From Arenicella sp. (lineage in GTDB: Bacteria; Pseudomonadota; Gammaproteobacteria; Arenicellales; Arenicellaceae), in contig JALZVW010000059.1 in assembly GCA_023301745.1 (NCBI GenBank), forward strand, positions 1-44,199: a stretch of 44,199 nucleotides of DNA, given 5' to 3'. A program made the position numbers and the translations under genes. Of this stretch, positions 1-44,199 are shown one piece after another (position 1 is the first letter of the stretch; the number at the start of each line of letters is the position of its first letter). The notes below the pieces were generated by a model that did not search any database, was not told where the DNA came from, and was given only the letters and a program-made list of their open reading frames with translations.

Positions 1-9
1 CAATATCGA

Positions 10-2181
10 CTAAGGGTTAATAACAATCGCAGGGTCGCCTAATATTTGCCACGCGAGTTGTATATCTCTATGAGTCGCTTTTTCAGCCAATGCTTTCTTA
101 GATGCGATCAGAGCATCGCCAATCGTCACGCCATTGGCAAATAGACGCTTATTCAATTCTATGCCCAAACCTCTCTCGCCCGCGGCTGTTGTCAGCGATG
201 AGGCGCCCAGCACACTTACCGCGCCGTGCTCGCCGCCCAACATAAAGCGGTCGCCCATGGTGTAACCCTCGGGGTCAACATAGTAGGTATTCCAACAACC
301 CCACTGTGTCACCACCGCAGGTCTACCAACATTGGTCAACCCTGGAATTTCAGTCACTGACAGCATCGGCGGAGTTGTAAACGCCCACGTATATTGAGAC
401 GAATGGCCAATATACTGAACCACCGACACGCCCGCGTTCATCACATCAATGACTTTGTCGTGAGCAACTTGGTGACCGTCGACCTCAGGGAAGGCTCGAA
501 AATCTTCGCGCAAGGCGCCCCGCCAATCCGATGGCATGGCGTTAATTAAGTCTTGTGCATCGGCAGTAAAGTTAACGCCTGAGCCAAGATCATCTTTGTC
601 AGTCGCCATTAATAGCCGGCCGACATAGCCTTCACGCGCCTGATAGGCTTTGATTTTATTGACCACATAGCCAACTTCAGTTTTTGTTCGGGCACCAATT
701 CGACCAATCGCTATGTCAGGAACACCATCATCGTTCACGTCGCCATAAGAAGCATCAGAGGCTGTCTGCGATACCCTCAAACCATCAATCAATGTCTCGA
801 CGTACTTGGTCGGCATCAAGCTTACTGAGTCAAATCGAAAATTCTTGTAATCATAAGAGTCGTTGCCAACCAGAACAATATAACGCGCGCCCATATTAGC
901 CACAGCATGCCTAATATAAGCCTCTATCCCTGCATAACCAAAATTGTAATTGGCATACTGAGCATACACCTGGTTGACATCAACCACTTTCACCGAATAG
1001 TCGGCTGAGCGAATGGCGACGAGCTCGTTCAACTCATCACCCATCAAACTTGGGTGTGTGATGATTAGGTATTCAGCGAGACCGCTTGAGATATCTTGCT
1101 CGACTTCTATAGCGCGTACTGACGGCGTTCTATAACCACGATTGCCTTGCTCATCGCTAACGACAATATAGTTACCCGCTTGGCCTTGAGTGCTAAAGGC
1201 AATTCCACCATCAATCGACCTAACACCGGAAATTCGCCGAATATCACCCGCCTCGTCTTTGAGGTAAACACGGGCACTATTAACATTACTAATGAACGCT
1301 TGAGGAGCATCAAACCAACCTTCTAGATAACCGTTAGACATCTCGGTCGTGCGTGGGTAACTTACTTGAAATTCGTTTAAGGCAACACGATCAAAAGGCA
1401 CTTCTTCGAGGGGCCGATAGTTAAAACGGAAAGCGTTTTCACCATCTTGAACAACAACATTTTCAGCCACAAACTGATCGACTGTATTGCCATCAAACTG
1501 TTGATCGCCAACTAGGTTATTGTTCACTAAGACTTCATAATGATGATCGTTACCCTCAATCGGCAAATCGACAAAGCCCATCATTTCGACGTTGACTGTC
1601 GCGCTGGCCGTTCCGCCAACAACATTTTCGAGATTGAAGGTATAAATTGGCGTTGGTCTAACGCTAACGGTAAAACCAAAATGCCAAGGATCATTGGCAA
1701 TCGGTGACACAAATGAATAGGTATTATCCTGATGCTCGACCGACGTGTGTAGATACTCTCTAGACATTGGCGCGACTAGGTTCACAGACGTGCGTTGAGT
1801 CCGTATTAGCTCGCGCTGGCCATCGCGAATTTCTTGATTACTCAGAGAGTGCAAGGTAAATATTTGATCTTCACTGTACTGGCTATCACTACCTTCGGCG
1901 TAAAATTCAATATAACCACCGGGGCCAAATTCACTGCGCCGGCCTGACGAAAGGTCTTGGCCTTTGGCGAGTACGGCCACAGGCTCACCATCGACACTTA
2001 AACCAATACGCCGAATATTGACACTACTCAAATCAGCGCCTTGCTCAAGTAGGCTTTCGTAGCTGATACGGTGCATGCCTACTTGGTTGGTCACTAGATT
2101 AAGCAGTTCAGTTGCAGAAGCTCCACTAACCACACCAAATGAGGCCGCTAGGAGGCCCAGTTTTAAGCTTAGATTGTTCAT
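10..2181 (-). CDS. Gingipain-like C25 family cysteine peptidase, secreted
   Basis: The 723-residue protein starts with a clear Sec signal peptide (MNNLSLKLGLLAASFGVVSG, cleavage after ASA). Its C-terminal half is a C25 (gingipain-type, caspase-like fold) domain. The expected His lies in YIGHSS at about residue 593 and the Cys in QWGCWNT at about residue 629. An Asp-rich segment GDVNDDGVPDIAIGR comes before them. The first 350 residues look like beta-sandwich domains. I see no type IX sorting domain, sortase motif or C-terminal anchor, so it is probably released or held by a partner. Its ATG overlaps the stop codon of the giant adhesin gene (ATGA), so the two are translationally coupled and probably co-transcribed. 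I infer that it processes or releases the adhesin; its true substrate is unknown. Confidence 0.88.
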   Translation of the reverse strand: MNNLSLKLGLLAASFGVVSGASATELLNLVTNQVGMHRISYESLLEQGADLSSVNIRRIGLSVDGEPVAVLAKGQDLSSGRRSEFGPGGYIEFYAEGSDSQYSEDQIFTLHSLSNQEIRDGQRELIRTQRTSVNLVAPMSREYLHTSVEHQDNTYSFVSPIANDPWHFGFTVSVRPTPIYTFNLENVVGGTASATVNVEMMGFVDLPIEGNDHHYEVLVNNNLVGDQQFDGNTVDQFVAENVVVQDGENAFRFNYRPLEEVPFDRVALNEFQVSYPRTTEMSNGYLEGWFDAPQAFISNVNSARVYLKDEAGDIRRISGVRSIDGGIAFSTQGQAGNYIVVSDEQGNRGYRTPSVRAIEVEQDISSGLAEYLIITHPSLMGDELNELVAIRSADYSVKVVDVNQVYAQYANYNFGYAGIEAYIRHAVANMGARYIVLVGNDSYDYKNFRFDSVSLMPTKYVETLIDGLRVSQTASDASYGDVNDDGVPDIAIGRIGARTKTEVGYVVNKIKAYQAREGYVGRLLMATDKDDLGSGVNFTADAQDLINAMPSDWRGALREDFRAFPEVDGHQVAHDKVIDVMNAGVSVVQYIGHSSQYTWAFTTPPMLSVTEIPGLTNVGRPAVVTQWGCWNTYYVDPEGYTMGDRFMLGGEHGAVSVLGASSLTTAAGERGLGIELNKRLFANGVTIGDALIASKKALAEKATHRDIQLAWQILGDPAIVINP

Positions 2182-5100
2182 AACGCTTCTCCGTCTAGCT
2201 GGTCTACTTCATCTAGGAAGGCCTCAAATTCAGGATCGAACTCATCGCTTTCACTAGCTCGTTGACCCAACTTATCGCCGATCAACGTTCTAACTTCATC
2301 CACGCTTTTCGGCGCCGCCGGTACCACAAGACTCCAATCAAACACGTCTTTCTTACCAAGGTTGGCGCCATACTCTTCACCCACTTTAAATGGGCCTCGG
2401 GCAATTACTTCTTCGGTATCTGACACGTCAACCAAGGCAAACCATTTAGCCTCTGATTGAGCTTCAAAATTATACTGCTTGGTTTCGACTTCAGAATTCA
2501 CATCAATGTTCCCGACCAATAACTGATCGTTAAGCAACTGCCAACCTTCTTGGGTTCGGGCATATACTTGAAAACCAGCATGACCGACTTCATTTGATGT
2601 CTCCCACACAAAGTTAACCGTGCCGCCAGAGCGTGTTGAGCTAAAGAAGTTGATGGTAACTGGGGTAGTTGCGAAACCACGCTGATAGCCGAAATCGACA
2701 CCGGACTCGGTTATTCCGGCCGTATTAGCACCCGCCGAATCTAAATCAATAGGGGTGCCTGCGGTATTGTCACATAATGAAATAGTGACCGAATCACAGA
2801 CCAAGTCAGTTGGGTCACCGCCAGCAATCAAGGCTAAATCAGGGTCGCCTGTCTGCCCGTATCCATCGATACCTGTTCCAGTTGGACGAACCCTCACCTG
2901 GTAACGACCGTCTGGCAGACCTTCAAAATTGTAACTGCCATCCGCACCCGACGTTGTAGTTTGAATAACTTGGAATGAACCGTCTTGCTGTTCGAGCAAC
3001 AGATCAACTGGCACATTAACGGTTGCAGCCAAATCGACGCCGTTAGTCGAACTATCATCACTTGGACCACCCGCGACACCGTCTAAATTCACATTAGGGT
3101 CGATGACAACGGCGCCGTCAGCTGGTTCGATCAAGTTTTCAGGCTCAACAAAGATCACACCGCTCAGTGTATTGCTGCCTGAGACACCAAAGTCGGCGGC
3201 AAAATTAGGCTGGCTTGATTCATCAACGGCCGTAGCCGGGTCATCAATACCAAGGGTTAGAGCATAGCTCCAGTTCTTAGCAAAATTGTCACCAACACTT
3301 CCCGTCACTAAAGTGCCGTCAGCCAACTCATCAAAGCCGTTAGCGTCGGCCACCACAACAATGTAGTTGCCATTTGGTAAGCTGGTGCAAACATACTCAC
3401 CATTTTCATCAGTTACCACCGTACGAATTAAATTATCAATGCCAGGTTGAGGTACTACCGAACTCGAGCCAACACTTGGGTCATTCGGGGTTTCGCTTTG
3501 ATCAACATCTAACCAACACTGAACAGTGACACCCTCGATACCCGATTCATCATCATCGACAATGCCGTTACGATTTGCATCAAAGAAGAAGCGATTACCA
3601 ATTGAGAAGAAGTCGGTATCAGAAATAAAGCCCGCGTCTTGTTGAATAGCATTGCGGACACCGGCCGTTGGGTTGCTGCTTGTACCAGCAACGTCTCTCA
3701 AATTTATCAGAGTTGGTAGCGTTTCTAGCGGGTTCAAATCGCTCGTCACGTTAATGTTATCGGTAATAACCACTTGATAGTTAAGCCCGGTCACTGAGTC
3801 GCCAACATTTAAACCCACAAACATGTATTGACCATTCTCATCGGTGCGAGTCGTTGCCAGCACATTGCCGGCCTCATCGAGCAAGTTAACAGTGACGTCT
3901 CTTAGCTCAGTATCCACGCTTGGACTGACAAGGCCGAGGTCGCCATTCTGATCAGCATCAGTATAGATAGTGCCTCGAATGCTTCCAAGATCTGTGGTGC
4001 CTGGATCAAAACCGAAATTAAGATTAGAGATAATATTATCGTCATCAGACAACAATGGAACCGGGTTGTAGATGTCATCACCAATCGGGAGGTTGGTCGG
4101 TTGCGTCTGATTTAAGTTTGCGCCTGCCGCCGAATCTATGCCGCTGATCGTTACGCCACCATCAGTAACATCGTTCGCTTGATAAGTCACTATTAAGTCA
4201 TCAGCTAAATTAGCCACGATGTTTGAGATAATCCAACTGCCGTCTGGCTCGGTGGTGGTCGTCAACACTGGAGGCGACCCCGGCGCGCTACTGGCACGAA
4301 ACACATTAATGGTTACCCCTGAAATAGGCGACTCATTGGCATCAAAATTACCATTCGCGTCAACGTCAACCCAAACAAAGCCCGACAACACACCGGCACT
4401 ATTACCGTCTGGGTCACCAGGGATATCACTTGAACTGTAGCCATGATCAACGTCGGTAACATTTTCACGTTCTGATAAATTAACGACTTCCGGGTCAACG
4501 GTTTTCTCCAGGCCGGCTGGAATATCGCTAGGGTCACTGTCTACAACATATTGACCAGGAGGTAAGTCTCGGAAAATATATTCACCATTAGCATCACTGG
4601 TCGTGCTGGCCACAAAATTAGGGTGACTTGGGTTACACATATCACTGAGCGATGACAATATGGCGGGCGGCAGTGCTGTAAAACCGCCGCCACCTGGGGT
4701 TTCATAAGTAAAGACAAAGGTATCGCCACCGGCCTGCTCAAAGTAACGCACCTCTATTGAGTGAAAGCCCGCGCTCAGTGTGATCGGGTCGCTTGTCACC
4801 GTAACCGCTGCGTGCCCGCCATCATTGTCAACGACTAAAGAGCCATCGACAACCACTACTGAGCCATCATCAGACAACGTGCGAAAACGATAGCTTCCGG
4901 CTGTTGTTATATTAATGAACCCGTTAAAAATATAAGCGAACTGATTAGTATTATTGTCGGCCGCTAAGATTCCGAAGTCTGAACGAGTTTCGTCAGGCCC
5001 GGTGCTCAGGGTACCGGTCACCTCAATATCGGCGACCACATTAAAAGCGCCGTCATAGCGAGCAAATGAGACAACACCATTGGGTAAATTAACGCCCGTA

Positions 5101-8100
5101 TCGAGTGGCGCACGACATAAATGCACGTCAACATTACTTAAATTGAATTCACCATCTTCAGCATTGGCGTTTGTGTTTTCGTCAATAAAGACTTCACCTG
5201 AAATTGAAGCGGTTGCCTCCTCACGAATATAACCAAAATCAACATTAACTTCGTCCGCATCAGCAATGGCTCGATCAAGCACATCTAGACCACTGGTAAT
5301 ATCAAAACCGGCTAGACGAACCGCGGTATCGGTTACGGCCACACTGTAATCACCATTCGGCAAGCCTGAGAAAACATAATTACCATTCACGTCGCTGGTG
5401 GTTGTTGCGACAATTCGATCCGCGTCGACCGTAGTTCGAGGTATGAAATTTGGGGTAACCTTTACCTCAAGAATATTGATTGCAGACCCGCCCGTGGTAA
5501 CCGTTTTTTGCAAGCGAATGTAACGCGCTTGAACGCCAGCAAAATCCACCACCACATCGCCGGCAATCGGGGCCGCAAAATTCGGTGCAACCAAATCGAT
5601 TCGTGCGTCTTGATTGGCATTAGCCGCAGTAAGGCTAGCGGCATTTTCGCCTAAGGCCGCAGGTGCATCAAACGGAGTATCTGCGATCATCACAGCGACG
5701 CCCGTCAAACGATTTTGGCAGCAATTATCACGATTGAAAATCGTGATTTCGCCAATCGCTTGCACCGAACCTAGATCAAGCTCCCACCATTGGTTCGTAG
5801 CGCCTCCTCCACTCGTATGAGCTAGTTCAGAATTAGCGTTGGATGACGTGATGCCATTAATGGCATTACTCGCAACGAACGAGCCAAGCGTCGAAGACTG
5901 CGATGCAACCCCAGCTTGTGCAAGATTAATCATGCCGGCTAAAATATCAAAGCCTTCGACTGCCGCTGAGTCATCTTCTCCAATGCTGCCGTTACCATTG
6001 ATATCAAAATTACCGTCGACAATAGCAATGCCATCAGCTTGACCGTCGTCGTCACTGTTAATCACGCCATCATCGTTTATGTCTAACATGCCGTTGATAA
6101 CATTGTATGAGTCAATGGTGCTTCGGCTAATCAACGCGAGAGTTACCCCTTGTATACCGATTTCACCTATGTCTTCGACACCGTCTTTATCTGAATCAAG
6201 AAAAACGGTACCCGATAAATCGAAGGTGTTCGCCACGCCCTCATAACCAAAATCATTACCCACAGAACTCTGGCCTGTCGTCAGTGTGATGTCAGTCTGA
6301 TTGTTTGGCGTGCCTTCAGGGTCTTCTGTTTGCGTGCCGCCGGGAGGTGTTACAACGACACGGTAATCGCCTGGATTATTGACATTAAACTCATACAAAC
6401 CATCCGCGCCAGTTTGCACCGTCTCTACGGTCGTTTCGAACGTGCCGTTGCCATCAGCGTCAAGTAACAAGGTTACCGTTACATCACTAAAACCAGCCTC
6501 ACCAGGGTCTTGATCAAAACTAACATCGGTGTCGGCGTAAACCGTACCGGCAATTAAGCCGGCTTGATTGTACCCAAAGCTATTCTGGCTATTGGTCGCA
6601 CCCGATGAAACAGACACTGTCTCAGAAAGACTCGCCGCCGCTTCAGTCGTCGTGCCTAAGTAGGTAAGCAACTCATTATTTACATCAGTAACAGCAATTA
6701 CGTAAGAACCGTCTTGCAACCCGGTGAACCTTATCTCGCCGTTTAAATCAGAGCGTGTGGTAGCGACAACATCGGGTTGACCATTACCATCGGCATCATC
6801 GGCGATGCCGTCATTATTGGCATCGTTAAATAGCGTCGCGGTTACGTTAGCGAGAGGTTCTTCGTCGGTATCACGAATACCATCACGATCACTATCGACC
6901 CAAAAAGAGTCAATTATGGTGTTGCTATTCGCCGCGTTAAAACCAAAATCGATATCGGTCACAACCGATGCGGTAGCACTTAAGCTGACCGGGTTTCCAA
7001 TAAAACCGCCCTCACTTTGCGGGCCGACCGTGGGCGCGAAACCAGATAACTGAGGGTCGCCGGTCGCGATGGAGGCAATATAGTCGTCACCAAATGGCAC
7101 ATTGGTAAATAGGTAATCACCATTTTCATTACTCGTAACCGAACCAACTCCGGCGACGGCGCTGCCGTCACTATTCGTAAGGTTAAGTGTTACGCCACCA
7201 ATGCCTGCTTCGCCTGGATCTTGAATACCATTTGAATTTGCGTCGAACCAAACGCGGTCGCCAATCGCGCCGGTATTGGTATTTGGAATATAACCAAAAT
7301 CAATATTGTCTACCGCGACACCAGACTCAACCGAAACGAGCCTTGGGTCCACTCCGTTAGCGCCAGCGGTATTTTGCAGACCAGGTGGCAGAGTCGTATC
7401 GATTACATTAACTGTATATTCGCCCGGCAATATATCGGCAAAAGAATAGTTACCATTGGCATCAGCCACAGTCGTCGCGACCACGGCACCGCCTAGAATC
7501 AGCTCAACTTGCACACCGGTAATGCCGGTTTCTTCAATATCTAAAATGCCATCGAGGTCTTCATCCAACCAGACAGTGCCTGAAAGAGAACTTCGTATCA
7601 CGTAGCCAAAATCTTGATCTAAATTACTAAAGCCGCCCGGCAAGGTTAACTGCGCCACACTTGCGGTTAAGCCATCTGGGTCGGCGGTATTAGTAGAGCC
7701 AACCGGTGGGTTTAACACCCTTAACGTGTAATCTTCAGTGCCAGTGGTTGCTGGCAAGCCAATATCCAAAGCATTAGCGGTCACGCCATCGGCCGCTAAA
7801 CCATCACCAAACAAGTAATCACCATCGGCGTCAGTTGTTTCAACCCGGCAGGTTTCAACCGTGGCGTCGTTATCATCTAAGTCGCCACATAACTGAACAT
7901 CAATATTGGCCAGCCCCGGCTCATTCGGTTCTTGAACGCCATTGCCATTCAAGTCGTTAAAAACACGATCACCTATCCGGCCTGATGGCTCCAGGCTTTG
8001 GTAACCGAAGTCTTGAATAGCATTAATTTCCCCAGCCACAATAGTAATAGTAGAGGCACTATCGCAGACCACACAAACGCCAAGTTCATTAGGGTCTACT

Positions 8101-11100
8101 GAGGGGGTAACATTGCTTGGCGGCGTGACGTTAATCAAATAGGTGCCCGCCGGAAGTGCGCCGAAACCATAGTTGCCGTTTGCGTCAGTGACAGTAGTTA
8201 ACGGAACACCGGCGCCATTTCCTAAGTCAATACCCGCTGGCGGTGTAAGCGTCACGGCAACAGCCGAGATCCCGGTATCAAACGCCGAATCAAATACACC
8301 GATGGAGCCTTGTGTGGCGCTATCAAAAAATACTTTATCGCCAATAAAACCCATCGGCGCATAGCCATCGATGCCCAAACTTACAGTGGCTCCAGCAACG
8401 GCGGTTACGGTTGTCGGGTCAGTACCTTCAGTTTGCAGATGGTTCAACGGGAATTGCGCATCAGTTTCATCAACATTCGCAGTCGTTGCGCCAGGAGGAA
8501 CACTTGCGCTGTAGTCGCCATTGATATCACTAGAAACGGTTTGTTGATTTCCATTAGCGTCGGTAATTATGACATCAACACCCGCCAAATCAGGCTCGCC
8601 AGCATCTTGGTTGCCATTACCGTTACTATCGATATACAAATGCCCAGTCACTACTGATGCTACAAAATAGCCGAAATCTTGGTCGAGGTTACCGCCAGCC
8701 GTACTCAATGTTAGTTGACTAAAATTCGGCAAACCACCATCGGGGTCTTGGCTATTTATTTGACCTGCTGGCGGAGTCAATATGGTTACGGTATAAACCT
8801 CAGCGCCATTGGTGGTCGGTAAGCCGGTGTCGGAAGCATCGGCGGTCACGCCATCAGCCTCAAGTAGATCGCCAAATAGATAGTCACCATTGGCATCAGT
8901 CACTTCTGTGCGAACGGTATTTACAGTGTTGTCATCATCATCTAGATCACCACTGATCTGAACGGTGATTCCTGCAAGACCTGGCTCACCTGGGTCTTGA
9001 ACACCGTTGCCGTTTATATCGTTATAAACACGGTCACCAATACGGCCTGTTGCGACATTATTAGCATAACCAAAGTCTTGGTCATTATTAATTATGCCGC
9101 CTGAAATCGATACCGCCGATGAGTTATCGTTACCACCATCGGGGTCTTGAGTTTGCGTGCTACCACTTGGCTGGGTCACTGTGACAACATAGTTTGCATC
9201 AGGTAAGCCCACAAAACTGTAGTTACCGTTCACATCAGTTAGTTGACTGATCGCGACACCAGCCCCCAGCCCGAGGTCTACATTTATCGGTGGGGTAAGC
9301 GTTACCAATACGTTTGGAATACCCGGATCACCACCGTCTTGGGCGCCTAACGTGCCTAAACCCGAGGTAGCAAATTCTTCTGAATAAATGGTATCGCCTA
9401 TGGTATTGCCTTGAAAGTAACCATCATCGCCAGCATCAGCCGTCACACCAGCAACGGCGAGTACATTAGTCGGGTCTACACCATCGGTTTGTATAAAACC
9501 GCTAGGGAACTGAGGGTCATTGTCATCAATATTGACCTGCGTAACGCCGGGAGGCACTTGCGCCAGATAATCGCCATTTGCGTCGGTCTCAACTATCTGA
9601 AAATTACCCAAAGAGTCCGTCACAACAATATCTAAATTGGCAATACCCGGCTCGTTAACGTCTTGAACGCCATTACCATTAGTATCGAGATAGACACGCC
9701 CAATCACGAAAGACGGGTCAAAATAGCCAAAGTCTTGCTCTAGGTTACCGCCCGAATTCAATAGGTTAAAAGTGTTTGAACTATTGCCATCACTACTCGG
9801 GTCGTCAGTATTTTGCAGGCCAGCAGGCGGATTCAGAACCGTTATCTCATACTCGCCGGTTGGCACATCAGTGAACAAATACCCACCGGCAGAATCAGTC
9901 ACTTCAGTTTGGCAAACTGGATTATCGACAATAGCAAGATTGTCGATAAACAAGACTTCACCGGCTGTGTTAAACGAAGCGCCAGGAGCGACCTGAAAAC
10001 GAACTCGGACATTATTCGACCCCTGAGAGTCAAATGGCAGAGTAATATTGCCGCTAAAATCGTCAATATCAGCACCCAAAATAGTCGTCAAATTAGTGAA
10101 CGCGCCACCATCAATCGACAATTCTACAAATATTTGATCAGCGGGTTCATAGGTATCATCAGCACCGCGAAAGCCAAATGTTAGAGCAACACTACCAAAA
10201 CCCGTTAAGTCAATTTGACGAGTTAAACTAGGACTAGGACTACCGTTGTTGCCACTAATACTTAACTCACCAGCACCAGTAATAAAGATACCATCATTGC
10301 CCGGCTGTGTTGTAGCCGGCGAGCCATCATCATTTAACTCAATCCAATCAGAGGCCCACTGAGCAGCATTATTGTTGTAGGCCACTGTGTCGTATTCATC
10401 GGTGGCAACAATAATGGTTCCAAAGGTGCCTCCATCAATGCGGCAAAGCTCAAGATTAATTCCCCCGATACCTGGTTCGGCTGCGTCTTGTATGCCATTG
10501 CCATTGATATCGGTATAAATAAAATCGCCAACTAGCCCAATGGGCACACCGTTAACGTAGCCAAAGTCTTGCGCCAAGGTTGACGCCGACAAGTTAACCG
10601 TTGTGGTGTTGTCTAATACGCCATCTGGGTCAGATACTGGAGAAAAACTATCTGGAGGGGTTACCGTTATAGTATAGTTTTGACCACTTGTTAAACCAGT
10701 AAAAAGGTAGCCGTTGCTGGTTGTTCTAATGGTGAGTGTGTTTTGTATTCCAGGCGTATCTCTATCAACATCTATATCAAGGTTAGCAACGCTAATGGTA
10801 ACGTCAACGCCAGCGATCAGCGGCTCACCTGCATCTCGAGCACCATTGCCATTGAGATCTTCAAATATCTCGTCACCTAAAAACAATCGATCATTACTAC
10901 CAGTTCTAATCGTAGTGCCCACATCAAAGCCGGAATCACCAGGGGCGGTAAACTCTGGGTCTTGCCCCCACGCTGCCGCAAGCAGCACCACCGCAGGGTC
11001 GGCAATCGCAATGTCACCAACACTATTACAAGCAAAGGCAAGCATCCCAGTTTGATCTAAGCCATTATTCGCCTGAACAACACCCTGACTATACAAACGG

Positions 11101-12536
11101 GTACTGTCGAGAGGCTGCACAATCACTGAATAATCGAAGGTGTTACCCGAAACTGCGTCAGTTAGAGGGCCACCATTGCCGCCCGCATCAACACAAATCT
11201 CGATATCTTGTGTCGCACCCTGACCAGGCACATCGGCAATCACCCAAATTGGCGATGCGTTTAGAGGGTCTATCGCGTTATCAAGTTCAGGGTTATTACC
11301 AGGAGCAAAGCCGACTCGAATCGTATCGCCCAACAAACGCAGTGGCGTTGTTACATGACCCCAATCGTGAATTTGGTTACCATCGTCAATTACAGTGTAA
11401 GCCGTGAAGACTTCGCCACCTTGAGATTCAAAACGGATACCGGTTAGCCCGTTTGCATTAGCGGGTGGAACTTCAAATCGCGCGGACGCATTCGCTGTAA
11501 CGGTAACCGCCGTTGGCGCAGCGTTAGGAGACGCATTGGTAAACGCATCAACAACAATATCCGCATCGGTTGGATTAAAGAGAAAAACGACCGCATCATC
11601 TGCTGCATCAGTGGTACCAACAGCTTCATAATAGGTATTGCTTAGCAATGCATTTGGGAACAAGGTGTAAAAGCGCACCTCGTAAGTCGAATTGACATCG
11701 CCAGTTAAGACATTCACTTGTACTGGCGCGCCAGAATTGATCGTTGCGCCTTCACTAATAACTAGGTCTCTGCCTAGCGTAGCGTCATCGCCAATGCCAA
11801 ACTCAATCGACTCACCACGATTCAAGAGAACCGGTGCAAACGCCGGCGCAGCCCCATTACCGTCGGGGTCAAAAATCACTGAAGTATTGTCCTCAGAGGC
11901 CATTATCGTGATGGCGACCTGTTCAAACATATCGTTTGAATTAGCCGTATTTTCGCCAATAGGCAAAATATAGTTATTACCAAACTGCGCCGCTGGAAAC
12001 AGCTCAAACGCGCCTGCTAGAAAGGTTCCTGTACCGGTAGGGAAGAGTGACCTAGTAATATTAACCGTTCGATTCACGCGAAAAAAATCACGAGCAACCA
12101 CATCAGCCTGGTCAAAAACGACTACTTCGCCAACATCGAATACATCATCAACATCATTAGTACAATTAGCTAAATTAGGGTTGAAGCCATTACTGCAATC
12201 ACTATCGCCCCAAAACGCGGTAGTTGCGGCAAACGGGCCTACAGCATACGTAGTATCGGCCTCAAAACCGTCAGCACTTGGGTCAAAGATAACAACAGTA
12301 CCCAGCTCACGAATAACGATGTCGGTACGCGTTATTACTGGGAGCACTGGTGTTAAACCGACGCCGCCAGTCGGGGCGTCGATGTCATCAAAAAACTCAA
12401 ATGCTTGGCCTTCAGGAAGCGGCACATAGAATTCTTCAAACGTTTGAGCTAGCGCATTACTTGATAGACCTAACAATAGAATACTGCTGAGCAATACCAC
12501 TCGCAGCTTAGCCATTAAACTGCCCACAACGGACAT
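2178..12536 (-). CDS. Giant SdrD_B-repeat surface/adhesin protein with embedded lectin-like modules
   Basis: About 3450 residues. The frame opens at 12611, but I prefer the ATG at 12536 (GGA five bases before it) or the one at 12515, because both lead straight into the signal peptide ending LSSNALAQ. The first ~550 residues resemble an IgGFc-binding-like domain. About 18 SdrD_B-type repeats follow, each with a 'GDxVxxDxNGNGxQDxxEPG' opening and a 'TDxNGxYxFxxLxxGxY' middle; this family is a calcium-binding beta-sandwich. Three inserts sit inside repeats: a jelly-roll-like domain (about 9910-10440), an Asp-rich EF-hand-like stretch plus F5/8 type C domain (about 5450-6095) and a PA14 domain (about 4660-5040). 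The C terminus (2178-2670) is a fibronectin-like domain and an acidic tail. No LPxTG motif, autotransporter barrel or T1SS repeats were seen, so export beyond the periplasm is unexplained. Confidence 0.88.
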   Translation of the reverse strand: MSVVGSLMAKLRVVLLSSILLLGLSSNALAQTFEEFYVPLPEGQAFEFFDDIDAPTGGVGLTPVLPVITRTDIVIRELGTVVIFDPSADGFEADTTYAVGPFAATTAFWGDSDCSNGFNPNLANCTNDVDDVFDVGEVVVFDQADVVARDFFRVNRTVNITRSLFPTGTGTFLAGAFELFPAAQFGNNYILPIGENTANSNDMFEQVAITIMASEDNTSVIFDPDGNGAAPAFAPVLLNRGESIEFGIGDDATLGRDLVISEGATINSGAPVQVNVLTGDVNSTYEVRFYTLFPNALLSNTYYEAVGTTDAADDAVVFLFNPTDADIVVDAFTNASPNAAPTAVTVTANASARFEVPPANANGLTGIRFESQGGEVFTAYTVIDDGNQIHDWGHVTTPLRLLGDTIRVGFAPGNNPELDNAIDPLNASPIWVIADVPGQGATQDIEICVDAGGNGGPLTDAVSGNTFDYSVIVQPLDSTRLYSQGVVQANNGLDQTGMLAFACNSVGDIAIADPAVVLLAAAWGQDPEFTAPGDSGFDVGTTIRTGSNDRLFLGDEIFEDLNGNGARDAGEPLIAGVDVTISVANLDIDVDRDTPGIQNTLTIRTTSNGYLFTGLTSGQNYTITVTPPDSFSPVSDPDGVLDNTTTVNLSASTLAQDFGYVNGVPIGLVGDFIYTDINGNGIQDAAEPGIGGINLELCRIDGGTFGTIIVATDEYDTVAYNNNAAQWASDWIELNDDGSPATTQPGNDGIFITGAGELSISGNNGSPSPSLTRQIDLTGFGSVALTFGFRGADDTYEPADQIFVELSIDGGAFTNLTTILGADIDDFSGNITLPFDSQGSNNVRVRFQVAPGASFNTAGEVLFIDNLAIVDNPVCQTEVTDSAGGYLFTDVPTGEYEITVLNPPAGLQNTDDPSSDGNSSNTFNLLNSGGNLEQDFGYFDPSFVIGRVYLDTNGNGVQDVNEPGIANLDIVVTDSLGNFQIVETDANGDYLAQVPPGVTQVNIDDNDPQFPSGFIQTDGVDPTNVLAVAGVTADAGDDGYFQGNTIGDTIYSEEFATSGLGTLGAQDGGDPGIPNVLVTLTPPINVDLGLGAGVAISQLTDVNGNYSFVGLPDANYVVTVTQPSGSTQTQDPDGGNDNSSAVSISGGIINNDQDFGYANNVATGRIGDRVYNDINGNGVQDPGEPGLAGITVQISGDLDDDDNTVNTVRTEVTDANGDYLFGDLLEADGVTADASDTGLPTTNGAEVYTVTILTPPAGQINSQDPDGGLPNFSQLTLSTAGGNLDQDFGYFVASVVTGHLYIDSNGNGNQDAGEPDLAGVDVIITDANGNQQTVSSDINGDYSASVPPGATTANVDETDAQFPLNHLQTEGTDPTTVTAVAGATVSLGIDGYAPMGFIGDKVFFDSATQGSIGVFDSAFDTGISAVAVTLTPPAGIDLGNGAGVPLTTVTDANGNYGFGALPAGTYLINVTPPSNVTPSVDPNELGVCVVCDSASTITIVAGEINAIQDFGYQSLEPSGRIGDRVFNDLNGNGVQEPNEPGLANIDVQLCGDLDDNDATVETCRVETTDADGDYLFGDGLAADGVTANALDIGLPATTGTEDYTLRVLNPPVGSTNTADPDGLTASVAQLTLPGGFSNLDQDFGYVIRSSLSGTVWLDEDLDGILDIEETGITGVQVELILGGAVVATTVADANGNYSFADILPGEYTVNVIDTTLPPGLQNTAGANGVDPRLVSVESGVAVDNIDFGYIPNTNTGAIGDRVWFDANSNGIQDPGEAGIGGVTLNLTNSDGSAVAGVGSVTSNENGDYLFTNVPFGDDYIASIATGDPQLSGFAPTVGPQSEGGFIGNPVSLSATASVVTDIDFGFNAANSNTIIDSFWVDSDRDGIRDTDEEPLANVTATLFNDANNDGIADDADGNGQPDVVATTRSDLNGEIRFTGLQDGSYVIAVTDVNNELLTYLGTTTEAAASLSETVSVSSGATNSQNSFGYNQAGLIAGTVYADTDVSFDQDPGEAGFSDVTVTLLLDADGNGTFETTVETVQTGADGLYEFNVNNPGDYRVVVTPPGGTQTEDPEGTPNNQTDITLTTGQSSVGNDFGYEGVANTFDLSGTVFLDSDKDGVEDIGEIGIQGVTLALISRSTIDSYNVINGMLDINDDGVINSDDDGQADGIAIVDGNFDINGNGSIGEDDSAAVEGFDILAGMINLAQAGVASQSSTLGSFVASNAINGITSSNANSELAHTSGGGATNQWWELDLGSVQAIGEITIFNRDNCCQNRLTGVAVMIADTPFDAPAALGENAASLTAANANQDARIDLVAPNFAAPIAGDVVVDFAGVQARYIRLQKTVTTGGSAINILEVKVTPNFIPRTTVDADRIVATTTSDVNGNYVFSGLPNGDYSVAVTDTAVRLAGFDITSGLDVLDRAIADADEVNVDFGYIREEATASISGEVFIDENTNANAEDGEFNLSNVDVHLCRAPLDTGVNLPNGVVSFARYDGAFNVVADIEVTGTLSTGPDETRSDFGILAADNNTNQFAYIFNGFINITTAGSYRFRTLSDDGSVVVVDGSLVVDNDGGHAAVTVTSDPITLSAGFHSIEVRYFEQAGGDTFVFTYETPGGGGFTALPPAILSSLSDMCNPSHPNFVASTTSDANGEYIFRDLPPGQYVVDSDPSDIPAGLEKTVDPEVVNLSERENVTDVDHGYSSSDIPGDPDGNSAGVLSGFVWVDVDANGNFDANESPISGVTINVFRASSAPGSPPVLTTTTEPDGSWIISNIVANLADDLIVTYQANDVTDGGVTISGIDSAAGANLNQTQPTNLPIGDDIYNPVPLLSDDDNIISNLNFGFDPGTTDLGSIRGTIYTDADQNGDLGLVSPSVDTELRDVTVNLLDEAGNVLATTRTDENGQYMFVGLNVGDSVTGLNYQVVITDNINVTSDLNPLETLPTLINLRDVAGTSSNPTAGVRNAIQQDAGFISDTDFFSIGNRFFFDANRNGIVDDDESGIEGVTVQCWLDVDQSETPNDPSVGSSSVVPQPGIDNLIRTVVTDENGEYVCTSLPNGNYIVVVADANGFDELADGTLVTGSVGDNFAKNWSYALTLGIDDPATAVDESSQPNFAADFGVSGSNTLSGVIFVEPENLIEPADGAVVIDPNVNLDGVAGGPSDDSSTNGVDLAATVNVPVDLLLEQQDGSFQVIQTTTSGADGSYNFEGLPDGRYQVRVRPTGTGIDGYGQTGDPDLALIAGGDPTDLVCDSVTISLCDNTAGTPIDLDSAGANTAGITESGVDFGYQRGFATTPVTINFFSSTRSGGTVNFVWETSNEVGHAGFQVYARTQEGWQLLNDQLLVGNIDVNSEVETKQYNFEAQSEAKWFALVDVSDTEEVIARGPFKVGEEYGANLGKKDVFDWSLVVPAAPKSVDEVRTLIGDKLGQRASESDEFDPEFEAFLDEVDQLDGEAL
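7587..8651 (-). repeat. Three-domain super-repeat, copy B
   Basis: Second copy of the three-domain unit ('VTGHLYIDSNGNG', 'IGDKVFFDSA', 'IGDRVFNDLNGNG'), with spacers 'VPPGATTANVDETDAQFP' and 'GDLDDNDATVETC' parallel to copy A. The copies have diverged. Copy B has a Cys pair in its third domain where copy A has none. Confidence 0.75.
8652..9707 (-). repeat. Three-domain super-repeat, copy A
   Basis: Encodes three consecutive SdrD_B domains in the order 'VIGRVYLDTNGNG', 'IGDTIYSEE' and 'IGDRVYNDINGNG'. The same order, with matching spacers such as 'VPPGVTQVNIDDNDPQFP' and 'GDLDDDDNTVNTV', recurs in the next unit. The period is about 1056 bases, or 352 codons. Confidence 0.75.
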
Positions 12537-12611
12537 TTCATTCCGGCCAAGCGCCATCATTGAATACACTAATACATCTAATCTGTTCATATATGAACCA
12601 ACCCACCGCAA

Positions 12612-13341
12612 ACAGCGACAATAAAATCAAGCACCAACAGCGCAATATCTGTAAGTGTTCGAAAGACCGCAATTGGTTCATGCTTTAGACAGAATATATC
12701 AAAGCGTTTAATAGGGCTAAGACGACCTTATTAATCGATAAAACAACCCTTAGCCTTAGCGTCTGCAGCGCACCCACTGCTTAGCTCGGCAACCAACCGC
12801 ACCAAATATAGCTATAGGCCTGACATATCAATTAATCGGAGAACCAACCCTATAACGGCCGTTACACACCTTAGAAAGGTAGCACTGGCAATACGCATAG
12901 AAATAAAAAGAATATTTGCAAGAAGCCGTCACTTTAGTGTCGACTGCAACAGTAGTAATTGACCCCACTCAACACTACCAAACACTGTACCCCAATAAGC
13001 GATTACGATGACAAGCGGCACTAAGCAACCAGTCACTATAAATCAATGAGTTAACCGCATTCCACAATTCACTTCTATACGCTAACGTTAGATGCCATTT
13101 GGGCACCTAGATATCAAGGACACCCTCCAAAGGTGCCCACAGATACTTAAATTTTACCTAGTTTAGGCAAAACAGTGTAGCGCTTTGAGGCAAGTTATCA
13201 AAAATTCACTCGCCTAAACTCTTGATAACATGAACTTTCTCTACAAAGGCCCATTAAAATCAGAGTCGCCTAACTAAGCACCATTTTTTACCGTTTTATA
13301 ATAAGAACACAAAAACGACCATAACGTAATTGGACCAAAGT
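12612..13341. other. 730-base intergenic stretch without a gene
   Basis: Lies between the end of fbaA and the start of the giant adhesin gene, both on the minus strand. It must hold the fbaA 3' end and the adhesin promoter. I found no convincing coding frame, no RNA gene and no U-tract terminator. The only structure I can support is the inverted repeat at 13100-13139. Confidence 0.5.
13100..13139. repeat. 9-bp inverted repeat TGGGCACCT / AGGTGCCCA
   Basis: Perfect 9-base arms (13100-13108 and 13131-13139) are separated by 22 bases. The loop is long and no T-run follows on either strand, so it is not a standard terminator. It could be a protein-binding site or a leader structure for the adhesin operon, about 490 bases further on. 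Confidence 0.5.
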
Positions 13342-14412
13342 CTATTTATTACGGCCTATGCAGTTTAAATCGGCAAACGACTCTTCGAGCCTAGTCACAA
13401 AGTAGTCTTCAGCCTGACGAAGCACCTTACGAGGGTCGTAGTATTTTTTATTTGGCAAGTCTTCTCCCTCAGGGTTGCCAATCTGAGTTTCGACATAGCT
13501 CATGTTTTGCTTGTAGTAGTCACGAACACCGGCATTAAACGCCCATTGCATGTCAGTATCTAGATTCATCTTGATCACGCCATAATCAATCGACTTTCGA
13601 ATGTCGTCTTGTGAGGAACCTGAGCCGCCATGAAATACGAAACTTACTGGCTTAGTGCCTGTTTTGTCGATTTGGTCAGCTACATAATTTTGTGAGTTTT
13701 TCAGAATCTCAACGGACAATTTAACATTGCCCGGCTTGTAGACACCGTGGACATTGCCAAATGCCGCCGCAATAGTGAAATTAGGGTTGATTTTCGAAAG
13801 GCGCTCATAGGCATAAAACACTTCAGACGGATGAGTGTAGAGCTTGCTTACGTCAACGTCACTATTGTCGACCCCGTCCTCTTCACCGCCAGTAATACCT
13901 AACTCGATTTCTAAACCGATTTCTATTTTGCTCATGCGCTCCAAGTATTTAGCGCAAATATCAATATTTTCCTCAATCGGCTCTTCAGAGAGGTCCAACA
14001 TATGCGAGCTAAACAGCGGTTTACCAACACGTTCGTAATACGTTTCTTGGTAGTCGAGCAGGCGGTCGATCCATTCAATGTTTTTCAGCGAGCAATGATC
14101 AGTGTGAAGAATAACCGGCACACCATACATTTCAGCAACTTGATGCACATGCAACGCGGCTGAAATACAACCGGCGGCTGACGCTTCAAAATTGTCGTTA
14201 GCTAGGCTTTTACCGGCGTAAAACTGCCCGCCTCCAAATGAGAGCTGAACAATCACTGGCGACTCTACCTTCGCGGCCGTCTCCATGATCGCGTTGACCG
14301 TTGATGTGCCTACCGCATTTACCCCAGGCATAGCATAGCCAACAGCTTTGGCGTCTTCATAGATATCAATTAGTTCTTGGCCGTATACAACGCCGGGACG
14401 GAATTTACTCAT
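13342..14412 (-). CDS. fbaA: Class II fructose-bisphosphate aldolase
   Basis: 356 residues, the length of the E. coli FbaA type (class IIA, about 358). It catalyses the reversible split of fructose-1,6-bisphosphate into dihydroxyacetone phosphate and glyceraldehyde-3-phosphate in the cytoplasm. The zinc-ligand segment HTDHC, the Glu-rich ELGITGGEEDG loop and the phosphate-binding HGGSGSS and NLDTD motifs are all present. The start is supported by GGAAGAG a few bases upstream. It follows asnS on the same strand across 316 bases, so it probably has its own promoter. An ordinary housekeeping gene. Confidence 0.96.
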   Translation of the reverse strand: MSKFRPGVVYGQELIDIYEDAKAVGYAMPGVNAVGTSTVNAIMETAAKVESPVIVQLSFGGGQFYAGKSLANDNFEASAAGCISAALHVHQVAEMYGVPVILHTDHCSLKNIEWIDRLLDYQETYYERVGKPLFSSHMLDLSEEPIEENIDICAKYLERMSKIEIGLEIELGITGGEEDGVDNSDVDVSKLYTHPSEVFYAYERLSKINPNFTIAAAFGNVHGVYKPGNVKLSVEILKNSQNYVADQIDKTGTKPVSFVFHGGSGSSQDDIRKSIDYGVIKMNLDTDMQWAFNAGVRDYYKQNMSYVETQIGNPEGEDLPNKKYYDPRKVLRQAEDYFVTRLEESFADLNCIGRNK

Positions 14413-14728
14413 GATTACTCTTCCACTTACTTATGAACGTGAATCACACTGACAAACTTTGGATGCATGACAGTGCGCGATGGATTTTCGATGCCGCTAT
14501 TGTAAACAAAAGTCTTTTCCTTTGTCGCGCCTATTTGTCTCGCCTATCTTTCGCCTTACTGGCCATAACACCATTATATTGCTAATTGATGCTACCTTAG
14601 CCGCGACAAAGCTTTTCATTCGCGCTGACTTGAACCCGAATCAGCCGAAGCGAGACTTTCACAAACATTCTGAGTCTACAACAAAATACTAAAGCACTTG
14701 AAATGACGCGCGCGATTTTGCCATTAAG
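14413..14728. other. Intergenic stretch between asnS and fbaA
   Basis: 316 bases between the asnS stop and the fbaA start. Apart from the fbaA Shine-Dalgarno sequence next to its ATG, I see no gene, strong hairpin or clear promoter hexamers. A plus-strand frame at 14480-14692 has no recognisable content. Confidence 0.4.
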
Positions 14729-16126
14729 CTAAAACTGAGCGGAACCAGGCGAGCGTGGGAACGGAATCACGTCGCGAATATTTTCCATACCAGTAACATA
14801 ATTTATTAGCCGTTCGAATCCCAAACCAAAACCTGCATGGGGTACCGTTCCGTAACGGCGTAGCTCACGATACCACCATAAATGTTCAGCGGTTTCTTGA
14901 TCTGGAAAGCGAGCGTCCAGCATATCTAAACGCTCCTCACGTTGACTGCCGCCAATAATTTCGCCAATGCCCGGAACCAACACGTCCATAGCGGCCACGG
15001 TTTTTTCGTCATCATTGAGTCGCATATAAAACGCTTTAATTTCTTTAGGATAATTCTTCAGAATCACGGGGCCTTTAATGTGCTCCTCTGATAGAAAGCG
15101 TTCGTGTTCAGAGGCCAGGTCAACCCCCCATTCAACCGGGTATTCAAATTTCTTGCCGCTTTTCAATAAAATATCAATCGCATCGGTGTAATCCATATGC
15201 ACAAAGTCATTATCAACCACGCTATTGAGGCGATCAAGCACGCCCTTATCAACACGTTGCTGAAAGAATTCCATGTCATCAGCGCGCTCACTCAACACCG
15301 CCTTAATACAATGCTTCAAAAAGTCTTCAGCCAGCCTCGCGTCATCGTTTAAATCGGCAAAGGCAATTTCAGGCTCAACCATCCAAAACTCGGCTAAGTG
15401 TCGGCTAGTATGAGAATTTTCAGCTCTAAAGGTTGGGCCAAAGGTGTACACCTTAGACATCGCCAAGCAATAAGACTCAACATTCAATTGCCCTGACACC
15501 GTTAAAAAACTCTCACCGCCAAAAAAGTCTTGTTCATAATCGACACGCCCTTTGTCGTTGCGTGGCAAATTTTCCATATCGAGCGTAGAAACACGAAACA
15601 ACTCGCCCGCGCCTTCGCAATCACTTGCCGTGATGATCGGCGTGTTTACCCACTGAAAACTATTTTGATGAAAGTAATTGTGAATCGCGTTTGCTAAGGT
15701 ACTTCGAACACGAGTGACCGCACCAATGGCATTAGTGCGCGGGCGCAAATGGGCTTGGGTACGTAAAAATTCAAAGGTGTGCCGTTTCTTAGCGATGGGG
15801 TATTTCTCGGGGTCATCGACCCAACCAACCACTTCGAGACTGGTGACTTGAACCTCTACCGACTGACCTTGGCCTTGCGACTCAACTAAAGTGCCCGTTG
15901 CAATCAAAGAGCAACCCGCACTTAAGCTCATTACGTCATCTTCATAGTTGCCGAGAGTATCCGGCACGACAAGCTGAATCGCATCGAAGCATGAACCATC
16001 GTGCAGCGCGACAAACGAGATGCCGGCTTTAGAGGTTCTACGAGTTCTCACCCAGCCTTTAAGGATTACTTCTTCACCAGTGGGAACCGCTCCCTTGAAA
16101 ATATCAGCGATGGAATGCTTGTTCAT
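14729..16126 (-). CDS. asnS: Asparaginyl-tRNA synthetase
   Basis: 465 residues, the usual length for bacterial AsnRS, which charges tRNA-Asn with asparagine. The N-terminal OB-fold anticodon-binding domain (about residues 1-115, with [11 protein letters not shown]) is followed by a class II catalytic core. Motif 2 region FRAEN(S)[15 protein letters not shown] and motif 3 GFGLGFERL near the C terminus are both present. The [11 protein letters not shown] form is the AsnRS rather than the AspRS version. A perfect TATAAT lies 33 bases upstream of the ATG. Confidence 0.97.
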
Positions 16127-16158
16127 GCTCGAGTCTCGTCGAAAGTTTAGTTTCTCTA

Positions 16159-16164
16159 ATTATA
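16159..16164 (-). promoter_or_regulatory. Probable -10 element of asnS
   Basis: Read on the minus strand this is TATAAT, a perfect sigma-70 -10 hexamer, 32 bases before the asnS ATG. No good -35 is visible at 16-18 bases, so the promoter may be weak or activator-dependent. Confidence 0.45.
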
Positions 16165-16247
16165 GCGACATGCAACAAAAATTGGTTAGCCTATTTTCAC
16201 CAGTGCGCTACGGTTATGCTTTTTCAAAAGCTCGTATAGCTATTAGG

Positions 16248-16844
16248 CTATTTCTCAAAGAATTGTGTCTCCAATAATCGTTCATCGGACTCAGCAACCG
16301 CTTTCAAACGCCCCATTACCAGTGGCAATTCTTTTTTAAAGCTGTTTGCAGCCACCGCATAAATCAAAAAACGAAGCCGCCCTTTGAACACCACTTCGTG
16401 AGTAAACTTCGTTTTGCCAGACTCTGATTTTTCAAAATAGCGTTTTAACTCTATGCGCTGATAGAGAGGCACAAACAATGTCTCGGTAAACGAGACGTCA
16501 GGGGTCACTTGAGTTAGCTTGAAGCGAGTTTTAGCTGCTCCATCAGCCTTAACAACACCGGTTGCACCTTGCTCAAAATGCTGACCCTCGTCTAAACGAG
16601 AGTATTCTAACAAGGTGTCGAATCGCTTCCAATTTTCAACATCGGACCATAAGCCCCAGATCGTGCTTGGCTTGGCGGTTGTTTCAACCGAGTACTTCAG
16701 CCGATAACCACTCAACACTTCAACACTATCAAGCTGTGGTTCATTGGCGCTCGCCAATGACAAAACAAGCAAGCCGGCGAGTAGAAAAACAGCTCGGTTA
16801 AGCCCTCTAAAACACCCGATGACACCACCCCATAGTGCATTCAT
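16248..16844 (-). CDS. Secreted SRPBCC (START-like) family protein
   Basis: 198 residues. A hydrophobic N-terminal segment ending in LASA looks like a signal peptide. The rest fits the SRPBCC/polyketide-cyclase-like fold: 'STIWGLWSDVENWKRFD' is the typical first helix-strand, and a C-terminal helix includes 'KKELPLVMGRLKAVAES'. The family binds hydrophobic ligands; no ligand can be named here. It lies 29 bases after the DUF302 gene on the same strand, so the two probably form an operon of exported proteins. asnS follows 121 bases later with its own -10 element. Confidence 0.75.
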   Translation of the reverse strand: MNALWGGVIGCFRGLNRAVFLLAGLLVLSLASANEPQLDSVEVLSGYRLKYSVETTAKPSTIWGLWSDVENWKRFDTLLEYSRLDEGQHFEQGATGVVKADGAAKTRFKLTQVTPDVSFTETLFVPLYQRIELKRYFEKSESGKTKFTHEVVFKGRLRFLIYAVAANSFKKELPLVMGRLKAVAESDERLLETQFFEK

Positions 16845-16873
16845 CGCATCACTTGCTCGACTTATCTATTGGC

Positions 16874-17320
16874 TTACTCAGTTGCGGCGGCAGCCAAACT
16901 AGCCAATAAACCCGTGATTTTCTCTAGCACAGGATCGCAGCCTTCAATGGCATGGAGCTCTTTCATGAACGCCGGGTTTGAATACGCCAGTTTAACCGTG
17001 CCATCAGCGTCTTCCCACACCAGCGCTTTTTGCGGCAGATCAATCGCCACCGTAGCCGCGCATTGCATCAACAGTGTTCCTGCGTTCGGATTACCAAACA
17101 AAATAACTTCGGTTGGCCTGAGTTCGAGATCAACACCAGCGGCATTTTTTGAGTGATCAATTCGTGCAAATAAACGCAGCCCTTTGTTTTCGACAAGCTG
17201 AACAAATTTATCAGCCGTATCTTGAACAGAGTGTTGGCTCTCTACAGTAATTAAATGGTCATGAGCAAAAGTAGGCATAGTAAATATCAGTAAAGAAAAA
17301 ATGGTTAATAGTGATTTCAT
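16874..17320 (-). CDS. Exported DUF302 domain protein
   Basis: 148 residues with a signal peptide (MKSLLTIFSLLIFTMPTFA). The mature part matches the DUF302 pattern: 'SVQDTADKFVQLVENKGLRLFARIDH' followed by 'ELRPTEVILFGNPNAGTLLMQ' and 'IDLPQKALVWEDADG'. The biochemical role of DUF302 is not established. It is probably co-transcribed with the downstream SRPBCC gene and shares a 100-base divergent promoter region with the alpha/beta hydrolase gene. Confidence 0.88.
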   Translation of the reverse strand: MKSLLTIFSLLIFTMPTFAHDHLITVESQHSVQDTADKFVQLVENKGLRLFARIDHSKNAAGVDLELRPTEVILFGNPNAGTLLMQCAATVAIDLPQKALVWEDADGTVKLAYSNPAFMKELHAIEGCDPVLEKITGLLASLAAAATE

Positions 17321-17420
17321 AAGTGTAATGACCTTGTTAGATGAATCAATCTTTCACCCAGAATAACAGCTTGCTGCTAAGGTAGCTCAAGCTTAAATAC
17401 TAATTCATCTAAATACGCAC

Positions 17421-18269
17421 ATGGACAAATACCTTATCAGCAACGACATTCAGCTTTGCTATCAAGATCTTGGCGACTCTTCAAAGCCCGCCATATTGTT
17501 GATTGCAGGCCTCGGCGAACAATTAGGGGAATGGCCAACGAATTTCTGTAATTTATTGGTAGAACACGGCTATCGCGTTATTCGCTACGACAACCGAGAC
17601 ATTGGTCTTTCAGATAAAATGAGCGAGCAGCCGTATTCACTCAACGATATGGCCGACGACGCCGCTGGCTTGCTAGATGCCCTTGCACTAGAAGGTGCGC
17701 ACGTGGTCGGCATGTCAATGGGAGGCATGATCGCGCAAATACTAACCGCCGAACACCCGAGCCGCGTTCGCAGCCTGTGTTCAATTATGTCGTCCAGTGG
17801 CAAGCCAGGGCTGCCAAAACCAACAACACCCGTGCAAGCAATAATGGCCAAGAAAACCGACGGATCAATTAACGGCTTTATTGAAAACTGGGTAGCAGGC
17901 AAACAGCTGATTGACAGCCCGGCCTACCCAGCTAAGAACTCAGTTTTATATGCGAGGGCCAAGTCAAATTGTGAACGGTCCTACAACCCAGGTGGCTACA
18001 TGCGCCACCTAAATGCTATTTACTCAAATGGCAGTCGTGTATCGCTATTAGAAAAAATCGATTGCCCAACATTGATATTGCATGGCACAGACGACCCATT
18101 AATTCCCAAAGAGTGCGGCGAAGACACCGCTAAACACATCAAAGGTTCACGGCTAGAGTTAATCGATGGAATGGGCCACAACTTACCTCAAGCCCTGCAC
18201 CCGCACTTGTGCAACTCGATAGTAGAAAACATAGAAAAAGCTGAACGCCTGAAGCCAGCTAAGCAATAA
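17421..18269 (+). CDS. Alpha/beta hydrolase
   Basis: 282 residues, cytoplasmic, with no signal peptide. The nucleophile elbow GMSMGG (Ser), the acid in HGTDDPLIP (Asp) and the His in GMGHNLP form the expected triad. The overall pattern resembles RdmC-like esterases (aclacinomycin methylesterase family). The natural substrate is unknown. It is transcribed divergently from the DUF302 gene and converges with the CAP-domain gene. Confidence 0.9.
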   Translation: MDKYLISNDIQLCYQDLGDSSKPAILLIAGLGEQLGEWPTNFCNLLVEHGYRVIRYDNRDIGLSDKMSEQPYSLNDMADDAAGLLDALALEGAHVVGMSMGGMIAQILTAEHPSRVRSLCSIMSSSGKPGLPKPTTPVQAIMAKKTDGSINGFIENWVAGKQLIDSPAYPAKNSVLYARAKSNCERSYNPGGYMRHLNAIYSNGSRVSLLEKIDCPTLILHGTDDPLIPKECGEDTAKHIKGSRLELIDGMGHNLPQALHPHLCNSIVENIEKAERLKPAKQ

Positions 18270-18332
18270 CCGCCTAATTTCAACAACGGTCTTACCCACC
18301 TTAATGACGCGAGGTTAATAAGTGCGTATAAG

Positions 18333-18911
18333 CTATCGCCGCCCGAACATAACCACCCAAGTGGCACCTACTTTCGCCGCCCCCCACTCTTCGAACTTAT
18401 GGCTAGCAATGTTTTTACAGTGGCCCGCGCTCTCTAACCAAGTTTGGTAAACAAGCTCTGGAGAATTAAACCCTTGCGCAACGTTTTCACCCACGTTACG
18501 CCACTGATAAGCGGCATCTAGCGCTCGGTCTCCCATCGTCTTGCCATCGCTACCCTGGTGAGCTAAAAAATTATTCGCGTGTAAATCATCCGCGTGTTTT
18601 TTAGCCGCTCGGCTTAACTCACAGCTCAATATCAAAGGCGGCGTTGAACGCTTTCGAACTCGACCACAAAGCAGCCCCTTGTTGCGCGATTGATTATGCA
18701 GACCTAACAATGCTGTAAGCTCGCCGTCTATCGAACATGCCTGATCTTTCTGAGCTGGGACTATAAGCTCAACATCGTCTACCGGTAATGGGTGCGAGCT
18801 CGTGGCACTGGAAAATAGCAATCCCTTGACCAATAGCGCTAATACAAGAAAAAAAAAGTAGCGAGCCCTGCCCGTCGTTCGCCTTAGACTGTTTTGATGA
18901 AATAACTTCAA
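18333..18911 (-). CDS. Exported CAP (SCP/PR-1) domain protein, TTG start
   Basis: About 192 residues. A hydrophobic N-terminal segment (YFFFLVLALLVKGLLFSS) is a signal peptide or anchor. The CAP domain spans about residues 75-192, with 'LHNQSRNKG', 'RAAKKHADDLHANNFLAHQG' and 'NVGENVAQG', and the His/Glu positions expected of bacterial CAP proteins. The frame has no ATG before the domain. I place the start at the TTG at 18911 because GGGGGA lies five bases before it; the frame itself opens at a TTG at 18926. Function in bacteria is mostly unknown; CAP proteins are secreted or periplasmic. Confidence 0.75.
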   Translation of the reverse strand: MKLFHQNSLRRTTGRARYFFFLVLALLVKGLLFSSATSSHPLPVDDVELIVPAQKDQACSIDGELTALLGLHNQSRNKGLLCGRVRKRSTPPLILSCELSRAAKKHADDLHANNFLAHQGSDGKTMGDRALDAAYQWRNVGENVAQGFNSPELVYQTWLESAGHCKNIASHKFEEWGAAKVGATWVVMFGRR

Positions 18912-19076
18912 ACGATTCCCCCACAAGAATAAAACAACAGCTTAGACTATTTTTAGCATACAACTCAACTCAGTAAACCTAATATTAAGGGCAATATGCG
19001 ACATCAAAGTATTCAGCTTCGATTCAGCATGCTACGGTTAGGCTGACCCGATGCTAATTGACTGTCGAATATCATT

Positions 19077-19841
19077 ATGTACGTAATTAAGAAAGCCATA
19101 GCGTTAATCGCACTAACAATCACACTAGGTCAATTAGGTGCCTGCGCGGTGATGAGTAAAACAGATTGCTTAACGGCCGACTGGCGTCAGATTGGGTACG
19201 GTGTCGGCCTAGATGGTAAATTAGACAAAAAAGAAGCGTTTAATGTTCGCCAACAAGCCTGCTCGAAACATGGCGCTAACCCAGTTTGGGAGCAATTTGA
19301 ACAAGGGCATGCCGATGGCATTGTTGAGTTTTGTCAGCTTGTCAACGCAGTAGAACTCGGCGCCCGGGGCGCACACCACGCTATTGATAATCGAGTGTGT
19401 TCAGAGCGAGATTACCCCGGTTTTGGCGAGGCGTTTAGCGTTGGCTATCGGCTCCATTCCCTGACCCGCCGAGTCAACGAAAGTAACAGCATAATTACAG
19501 ATTTGAGCAATCAGGTTCATCGCTATGAAAAAAGTATTAGGCGCATAAACCAACAGATCAGCACCCAAGGTTCGAATGAATCAAACCTCAATCAGCTAAA
19601 ATCGGAACGCCGAAATTTAAGAAATAGAATTTACCAATTAGAACGAGACGCCGAGCAATACCGCCGGCGCTTGTATGACGACCTATCGGCCAGAGACAGC
19701 TATTCTGACTATGTCTACCAAGATTACATTACGGCCTTAAGTGACCGCTTTGTAGACCCCAGACGCGATAAAAAGCTTAACCGCTCAAAACGGCCACAAA
19801 GCTCGTTCGAAGACCGGGTCGACGAAATATTAAACCAATAA
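19077..19841 (+). CDS. DUF2799 lipoprotein with coiled coil
   Basis: 254 residues. The N terminus is a lipoprotein signal with lipobox LGAC (Cys about residue 23). The DUF2799 region covers about residues 30-120 ('DWRQIGYGVGLDG', 'QQACSKHG', 'FEQGHADGIVEFC'). A long charged helix with coiled-coil character follows (about residues 135-205). No Shine-Dalgarno sequence is obvious before the ATG. DUF2799 has no known function; an envelope location is likely. Confidence 0.85.
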   Translation: MYVIKKAIALIALTITLGQLGACAVMSKTDCLTADWRQIGYGVGLDGKLDKKEAFNVRQQACSKHGANPVWEQFEQGHADGIVEFCQLVNAVELGARGAHHAIDNRVCSERDYPGFGEAFSVGYRLHSLTRRVNESNSIITDLSNQVHRYEKSIRRINQQISTQGSNESNLNQLKSERRNLRNRIYQLERDAEQYRRRLYDDLSARDSYSDYVYQDYITALSDRFVDPRRDKKLNRSKRPQSSFEDRVDEILNQ

Positions 19842-20221
19842 TTTTGAGCCGCACCAATGTGAACCTAGCGATGGCTCTATATTATTCTAATCAGGGGTCA
19901 TTCTAAGCAGGTGCCATTCTACTGGCTTCTTTTAACGCCTCTTCCGCACCTTGACTCAGCGTGGAACCACATATCAATAAGATTATTGCTTTAAAGGTAT
20001 TTGCTTTAAATAACCAACAACTGTATCCAAATACAGTTTAATGACTTTATTTAAAAATGCTGGCCCACTTTGCCAACATGCATAACCCCCTTTCATGACT
20101 ATTGCTTAGAACGTAGTACACAAAATCAATAAGTTATGTAAATATAGTGGCAGATGAATTGCCAGCAAAGGAAGAAACAATAGCAAGCTAATTTTCATGC
20201 TATTTGATTAGCGGAATTAAT
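19842..20221. other. 380-base intergenic stretch with a LexA-type box
   Basis: Separates the DUF2799 gene from the A+T-rich small-gene island. No coding frame is supported. It contains the LexA-like box at 20021-20036. I looked for an integrase gene remnant and a second attachment site and found none that stands up. Confidence 0.5.
20021..20036. promoter_or_regulatory. LexA-type SOS box
   Basis: CTGTATCCAAATACAG fits CTGT-N8-ACAG and matches the gammaproteobacterial consensus CTGTATATATATACAG at all six bases of both arms. With flanks it is a perfect 8-base inverted repeat (AACTGTAT / ATACAGTT) around CCAA. The nearest downstream gene starts at 20222. No T-run follows on either strand, which argues against a terminator. 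Confidence 0.6.
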
Positions 20222-20665
20222 ATGGAAAAACCGATGAAATCAAACACTAAGACTAATATCGAAACTCTTTTCATTTCTGCGATTGCGGGTGCTTTTTTCT
20301 ACTTCATCTTGGTGTATTTCTGGACGTATTTCCCATCTGTAAACCCACTCTTTCGATGGTTGCTGTCGTGCTTTACTGACAGCTCATGGTTCAAGCCAGT
20401 AATCTACTTGCAAGATATGTTAGCTAACACTTTGCTCTGCATTCCCTTGGCTCTTCTTTTAATCAAACTCAATCCAAAGAATGTCTGGCCGTCTGTCGCA
20501 ATTGCCCTAGTATCAATTTTCTTAGTTGGGCACTATCACTTATTCTTGCAAGAATATCAGGGCTGGCATATAAATGATTTTGGATTAGTCTGGGCACTTC
20601 AGCAAATCCCATTGCCAATGGCAATACTATTTTTACAGTTGAGGAAAAAGCGTGAAGACACCTAA
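20222..20665 (+). CDS. Small membrane protein, cassette-type gene
   Basis: 147 residues with about four hydrophobic segments ('LFISAIAGAFFYFILVYFW', 'LANTLLCIPLALLL', 'VAIALVSIFLVGH', 'QIPLPMAILFLQL'). I do not recognise a family. The ATG at 20222 has GGA six bases before it; the frame extends to a TTG at 20204. Its TAA stop lies inside the left core of the attC-like site (20660-20666), as often happens in integron cassettes. The base composition is richer in A+T than in the flanking operons. Confidence 0.6.
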   Translation: MEKPMKSNTKTNIETLFISAIAGAFFYFILVYFWTYFPSVNPLFRWLLSCFTDSSWFKPVIYLQDMLANTLLCIPLALLLIKLNPKNVWPSVAIALVSIFLVGHYHLFLQEYQGWHINDFGLVWALQQIPLPMAILFLQLRKKREDT

Positions 20666-20755
20666 CAAAGCATCAAAGCAAGACTTTGTTCGCTGCCATC
20701 AGGAGCTTCCCGGTTCGTACCCGCAAATAGACTCGCCCTTGCAAAGGCGTTAGGT
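20660..20755 (+). repeat. Integron attC-like recombination site (96 bases)
   Basis: The left core ACCTAAC (20660-20666) fits RYYYAAC and the right core GTTAGGT (20749-20755) fits GTTRRRY. The two are perfectly complementary. Inside them GCAAG and CTTGC form a second short pairing, as expected for the L boxes. The length falls in the known attC range. The upstream gene stops inside the left core and the next gene starts eight bases after the right core. No integrase gene is in the window, and I could not find a second clear attC. Confidence 0.65.
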
Positions 20756-20762
20756 ATATCTA

Positions 20763-21050
20763 ATGAAAAGCGATGCTTTCACTCAAGAAGAAATTAATTA
20801 TATAAAAGAGCTCTCGCTGAAACAGTCTACGTTTAAGCAAGTGTATTTTTATGGTTGTGTTTTAACGCCTCCTATCGCCTTTGCTGTTTATGGTTTCATA
20901 AAGAGCGATGTTTTTGCAATGCTAATCGCGTTTTTAGGGCTTATTGTATTTGTCGCATGGTTTTTATCCCAATCGTTGGGTGCGGTTAAGATATTAAATA
21001 GTATCTGCCAAAAAATAGTTCAGAATTTAGAAGCTAGTTCTAGTGATTAA
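20763..21050 (+). CDS. Small two-segment membrane protein in putative cassette
   Basis: 95 residues with two adjacent hydrophobic segments ('YFYGCVLTPPIAFAVYGFI' and 'AMLIAFLGLIVFVAWFL') and a soluble C-terminal helix. No family recognised. The ATG lies eight bases after the attC right core with no Shine-Dalgarno sequence, typical of cassette genes. Its stop overlaps the start of the next gene (TAATG), so the two are translationally coupled. Confidence 0.6.
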   Translation: MKSDAFTQEEINYIKELSLKQSTFKQVYFYGCVLTPPIAFAVYGFIKSDVFAMLIAFLGLIVFVAWFLSQSLGAVKILNSICQKIVQNLEASSSD

Positions 21051-21412
21051 TGAATATTTCTAAATTATCTAATGCGTTTTTTGAAGATGCTCAACTATCT
21101 GCTGTTACCAATATGGTCACAGGGAGCTCGGTTGACAAATTTAAGAAAATTCATAGTGGTCTTTGGGTTGGCGGTAAAGTCAGAGTAAATAAGACAGAGC
21201 TTAGGTTCGACGTAAATTTTGTCAATCAAGCTGTGCATAAAGAGTTAGCTAAAATACTGATTCCAATCATAGACATCGAATCTTGTAGGTATGAATTTGC
21301 TTGGCTGACTGGCATTGTTGTAATTATTCACAAAAATGGAACTTTTCGTTTTCGCTGTTATGGGGCAAAAAAGGTGGCGAATGAAATTCGTCAAACTATT
21401 CAAGGGCTTTAA
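21050..21412 (+). CDS. GRAM/PH-like domain protein
   Basis: 120 residues, soluble. The pattern 'GGKVRVNKTELRF', 'AKILIPIIDIESCRYEF', 'GIVVIIHKNGTFRFRCYGAKKVANEI' fits a GRAM or bacterial PH-like fold: beta-strands, then '...F.FRCYGAKK...' and a C-terminal helix. Such domains bind lipids or proteins; no target can be inferred. Its ATG overlaps the stop of the upstream membrane-protein gene (TAATG), suggesting the two products work together. Confidence 0.6.
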   Translation: MNISKLSNAFFEDAQLSAVTNMVTGSSVDKFKKIHSGLWVGGKVRVNKTELRFDVNFVNQAVHKELAKILIPIIDIESCRYEFAWLTGIVVIIHKNGTFRFRCYGAKKVANEIRQTIQGL

Positions 21413-21464
21413 AAAAGACCAAAAACTACGTTGCGCAGCGCGTGTTTAAATAACTATTTTTGAA

Positions 21465-21716
21465 ATGAAGTTAGTTGATATAAAAACAGAGACGGGTAAT
21501 CAGATCCTTGAAGATCTACTGAGCGAAGGCTGGAAAAAGACTCGCGAATACAGCCCTGTCGCTTTTGACAAAGGTATAGATTTCGATAGCTATGAATTAA
21601 AGAAAGACAATTCAAAGCTAAAATTTAAGTGGACCAACTGGTTTGAATGGGAAATTTTTGGCGAAGAAAATGAACTTCAAATTATTGCTAAAAAATATGA
21701 CCTTAGTGCAAAGTAA
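21465..21716 (+). CDS. Small soluble protein of unknown function
   Basis: 83 residues, charged and rich in Lys, Glu and Trp ('KFKWTNWFEWEIFGEENEL'). No family recognised. No Shine-Dalgarno sequence is visible before the ATG. It sits in the island of same-strand small genes, 52 bases after the GRAM-like gene. The gap has an imperfect dyad around 21424-21450 that could be a decayed attC site. Confidence 0.5.
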   Translation: MKLVDIKTETGNQILEDLLSEGWKKTREYSPVAFDKGIDFDSYELKKDNSKLKFKWTNWFEWEIFGEENELQIIAKKYDLSAK

Positions 21717-21806
21717 GAAAACGATCACACATTTTTTGGTCTTTCATTTTATTTGAAGGCGAAAAAACGTAGGTCGATTTATTGGAACAAAGCCGTGCGT
21801 TTAAAA

Positions 21807-22118
21807 ATGAAACTTGATTCAGAACTACGAACATTATTATATTTAGAGAAGTCGCTTGAAAAAGACTTCCCTTCACGTAAAACGCTAGTCGTGCTAAAAG
21901 CAATAATGGCCGCATTAGTAATGATCTGTGTTGTGTCTTTTGTTTTTGCAACGTCGGGTAAGTTATATGTGTCAGTAGCAATACCGTTAGTTGCGGTGTG
22001 CGGCTTGTTTGTTGGCTACATTTCTTACTACATTCGTTCAACTGAAATTTGGCCTCATTATCGCCCACATATAAGCAAGGCGAGCGTAGAAAAAAGAATC
22101 AATGAAATAAAAAATTAG
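21807..22118 (+). CDS. Small membrane protein of unknown function
   Basis: 103 residues from this ATG; the frame extends upstream to a TTG at 21753 with a basic N terminus, and neither start has a Shine-Dalgarno sequence. It has a charged cytoplasmic helix ('LRTLLYLEKSLEKDF') followed by two hydrophobic segments ('AIMAALVMICVVSFVFA' and 'VSVAIPLVAVCGLFVGYI'). No family recognised. Part of the A+T-rich orphan-gene island. Confidence 0.5.
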   Translation: MKLDSELRTLLYLEKSLEKDFPSRKTLVVLKAIMAALVMICVVSFVFATSGKLYVSVAIPLVAVCGLFVGYISYYIRSTEIWPHYRPHISKASVEKRINEIKN

Positions 22119-22198
22119 CACGGTTAAGAGCCTGCATTCAACGGGCGTATAGAAGGTGCGTATTATGTTTAATAAACAAGAAATCGGCTATTAGTATT

Positions 22199-22399
22199 AT
22201 GGAAGGAATTCTATTATTGCTATTTTTATCTTTTGCCTCTTTTATTGCTTTTGTTTGGAATTTCATTAGATGGAAAAAAGACAAAGAAAATAAATTTGAG
22301 AATAGAGATAAGATGGTTAGCTTTTTGGTTATTTCGATTGCTTTATTTCTAATTGCTTATTTTATGCTCGCTAAGTTTGCCTCAGGTATGGCTCTCTAG
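22199..22399 (+). CDS. Very small two-segment membrane protein
   Basis: 66 residues with two hydrophobic segments ('ILLLLFLSFASFIAFVW' and 'MVSFLVISIALFLIAYFML') joined by a Lys-rich loop. No family recognised. Last gene of the island; the next gene, on the other strand, is the alkaline phosphatase. No Shine-Dalgarno sequence is seen, so expression is uncertain. Confidence 0.45.
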   Translation: MEGILLLLFLSFASFIAFVWNFIRWKKDKENKFENRDKMVSFLVISIALFLIAYFMLAKFASGMAL

Positions 22400-22560
22400 T
22401 TTGGGGCGCAAAAAATAACATGCTCCCATAAATCACACACACACTGTTTTTCGCGCGCATTGAGGACTGCGGCTATGTGAAATTTAAATAGGGAACAATA
22501 GTGACAGTGTAAAACTGTTGCAAGAATTAATATTTAGAGTCCCGTTTTATGGCAGCTTAC

Positions 22561-23682
22561 TTAGTGCCCCATAACGCTAAGTAGCTTGTTATAAATTTCA
22601 GTATTTTCGTACACCCCAGCAAACGCTTCGGCGCCTTTGCCGTAAGCATATACAGGCACCATCACAGAGGTATGGCCTGACGAAGAAAAAGCATGCCCTG
22701 CCTGACTATAAGGTTCATCACTTTTGGTATCCCCGGCGGGCAATGTTAAACCACCCGTTTCATGATCAGCGGTGATCAGTACCAAAGTGTTGCCATCGTT
22801 CTTAGCAAACTTCATTGCCGCACCAACGGCTTTATCAAAATCGTACAACTCACTAATAGTGTAATCAATATCGTTAGCGTGGCCACCCCAATCGATTTGA
22901 GCACCTTCGGCCATCATGAAGAACCCAGTTTTACTTTGTCGTTGTAAAAACCCGATACTCGGCTGAATCGATTCAGCTAAATAATCACTTCGACCGTTGC
23001 CAACTGACTCAGGGTGGTTGTCGGCCGTAAAGTAGCCTACTCGGCCACTGGCTTTTTCAAGCTCATCTAAAGCACTAATAAATGTGACGCCTTTGGCGGC
23101 CATCTCTTTGACTAAATCGCGATTATCAGGTCGCCCTCGGTTCTTATCGACGCGATTGTCAAAATGGTCTTCAGCGCCACCAATAAACAAACTAACCGGC
23201 GCGTCGACGAGCTCTTCGGCGATTGAATAGTATTTCTGGCGGCTCTCTACATGGGCATAAAAACTAGCTGGTGTGGCATGCGTAATACCCGATGTGGCGA
23301 TCAAGCCGGTGGCATAACCTTTCTCGGCAAGTAATTCTAACAAGGTCTTCTTTGAGCCACCGTTGGCGTCCAAACCAACAGCACCATTATAGGTTTTAAC
23401 GCCAGTAGAAAACGCCGTGGCCGCCGCCGCTGAATCCGTGATAGCTTGCTTAGAGCTGCTTGTTTTAATCAAGCCAATATAATTAGCGCTTTCGATATTG
23501 AGCGGCTCTTCTCGCTGCTGAATCGCCTTAGACACTTGCGCCAAGCCCATGCCATCTCCGATTAGAAAAATCACATTTTTAACCGGGGTTTTAACGGCTG
23601 TCGGCTGGGGCGCTGTTGGTCTATTTGAACCAGAACAGGCCGCCACGCTGACTAAGAGCAGTATTACAGATATATTTTTCAT
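22561..23682 (-). CDS. Alkaline phosphatase, lipoprotein (PhoA family)
   Basis: 373 residues. A lipoprotein signal with lipobox VAAC (Cys about residue 16) puts it in the envelope. The PhoA-family motifs are intact: metal-binding NVIFLIGDGMG, the nucleophile segment TDSAAAATAFSTGVKTYNG, metal ligands in EGAQIDWGGHAND and TADHETGG, and a C-terminal His in GHTSVMVP. It releases phosphate from phosphomonoesters with zinc and magnesium. It is shorter than E. coli PhoA (about 450 residues in mature form), as many marine versions are. I see no Pho box upstream. Confidence 0.93.
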   Translation of the reverse strand: MKNISVILLLVSVAACSGSNRPTAPQPTAVKTPVKNVIFLIGDGMGLAQVSKAIQQREEPLNIESANYIGLIKTSSSKQAITDSAAAATAFSTGVKTYNGAVGLDANGGSKKTLLELLAEKGYATGLIATSGITHATPASFYAHVESRQKYYSIAEELVDAPVSLFIGGAEDHFDNRVDKNRGRPDNRDLVKEMAAKGVTFISALDELEKASGRVGYFTADNHPESVGNGRSDYLAESIQPSIGFLQRQSKTGFFMMAEGAQIDWGGHANDIDYTISELYDFDKAVGAAMKFAKNDGNTLVLITADHETGGLTLPAGDTKSDEPYSQAGHAFSSSGHTSVMVPVYAYGKGAEAFAGVYENTEIYNKLLSVMGH

Positions 23683-23792
23683 TTTTACATTCTACTAAAT
23701 ACTAAGTTTCGAAATTTTAATACCGAATGCGCAAAACGTTACTCAGCAATAATGATTGATTCGATCATAGTACTTACGTCAAAAAACGGCTA

Positions 23793-24233
23793 CTACTTAA
23801 CTAAGATATTAAGATGATTTTTTTCTTTTCGTATTCTAATTGGTCGCCAGGTTACGACCAAATCCCTTATTAAAAAGCCGGTGACGAGCACGGCCAGTAT
23901 AGCGATTACCCACATCGTCTGACTCAGCGCCACACTCGCAGAGTTACTATTAAAAAGTAACAGACAGCCGGCGAGCAAAACACTCAAACCGATCAACGAC
24001 TCTAAGCAAAAACATTGTTTTTCAATCTTCTTCGGTGAAGGTCTCTCGGTTTTTTTTGAGGCATAAAACAATATAGAAAGATCGCGTACTAGGCTTTGCA
24101 GAAAAACAAGACCGGCAATCCATATGACACCCTGGCCTAACAATACTTGTTGGGGAAGCCACGAGTAAAAAAGATACACGCCGAACACCAAAACGGTAAT
24201 TAAGCCTAGCTCGATCACCTTGGGCTTTGTCAT
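23793..24233 (-). CDS. Four-segment membrane protein, last gene of the radical SAM operon
   Basis: 146 residues with about four hydrophobic segments and a basic C-terminal tail. No family recognised. It starts 19 bases after the GST-like gene on the same strand, so it is very likely co-transcribed with the radical SAM, DUF547 and GST-like genes. No catalytic motif is visible. Confidence 0.65.
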   Translation of the reverse strand: MTKPKVIELGLITVLVFGVYLFYSWLPQQVLLGQGVIWIAGLVFLQSLVRDLSILFYASKKTERPSPKKIEKQCFCLESLIGLSVLLAGCLLLFNSNSASVALSQTMWVIAILAVLVTGFLIRDLVVTWRPIRIRKEKNHLNILVK

Positions 24234-24252
24234 TTATGCGCTCACACTTAAG

Positions 24253-25014
24253 TTAGCTAAGCAATCGACGCTTTAAGAATTTATCAGGCACAAGCAAGGG
24301 GTTATCGGGTAAATAACGGGCTACCCGCTTAGCCCAAGCATTCACCTCAGGTTTATCAAGCACAAAGCCGTTAGTGCGCATACCCATCATATAAGCATTC
24401 ACGACGATCGGGAAAGCCGACAAGTCGGCCAGTGAAGGTGCCGATTGCCCACCTAGAAATTCACCACCTTCAAGGTGGCCAACAAATTCATTTTGCAAAC
24501 GGTGGAGCATGTCGTCCATCGTTTCAGTTAAATCCAGCTGTTTAACCATATTGACAATAAAGGGGGCCTTCTTAACCCCAAATGGCCAAATCAATCGCAC
24601 GTAACCTGGCAAGGGTGTGGCATCACTTACTGCATTCGAGAGCTTCCAACCGTTAGTAATTGAATTAAACGTATTTTGCCATTCGCAGGCCCCTCGAAAC
24701 ATGCTCGGGATCAAGGATTCGCTAACCCATTTATCAATTTCTAAAATTCGTTCTCGCTGGTCGGCATTATCGGGCAACATCGGGTTATCGGGGTATACCT
24801 CGTCTAACCAGATACCTAATTCGCTGGATTCTTTACGCCATTGGTCACCAATTTGCATCACAGGTACTTGGCGCTGGCGAGTGAACTTAATTTGATCATT
24901 GGTCAGCGGGTTAACTCCAATGAACTTAAAATCTAACTTTTTAAATTTCAGGTAACACCCAACCTTCTGCGCGTAAGGGCTGGTTGGGTAAGAAAATAAT
25001 TGTATGTGGCTCAT
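24253..25014 (-). CDS. Glutathione S-transferase family protein
   Basis: 253 residues. The N-terminal thioredoxin-like domain has SPYAQKV (the SPFARKV-like motif with the catalytic Ser region), the cis-Pro segment QVPVMQ and the glutathione-binding ESSELGIWLDE. The C-terminal helical domain includes 'PSLADLSAFPIV', the usual GST N-cap/hydrophobic-staple region. An extra hydrophobic middle ('GYVRLIWPFGVKKAPFIV') is unusual for small cytosolic GSTs. It starts three bases after the DUF547 stop, so it shares that operon; the substrate is unknown. Confidence 0.85.
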   Translation of the reverse strand: MSHIQLFSYPTSPYAQKVGCYLKFKKLDFKFIGVNPLTNDQIKFTRQRQVPVMQIGDQWRKESSELGIWLDEVYPDNPMLPDNADQRERILEIDKWVSESLIPSMFRGACEWQNTFNSITNGWKLSNAVSDATPLPGYVRLIWPFGVKKAPFIVNMVKQLDLTETMDDMLHRLQNEFVGHLEGGEFLGGQSAPSLADLSAFPIVVNAYMMGMRTNGFVLDKPEVNAWAKRVARYLPDNPLLVPDKFLKRRLLS

Positions 25015-25017
25015 AGC

Positions 25018-25905
25018 TTAGCTTGGAAATTTTGTGATCTTTGACTTAAAACCATCATCACGCTTGTTCGACAATCGTGGCTCTGGCGCTTGATTGATTG
25101 TCCAATTGTAATCTATGAATTTAACCTTGTAATTAGTCGGTATCGGGTCACTTCGATATTGATTTACATAGGCAACTAAATCGCCTTTCTTCCCTGATGA
25201 TACATAATCTTTAGTATAAAACTTCATGATTCCTGATAAGTAAACAATCTGTTTATCAGCCGAAATTTCAATATGCTTTGGCTTGTTAAAAAATTCAACC
25301 GCGGCAATCTGTAAATCATTCTCTAGAGATTCAGGAGTAAATATTTTCATTGGCAAACGCGGGCAGTCTACCACCATACAGTTCAACGCAAAGTGCACGC
25401 GAGGCTCACCTAAGGGCCGAATAACCCGATTTTCATAGTCGTATAAATTAGTTTTCTTGCCGCCAATCACTACTCGGCGAAATTTAAAAAACGATGCGCG
25501 CTTTAATAAAGAACTGAAGTTCGCCGGAATGCCTCGCTCGATCACACCTTTCATCGCCAATGCATTGTAGGCATTGATGTGGTATGCCAATACATGTGCT
25601 TGAGTCGGAAATGCCTCCGGGTGGCTTAGTGGGCTAATCTCAGCAACGGCGTCAACAAAAAGTTGGAGCTGCGATATGTCTTGCTCCAGCGCTTCGAAGT
25701 CAGTACGGCCTTGATCATCAACAAACCGCTCTAATGTTTGCGACCAATCAGAGAGTCGGTCTTGATAGGGGTTTGATTTCACATCAAATGCGTTCGCTGT
25801 ATTCATGACGCTCAATATTAATAACACTACAAAAGCCTTTAGTGCAGCAAGCTTTTGAATACGTAATGGGGTCTTAGAAAAAGGTATTTGTTTGGAAAAA
25901 ATCAT
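25018..25905 (-). CDS. Exported DUF547 domain protein
   Basis: 295 residues with an N-terminal hydrophobic segment ending NTANA, a likely signal peptide. The DUF547 domain is clear: 'AYHINAYNALAMKGVIERG', 'GGKKTNLYDYENRVIRPLGEPRVHFALNC' (split here around its centre) and 'DCPRLP'. A Cys/His-rich core of this kind suggests a papain-like peptidase or transglutaminase relationship, which is inference. AAGGA seven bases before the ATG overlaps the radical SAM gene's stop region. Second gene of a four-gene operon. Confidence 0.88.
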   Translation of the reverse strand: MIFSKQIPFSKTPLRIQKLAALKAFVVLLILSVMNTANAFDVKSNPYQDRLSDWSQTLERFVDDQGRTDFEALEQDISQLQLFVDAVAEISPLSHPEAFPTQAHVLAYHINAYNALAMKGVIERGIPANFSSLLKRASFFKFRRVVIGGKKTNLYDYENRVIRPLGEPRVHFALNCMVVDCPRLPMKIFTPESLENDLQIAAVEFFNKPKHIEISADKQIVYLSGIMKFYTKDYVSSGKKGDLVAYVNQYRSDPIPTNYKVKFIDYNWTINQAPEPRLSNKRDDGFKSKITKFPS

Positions 25906-25915
25906 AATAATCCTT

Positions 25916-27208
25916 CTAGGCGCTTACTGCGACTTTGATAGAGAGAGGTTTGTACTGCAAACGTGTTCCATCAGCTCGAGTAATCTCTAATGGGCGTAAA
26001 ATATAATCGTCTCGTTGTGAGTTATGTTGGCACATAGATACGGGGCCTTGGTCTGTCATAACCATGAAAGAACAACCGTCGATACGCTCTTGCACTAACT
26101 CTTCAGCGTCCATAAAGTTTTGAACAAAGAACGTAAGTTGATTTACTTGTCCTCGGGCTGTGAGTAAATCTTTGGCCATAGCCCACATCAATCTAGAACC
26201 ATGAGCTAAGAAGCGCAGCCACCACCGCGGGCGTATGGCGAGCGCGGTTAAAAATTCAAACGCTAATTTAAATTTATTTTGTTGGCGATCCCATGATATA
26301 TGTTCAAAATCTTTAAGAAAATCGGCGAAGAAAGCTTTGTTATTAACAAGTGGGTAGATTGTATTATTCACCACTACCGTAGGCATATAAAAGTGGCAGT
26401 CTGTGTGTCCAACTTGAATTATGTCCCAAGGCAAGTCAGGCGATGAGCCCTTTTCAATTTGATTACACACCGATTGCTTATTGATCACAATATCGCGTTC
26501 ACGCCACTCACCTCGACCAGTATCGGCCTGCAACTGAAACGACACCAAGCCAATTTGGTCGGCTCGGTGCCGAAAGAATTCAACCAGGCTAGGTATTTCT
26601 AAAAAATTACCAATGTGCACGGTCGTATTAAAAATGACCATTAGGCCTAAACCTTTAGTACGGTCTAGGTAATCATCGCGAACCCCGTTTAGCTCGGCTT
26701 CTAGTGTTACTTCAACACCGTCAATTTTACGGCGTTGTGTGCTGTCGACATGGAAGGCCACATCGCGCAAACCAACCGCGGCTAAATTGCTGAGCAGTTT
26801 ACGCGTGGCACCAATGCCATTAGTAAACAAAGCCGTATAGAGCCCAATTTTGTTAGCGTAGCTGATGATTTCAATCAACTCGCTATGCTTTCTCAAGGTT
26901 GGATCACCACCTGTGATTTGAACATGGGTGCCCTTACCATAGTGTTTAATTACATCATCCAGGCGACGAAAGACTTCTTCTATCGGAATGTCAGCCACCT
27001 GCTGGGAATGCTCCGAGAGGTAACACAAAGTGCAATCTAAATTACACTTCTGAGTAATTTCTACCGCGACGCAGCCAATCGTTTGCAAGCGCCCTAATAT
27101 CTGGTTTGAGGTAAATAGCTCTCCCATACGCTCCTGGGTCTCACCGAGCTGTTGGGCTCGAATGATTGCATTAGCTTGCTCAGATTTTATCGAATTAATG
27201 TGCGTCAT
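25916..27208 (-). CDS. Radical SAM enzyme
   Basis: 430 residues. The [4Fe-4S] motif CNLDCTLC (CxxxCxxC) lies near residues 54-61, followed by the SAM-binding QITGGDPT (GGE-like) segment. The core spans about residues 45-250. The C-terminal ~180 residues hold more Cys (CNQ, DCHF, GCSF, MCQHNSQRDDY) that could bind an auxiliary cluster. It looks distantly like radical SAM proteins acting on lipids or pterins, but I cannot assign a reaction. It leads an operon with DUF547, GST-like and membrane-protein genes and is divergent from a catalase-like gene. Confidence 0.87.
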   Translation of the reverse strand: MTHINSIKSEQANAIIRAQQLGETQERMGELFTSNQILGRLQTIGCVAVEITQKCNLDCTLCYLSEHSQQVADIPIEEVFRRLDDVIKHYGKGTHVQITGGDPTLRKHSELIEIISYANKIGLYTALFTNGIGATRKLLSNLAAVGLRDVAFHVDSTQRRKIDGVEVTLEAELNGVRDDYLDRTKGLGLMVIFNTTVHIGNFLEIPSLVEFFRHRADQIGLVSFQLQADTGRGEWRERDIVINKQSVCNQIEKGSSPDLPWDIIQVGHTDCHFYMPTVVVNNTIYPLVNNKAFFADFLKDFEHISWDRQQNKFKLAFEFLTALAIRPRWWLRFLAHGSRLMWAMAKDLLTARGQVNQLTFFVQNFMDAEELVQERIDGCSFMVMTDQGPVSMCQHNSQRDDYILRPLEITRADGTRLQYKPLSIKVAVSA

Positions 27209-27235
27209 TAGTATTTCAGTCGGTCACTTATATAG

Positions 27236-27256
27236 AGTAAGTTATAGTTACTTACT
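27236..27256. promoter_or_regulatory. 21-base dyad in a divergent promoter region
   Basis: AGTAAGT-N7-ACTTACT, perfect 7-base arms, in the 83 bases between the radical SAM gene (minus) and the catalase-like gene (plus). Size and place fit a TetR- or MarR-type operator controlling both units. No such regulator gene is next to it. Confidence 0.5.
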
Positions 27257-27291
27257 GTTAAAGAACCCTCGAGGCGTGGATTAATTTCAAA

Positions 27292-28260
27292 ATGTTAGAT
27301 AAAAAGACGGTGTACGCGGCCCTTATAAGCCTGGCGATTCTTTACTCGACGGTTTCTGTAGCTCAAAGCTCAGGCGCCGCGGATCAACGCCAAAATCGTT
27401 ACCACGCTGTAAAAGACGTAATCTTTGCTACGCCATATGACAGCCTGCCCTATTACAAGGTAAGTAAAGCGCTCTTTAAAAGTAAAGAAAAAGGCGCGGA
27501 AAGCCGTCTACTTAAAGACGCCCGGCGTACCCTTTCCAGCTCCGACGATTTACTCAGTAAAGATAGAGGGCAAAAGCTATTACAAGCTAATGGCATATGC
27601 TTTGCCGGAGAATGGGTTATTGATCAAGGCTCAACTTTTTCTGGCCTATATAAGCAAACAACACGAGTACCAGTCATCGCACGCGCATCAGTTTCGTTCA
27701 GCGGCACCAAACAAAACGAACGGCGCGCTCTTGGTTTGGCGGTAAAATTATTTCCTAATGATTTAGGCCCATCACCAAGCCTGAATATCTTCACCTTACA
27801 TTCTGTTGGCGGAGTAAAGACTAAACACCTTCTCGACTTGAGCCTCGACAACGAGCCTCCGCTAGGCCGAATTCCAAGATTTCAAGATATTTCTACAGCG
27901 CTTAAATTAAAGAGCGAGCTGTTAAAAGCCGACAAAGAAGCCGGTTCAGCAACACCCAGCGTAACGTTTAGAACCGTTGCACCATTGGCCGAATATAAAG
28001 AACAAAACACCATCGCGCCTCGGTGGTTGCGATTCAGCGCAGCAAATAAGATTCGTATTGATAAACTAGATTTTAGAGATGAACTGCGAGTTGAGCACTA
28101 CCCAAATGGCCAGCTCATCTACCAAATTGAGGTGGCCGATCAAGTTAAGCAAAAGAAATCTAAAGCTCAATGGCAAACTATTGGCCAGTTGGTTTTAAAT
28201 GAGTCGGTTACATCCAAGGCATGTGATACCCAATTACACTTCGCTCATTCTAAAAACTAG
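27292..28260 (+). CDS. Exported, divergent catalase-like protein
   Basis: 322 residues with a signal peptide (ending SVAQS). The segment 'NGICFAGEW' to 'RVPVIARASVSFSG' and 'RRALGLAVKLFPND' matches the catalase fold core in the divergent catalase-like subfamily found in proteobacteria. It is much shorter than true catalases (about 480 residues). The distal catalytic His is not at the usual place (Cys103-Phe in GICFAG), and the proximal RxxxY haem-ligand motif is not obvious, so catalase activity is doubtful. It is divergent from the radical SAM operon. No Shine-Dalgarno sequence is visible. Confidence 0.75.
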   Translation: MLDKKTVYAALISLAILYSTVSVAQSSGAADQRQNRYHAVKDVIFATPYDSLPYYKVSKALFKSKEKGAESRLLKDARRTLSSSDDLLSKDRGQKLLQANGICFAGEWVIDQGSTFSGLYKQTTRVPVIARASVSFSGTKQNERRALGLAVKLFPNDLGPSPSLNIFTLHSVGGVKTKHLLDLSLDNEPPLGRIPRFQDISTALKLKSELLKADKEAGSATPSVTFRTVAPLAEYKEQNTIAPRWLRFSAANKIRIDKLDFRDELRVEHYPNGQLIYQIEVADQVKQKKSKAQWQTIGQLVLNESVTSKACDTQLHFAHSKN

Positions 28261-28386
28261 GCGCAATACCTGTTTTCAGCAATCGCTTCGCAATCAAAGC
28301 TGTCTACTTAATTGCTAGTGTAAAATAACCAAGCGGCAAGGTTAGTCAGCCGCTCAATGACAATTCAATTCCCACGAGGACCAAGC

Positions 28387-28854
28387 ATGACGAGCAAGCC
28401 ACCACTACCCCCGTTTACCGAAGAAACAGCGATTCAGAAAATAAGAATGGCGGAAGACGCGTGGAATAGTCGAGACCCAGACAAAATCGTTTTAGTTTAT
28501 ACGCACGATACTAAATGGCGCAATCGCAACGAATTTCCGGTGGGTCGTGATGACGTGCACGCATTGCTAACGCGTAAGTGGCAAAAAGAACTAGGCTATC
28601 GATTAATCAAGGAGCTTTGGGCCTACACCGATAATCGTATTGCGGTGCGCTTTGCCTATGAGTGGCACGATGACTCTGGCCAACATTATCGGTCCTACGG
28701 TAACGAAAACTGGCAGTTCAATGCGCAAGGCCTAATGGAATATCGCCATGCGAGCATTAACGATTTAGTCATCGAAGAGTCAGAGCGAAAATTTCATTGG
28801 CCGCTTGGCCGTCGCCCAGATGACCATCCAGGCTTGAGTGAATTAGGTTTGTAA
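28387..28854 (+). CDS. NTF2-like family protein (DUF1348 type)
   Basis: 155 residues from the ATG at 28387, chosen because GAGGA lies just before it; the frame also has an ATG at 28357 without a Shine-Dalgarno sequence. It shows the DUF1348 pattern: '[29 protein letters not shown]', '[18 protein letters not shown]', '[12 protein letters not shown]', '[10 protein letters not shown]'. The length is typical. The fold is a small cone-shaped alpha+beta domain that may bind small molecules; function is not established. It follows the catalase-like gene by 126 bases on the same strand. Confidence 0.88.
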
Positions 28855-28866
28855 TAAGGGCTGTGC

Positions 28867-28887
28867 GAGGCCTTAAAAAAAGACCTC
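28867..28887 (-). terminator. Possible hairpin ending the micropeptide transcript
   Basis: Read on the minus strand, GAGGTCTT and AAGGCCTC pair over 8 bases (one G-U) around TTTTT, 20 bases after the second micropeptide stop. There is no U-run after the stem, so termination is uncertain. The plus-strand version has a C-A mismatch. Confidence 0.35.
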
Positions 28888-28906
28888 AGGGTTACGCAAG
28901 CATGGG

Positions 28907-29023
28907 CTAGATCGTTAACAGCATCAAAATCATAGGGGTTGCCGCTTGCATCAAAAAAAGATGACGCGAGTGCTTCTTGATCTTAGCCCACATAGTGAAT
29001 TTTCTTTCTAGTAGTAATTTCAT
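28907..29023 (-). CDS. 38-residue basic/hydrophobic micropeptide ORF (second of tandem pair)
   Basis: ATG at 29023 to TAG at 28907, 38 codons. The N-terminal half is basic (KLLLERK, AKIKKHSRH) and the C-terminal half hydrophobic (MILMLLTI), like a small membrane-active or membrane-anchored peptide. AAGAG lies about nine bases before the ATG, and the ATG is two bases after the stop of the previous 38-codon ORF, so they are likely translated together. No family recognised. The pairing, equal length and ribosome sites argue for a real gene. Confidence 0.5.
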   Translation of the reverse strand: MKLLLERKFTMWAKIKKHSRHLFLMQAATPMILMLLTI

Positions 29024-29025
29024 GG

Positions 29026-29142
29026 TTAGCTCTTACCTAAAATGTCGACAATGACGTACAAATTTTGACTAACTAGGTGAGCCTTATTGGACAGAATGCG
29101 CGTGCTATTAAAAATTAAATCGGCCTGATGTAGGGTAGCCAT
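29026..29142 (-). CDS. 38-residue micropeptide ORF (first of tandem pair)
   Basis: ATG at 29142 to TAA at 29026, 38 codons, begins MATLHQADLIFNS and ends VDILGKS. A strong AGAGGAA Shine-Dalgarno sequence lies about seven bases before the ATG. Soluble with amphipathic character; no family recognised. It sits 122 bases downstream of a TTAACG-N5-TTAACG repeat that also occurs before the regulator gene at 35863, which suggests common control. Confidence 0.55.
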   Translation of the reverse strand: MATLHQADLIFNSTRILSNKAHLVSQNLYVIVDILGKS

Positions 29143-29263
29143 GGTGAGTTCCTCTATGGTTAAGTAGGGTAAGAGTTAAAATATTTCTTTTAGGAAATTC
29201 ATCGACACCTGCATAACCACAAGCTCGAATGCCATAGAGCTTACTCACGAATAGTTATTTGTC

Positions 29264-29280
29264 CGTTAAGGGAACGTTAA
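29264..29280 (-). promoter_or_regulatory. Direct repeat TTAACG-N5-TTAACG, site B (upstream of micropeptides)
   Basis: Minus strand: two TTAACG hexamers 11 bases apart, one helical turn. This is the layout bound by OmpR/SARP-type winged-helix activators just upstream of a -10. GACAAATAACTATT follows, close in spacing and content to the sequence after site A. It lies between the P450-peroxidase stop and the micropeptides. Confidence 0.55.
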
Positions 29281-29306
29281 AAATGATTTTAATATTCTTA
29301 ACGCAA

Positions 29307-32300
29307 CTATAAATTGAGTAAAAATGTCAGAGCCTGCCTGCCAGGCATAAAGAAATATGCGGCACCTTTAGTCGTAACAAAAGACTGAAAGCCGGTTAGA
29401 GTTGTACTGCCCCGGTTCGACGGTATCGTGAATTTTTTTGACATTGGGCATTTGCCCGAGCTTATCGAATCAGTCTCTCCCATCAGGCCGTGAAAGCTAG
29501 AATTACCCAACCAAGTTTGTTGTACAAATTCAAACTGGCGTTCAATATCAGCGTTTAAACACATAAACATTAATCCCTTCTCACCAGTACTCGCTTGATG
29601 ATACGGGCGCCCGATTCGCAAAATTCTATGTCGGTTAGATAAGTCCATTTGCGTTTGAGTATCGGCCCCTAAACTATCTCGCGGGTTAGCTCGGCGAACG
29701 TGTGCACCGAGCGGGCATTGCAGGCCTTGCGGGTCTTCTTGTCTATACCGAAAATTATTTTCGGCCTCACCTTGCATATGCTCTGATGAAAACCTGACCA
29801 ATGGTCGACCGTCTTTCCAGCGCCCTAACATTTTTGCGCCTACCCATTCTGGCGTGACAGTTTCAGGGCCATCGGCTTCATTCAGCTCGTGCGCTTTGGC
29901 ACCACAAAATGTGTTAAAGGCATCCACATCTTGTTGCAACTGACGAATGACTAGATAGGTACCATTAAAACCAAAATCTTTTCGCGCACCTTGTCGTGTT
30001 TGAAAGGGCTCTTCAGGCAATACGTTTGAAGTATCTTTGCCAATGTTGACCACAGGCGATGGTGATATATTGTCGCGCTGATCAGGGTAACCACAAAGCA
30101 CTTCGCCCGGCGCCACAAGGTGATCATGTTGATTTGTGCGTTGCGCTTTACTAGTGCCTTTGATTATCGGTTGAGAAATACCATCAACAAAACCAAATGG
30201 CTCGACGGCCGCACCGTCGCCGTTGCGTACTACATCACAGTTTTGTTCCGACACGATTCGTGCATTAGCATGATCGATTAGCGCTCTGGTTTCGGCTAAA
30301 CGAGGTTCAGCTTGTGAGGCCGTTTCAAAATAACACATCAAGACAAAATCGACCTCGGTGTCACCATTACCCCATTGCCAGTTATCTGGATGACTTGCTT
30401 CGTCATCACCGAGTATTCGCGATCGCGCGACGCTGTTGACCCCTTGGCAGAATACATTTGGAAAAATTTGGTTGCCATTATCATCTGACGACAAGCCTAA
30501 GCGCCGCAAGCCTCGATGGGTAAATGCAATTTGGCACACGTGCTTGCCATTGGGTGTTTCACCGAAATCTACTTGCTCTATTATGTGGTGCATCAGTGTT
30601 TTCATCGATTGCTTATCGCGTTGAACCCCGAATGACACAAATAATAATTTACTATGCGGCAAACGCTTGCCCAAACCACCAAAGACTAACGATTGGATAT
30701 TTGATTTGTCCAGGCCGGCACGTGGGCGATGAGATGACCCAAACAAGGAGAACCATTGATCAGCTTCTCTGACATCATTTATAGCCGCAAAGCCTTCTCG
30801 AATTTTGGCATTTTTGCGAATCTCACTGGTCGTCAAATTAGGGTAAGAAACATACCAAAATGGAGTGGGTTTTTGTTGTTGTCTGGCCCAATATTTAAAC
30901 GGCTCACTTAATTTCGCACCACTCTGTGCCAGGTATCGTGTACGCGGAAAACCTACAGTGTTACTCCAGATACTGGTTAGCCCTTCGGACCCCTTAGTAA
31001 TAAAATCTTCCAGATACGATTCCCAACTTCCCCCATAGTTACTGAAGAAAACCAGTTGTCGTGTTTTAGGAATTCGAATCCAACGCGCGGAATGAATTGA
31101 GCTGATCACAGACAGAATACCGGGTGGGTTTTTATAGCCTGCCGCCAATTTAATTGACCAAAGCACACCACGTAATAGCAGAGGCCTCATCAAACTTGGC
31201 TTAATACGAGATACCGAAAACATATGATTGTGTTTAAGTTGATTTTCTCGGCTGGTAACTGCATCGTAATTACCCTGTTCAGGTAATATTAGATCAGCCG
31301 GGTCACTTTTTTCTAAGCGGCGAAGGTAAGCGATGATCGCGCTGGCAATGGCACCAATAAGCAATATTGCGCCGACCGCCGTAATACTAATAGCCGCACC
31401 AAGGCGGCCTAAGTTAGGCCAAAACCCGATTAATGGCCCACCCAAAATTTGAAAATTCACCACAATGAAAAATAAAAGAGTCATCGCTGGCGCTAATGAC
31501 CAAGGCTGACGAATGTAATCAACTAAGTACCTGACTAAGCCCACCTCAGATTCAGAGAGACGATTTCTAACTGATGTGAAAGCCCAATTATAGCCCTCTT
31601 CAGAGGCTATTTTTTCACGCACTAATTTAAGTCTCTCTAGTGAATTATTGGTCGCAGACCATGGCTCATCTAAGACAAAATCATAAATCAATTTTGATAA
31701 TTCAGCTTCTTTCTTAATGCGCTTAACACTGTGCCCTGGAGTACCGTTAAAATTAAGGCCTAGGTTTTGATTTAACGGATCAACGCTGCTTATACGGGCA
31801 GAGGCAAAGATGAACGGCAGGCGGTCGTCGGCATCAACTTTGCACGCGGCTCTTATTTGCTCACCTAGCATCGGCTCGAGTACACCAGCAACATGTGCAA
31901 TTAATACGTCTTCTGACTGATCGCCAGAGATCTCGAACAATAGATGAGCTGGGTCTACTTTTTCCCCTGCGTGATAATAGGCGGGGCTAATACAGCCACT
32001 GGCAAAGTGCACATAATCTGAGAAAAGCAAGGCGCCGACCAAGTTTTGATCGCCCGCCGTGATTTCAGGTGATGCACATGCAACATTGCCTAGTGATTCA
32101 AGCGCTAACACTAGTGCCGGCAGCTGGGCGTCGCGTTCAATGGGTATACAGATTGAACTAAACGTTTGTTCTTTGTCGCCATAGCGATCTACTTGATCCC
32201 AGGTCAGGCGAATCGATTCAGGGAAGATACCGATTCGCTCCATTCTGCCGGCCTTGCCTTTACGACTATCCAGCCCTGGTAGCGAAAATAGTTTTTTAAA

Positions 32301-33488
32301 TATTTGAGTTGAAAACGCACGCGCCATTGGTGCGCCGATACAGCTGTGTAAGCCGTATCCGAATATCATCGAATTTTGACTATCGCGGCCAGGCAAAAAC
32401 TCATCTGGTTGACTTACACTTTCTGGGTCAAACATGGCCGACAGTGTCGATGGAATAACCAAAGAGCCTTTCGCAATTTTTTTTTGTCTGCGAGCACCTT
32501 CACCGATCACATAGTCTTGTTCACAAATACGAAACGGGCCAATTTGAATTGGATTAAATCTCATGACTTCTTCGATAACCGATTGTAATTGTGCGTCATC
32601 ACCTTCAGTTATCGATGCCAATACAGCACTGTGAGCCTCGGCTTTACTGAGAATTACTTCGAGTGCATTGCCAATGCCGAATATGGTCGTTGGCAAGAAA
32701 CCGAGAACCATTCCCATCATGATCGAGCGAACATCCTTGAGCGGAACATCATCAGGGGTTGCCATGTGTGCTTCGACGAGTTTGTCTAATGCGCTAACCG
32801 CTTTGGTCTTAGACGTTTTCGATTTATCAATAGAAAAATCGATTACTTCAAGCATATACTTTGCGCCGCTCATGGCTAATTCACGCGTGGCGGCGCTGCC
32901 AAAGACATCGGCAAACAACAGTGAACTTACGCTCAACGATGATTGGTAGAAACGCTCACCGTTACCAATATGCAAACCGAAATATTCATCGCATATAGCG
33001 AGCGCCGAGGGCTTAAATAGATCTTCGATTGGGTTAAATTCGGACGAGACAGAACGCAAGGACCGCTGCGCATGACGATCTGTTATTTGGCTAATAACAG
33101 CGGCCATCTCCTGTGGTGGGAACGCCTTGAGAATGAGTTTTTTTTGCGATCGATATACAGCACCATCGTTACTGCCAAGAATAAAATCTCCACCGCCACT
33201 GACAATTCGCATTTCAGGGCCAAAGGGCACGGTAAATACTTTAGTGTTGGTTAATACCTCACGCACATCGGCCGCGCGAGTGACTAAGACAAAATCGCCA
33301 AGACGAAGCACAGGGCACAGCCACCTAAGTACTTTAAGCAGTTTTATCGGGCTTCGAAACAGTCTTGACGCCACCTTTGCGGCAATCCCCTTAGACCGCA
33401 GTTTTTCGATATCAAACGCCGGCAGCTTTGATTCGAGATCAGTTGACCTCAGGTCATTGACCCGATCATAATATTTCACCTTTGGCAC
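29307..33488 (-). CDS. Cytochrome P450 - membrane - DyP-type peroxidase fusion
   Basis: 1393 residues. Residues 1-430 are a P450: ExxR at 307-310 and the haem motif FGYGLHSCIG with Cys383. The I-helix reads GFLPTT at 263-268, so the usual acid before Thr is Pro266. Residues 430-660 and about 755-905 look like two related ferredoxin-like segments ('HFASGCIS...', 'SIHSARWIR...SNYGGSWES', 'WSNTVGFPRT'). Two hydrophobic segments lie at about 665-682 and 694-722. Residues 930-1393 are a DyP peroxidase: GFVDG at 1099-1103 (Asp1102), proximal His1263 in GAHVRRANPR, and 'RHRILRIG'. The GTG start is seven bases after AAGGAGG, which overlaps the regulator's 3' end, so translation is coupled to it. Confidence 0.9.
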   Translation of the reverse strand: MPKVKYYDRVNDLRSTDLESKLPAFDIEKLRSKGIAAKVASRLFRSPIKLLKVLRWLCPVLRLGDFVLVTRAADVREVLTNTKVFTVPFGPEMRIVSGGGDFILGSNDGAVYRSQKKLILKAFPPQEMAAVISQITDRHAQRSLRSVSSEFNPIEDLFKPSALAICDEYFGLHIGNGERFYQSSLSVSSLLFADVFGSAATRELAMSGAKYMLEVIDFSIDKSKTSKTKAVSALDKLVEAHMATPDDVPLKDVRSIMMGMVLGFLPTTIFGIGNALEVILSKAEAHSAVLASITEGDDAQLQSVIEEVMRFNPIQIGPFRICEQDYVIGEGARRQKKIAKGSLVIPSTLSAMFDPESVSQPDEFLPGRDSQNSMIFGYGLHSCIGAPMARAFSTQIFKKLFSLPGLDSRKGKAGRMERIGIFPESIRLTWDQVDRYGDKEQTFSSICIPIERDAQLPALVLALESLGNVACASPEITAGDQNLVGALLFSDYVHFASGCISPAYYHAGEKVDPAHLLFEISGDQSEDVLIAHVAGVLEPMLGEQIRAACKVDADDRLPFIFASARISSVDPLNQNLGLNFNGTPGHSVKRIKKEAELSKLIYDFVLDEPWSATNNSLERLKLVREKIASEEGYNWAFTSVRNRLSESEVGLVRYLVDYIRQPWSLAPAMTLLFFIVVNFQILGGPLIGFWPNLGRLGAAISITAVGAILLIGAIASAIIAYLRRLEKSDPADLILPEQGNYDAVTSRENQLKHNHMFSVSRIKPSLMRPLLLRGVLWSIKLAAGYKNPPGILSVISSIHSARWIRIPKTRQLVFFSNYGGSWESYLEDFITKGSEGLTSIWSNTVGFPRTRYLAQSGAKLSEPFKYWARQQQKPTPFWYVSYPNLTTSEIRKNAKIREGFAAINDVREADQWFSLFGSSHRPRAGLDKSNIQSLVFGGLGKRLPHSKLLFVSFGVQRDKQSMKTLMHHIIEQVDFGETPNGKHVCQIAFTHRGLRRLGLSSDDNGNQIFPNVFCQGVNSVARSRILGDDEASHPDNWQWGNGDTEVDFVLMCYFETASQAEPRLAETRALIDHANARIVSEQNCDVVRNGDGAAVEPFGFVDGISQPIIKGTSKAQRTNQHDHLVAPGEVLCGYPDQRDNISPSPVVNIGKDTSNVLPEEPFQTRQGARKDFGFNGTYLVIRQLQQDVDAFNTFCGAKAHELNEADGPETVTPEWVGAKMLGRWKDGRPLVRFSSEHMQGEAENNFRYRQEDPQGLQCPLGAHVRRANPRDSLGADTQTQMDLSNRHRILRIGRPYHQASTGEKGLMFMCLNADIERQFEFVQQTWLGNSSFHGLMGETDSISSGKCPMSKKFTIPSNRGSTTLTGFQSFVTTKGAAYFFMPGRQALTFLLNL

Positions 33489-33490
33489 GG

Positions 33491-35863
33491 CTAAACCTCC
33501 TTGTAGGCTTTGATTAGGCGTTCGTTGTATTCTCCATTTATAAACGGAATAGCCCGAATATTGTCTTCATTGACATTAACTTTTCGGCTAATAATTTCGG
33601 CCTTTTCTTGTGCTGCTCTTTGTCGGTCTCCATCGTTATTTCTGGCTATTAGGCACGCGATTTTAATCACCCGGGCGTACCAGTACCTAGGCGCCAAGAA
33701 AGATGAACGTTCAGCCGCCTCTATTGATTTGTCTAATTCTGATGAAAAATAATAAGCGGCTGCCAACTCAGCAAGACTGTGAAATCGATAATAGTCAGAA
33801 GGGTTCAGCGCTAACGCATGACGAATATCGTTTGGCGCAAGCTCGGGCTTAGCCACTAAAAGATTTGCGCTGCCGCGAGACGAATAAGCAAAAGAGAGAC
33901 TCGGGTTCAAGCGTATCGCTTCGTCAAAGAAAGCAATCGCGCTCGCGGCCTGATTTCGCATGATTGCAATCGCGCCTAAGTAAGCATGAACTCGCCCGTC
34001 TGACCTATCCATTAATAACGCTTTGCGGCATAAACGACTCGACTCTTCTAGGTCATGATCAGTTTCTTCGATTCCATGAGCCGACCAAGCTTTCCAAAAA
34101 TACCACCATGCGAGTGCCACCAGAGCTTCCGATTGGTACTCGTCTCGTTCTAACGCCCGCTCATATAATTTTCTGGCCCGCGCGACGCCGGTCGATGTGC
34201 GCCGAGCCATATGCCAATGGCCACGATGCACTAACTGCCATGTCGTTAAGTCATCAATACGGCTCTCATAAGCGCGAACTTGTTCGTGTTTTCCAAGCTC
34301 TTGCAGCAAGTGTGCGGTTATCTTGGTTGCAACTCGCTCTTGTAGTTGCATGATCTCGGTTATTTTTACCGAAAACGATTCGGACCAAATTATGCGATTA
34401 GACGCAACACTCTCTAACGTCACTACAATGCTAAGCACGGCGTTAGACACTTTAACCGAGCCGCCTAGAATATAGTTAACCCTTAGGTCTTTGGCCGCGG
34501 CTTTTGAATTACCACTTTCGTACTCGTAGGAAAAACTAGAATTACGTGAAATCACATTGAGCCAATGATTATTTGAAAGCGCGACAATAATGTCGTCAGC
34601 CAAGCCTTCACACATATACTCATCAACCGAGTCATCGGACACTCTAAACGGCAACACACCAATTGATGGTCCGTCGTCATCGTTCAAACCCATATCCAAG
34701 GGTTGTTTCATCAAACCCGAAGTCGACTCCGTTAGTGCGACAGCGTGAGACACACGAAACAACCGAATCGGCTTCGATAGTTTGCCAACCGAACACTCTT
34801 TGTCAAACACGAATTGATAGTCAACCTTTCCTTGAACCAAGGCCGCAGAGGCTTCAGTAATCATGACCAAGCCTCGCTCGCTGATATTGCTCGCTTCATA
34901 AGCAATATCACATTCGGTTCCGTACAAGCGATTTTTCTCTCGATAGGCCACACCGCTATTAATGCCAATACCAATACTTAAACGGCTCTGAGCGGCCCCT
35001 TCTTTAAAGGCATCATGCAAACGGTCAATCAAGCCCATTGCCAGACGCACGGCATCATAAGGCCTCGCAAACTCGACTAGAACATGGTGCCGCTGAACAT
35101 CAAATACTCGGCCACCACTTTCTGCGGCGCCGTCTCGAATCATCGCAAGGCCATCGTTAAATTCAGAGGTGCTTGCTTCTCGCTGTGAATCGCCCAAGCG
35201 AACCACAACGGCGGTAACCATCACCTTTTGACCCAAGTTATCGAGCTCTGAGGCTTGCGAATTAGCAAGCTGCAAACCCGATGAGCCTCGCTCTATTTGT
35301 TTGGCAACACGCCGCTGCCAAACTTGACGCTCGAGTGTCAACCAGTCCTCGAACTCTGGGTCTCGGATATCCATACCCTCCAGCAAATCTTCATTCAGTG
35401 CACGTTCAAGCACCGCACTATCATCATCTAATAGAATTAAGCTTTCTGTATCAATGTTGATTTTACTAAGATCTAAGGATATCGATTTTTTATCGGCTAA
35501 AATTATCTCGACGCCGAGGTTTCCTAATACCCTGCGAGCGTCTAACAGGGCTTGGCGTAAGCTCGCGCCAGCCTGTTCTTCACTTCGGTCGCTCCAAAGC
35601 TTATCGCGTATCCATACGCGGGTTCGAGTAGCACGAGGCGACAGAGCCAACATTGCCAACATGGCGCAGGTCTTCTGTGTTTTGGGCGTTATTACATTCC
35701 CTTGTGTGTCGGTGATGGCAAACGGACCAAGCAGAAAAAAGCGACATGCTATCTGCTCGGTAACAACAGGTTCAAAACTCACGCTCTGTGCTCCTATGCT
35801 GTTCTCAAAGCCATACAACACATCGTATTTCGCCTTGCTTGTAATCTCTACATTCGCCTGCAT
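33491..35863 (-). CDS. Regulator: winged helix + degenerate cyclase + TolB-like + TPR
   Basis: 790 residues from the ATG at 35863, chosen for AAAAGGGG eight bases upstream; the frame also has an ATG at 35923 with no Shine-Dalgarno sequence. Residues about 40-115 are an OmpR/SARP-type winged helix ('RTRVWIRDKLWSDRSEEQAGASLRQALLDARR'). About 210-360 is a class III nucleotide-cyclase-like domain in which the metal-binding Asp positions are lost (VVVRLGDS, VQRHHVLVEF). About 405-525 is a TolB-like domain ('IGVLPFRVSD...EGLADDIIVALS'). The rest is TPR repeats. It is probably the activator of the coupled P450-peroxidase gene and of itself. Confidence 0.88.
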   Translation of the reverse strand: MQANVEITSKAKYDVLYGFENSIGAQSVSFEPVVTEQIACRFFLLGPFAITDTQGNVITPKTQKTCAMLAMLALSPRATRTRVWIRDKLWSDRSEEQAGASLRQALLDARRVLGNLGVEIILADKKSISLDLSKINIDTESLILLDDDSAVLERALNEDLLEGMDIRDPEFEDWLTLERQVWQRRVAKQIERGSSGLQLANSQASELDNLGQKVMVTAVVVRLGDSQREASTSEFNDGLAMIRDGAAESGGRVFDVQRHHVLVEFARPYDAVRLAMGLIDRLHDAFKEGAAQSRLSIGIGINSGVAYREKNRLYGTECDIAYEASNISERGLVMITEASAALVQGKVDYQFVFDKECSVGKLSKPIRLFRVSHAVALTESTSGLMKQPLDMGLNDDDGPSIGVLPFRVSDDSVDEYMCEGLADDIIVALSNNHWLNVISRNSSFSYEYESGNSKAAAKDLRVNYILGGSVKVSNAVLSIVVTLESVASNRIIWSESFSVKITEIMQLQERVATKITAHLLQELGKHEQVRAYESRIDDLTTWQLVHRGHWHMARRTSTGVARARKLYERALERDEYQSEALVALAWWYFWKAWSAHGIEETDHDLEESSRLCRKALLMDRSDGRVHAYLGAIAIMRNQAASAIAFFDEAIRLNPSLSFAYSSRGSANLLVAKPELAPNDIRHALALNPSDYYRFHSLAELAAAYYFSSELDKSIEAAERSSFLAPRYWYARVIKIACLIARNNDGDRQRAAQEKAEIISRKVNVNEDNIRAIPFINGEYNERLIKAYKEV

Positions 35864-35938
35864 AGTAACAACCCCTTTTACACTCGTCAAATAGACATCT
35901 ATGGCCCAAACTGACACCGGCATTGATCATTGTGCAGC

Positions 35939-35969
35939 GAGTACCTGCTACGCTAAGTAGCAGGTACTC
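35939..35969. repeat. Perfect 13-base hairpin in the regulator's leader
   Basis: GAGTACCTGCTAC (35939-35951) and GTAGCAGGTACTC (35957-35969) around GCTAA. It lies 76 bases before the regulator ATG, downstream of the TTAACG repeat, so it would fold in the leader RNA. No U-run follows on either strand, which makes a terminator unlikely. Confidence 0.7.
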
Positions 35970-36019
35970 CACCGGTTTCCCCCCCCGGCAATAACAATGC
36001 CTTCCTAGTATTATTTTTT

Positions 36020-36036
36020 CGTTAATTTTCCGTTAA
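36020..36036 (-). promoter_or_regulatory. Direct repeat TTAACG-N5-TTAACG, site A (upstream of regulator)
   Basis: Minus strand: TTAACG twice with an 11-base period, followed by seven bases and AATACT, a plausible -10. Same hexamer, same spacing and same strand as site B at 29264-29280. The layout fits binding by the regulator's own SARP/OmpR-like domain. Confidence 0.6.
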
Positions 36037-36385
36037 TTGAAAAAGTAATTCAGCGTTCAGTCGATAAACGCCCACGTCACGCGTTAGCCTCTTCTGATCC
36101 GATGTCACTCGCTTCTCTAAATAAGGAGGCCATCTTCATTACCCCCCACAAGACCACTAAAAAAATCACACAGACTAACCAGTAAAGAGACCCTGACCTC
36201 TACTAGCAAAGTTTCAAGATATTCCTAAAAGTACAATAAAACTATACTTATAGTTACTAAATTAGAACTAAATCTATAAAAGTTTACAATATGGATACTT
36301 GAATACATTCTTAGCTCTCTACTATTCAAACCGATACTTCAACCGTGTTGGTCAAACAGACACTCAATGAGTGCAGGAGCTAACA

Positions 36386-38521
36386 ATGAATACGCTAGTA
36401 AAACGATTTAAATCAGCCACGATCACCTTAGGGTGTGTCTTGCTTAGCCTTTCTCAAGCAAACGCCAGTGGGCTTCTCACGGCTAAAGGCAGTGGCACCG
36501 AATTACTCATTCAAGACCATGTAGTGAATGTCACCATCGAAGATGGGTATGCAATCACGACCGTCGAAAACACATTCTTCAACCCATCAAATACCGAGCT
36601 AGAAGCTATTTATGAGTTTCCGGTTCCGAAAAATGGCACCGTCGCCGAGTTCACTGTTTGGATCGACGACCAGCCGGTCATTGGTGAAGTGGTCGAGAAA
36701 GCCCGTGCGAGGCAACTCTACGAAACTGAAAAGCAAGCCGGCCGTGATGCCGGCCTGACTGAGAAAAAATCAATCTTCGGCTTTGAATCTAGCGTGTCGC
36801 CGGTACGCGCACAGCAAACAACTAAGACACGCTTGGTCTATATGCAAGCTGCTGACATTGAAGGCGGCATTGGCCGCTATGTTTACCCTCTAGAAGACGG
36901 CGGTACCGACCAGGCCAAATTAGATTTTTGGCAAACCAACAACAAGGTAAATGGGGCGTTTAGCTTTGACTTAAACCTTCGTTCAAGCTTTGCGGTTGAC
37001 GCTGTTCGCGCACCGGCACACGCACATGCGGTGATTTCTAACAGCGATTATCAAAACTGGAAGATCGCAATCAAGCAAAACGGCACCGCCACGGCGTCTC
37101 CAATTATTGGCGAGCCTACCGCTATTAGCACCATTAACCAGTTAGATGAACGCGTTGCGGAGTTTGAAGCACCAACCTCGACGGGTGGTAACGCCTTGAA
37201 TCAAGATGTTGTTGTTTACTGGCGCTTGCAACAAGACTTACCTGGGGCCATTGAGCTTGTTGCTCACAGAGAACCAGGTGATCGCCGTGGCACCTTTATG
37301 TTGACGGTAACTCCAGGGGTTGATCTACAGCCAATTACCGAGGGCCGAGATTGGATCTTTGTGCTCGACCGTTCGGGTTCAATGTCAGGCAAGTACCAAA
37401 CGTTGATGGACGCCACCAGCCAAGCCTTAAGTAAACTTGGCAATGATGATCGTTTTCGCATACTGCTATTCGATGACCAAGTTGACGAGCTAAGTGCTGG
37501 TTGGATGGCCGCTGATGAGATATCACTCTCTAAGATTACCCAAGCCCTTAACAATTCAGCGCCGCGGGGAAGCACTGACCTTTATAAAGGTTTAAGCGCC
37601 GCAATGAGCAAACTAGACAGTGACCGAACCTCGAGTATCGTGCTGATCACCGATGGCGTTGCCAATGTAGGTAAAACTGAGAAGCAAGACTTTATTAATC
37701 TAATGAGCCAACAGGATGTACGTTTGTTCACCGCCATTATGGGTAATGGCACAAACCGCCCCATGCTTGAAAGCATGACGCGTGCGTCTAAAGGCTTTGC
37801 TACGAATGTGTCAAACAGTGATGACATTATGGGAGTAATGTTGAGCGCGCTTGAAAAAGTTAAATATGAGGCGATGCACGATGTCAGCCTAAACATCAAA
37901 GGCCTAAAAACATCAGACTTAGTCTCGAGCAAGGTATCAACACTCTACCGTGGACAACAGATGGTCATCTTTGGTCACTACTATGGCGACGGCCAAGCGC
38001 TGGCGGTGCTGAACGCGAAAATCTCTGGGGAAAGCAAACAATACAAAACCAAGTTTTCCTTTCCGAAAGAGGCCACCAATAACCCTGAGGTAGAACGCCT
38101 ATGGGCCTATGCCAATATTCAGAGTCTTAATGACAAAGCTAGCTACCTAGGCACAAGCGCAGAAGACTACCGCTCGGCGATTGTTGGTACCGCCATAGAA
38201 TACGGATTGGTTACCGACTTTACCTCGATGATCGTGATGCGAGACGAACAGTTTGAAGCAAACGGAATCAAGCGCAATAACCGTAAGCGCCGTGAAACCG
38301 AGCAGAGCGCAAAGGCCAAGCGTTCGGCCGCGCCAGTCGCACAGCGACAAGTAGACCAAAACGCACCCGCGTTTCCGCAAAAACGACCTAGCTATAGTCG
38401 CGGCGGTGGCGGTGGTGGCGGTGGCGGTGGCGGCGCTATTAATCCGCTAACGCTACTCATGCTACTGCCAATTGCGTTCGCATGGTTAAGACGCAGAACC
38501 GCTATCAACAAGAACGCCTAA
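36386..38521 (+). CDS. VIT/VWA surface protein with GlyGly-CTERM tail
   Basis: 711 residues from the ATG at 36386, with AGGAG seven bases upstream; the frame also opens at a GTG at 36371. Signal peptide (ending QANAS), VIT domain (about residues 25-155, as in inter-alpha-trypsin inhibitor heavy chains) and VWA domain with an intact MIDAS: DRSGS about 327-331, a Thr in RGSTDLY and Asp in LITDG. The end is a run of about ten Gly (near 675), a hydrophobic segment and RRR, which is the GlyGly-CTERM sorting signal. The rhombosortase that processes such tails is the next gene. Likely an exported, surface-attached metal-dependent adhesin. Confidence 0.93.
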   Translation: MNTLVKRFKSATITLGCVLLSLSQANASGLLTAKGSGTELLIQDHVVNVTIEDGYAITTVENTFFNPSNTELEAIYEFPVPKNGTVAEFTVWIDDQPVIGEVVEKARARQLYETEKQAGRDAGLTEKKSIFGFESSVSPVRAQQTTKTRLVYMQAADIEGGIGRYVYPLEDGGTDQAKLDFWQTNNKVNGAFSFDLNLRSSFAVDAVRAPAHAHAVISNSDYQNWKIAIKQNGTATASPIIGEPTAISTINQLDERVAEFEAPTSTGGNALNQDVVVYWRLQQDLPGAIELVAHREPGDRRGTFMLTVTPGVDLQPITEGRDWIFVLDRSGSMSGKYQTLMDATSQALSKLGNDDRFRILLFDDQVDELSAGWMAADEISLSKITQALNNSAPRGSTDLYKGLSAAMSKLDSDRTSSIVLITDGVANVGKTEKQDFINLMSQQDVRLFTAIMGNGTNRPMLESMTRASKGFATNVSNSDDIMGVMLSALEKVKYEAMHDVSLNIKGLKTSDLVSSKVSTLYRGQQMVIFGHYYGDGQALAVLNAKISGESKQYKTKFSFPKEATNNPEVERLWAYANIQSLNDKASYLGTSAEDYRSAIVGTAIEYGLVTDFTSMIVMRDEQFEANGIKRNNRKRRETEQSAKAKRSAAPVAQRQVDQNAPAFPQKRPSYSRGGGGGGGGGGGAINPLTLLMLLPIAFAWLRRRTAINKNA

Positions 38522-38533
38522 GCCGTGAACAAA

Positions 38534-38555
38534 CACTTCACAGGGATGTGAAGTG
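38534..38555 (+). repeat. Hairpin between VIT/VWA and rhombosortase genes
   Basis: CACTTCAC and GTGAAGTG, perfect 8-base arms, six-base loop, 13 bases after the VIT/VWA stop. Only short T-runs follow (CCTAATTCTT), so it may be an attenuator or mRNA-stabilising hairpin that sets a lower level of rhombosortase. Confidence 0.6.
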
Positions 38556-38603
38556 CCTAATTCTTAAATAAATAGTGTTATAAAAACTAGACGGAAATTA
38601 ATC

Positions 38604-39200
38604 ATGAGATTACCAATAATCACAATCGGCATAGCGATTTTCACTACGGCTTTGTACTTCATTGGCGGAGCAATGCCTGAACAACTGCTATGGCACCAAG
38701 GCGAATCTTTAAGAGTTTGGCAGTGGGTCACGGCACATGTTTCGCACATAAGCATTGAACACCTAACGTGGAATGTCGCCGCGCTACTAATTTTGGGCAG
38801 CATCGTCGAACAAACATCGCGCAAGGTCTTAGGCTTAGCGGCCTTAGCGGGTGTCATCGGTGTCAATATTTATTTAGCCACTTTCTTTTCGCTAAGCGCT
38901 TACGCTGGGTTATCGGGTGCGCTGAACGCACTACTCATCACCGCACTCTATTTTTTATATCAACAAGTCGGCTACAAACTGGCCAGCGCGATCACCCTTG
39001 TTCTTTCATTGGCTAAAATCATAGTTGAATACAGCTTCGAGCTATCTCTATTTTCTAAATTGCCATGGCCTTCGGTGCCTCAAGCGCATTTGGCCGGTTT
39101 AATTGGCGGCGCGGTTCTGGTGTTATTTCTAGAAGTACGTAAGCGAAGGTTACTCAATAGCGAACTGGTAAGCTTCAACGAATTATTGCCTGAGCGTTAG
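38604..39200 (+). CDS. rrtA: Rhombosortase
   Basis: 198 residues, an integral membrane rhomboid-type serine protease of the compact rhombosortase kind (about six segments). The rhomboid catalytic features are intact: HLTWN at 53-57 (HxxxN), GLSGALNAL with Ser104 and AHLAGLIGG with His162. Rhombosortases recognise GlyGly-CTERM tails, and the gene immediately upstream ends in one, so the pair is a dedicated enzyme-substrate unit. It starts 82 bases after the VIT/VWA stop, across a hairpin. Confidence 0.9.
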   Translation: MRLPIITIGIAIFTTALYFIGGAMPEQLLWHQGESLRVWQWVTAHVSHISIEHLTWNVAALLILGSIVEQTSRKVLGLAALAGVIGVNIYLATFFSLSAYAGLSGALNALLITALYFLYQQVGYKLASAITLVLSLAKIIVEYSFELSLFSKLPWPSVPQAHLAGLIGGAVLVLFLEVRKRRLLNSELVSFNELLPER

Positions 39201-39384
39201 AAAAATCGGCATTGATGGGCTCGGGCAGCGCCAGGAACTGCGAATAGAGAAACGCTAATCGCATGCTAATCAACAGTGACATTTCACTCAAAGACCACGG
39301 CATAATATTGAATCACAGCCACCAACACAGTTATAGTAGAGTGAAGCTTAATTCCTACTCTAGGAACTGGAAACCATTGGACCT

Positions 39385-40098
39385 ATGAATCAAGAGACTG
39401 AAGTAAATATAGAAAAACAACGAGCGTTGAGCATTGCTTCAAACCAAGGCTGGTTTGAAGGCCTAAATAGTGATGAAATTACCCGCTTAGTTGAGTTATC
39501 TAAAATCAGAAACTACCAGGCTGAAGAATTAGTCTATGTACCTGGCGAAAAGCAGGATAATCTTTACTGTATTATTGAAGGCCTGGTCAAAGTCTCTCTT
39601 GTTAATGAGCAAGGTGATACCTTTCCATTAACCATCTGGGAAGCAGGCAATTGGTTTGGCGAAGGGGCTCTTAGTCAAGGATCCGTCATGCCCGTGGAAG
39701 CCTCTGCGCACGTTGACACCAAGGTGTTGGTTTTGCCAATCGCTGAGATTGACAACGCGCTGGAGAATGGAATCACATTTTATAAAAACATTGTACAAGA
39801 CATGATCGGTCGAACTCAGCTGTTGTATCGACTGGTAGACATGTTGTTATTTAAGACGCTACGAGCCAGGCTGGCGGCTAGAATATTGCATTTAATCAAA
39901 TTATTTGGAGAACCCTGCTCTGATGGAGTAAGGCTGCCATTGGAATTCAGCCAATCAGACTTCGCTCAAATGAGCGGCGGTTCTAGACAACGGGTCAATA
40001 GAATAATGGGCGAGTGGTACAGCAGTGGCATTATGACCAAGCAGGAAAAACGATATGTGGTTCATAACCTTCAAGGCTTAGAAGCCGAGACCACTTAG
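39385..40098 (+). CDS. Crp/Fnr family transcriptional regulator
   Basis: 237 residues. Cyclic-nucleotide-binding-like beta-roll at about 25-140 ('YQAEELVYVPGEKQDNLYCIIEGLVKV' split over several strands, 'WFGEGAL'), dimer helix at about 145-170, and winged helix at about 175-225 ('FSQSDFAQMSGGSRQRVNRIM'). No Fnr-type N-terminal Cys cluster is present, so oxygen sensing by an iron-sulfur cluster is unlikely. The exact ligand is unknown. The MFS transporter gene follows on the same strand after about 215 bases and is a possible target. Confidence 0.92.
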   Translation: MNQETEVNIEKQRALSIASNQGWFEGLNSDEITRLVELSKIRNYQAEELVYVPGEKQDNLYCIIEGLVKVSLVNEQGDTFPLTIWEAGNWFGEGALSQGSVMPVEASAHVDTKVLVLPIAEIDNALENGITFYKNIVQDMIGRTQLLYRLVDMLLFKTLRARLAARILHLIKLFGEPCSDGVRLPLEFSQSDFAQMSGGSRQRVNRIMGEWYSSGIMTKQEKRYVVHNLQGLEAETT

Positions 40099-40313
40099 CA
40101 AAAATCGGCGCGCATTCAAATGAGAAAGATAGCGCCCTGAGAGCATAAACCCTTCTCGCCCTACATAATTGGTGTAAGCGGTGAAGCAATTCAGCTCAAT
40201 CACTTTTCTTTAAGGCCGACCTGATACTCTGGAGTGGATTAAAAATAAGTTTTAAGAATAATTATAATTTGAAATAAAAAGTGTCTGACAACAGATCACT
40301 AAAAGGAGCGCTT

Positions 40314-41645
40314 ATGAGCCAACCCAAGATGGCCGAGACAAGTAACTATCGTACATTTGTATTATGGCTGCTGACACTGGCCTATATCTTTAGCTTTATC
40401 GACCGTCAGATCATGGGAGCTCTCTCCCCGAGCATAAAGGCCGACCTTGGCTTTGAAGACTGGCAACTGGGCTTATTAAAAGGTTTTGGTTTCGCGCTTT
40501 TATATACCACCGTTGGAATACCAATCGCTTGGTTAGCTGATCGCTACAATCGCACCAAAATCATAGGCGCCTCAGTTTTCCTTTGGAGCCTTTTCACAGC
40601 GTTAACTGGTATGGCTAATAGTTTCTTAACCATGCTGCTTGCCAGAACGGGCGTTGGCATCGGCGAAGCCGGAGGGTCGCCGCCTTCACACTCAATCATC
40701 TCTGATCTATACCCTAAAGAACAACGCGCCAGTGCCTTAGGCGTCTACTCTCTGGGCATACCCATTGGTATCGCGTTCTCGTATATTCTTGCCGGCATAC
40801 TGGTCGAAACCTTAGGATGGCGAGGAACGCTTATTTCTCTTGGTGTCGCCGGGGTGATTCTAGCGCTGGTCATCGCTTTGGTTGTACGTGAGCCAAAGCG
40901 CGGTCAGATGGAAGGCGAAAATATTGTCCTAAAACCGGTTGGCATTGGCGAGTCTATTAAGACACTGTCGAAGATACCAAGTTGGTGGGCGATGTGTATG
41001 GGCATCGCATGGGTGAGCTTTGGCGGTTATGCCGTTGCGAATTGGGGGGTCGATTATATTGTTCGTTTTCTACCTGAATATGCTCCGGGGCTTGGTAATG
41101 GAAAGTTTCGTTGGCTAATGCTAATGCTTGGCTTAGTACATCTTGTCGGCTATGGCGCCGGCACCTACTATGGAGCGGTAATTACTGAAAAATTAGCTAA
41201 AAAAAATATTAGTGCCTATGGCTGGCTACCCGCCGTTGTATTGTTGGTTGGCGTGCCTGCGCTGATAGCGGCATTCTGGGTTCAAAATATCTACTTACAC
41301 CTTGCACTGGTAACGGTGTACTTAGTTTCAGCGGGTGTATATCTAGGCCCTAGCTTTGCAGCGGCGCAAACGCTAGCGCCGATCAACATGCGAGCAATGT
41401 CTACCGCGCTGTTCTTTCTTATTTTAAATTTAATCGCTCTTGGTGGCGGGCCAACCTATGTTGGCCTTGCGAGTTCAGCGTTAACAGAACAATATGGAGA
41501 GGTGCATGCTTTGCGCTTATCGATTACGTCACTGATCGTTCCTTATATAGTTTCGATAATAGCCTTCTTCTGGGCGGCTAAAACCTTGCCTAAAGACTGG
41601 GCCGAGGCTGAAGCTCGTAATAAGCGAATGGCCGCTGGCGACTAA
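40314..41645 (+). CDS. MFS transporter, spinster-like
   Basis: 443 residues from the ATG at 40314, chosen because AAAGGAG lies just before it; the frame also opens at a GTG at 40281. Twelve hydrophobic segments are expected. The 'SFIDRQIMGALSPSIKADLGF' start, 'GIPIAWLADRYNRTKII' loop (MFS motif A) and 'RTGVGIGEAGGSPPSHSIISD' are typical of spinster-like MFS proteins. The substrate cannot be inferred. It ends at a strong bidirectional terminator. Confidence 0.92.
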   Translation: MSQPKMAETSNYRTFVLWLLTLAYIFSFIDRQIMGALSPSIKADLGFEDWQLGLLKGFGFALLYTTVGIPIAWLADRYNRTKIIGASVFLWSLFTALTGMANSFLTMLLARTGVGIGEAGGSPPSHSIISDLYPKEQRASALGVYSLGIPIGIAFSYILAGILVETLGWRGTLISLGVAGVILALVIALVVREPKRGQMEGENIVLKPVGIGESIKTLSKIPSWWAMCMGIAWVSFGGYAVANWGVDYIVRFLPEYAPGLGNGKFRWLMLMLGLVHLVGYGAGTYYGAVITEKLAKKNISAYGWLPAVVLLVGVPALIAAFWVQNIYLHLALVTVYLVSAGVYLGPSFAAAQTLAPINMRAMSTALFFLILNLIALGGGPTYVGLASSALTEQYGEVHALRLSITSLIVPYIVSIIAFFWAAKTLPKDWAEAEARNKRMAAGD

Positions 41646-41661
41646 TCATCTATTCGGTGTT

Positions 41662-41695
41662 ACTAATTAAGCCCCGCAACGCGGGCTTAATTAGT
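41662..41695. terminator. Strong bidirectional terminator after the MFS gene
   Basis: ACTAATTAAGCCC (41662-41674) pairs perfectly with GGGCTTAATTAGT (41683-41695) over 13 bases with a small GC-rich tip. A/T-rich lower stems on both sides allow termination from either strand. It also bounds the receptor-gene remnant. Confidence 0.75.
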
Positions 41696-41841
41696 CTTGC
41701 TTGCTGTTGAAATTTGACCCATTGCGAATTTATGCGATAGGCAGAATAGCCCCCTGCGCGCGCGTGTGGAATTAGCGTGCTCTAGAATTACCCTTAGCAA
41801 CGACTGAGATATGGGCCCCGCCGCAGTAAGGGTGATGGTAC

Positions 41842-42105
41842 TTAGAAATCCATACGAATTCCGATTTCCCAACGACTACTCGGGGCTGGTGCAAAGTCCT
41901 TAACAATGGAACCATGGTGTCGCTGTTCGTCGTCTGTCAGGTTACGCCCATGGAGGAACAGATTTACTTCATGGCCTGCGACAGCCAGAGTGCGCTGTAT
42001 AAAAAGACTGACATCTTCATAGCTGTCGGTTGGCAGCTCGAACCCTGCGAAACGACCCTGACTACTCACACGCAAATAATCAACGCTGGTTTCCCAAACA
42101 TCATT
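41842..42105 (-). pseudogene. 3' remnant of a TonB-dependent receptor gene, inverted
   Basis: About 88 codons in frame, ending at the natural stop (RMDF, TAA). They encode the last strands of a TonB-dependent receptor barrel: 'WETSVDYLRVSS', 'DSYEDVSLFIQRTL', 'VNLFLHGRNLTDDEQRHH', 'WEIGIRMDF'. The C-terminal aromatic residue is kept. Upstream (above about 42105) the homology stops near the Zur-like box. The fragment looks like the ZnuD-like class that the intact receptor at 42514 belongs to and points the opposite way. It is probably a relic of duplication and inversion; it cannot make a working receptor. Confidence 0.75.
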
Positions 42106-42119
42106 TCTCCAAGGCAGGC

Positions 42120-42133
42120 AATGTGATAACATT
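42120..42133. promoter_or_regulatory. Zur-like box
   Basis: AATGTGATAACATT differs at one base from the palindrome AATGTTATAACATT, the core of Zur (zinc uptake regulator) boxes in gammaproteobacteria. It ends seven bases before the ATG of the small His-containing gene and precedes the ZnuD-like receptor, the expected place for zinc repression. Confidence 0.55.
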
Positions 42134-42140
42134 ACCTTAT

Positions 42141-42422
42141 ATGTTCAGAATTTCTACCCAATTGCTATTTGCGTGCCTATTTATGCTGTCTCAGACAGCA
42201 TTGGTATCGCATGACATTCAGCATTTGGGCTCAGCGCATAACGAACTTTGCGCTGTTTATATATCTCAAGACCACAGCGCACATAGTGTCGTGGTCAGTG
42301 TTCCCCCGATATATCATGTGTCACCTGAGAGTATTCAGGCCGACGCCGTTGATGTCTTCTACCCTGTTTCAGTCTCGGTTCACGGCGCGCGCGCACCCCC
42401 TAAAACTATTTTTTTCTCATAA
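42141..42422 (+). CDS. Small exported His-containing protein (DUF2946-like)
   Basis: 93 residues from the ATG at 42141. Signal peptide (LLFACLFMLSQTALVS), then His-bearing stretches (SHDIQHLG, CAVYISQDHSAH) and a C-terminal 'ARAPP' motif near the end. Small proteins of this kind (DUF2946-like) often precede zinc- or copper-linked receptor genes, and this one lies between a Zur-like box and the receptor gene. Metal binding in the periplasm is likely but inferred. It has no Shine-Dalgarno sequence; the box nearly abuts the ATG. Confidence 0.6.
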   Translation: MFRISTQLLFACLFMLSQTALVSHDIQHLGSAHNELCAVYISQDHSAHSVVVSVPPIYHVSPESIQADAVDVFYPVSVSVHGARAPPKTIFFS

Positions 42423-42513
42423 GCTGAGCTACGGCTCTATTGCTAGCTGCTTCTTTTGACGCAGCTATATTTCAGTTGTTCGACCTTGTTGTCGAAAATC
42501 TTTAAGGCTAAAC

Positions 42514-44199
42514 ATGTTAAAAAAATCAGTATATGCAGTGCTACTCGCTAGTGCCGCAACCTCAACGGCGCTGCTAGCGCAATCAAAACAAAACGAACTA
42601 GAAGAAGTTCTGATACTCGCCCACCCGTTGGCTGACAATGTCACGGCTCAAACAGTGACCGTTCTTACAGGCGAAGAACTAGCGCGCACTGTACGCGGCT
42701 CTCTGGGTGAGACCTTATCAGGTGAAGCCGGCATTCAGTCGGCAAGTTTCGGCACAGCTGTAGGCCGCCCGATCATTCATGGACTCGCGGGGCCGCGTGT
42801 AAAAACGACAATTGATCGAATTGATACACTTGATGTATCGGTCACCAGTGGTGACCATGCGGTCGGCGTAGAACCATTTTTGACCGATCAGATTACGGTC
42901 CTGCGTGGTTCAAGCACTCTGCTTTACGGAAGTGGCGCGATTGGCGGTGTTGTTGATGCGTCAACAAATCGAATTCATTCTGAGGTGCCAGAAGAAACCA
43001 GTGGTCGTGTTCAGCTGCGCACGGCGGATAATGCCAATGCCAGCAACGGAGCATTCGCTCTTGACGCACCGTTAAGTGACTCAGTGGTACTGCATGTGGA
43101 TGGCTTTTTAAGCGATGCCGATGACTACGACATTCCTGGGTTTGTTGAGTCTGCGTTTCAAATAGCGGCTGAAGAGGCTGAAGAAGGAGGCGAAGGTGAA
43201 GAGGAGGAAGAAGAAGCGTTCGGAATACTTGAAGGCAGTCGAGTTGAGCGGCGCGGCGGTGCAATTGGTTTGAGCACAGTAGGCGAGCGAGGCTTTGCAG
43301 GGTTTGCAATCAGTTCTTTCGATGCTGAGTATGGTCTAGTTGGCGGTCATGAAGAAGGCGAAGAAGGTGAAGGTGAAGAGGAGGAAGGAGAAGGCCCAGG
43401 AATAATCGACTTAAAGCAAACTCGACTTGATCTCGAAGCCCAGTTGAATACGCCTTTTGCTGGCGTTGAAAGCATCAACTTTCGTCTTGGTGTAAATGAT
43501 TATGAACACGAAGAGATTGAGCCAAACGGTGAAGTCGGTACGCGTTTCGAAAATGATGCTTGGGAAGGTCGTATTGAACTACGCCACGATGCAATCGCGG
43601 GCTTTGACGGCGCACTCGGCATTCAAGTTAGCAATCGTGAATTCAGCGCCGTTGGTGAAGAAGCGTTTGTTCCCCCGGTCGATAGCGATACGCTTGGTTT
43701 GTTTTGGGTTGGGCAGCGTGCATTTGGTGATTACGAATTCGAGACAGGCTTACGTTGGGAGAGCACCGATTATGAACCGACCTCAATCGGTGTAAGCGAT
43801 ACAAGTTTCGACAATCTGAGCGCATCTTTCGGATTGGTACGGTCTTTCGGTGAAAAGCTAACCTTGTCTGCATTGCTTGACGTTGCCAATCGTGCGCCCA
43901 CTATTGAAGAGCTATTCAGCAATGGGCCGCATTTAGCAACGCAATCGTTTGAGATCGGCGACCCTAACTTGGACGAAGAAGGCGTTACCGCATTAACTTT
44001 ATCGGCTGGCTATCGCAATGATGTGGTCGAATTGAATACAAGCCTCTATGTTTTGGACTTTTCAGATTATATTTTTGAAGCCAATACAGGCGAGATCGAA
44101 GATGGGCTACCAGTATTTTTATTCCAACAGAACGATGCACAATTTACAGGCGTAGATTTGAAGGGCCTTGTTCATTTGGGTGTTTTCGGAAATGGTGAC
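42514..44199 (+). CDS. TonB-dependent receptor, ZnuD-like (runs off the window)
   Basis: At least 562 residues, open to the window edge. AAGG lies before the ATG. Signal peptide ending LLAQ; TonB-box-like EEVLILA; plug domain ('GETLSGEAGIQSASFGTAVGRPIIHGL', split over its length, and 'VLRGSSTLLYGSGAIGGVVD'); then barrel strands. Two loops are extremely Glu-rich (43166-43218 and 43348-43400, GEEEEEE type). ZnuD receptors carry His/Asp-rich loops that catch zinc; here Glu takes that place. It follows the small His-containing gene by 91 bases and is probably under the same Zur-like box. Imports a metal or metallophore, probably zinc. Confidence 0.88.
   Translation, partial: MLKKSVYAVLLASAATSTALLAQSKQNELEEVLILAHPLADNVTAQTVTVLTGEELARTVRGSLGETLSGEAGIQSASFGTAVGRPIIHGLAGPRVKTTIDRIDTLDVSVTSGDHAVGVEPFLTDQITVLRGSSTLLYGSGAIGGVVDASTNRIHSEVPEETSGRVQLRTADNANASNGAFALDAPLSDSVVLHVDGFLSDADDYDIPGFVESAFQIAAEEAEEGGEGEEEEEEAFGILEGSRVERRGGAIGLSTVGERGFAGFAISSFDAEYGLVGGHEEGEEGEGEEEEGEGPGIIDLKQTRLDLEAQLNTPFAGVESINFRLGVNDYEHEEIEPNGEVGTRFENDAWEGRIELRHDAIAGFDGALGIQVSNREFSAVGEEAFVPPVDSDTLGLFWVGQRAFGDYEFETGLRWESTDYEPTSIGVSDTSFDNLSASFGLVRSFGEKLTLSALLDVANRAPTIEELFSNGPHLATQSFEIGDPNLDEEGVTALTLSAGYRNDVVELNTSLYVLDFSDYIFEANTGEIEDGLPVFLFQQNDAQFTGVDLKGLVHLGVFGNGD

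Follow-up and report, generated by a model that had tools for sequence, protein, structure and literature searches.

An uninterrupted P450-DyP fusion gene

The minus strand of the window (the whole 44,199-nucleotide stretch of Arenicella sp. DNA analysed here) carries a gene that had been read in the first-pass annotation as one polypeptide joining a cytochrome P450, membrane segments and a DyP-type peroxidase. We assigned the following features to it and its surroundings:

29307-33488, minus strand: P450-IHFA1-TM-IHFA2-DyP fusion protein, single uninterrupted frame of 1393 aa, GTG start
32181-33488, minus strand: cytochrome P450 domain, residues 1-436 (PF00067 match at residues 66-397)
32685-32702, minus strand: P450 I-helix motif G263-F-L-P-T-T268, Pro266 replacing the usual acid (D/E) (alignment)
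32559-32570, minus strand: P450 ExxR motif E307-R310 (alignment)
32334-32363, minus strand: P450 haem-thiolate loop F376-G-x-G-x-H381-x-C383-x-G385 (alignment)
31689-32171, minus strand: first IHFA copy (MID), about residues 440-600 (profile-profile matches)
31329-31496, minus strand: pair of hydrophobic segments at residues 665-683 and 702-720, probably transmembrane (hydropathy scan)
30699-31136, minus strand: second IHFA copy, about residues 785-930 (IHSARW...FFSNYGGSWESYLEDFI; conservation and profile-profile comparison)
29310-30683, minus strand: DyP-type peroxidase domain, residues 936-1393 (TIGR01413 above cut-off; D-type DyPs in the PDB)
30180-30194, minus strand: DyP GFVDG motif with distal Asp1102 (7anv alignment; invariant in 13 aligned fusions)
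29700-29702, minus strand: DyP proximal His1263 (7anv alignment; invariant in 13 aligned fusions)
29625-29627, minus strand: DyP Arg1288, candidate distal Arg (7anv alignment; invariant in 13 aligned fusions)
33491-35923, minus strand: upstream gene, coupled to the fusion gene and separated from it by 2 bases; 810 aa with TPRs and a degenerate class III cyclase-like region
39385-40098, plus strand: Crp/Fnr-type regulator carrying a cNMP-binding domain (9/14 P450-first fusions have a homologue in their fetched stretch, at varying distance)
24253-25014, minus strand: GST_N protein (Pfam), on the strand of the fusion, at a distance of about 4 kb and separated from it by two opposite-strand ORFs

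The modules follow one another in the order P450, IHFA copy, TM hairpin, IHFA copy and DyP peroxidase, and a ribosome-binding sequence for the gene, AAGGAGG, lies at 33496-33502 within the 3' end of the upstream gene. Full-length homologues with 62-71% identity were found in three congeneric genomes and further ones on alphaproteobacterial plasmids, where the product name in three named records gives one or the other half. The frame is single in 3/3 same-genus homologues and in three complete plasmids, which rules out a sequencing error or two separate genes. In all, the P450-first fusion is kept in 14 loci, from the genus of the window through to another class within the phylum, while being rare across sampled genomes (2/369, 7/398 and 1/385, query genomes counted). 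Every domain is under purifying selection, with dN/dS of 0.03-0.10 in the closest same-genus pair, whose dS of 1.2-1.7 places these ratios near saturation, and of 0.05-0.26 across domains in two pairs from another class. Judged from these comparisons, the fusion is confirmed as real and its architecture as conserved beyond chance. With regard to a viral origin, six peptide patterns gave no match in viral_contigs. In the titles and abstract openings of the open-access papers searched, and in the available parts of PMC4420034 and PMC8230527, we recognised no description of a P450-DyP fusion.

Haem sites of the two enzyme halves

Pfam places both p450 (PF00067, 51.5 bits, cut-off 22.8) and Dyp_perox_C (PF20628, 29.5 against 20) in the same protein, as had been anticipated, with DyP_N (PF21105) staying under its cut-off (18.8 against 27.5). 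For the C-terminal part, NCBIfam adds TIGR01413 Dyp_perox_fam (103.5, cut-off 100.5), and the best PDB sequence match is the D-type DyP 7anv (E 1.1e-30). A custom P450 profile, partly built from the fusion protein's own sequence, scored 810 bits. P450-derived glycosyltransferase activators (TIGR04515) have lost the haem Cys; here, their model reached 32.5 bits against a cut-off of 343, and Cys383 is present. Structure prediction, proposed in the first-pass annotation as a check, gave two models: the first, a low-confidence one, matches P450 folds (best match 6f88, E 7e-9), but both, built from three sequences each, are weak (mean pLDDT 57.4 and 35.6), and only the first was searched against known folds.

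The haem and catalytic residues originally picked out hold up in the alignments. E307/R310, H381-x-C383, G1099-D1102-G1103 and His1263 are invariant in 13 aligned fusions, and the haem Cys and ExxR are kept in 16/16 fused P450 rows. The DyP half has the marks of its superfamily, i.e. a distal Asp in GXXDG (D1102), a distal Arg (R1288 by alignment) and a proximal His (H1263); the available part of PMC8230527 describes the Asp and Arg as important in DyP peroxidases. By their residues, both haem sites are intact in the fusion.

The exception concerns the I-helix of the P450. The acid-alcohol pair, which is typical of monooxygenases without defining them, is replaced by Pro266-Thr267; the acid occurs in 0/16 fused rows, and the fused P450s share the motif GFxPT[TN]. 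In the H2O2-run CYP152 peroxygenases, the pair is replaced by Arg-Pro, and its disruption goes with H2O2 use (PMC5818669, available part). The fusion P450 shares the broken pair but carries Pro instead of Arg at the acid position, retains the Thr and contains no Arg in the motif. The P450 half is without the residue normally used by P450s to activate O2, an absence to be expected of a peroxide-using enzyme.

This loss extends to relatives. The acid is kept in 0/17 fused, 4/24 nearby DyP-linked and 23/24 unlinked P450s, i.e. in 4/41 DyP-linked P450s overall (fused, or within 2.5 kb), 'unlinked' meaning that a DyP is absent from the fetched stretch (4-16 kb) and including one L156 P450 4 kb from a DyP. 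The linked counts take in the near-identical pair L090/L091 and the opposite-strand P450 of L152. One P450 ORF of L161 (429-1874), which has the acid but an empty Cys column, was excluded from the counts; the first 56 P450 rows were drawn from queries that already contained P450, and the I-helix alignment is uncertain for L084, L105, L155, L157 and L193. The acid is kept in the DyP-linked P450s of L154, L156, L173 and L179, the L173 one grouping with generic P450s, and is missing from one unlinked P450 (L164). DyP-linked P450s are largely one clade, and a phylogenetic pair test (2-3 pairs, p = 1) is powerless; the acid loss rests on few independent evolutionary events.

A recurrent domain around a membrane hairpin

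The hydrophobic segments placed earlier at 665-722 were recovered by our hydropathy scan, which finds two such segments in 13/14 P450-first fusions. The profile of the first flanking IHFA copy matches stand-alone IHFA-type proteins as well as the N-terminal part of 435-aa proteins in related loci; compared directly, the two copies match only weakly. The second copy is the slowest-evolving part of the fusion protein and has no match in Pfam or NCBIfam, and neither IHFA profile matched the PDB below E 0.04. From these comparisons, IHFA appears to be a new, uncharacterised domain that marks the partners of these DyPs.

Neighbouring genes and regulation

A homologue of the cyclase-like/TPR protein is encoded beside 13/14 P450-first fusions. 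Its cyclase region is degenerate in the window and was not seen in L078, L079, L115 and L116, and the split relative in L180 stands behind a cyclase-AAA-TPR protein. When seven proteins were submitted to PADLOC, the L180 cyclase alone matched PycC (Pycsar cyclase) models, and six remained unmatched (the fusion, its regulator, the L180 split protein, an IHFA protein, a catalase-related protein and the L114 cyclase). With the fusion protein and its own regulator unmatched, we rejected a known defence system.

Among the operon-like neighbours of DyP modules, TPR and cyclase families are the commonest, the cyclase being the top non-TPR family (10/110 proteins; first 25 of 122 families). Lipid enzymes are rare, and FadL accounts for 2/110 proteins, which come from two near-identical loci. 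This Pfam scan covered 110/115 proteins; the five omitted (window:33491-35923, L024:6506-8998, L027:10154-12664, L080:10271-13414 and L029:4117-7059) are all of types already identified. The 14 fused loci were also scanned for ferredoxins with a crude motif search; of its 11 short-ORF matches, five fall within fusion genes in a different frame, and no ferredoxin gene was accepted.

The catalase-like and GST-like neighbours reported initially were confirmed by half: the GST_N protein exists, in a separate gene block on the same strand, but neither Pfam, applied to 23 ORFs of the window, nor a custom catalase-related profile turned up a catalase-like gene. Catalase-related partners do occur in related loci. 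The ORF at 27292-28260 belongs to no Pfam or NCBIfam family and has a weak, probably compositional PDB match only.

DyP partners across genomes

Is the linkage of DyP to a second haem protein common? We surveyed 347 genomes with a DyP-only query (E <= 1e-40, up to 4 first-look candidates per genome scored) and obtained at least 33 loci in 29 genomes. A P450 accompanies 18/33 DyPs (6 fused, 12 in the same orientation no more than about 2 kb away), a catalase-related gene 4/33 (two on the opposite strand), and 11/33 have neither. The fetched stretches of L108, L109, L177 and L192 stop early at contig ends; L173 carries a catalase-related gene plus a P450. The link between DyP and a peroxide-type haem partner, first proposed for a single protein, reaches far beyond the window. 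P450-first fusions are sister to split pairs of the same order (L180-L182), a second, separate clade is fused DyP-first (L155, L157 and L193, the P450 part of L157 being detected by a custom profile only, at 39 bits, and absent from the Pfam matches), and other genomes carry the same modules as neighbouring genes.

In some loci, a catalase-related protein occupies the place of the P450, and in L082 it is fused to the DyP (by custom profiles; Pfam assigned no family to the L082 protein). The profile of this family matches solved catalases and the allene oxide synthase 1u5u, and the distal residue is Asn or Gln in 8/12 partners where catalase aligns His. In four catalase-linked loci (G032, G039, G411 and G789), a gene for an animal-type haem peroxidase/dioxygenase lies 2-9 kb away from the DyP; of these, only that of G411 was compared with the PDB, where fatty-acid alpha-dioxygenases are its nearest matches (E 8.9e-59). 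The near-identical loci L090/L091 contain a patatin and a FadL-type porin, and L109 combines DyP with a sub-threshold GDSL-lipase match. The genome of the window has no match to lipoxygenase (PF00305) or animal-haem-peroxidase/dioxygenase (PF03098); of ten genomes with P450-first fusions, one has a lipoxygenase and three have PF03098, located on other contigs or >100 kb away.

Discussion

The fusion resembles fungal linoleate diol synthase/Ppo, in which two haem domains of unrelated superfamilies, one peroxidase-like and one P450, likewise share a polypeptide. According to the available part of PMC13049297, the P450 of these enzymes works without redox partners and has a bacterial-type HxC in the Cys pocket. 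Ppo enzymes carry an N-terminal animal-type haem peroxidase/dioxygenase and a C-terminal P450, whereas our protein has no PF03098 match, a DyP in place of this cyclooxygenase relative, the P450 at the N-terminus, and a TM hairpin with IHFA copies in between. The parallel, already drawn as one of unrelated ancestry, is one of analogy: the two fusions are convergent, not homologous. With D-type DyPs (7anv, 2d3q), the fusion shares the 7anv match over 974-1387, the GXXDG Asp, the proximal His and the candidate distal Arg, but here the DyP makes up the C-terminal third of a membrane protein that also contains P450 and IHFA domains. To our knowledge, the physiological role of DyPs is mostly unknown, and we know of no DyP acting as a dioxygenase.

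Conversion of fatty-acid hydroperoxides is described for P450s, namely fungal DOX-CYP fusions and plant CYP74, and for the catalase-related lyase that adjoins cyanobacterial 10S-DOX (PMC13049297 and PMC9579011, available parts). The pair of an animal-peroxidase-family and a catalase-related gene in G032, G411, G789 and G039 is shared with the cyanobacterial 10S-dioxygenase/catalase-related hydroperoxide lyase and the coral catalase-related allene oxide synthase. Our loci differ in two ways: the set also includes a DyP and IHFA proteins, and in other genomes a P450 replaces the catalase-related protein.

The comparison across many bacteria points to joint action of the two halves on peroxides. 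The first-pass interpretation is supported in part: the architecture, the haem residues, the conserved hairpin and the wider DyP linkage bear it out, while a (hydro)peroxide passed between the halves and a lipid substrate are hypotheses. We speculate, seeing the chances as evenly balanced, that the protein is a membrane-anchored two-haem enzyme in which a peroxide-driven P450 is coupled to a DyP, possibly acting on a lipid hydroperoxide. The P450 half would have given up reductive O2 activation, a peroxide or hydroperoxide driving turnover without NAD(P)H redox partners; most likely, it would rearrange, cleave or peroxygenate a lipid hydroperoxide of the fatty-acyl or a similar type. The DyP half, an intact peroxidase, would serve the same substrate, product or oxidant stream and reduce or radical-oxidise the partner species. 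The two IHFA copies and the TM hairpin may keep both halves on one membrane side, beside the lipid substrate, and the cyclase-like/TPR signalling protein may run the operon. We infer the peroxide-driven P450 mechanism and, more weakly, the lipid substrate, the channelling of an intermediate and the role of the regulator.

The acid loss in most DyP-linked P450s, the intact DyP residues and the CYP152 precedent (PMC5818669, available part) would also suit a P450 that hydroxylates or decarboxylates with H2O2 as CYP152 does, the DyP consuming surplus H2O2 or oxidising the product, with no lipid hydroperoxide intermediate. We consider this unlikely, if worth keeping in mind: the carboxylate-binding Arg of CYP152 is absent, with Pro at the acid position and Thr kept, and catalase-related partners with an Asn/Gln distal residue (8/12) are unlike simple peroxide guards. 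Still less probable is an ordinary O2/NAD(P)H-dependent monooxygenase with the DyP as an accessory detoxifying domain, for which the canonical P450 fold and haem motifs and the acid kept in four DyP-linked P450s would speak; none of the 17 fused P450s keeps the acid, and no ferredoxin gene was accepted at the 14 fused loci, a weak point given the crude scan.

The regulatory neighbourhood could instead hint at a haem-based sensor/effector, in which the P450/IHFA/DyP assembly reports peroxide to the coupled cyclase/TPR protein and makes no product. The cyclase-like/TPR protein beside 13/14 P450-first fusions, the Crp/Fnr regulator in the stretch of 9/14 and the Pycsar-like cyclase region ahead of the L180 split relative are in line with it. 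We nevertheless find it improbable, as both haem centres of the aligned fusions keep the expected residues, the cyclase region of the window regulator is degenerate and that of L078, L079, L115 and L116 not seen, some catalase-linked loci have dioxygenase-family genes instead, and PADLOC matched neither the fusion protein nor its own regulator. A functionless chance read-through or assembly artefact, finally, is scarcely conceivable: same-module genes are adjacent in other genomes, so that a lost stop could fuse them, but this is already refuted by the one frame in 14 loci, three complete plasmids included, and by dN/dS values that are low for every domain in the tested pairs.

Beyond the peroxide-driven two-haem enzyme itself, we tentatively envisage a modular bacterial system, though we lean somewhat against its being correct in full. 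It would consist of a DyP, paired IHFA copies and an interchangeable haem partner (acid-less P450 or catalase-related), split or fused in either order, yielding lipid-hydroperoxide-derived signals or repairing peroxidised membrane lipid, and tied to cyclase/Crp-type regulation. The protein of the window would be its all-in-one form, an independently evolved bacterial counterpart of Ppo. A natural P450-DyP fusion of this kind would serve as a self-contained oxidation catalyst that needs no NAD(P)H. The pattern across genomes, i.e. P450 or catalase-related partners, fusions of opposite order and an acid loss mainly in the DyP-linked branch, points to an uncharacterised bacterial peroxide pathway, and the P450/catalase-related/IHFA linkage would give DyPs a specific set of partners.

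The fusion protein and its occurrence

Here, we found that positions 29307-33488 on the reverse strand of the window hold a single open frame of 1393 aa, which begins with a GTG start codon and is preceded by an AAGGAGG at 33496-33502, within the 3' end of the upstream gene; the stop of that gene lies 2 bases ahead of the fusion gene. The N-terminal third of the product is a cytochrome P450 and the C-terminal third a DyP peroxidase (Pfam, NCBIfam), and the nearest PDB relatives of the C-terminal part are D-type DyPs. The P450 and DyP residues that the first-pass annotation had picked out were right and are conserved across the fusions. Its central claim, that both enzymes sit in one polypeptide, is confirmed by the one open frame and by full-length homologues elsewhere.

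The region between P450 and DyP gave no Pfam or NCBIfam match and contains the first three elements listed below; the last three are IHFA occurrences in related loci.

Residues 665-683 and 702-720 of the fusion, two hydrophobic segments
30699-31136, within the fusion gene, IHFA copy
31689-32171, within the fusion gene, IHFA copy
L090:3-608, IHFA in a related locus
L086:4354-4998, IHFA in a related locus
L030:10305-11612, IHFA in a related locus

A hairpin of the two segments would place P450 and DyP on one membrane face. Profile comparison suggests that the stretches flanking this hairpin belong to one domain family, which we named IHFA for its motif: compared directly within the fusions, copy 1 and copy 2 match weakly (probability 2), but each of them hits one shared set of stand-alone proteins and of two-copy 435-aa proteins in related loci, and copy 2 also hits the first copy of the latter. 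IHFA can be a protein of its own, a pair or part of a fusion, and scans of Pfam, NCBIfam and the PDB returned no family match and no solved relative.

Full-length homologues are encoded in 3 of the 17 other genomes of the genus (G006, G007 and G009; 62-71% identity), in a Phyllobacteriaceae MAG (39%), in six more genomes of the phylum sample (398 genomes) and on complete plasmids of Pararhizobium qamdonense, Novosphingobium aromaticivorans DSM 12444 and Sulfitobacter pontiacus. The N. aromaticivorans homologue is WP_011907039.1. With these homologues in congeners, MAG, phylum genomes and complete plasmids, we rejected the reading of the fusion as an artefact. It is rare, at 2/369, 7/398 and 1/385 genomes in three samples with the query genomes counted, and 14 loci with a P450-first fusion were compared. 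Purifying selection acts on every domain: for the closest same-genus pair, in which dS is near saturation, dN/dS was 0.047 (P450), 0.104 (first IHFA), 0.080 (TM), 0.029 (second IHFA) and 0.054 (DyP), and for L074/L075, a pair from another class that has diverged less, it was 0.104, 0.135, 0.258, 0.058 and 0.081 in the same order.

Next to 13 of the 14 P450-first fusions, the exception being L025, lies a gene for a cyclase-like/TPR protein, and a Crp/Fnr protein lies in the fetched stretch of nine (window 39385-40098). Taking the metal-binding Asp as our yardstick, the cyclase motif is degenerate in three aligned regulators of the window's genus and better kept in L075-L077 and L114; the alignment showed none in L078, L079, L115 and L116. 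Upstream of the G009 fusion, the regulator gene (L028:3149-5662) is split into two open frames of 596 and 239 aa, owing either to a frameshift or to faulty assembly.

Elsewhere in the window, the GST-like gene that the first-pass annotation had drawn into a peroxide theme is present but belongs to a separate reverse-strand block (22561-27208) with alkaline phosphatase, a 146-aa ORF, DUF547 and radical SAM genes. At 10-12611, also on the reverse strand, a C25-family peptidase gene adjoins the gene for a 3477-aa protein rich in SdrD_B-like repeats, a large surface protein that the peptidase may process.

Loss of the I-helix acid in DyP-linked P450s

Judged from the alignments, the window P450 has lost its oxygen-activation acid. 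Most unlinked relatives, i.e. those with no DyP in the fetched stretch (4-16 kb), have an I-helix motif that ends E-T-T, and the 14 P450-first fusions read G-F-x-P-T-[T/N]; the haem Cys and ExxR are present in all 16 aligned fused P450s. The I-helix D/E is kept in 4 of 41 P450s fused to a DyP or within 2.5 kb of one (L154, L156, L173 and L179) vs 23 of 24 unlinked P450s, and in 4/36 vs 23/24 once L084, L105, L155, L157 and L193, for which the motif alignment is unsure, are dropped. The unlinked exception, L164:6853-8136, reads AGNVTT. In a tree computed with the motif columns removed, linked P450s mostly form one clade; an unlinked subclade that keeps the acid lies beside L154, and L173 is placed among generic P450s. 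Linkage requires three changes and the acid four, and with only 2-3 independent pairs a phylogeny-aware test of acid loss has no power.

CYP152 peroxygenases are described as running on H2O2 with the acid-alcohol pair replaced by Arg-Pro (PMC5818669). The window P450 breaks the same I-helix device but does so without the Arg, and is therefore not a CYP152 member.

RoxA-like cytochrome c proteins were seen at three loci. Those at L095:2869-5085 (Pfam match) and L096:7140-9353 (by similarity) adjoin acid-keeping relatives of the fusion's P450 branch, and that at L183:8453-10318 (Pfam match) adjoins a DyP-IHFA locus without P450.

The same modules in other arrangements

How are these modules arranged in other genomes? 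Searches using the fusion as query returned many genomes with the modules as separate adjoining genes. Because these queries held a P450, we repeated the survey with DyP alone in 347 genomes of one order and obtained 33 loci in 29 genomes. IHFA accompanies the DyP, in or beside it, in 28 of the 33 loci. A P450 is fused in six (five P450-first, one DyP-first) and lies on the same strand within ~2 kb in 12; a catalase-related gene occurs in four, in two cases on the opposite strand, and the other 11 lack both partners. In L180-L182 the fusion has a split equivalent, with a P450 gene immediately upstream of one that encodes IHFA-IHFA-DyP. The opposite, DyP-first order is found in L155, L157 and L193, which form a separate clade; Pfam detects both halves in L155 and L193, and the L157 P450 is a weak match to our custom profile with none from Pfam. 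Custom profiles make L082 a DyP-catalase fusion, for which Pfam lists nothing.

In profile comparisons, catalase-related proteins matched catalases, the allene oxide synthase 1u5u and 3e4w, labelled uncharacterised in the PDB, which we take to be a mini-catalase. Arg-x3-Tyr is kept in 12/12 aligned proteins, and Asn or Gln stands at the position of the catalase distal His in 8/12. Their loci hold no P450 in the fetched stretch, except L173. In four catalase-linked genomes (G032, G039, G411 and G789), an animal-haem-peroxidase-family protein lies 2-9 kb from the DyP; the only one compared with the PDB (G411, L080) has fatty-acid alpha-dioxygenases as its closest solved relatives.

Catalase-related proteins with Arg-x3-Tyr and Asn/Gln for the distal His:
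L030:7305-8501
L080:4521-5726
L092:7884-9080
L093:7833-9029
L029:7102-8172
Animal-haem-peroxidase-family proteins of about 1000 aa beside DyP and catalase-related genes:
L029:4117-7059
L080:10271-13414
L082:2269-5295

Two further arrangements were seen. L109:392-5155 encodes 1587 aa in which a DyP carries, at its C-terminal side, a GDSL-type lipase region that scores below the Pfam threshold (E 7.4e-6). The 12-kb permafrost plasmid pALWED3.4 of Acinetobacter lwoffii (L120) carries genes for an IHFA protein, DyP, catalase family protein and 3-hydroxyacyl-CoA dehydrogenase in a row.

Discussion

The first-pass annotation had proposed that both halves share a peroxide or hydroperoxide intermediate, an interpretation that our results support in part. 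A peroxide-driven P450 working with the DyP is the most likely reading; a lipid hydroperoxide as substrate is our reasoned guess. Nostoc has a catalase-related hydroperoxide lyase together with a haem 10S-dioxygenase (PMC13049297, PMC9579011). In L090 and the nearly identical L091, the operon also holds genes for a patatin and a FadL-type porin. Lipid genes such as these are a minority near DyP modules, which speaks against a lipid pathway: among the first 25 of 122 operon-like neighbour families, counted for 110 of 115 proteins, TPR and cyclase lead (Guanylate_cyc 10/110) and FadL stands at 2/110. The window's own genome gave no lipoxygenase and no PF03098 match; ten genomes with P450-first fusions hold a lipoxygenase in one and a PF03098 protein in three, on other contigs or >100 kb away.

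The suggested analogy to fungal Ppo enzymes, of unrelated ancestry, is borne out, in that the fusion is a convergent analogue and not a member of the Ppo family. We recognised no description of a P450-DyP fusion in the literature searched. In summary, the fusion is most likely a membrane protein that combines a DyP with a P450 driven by peroxide, and represents a wider module in all-in-one form.
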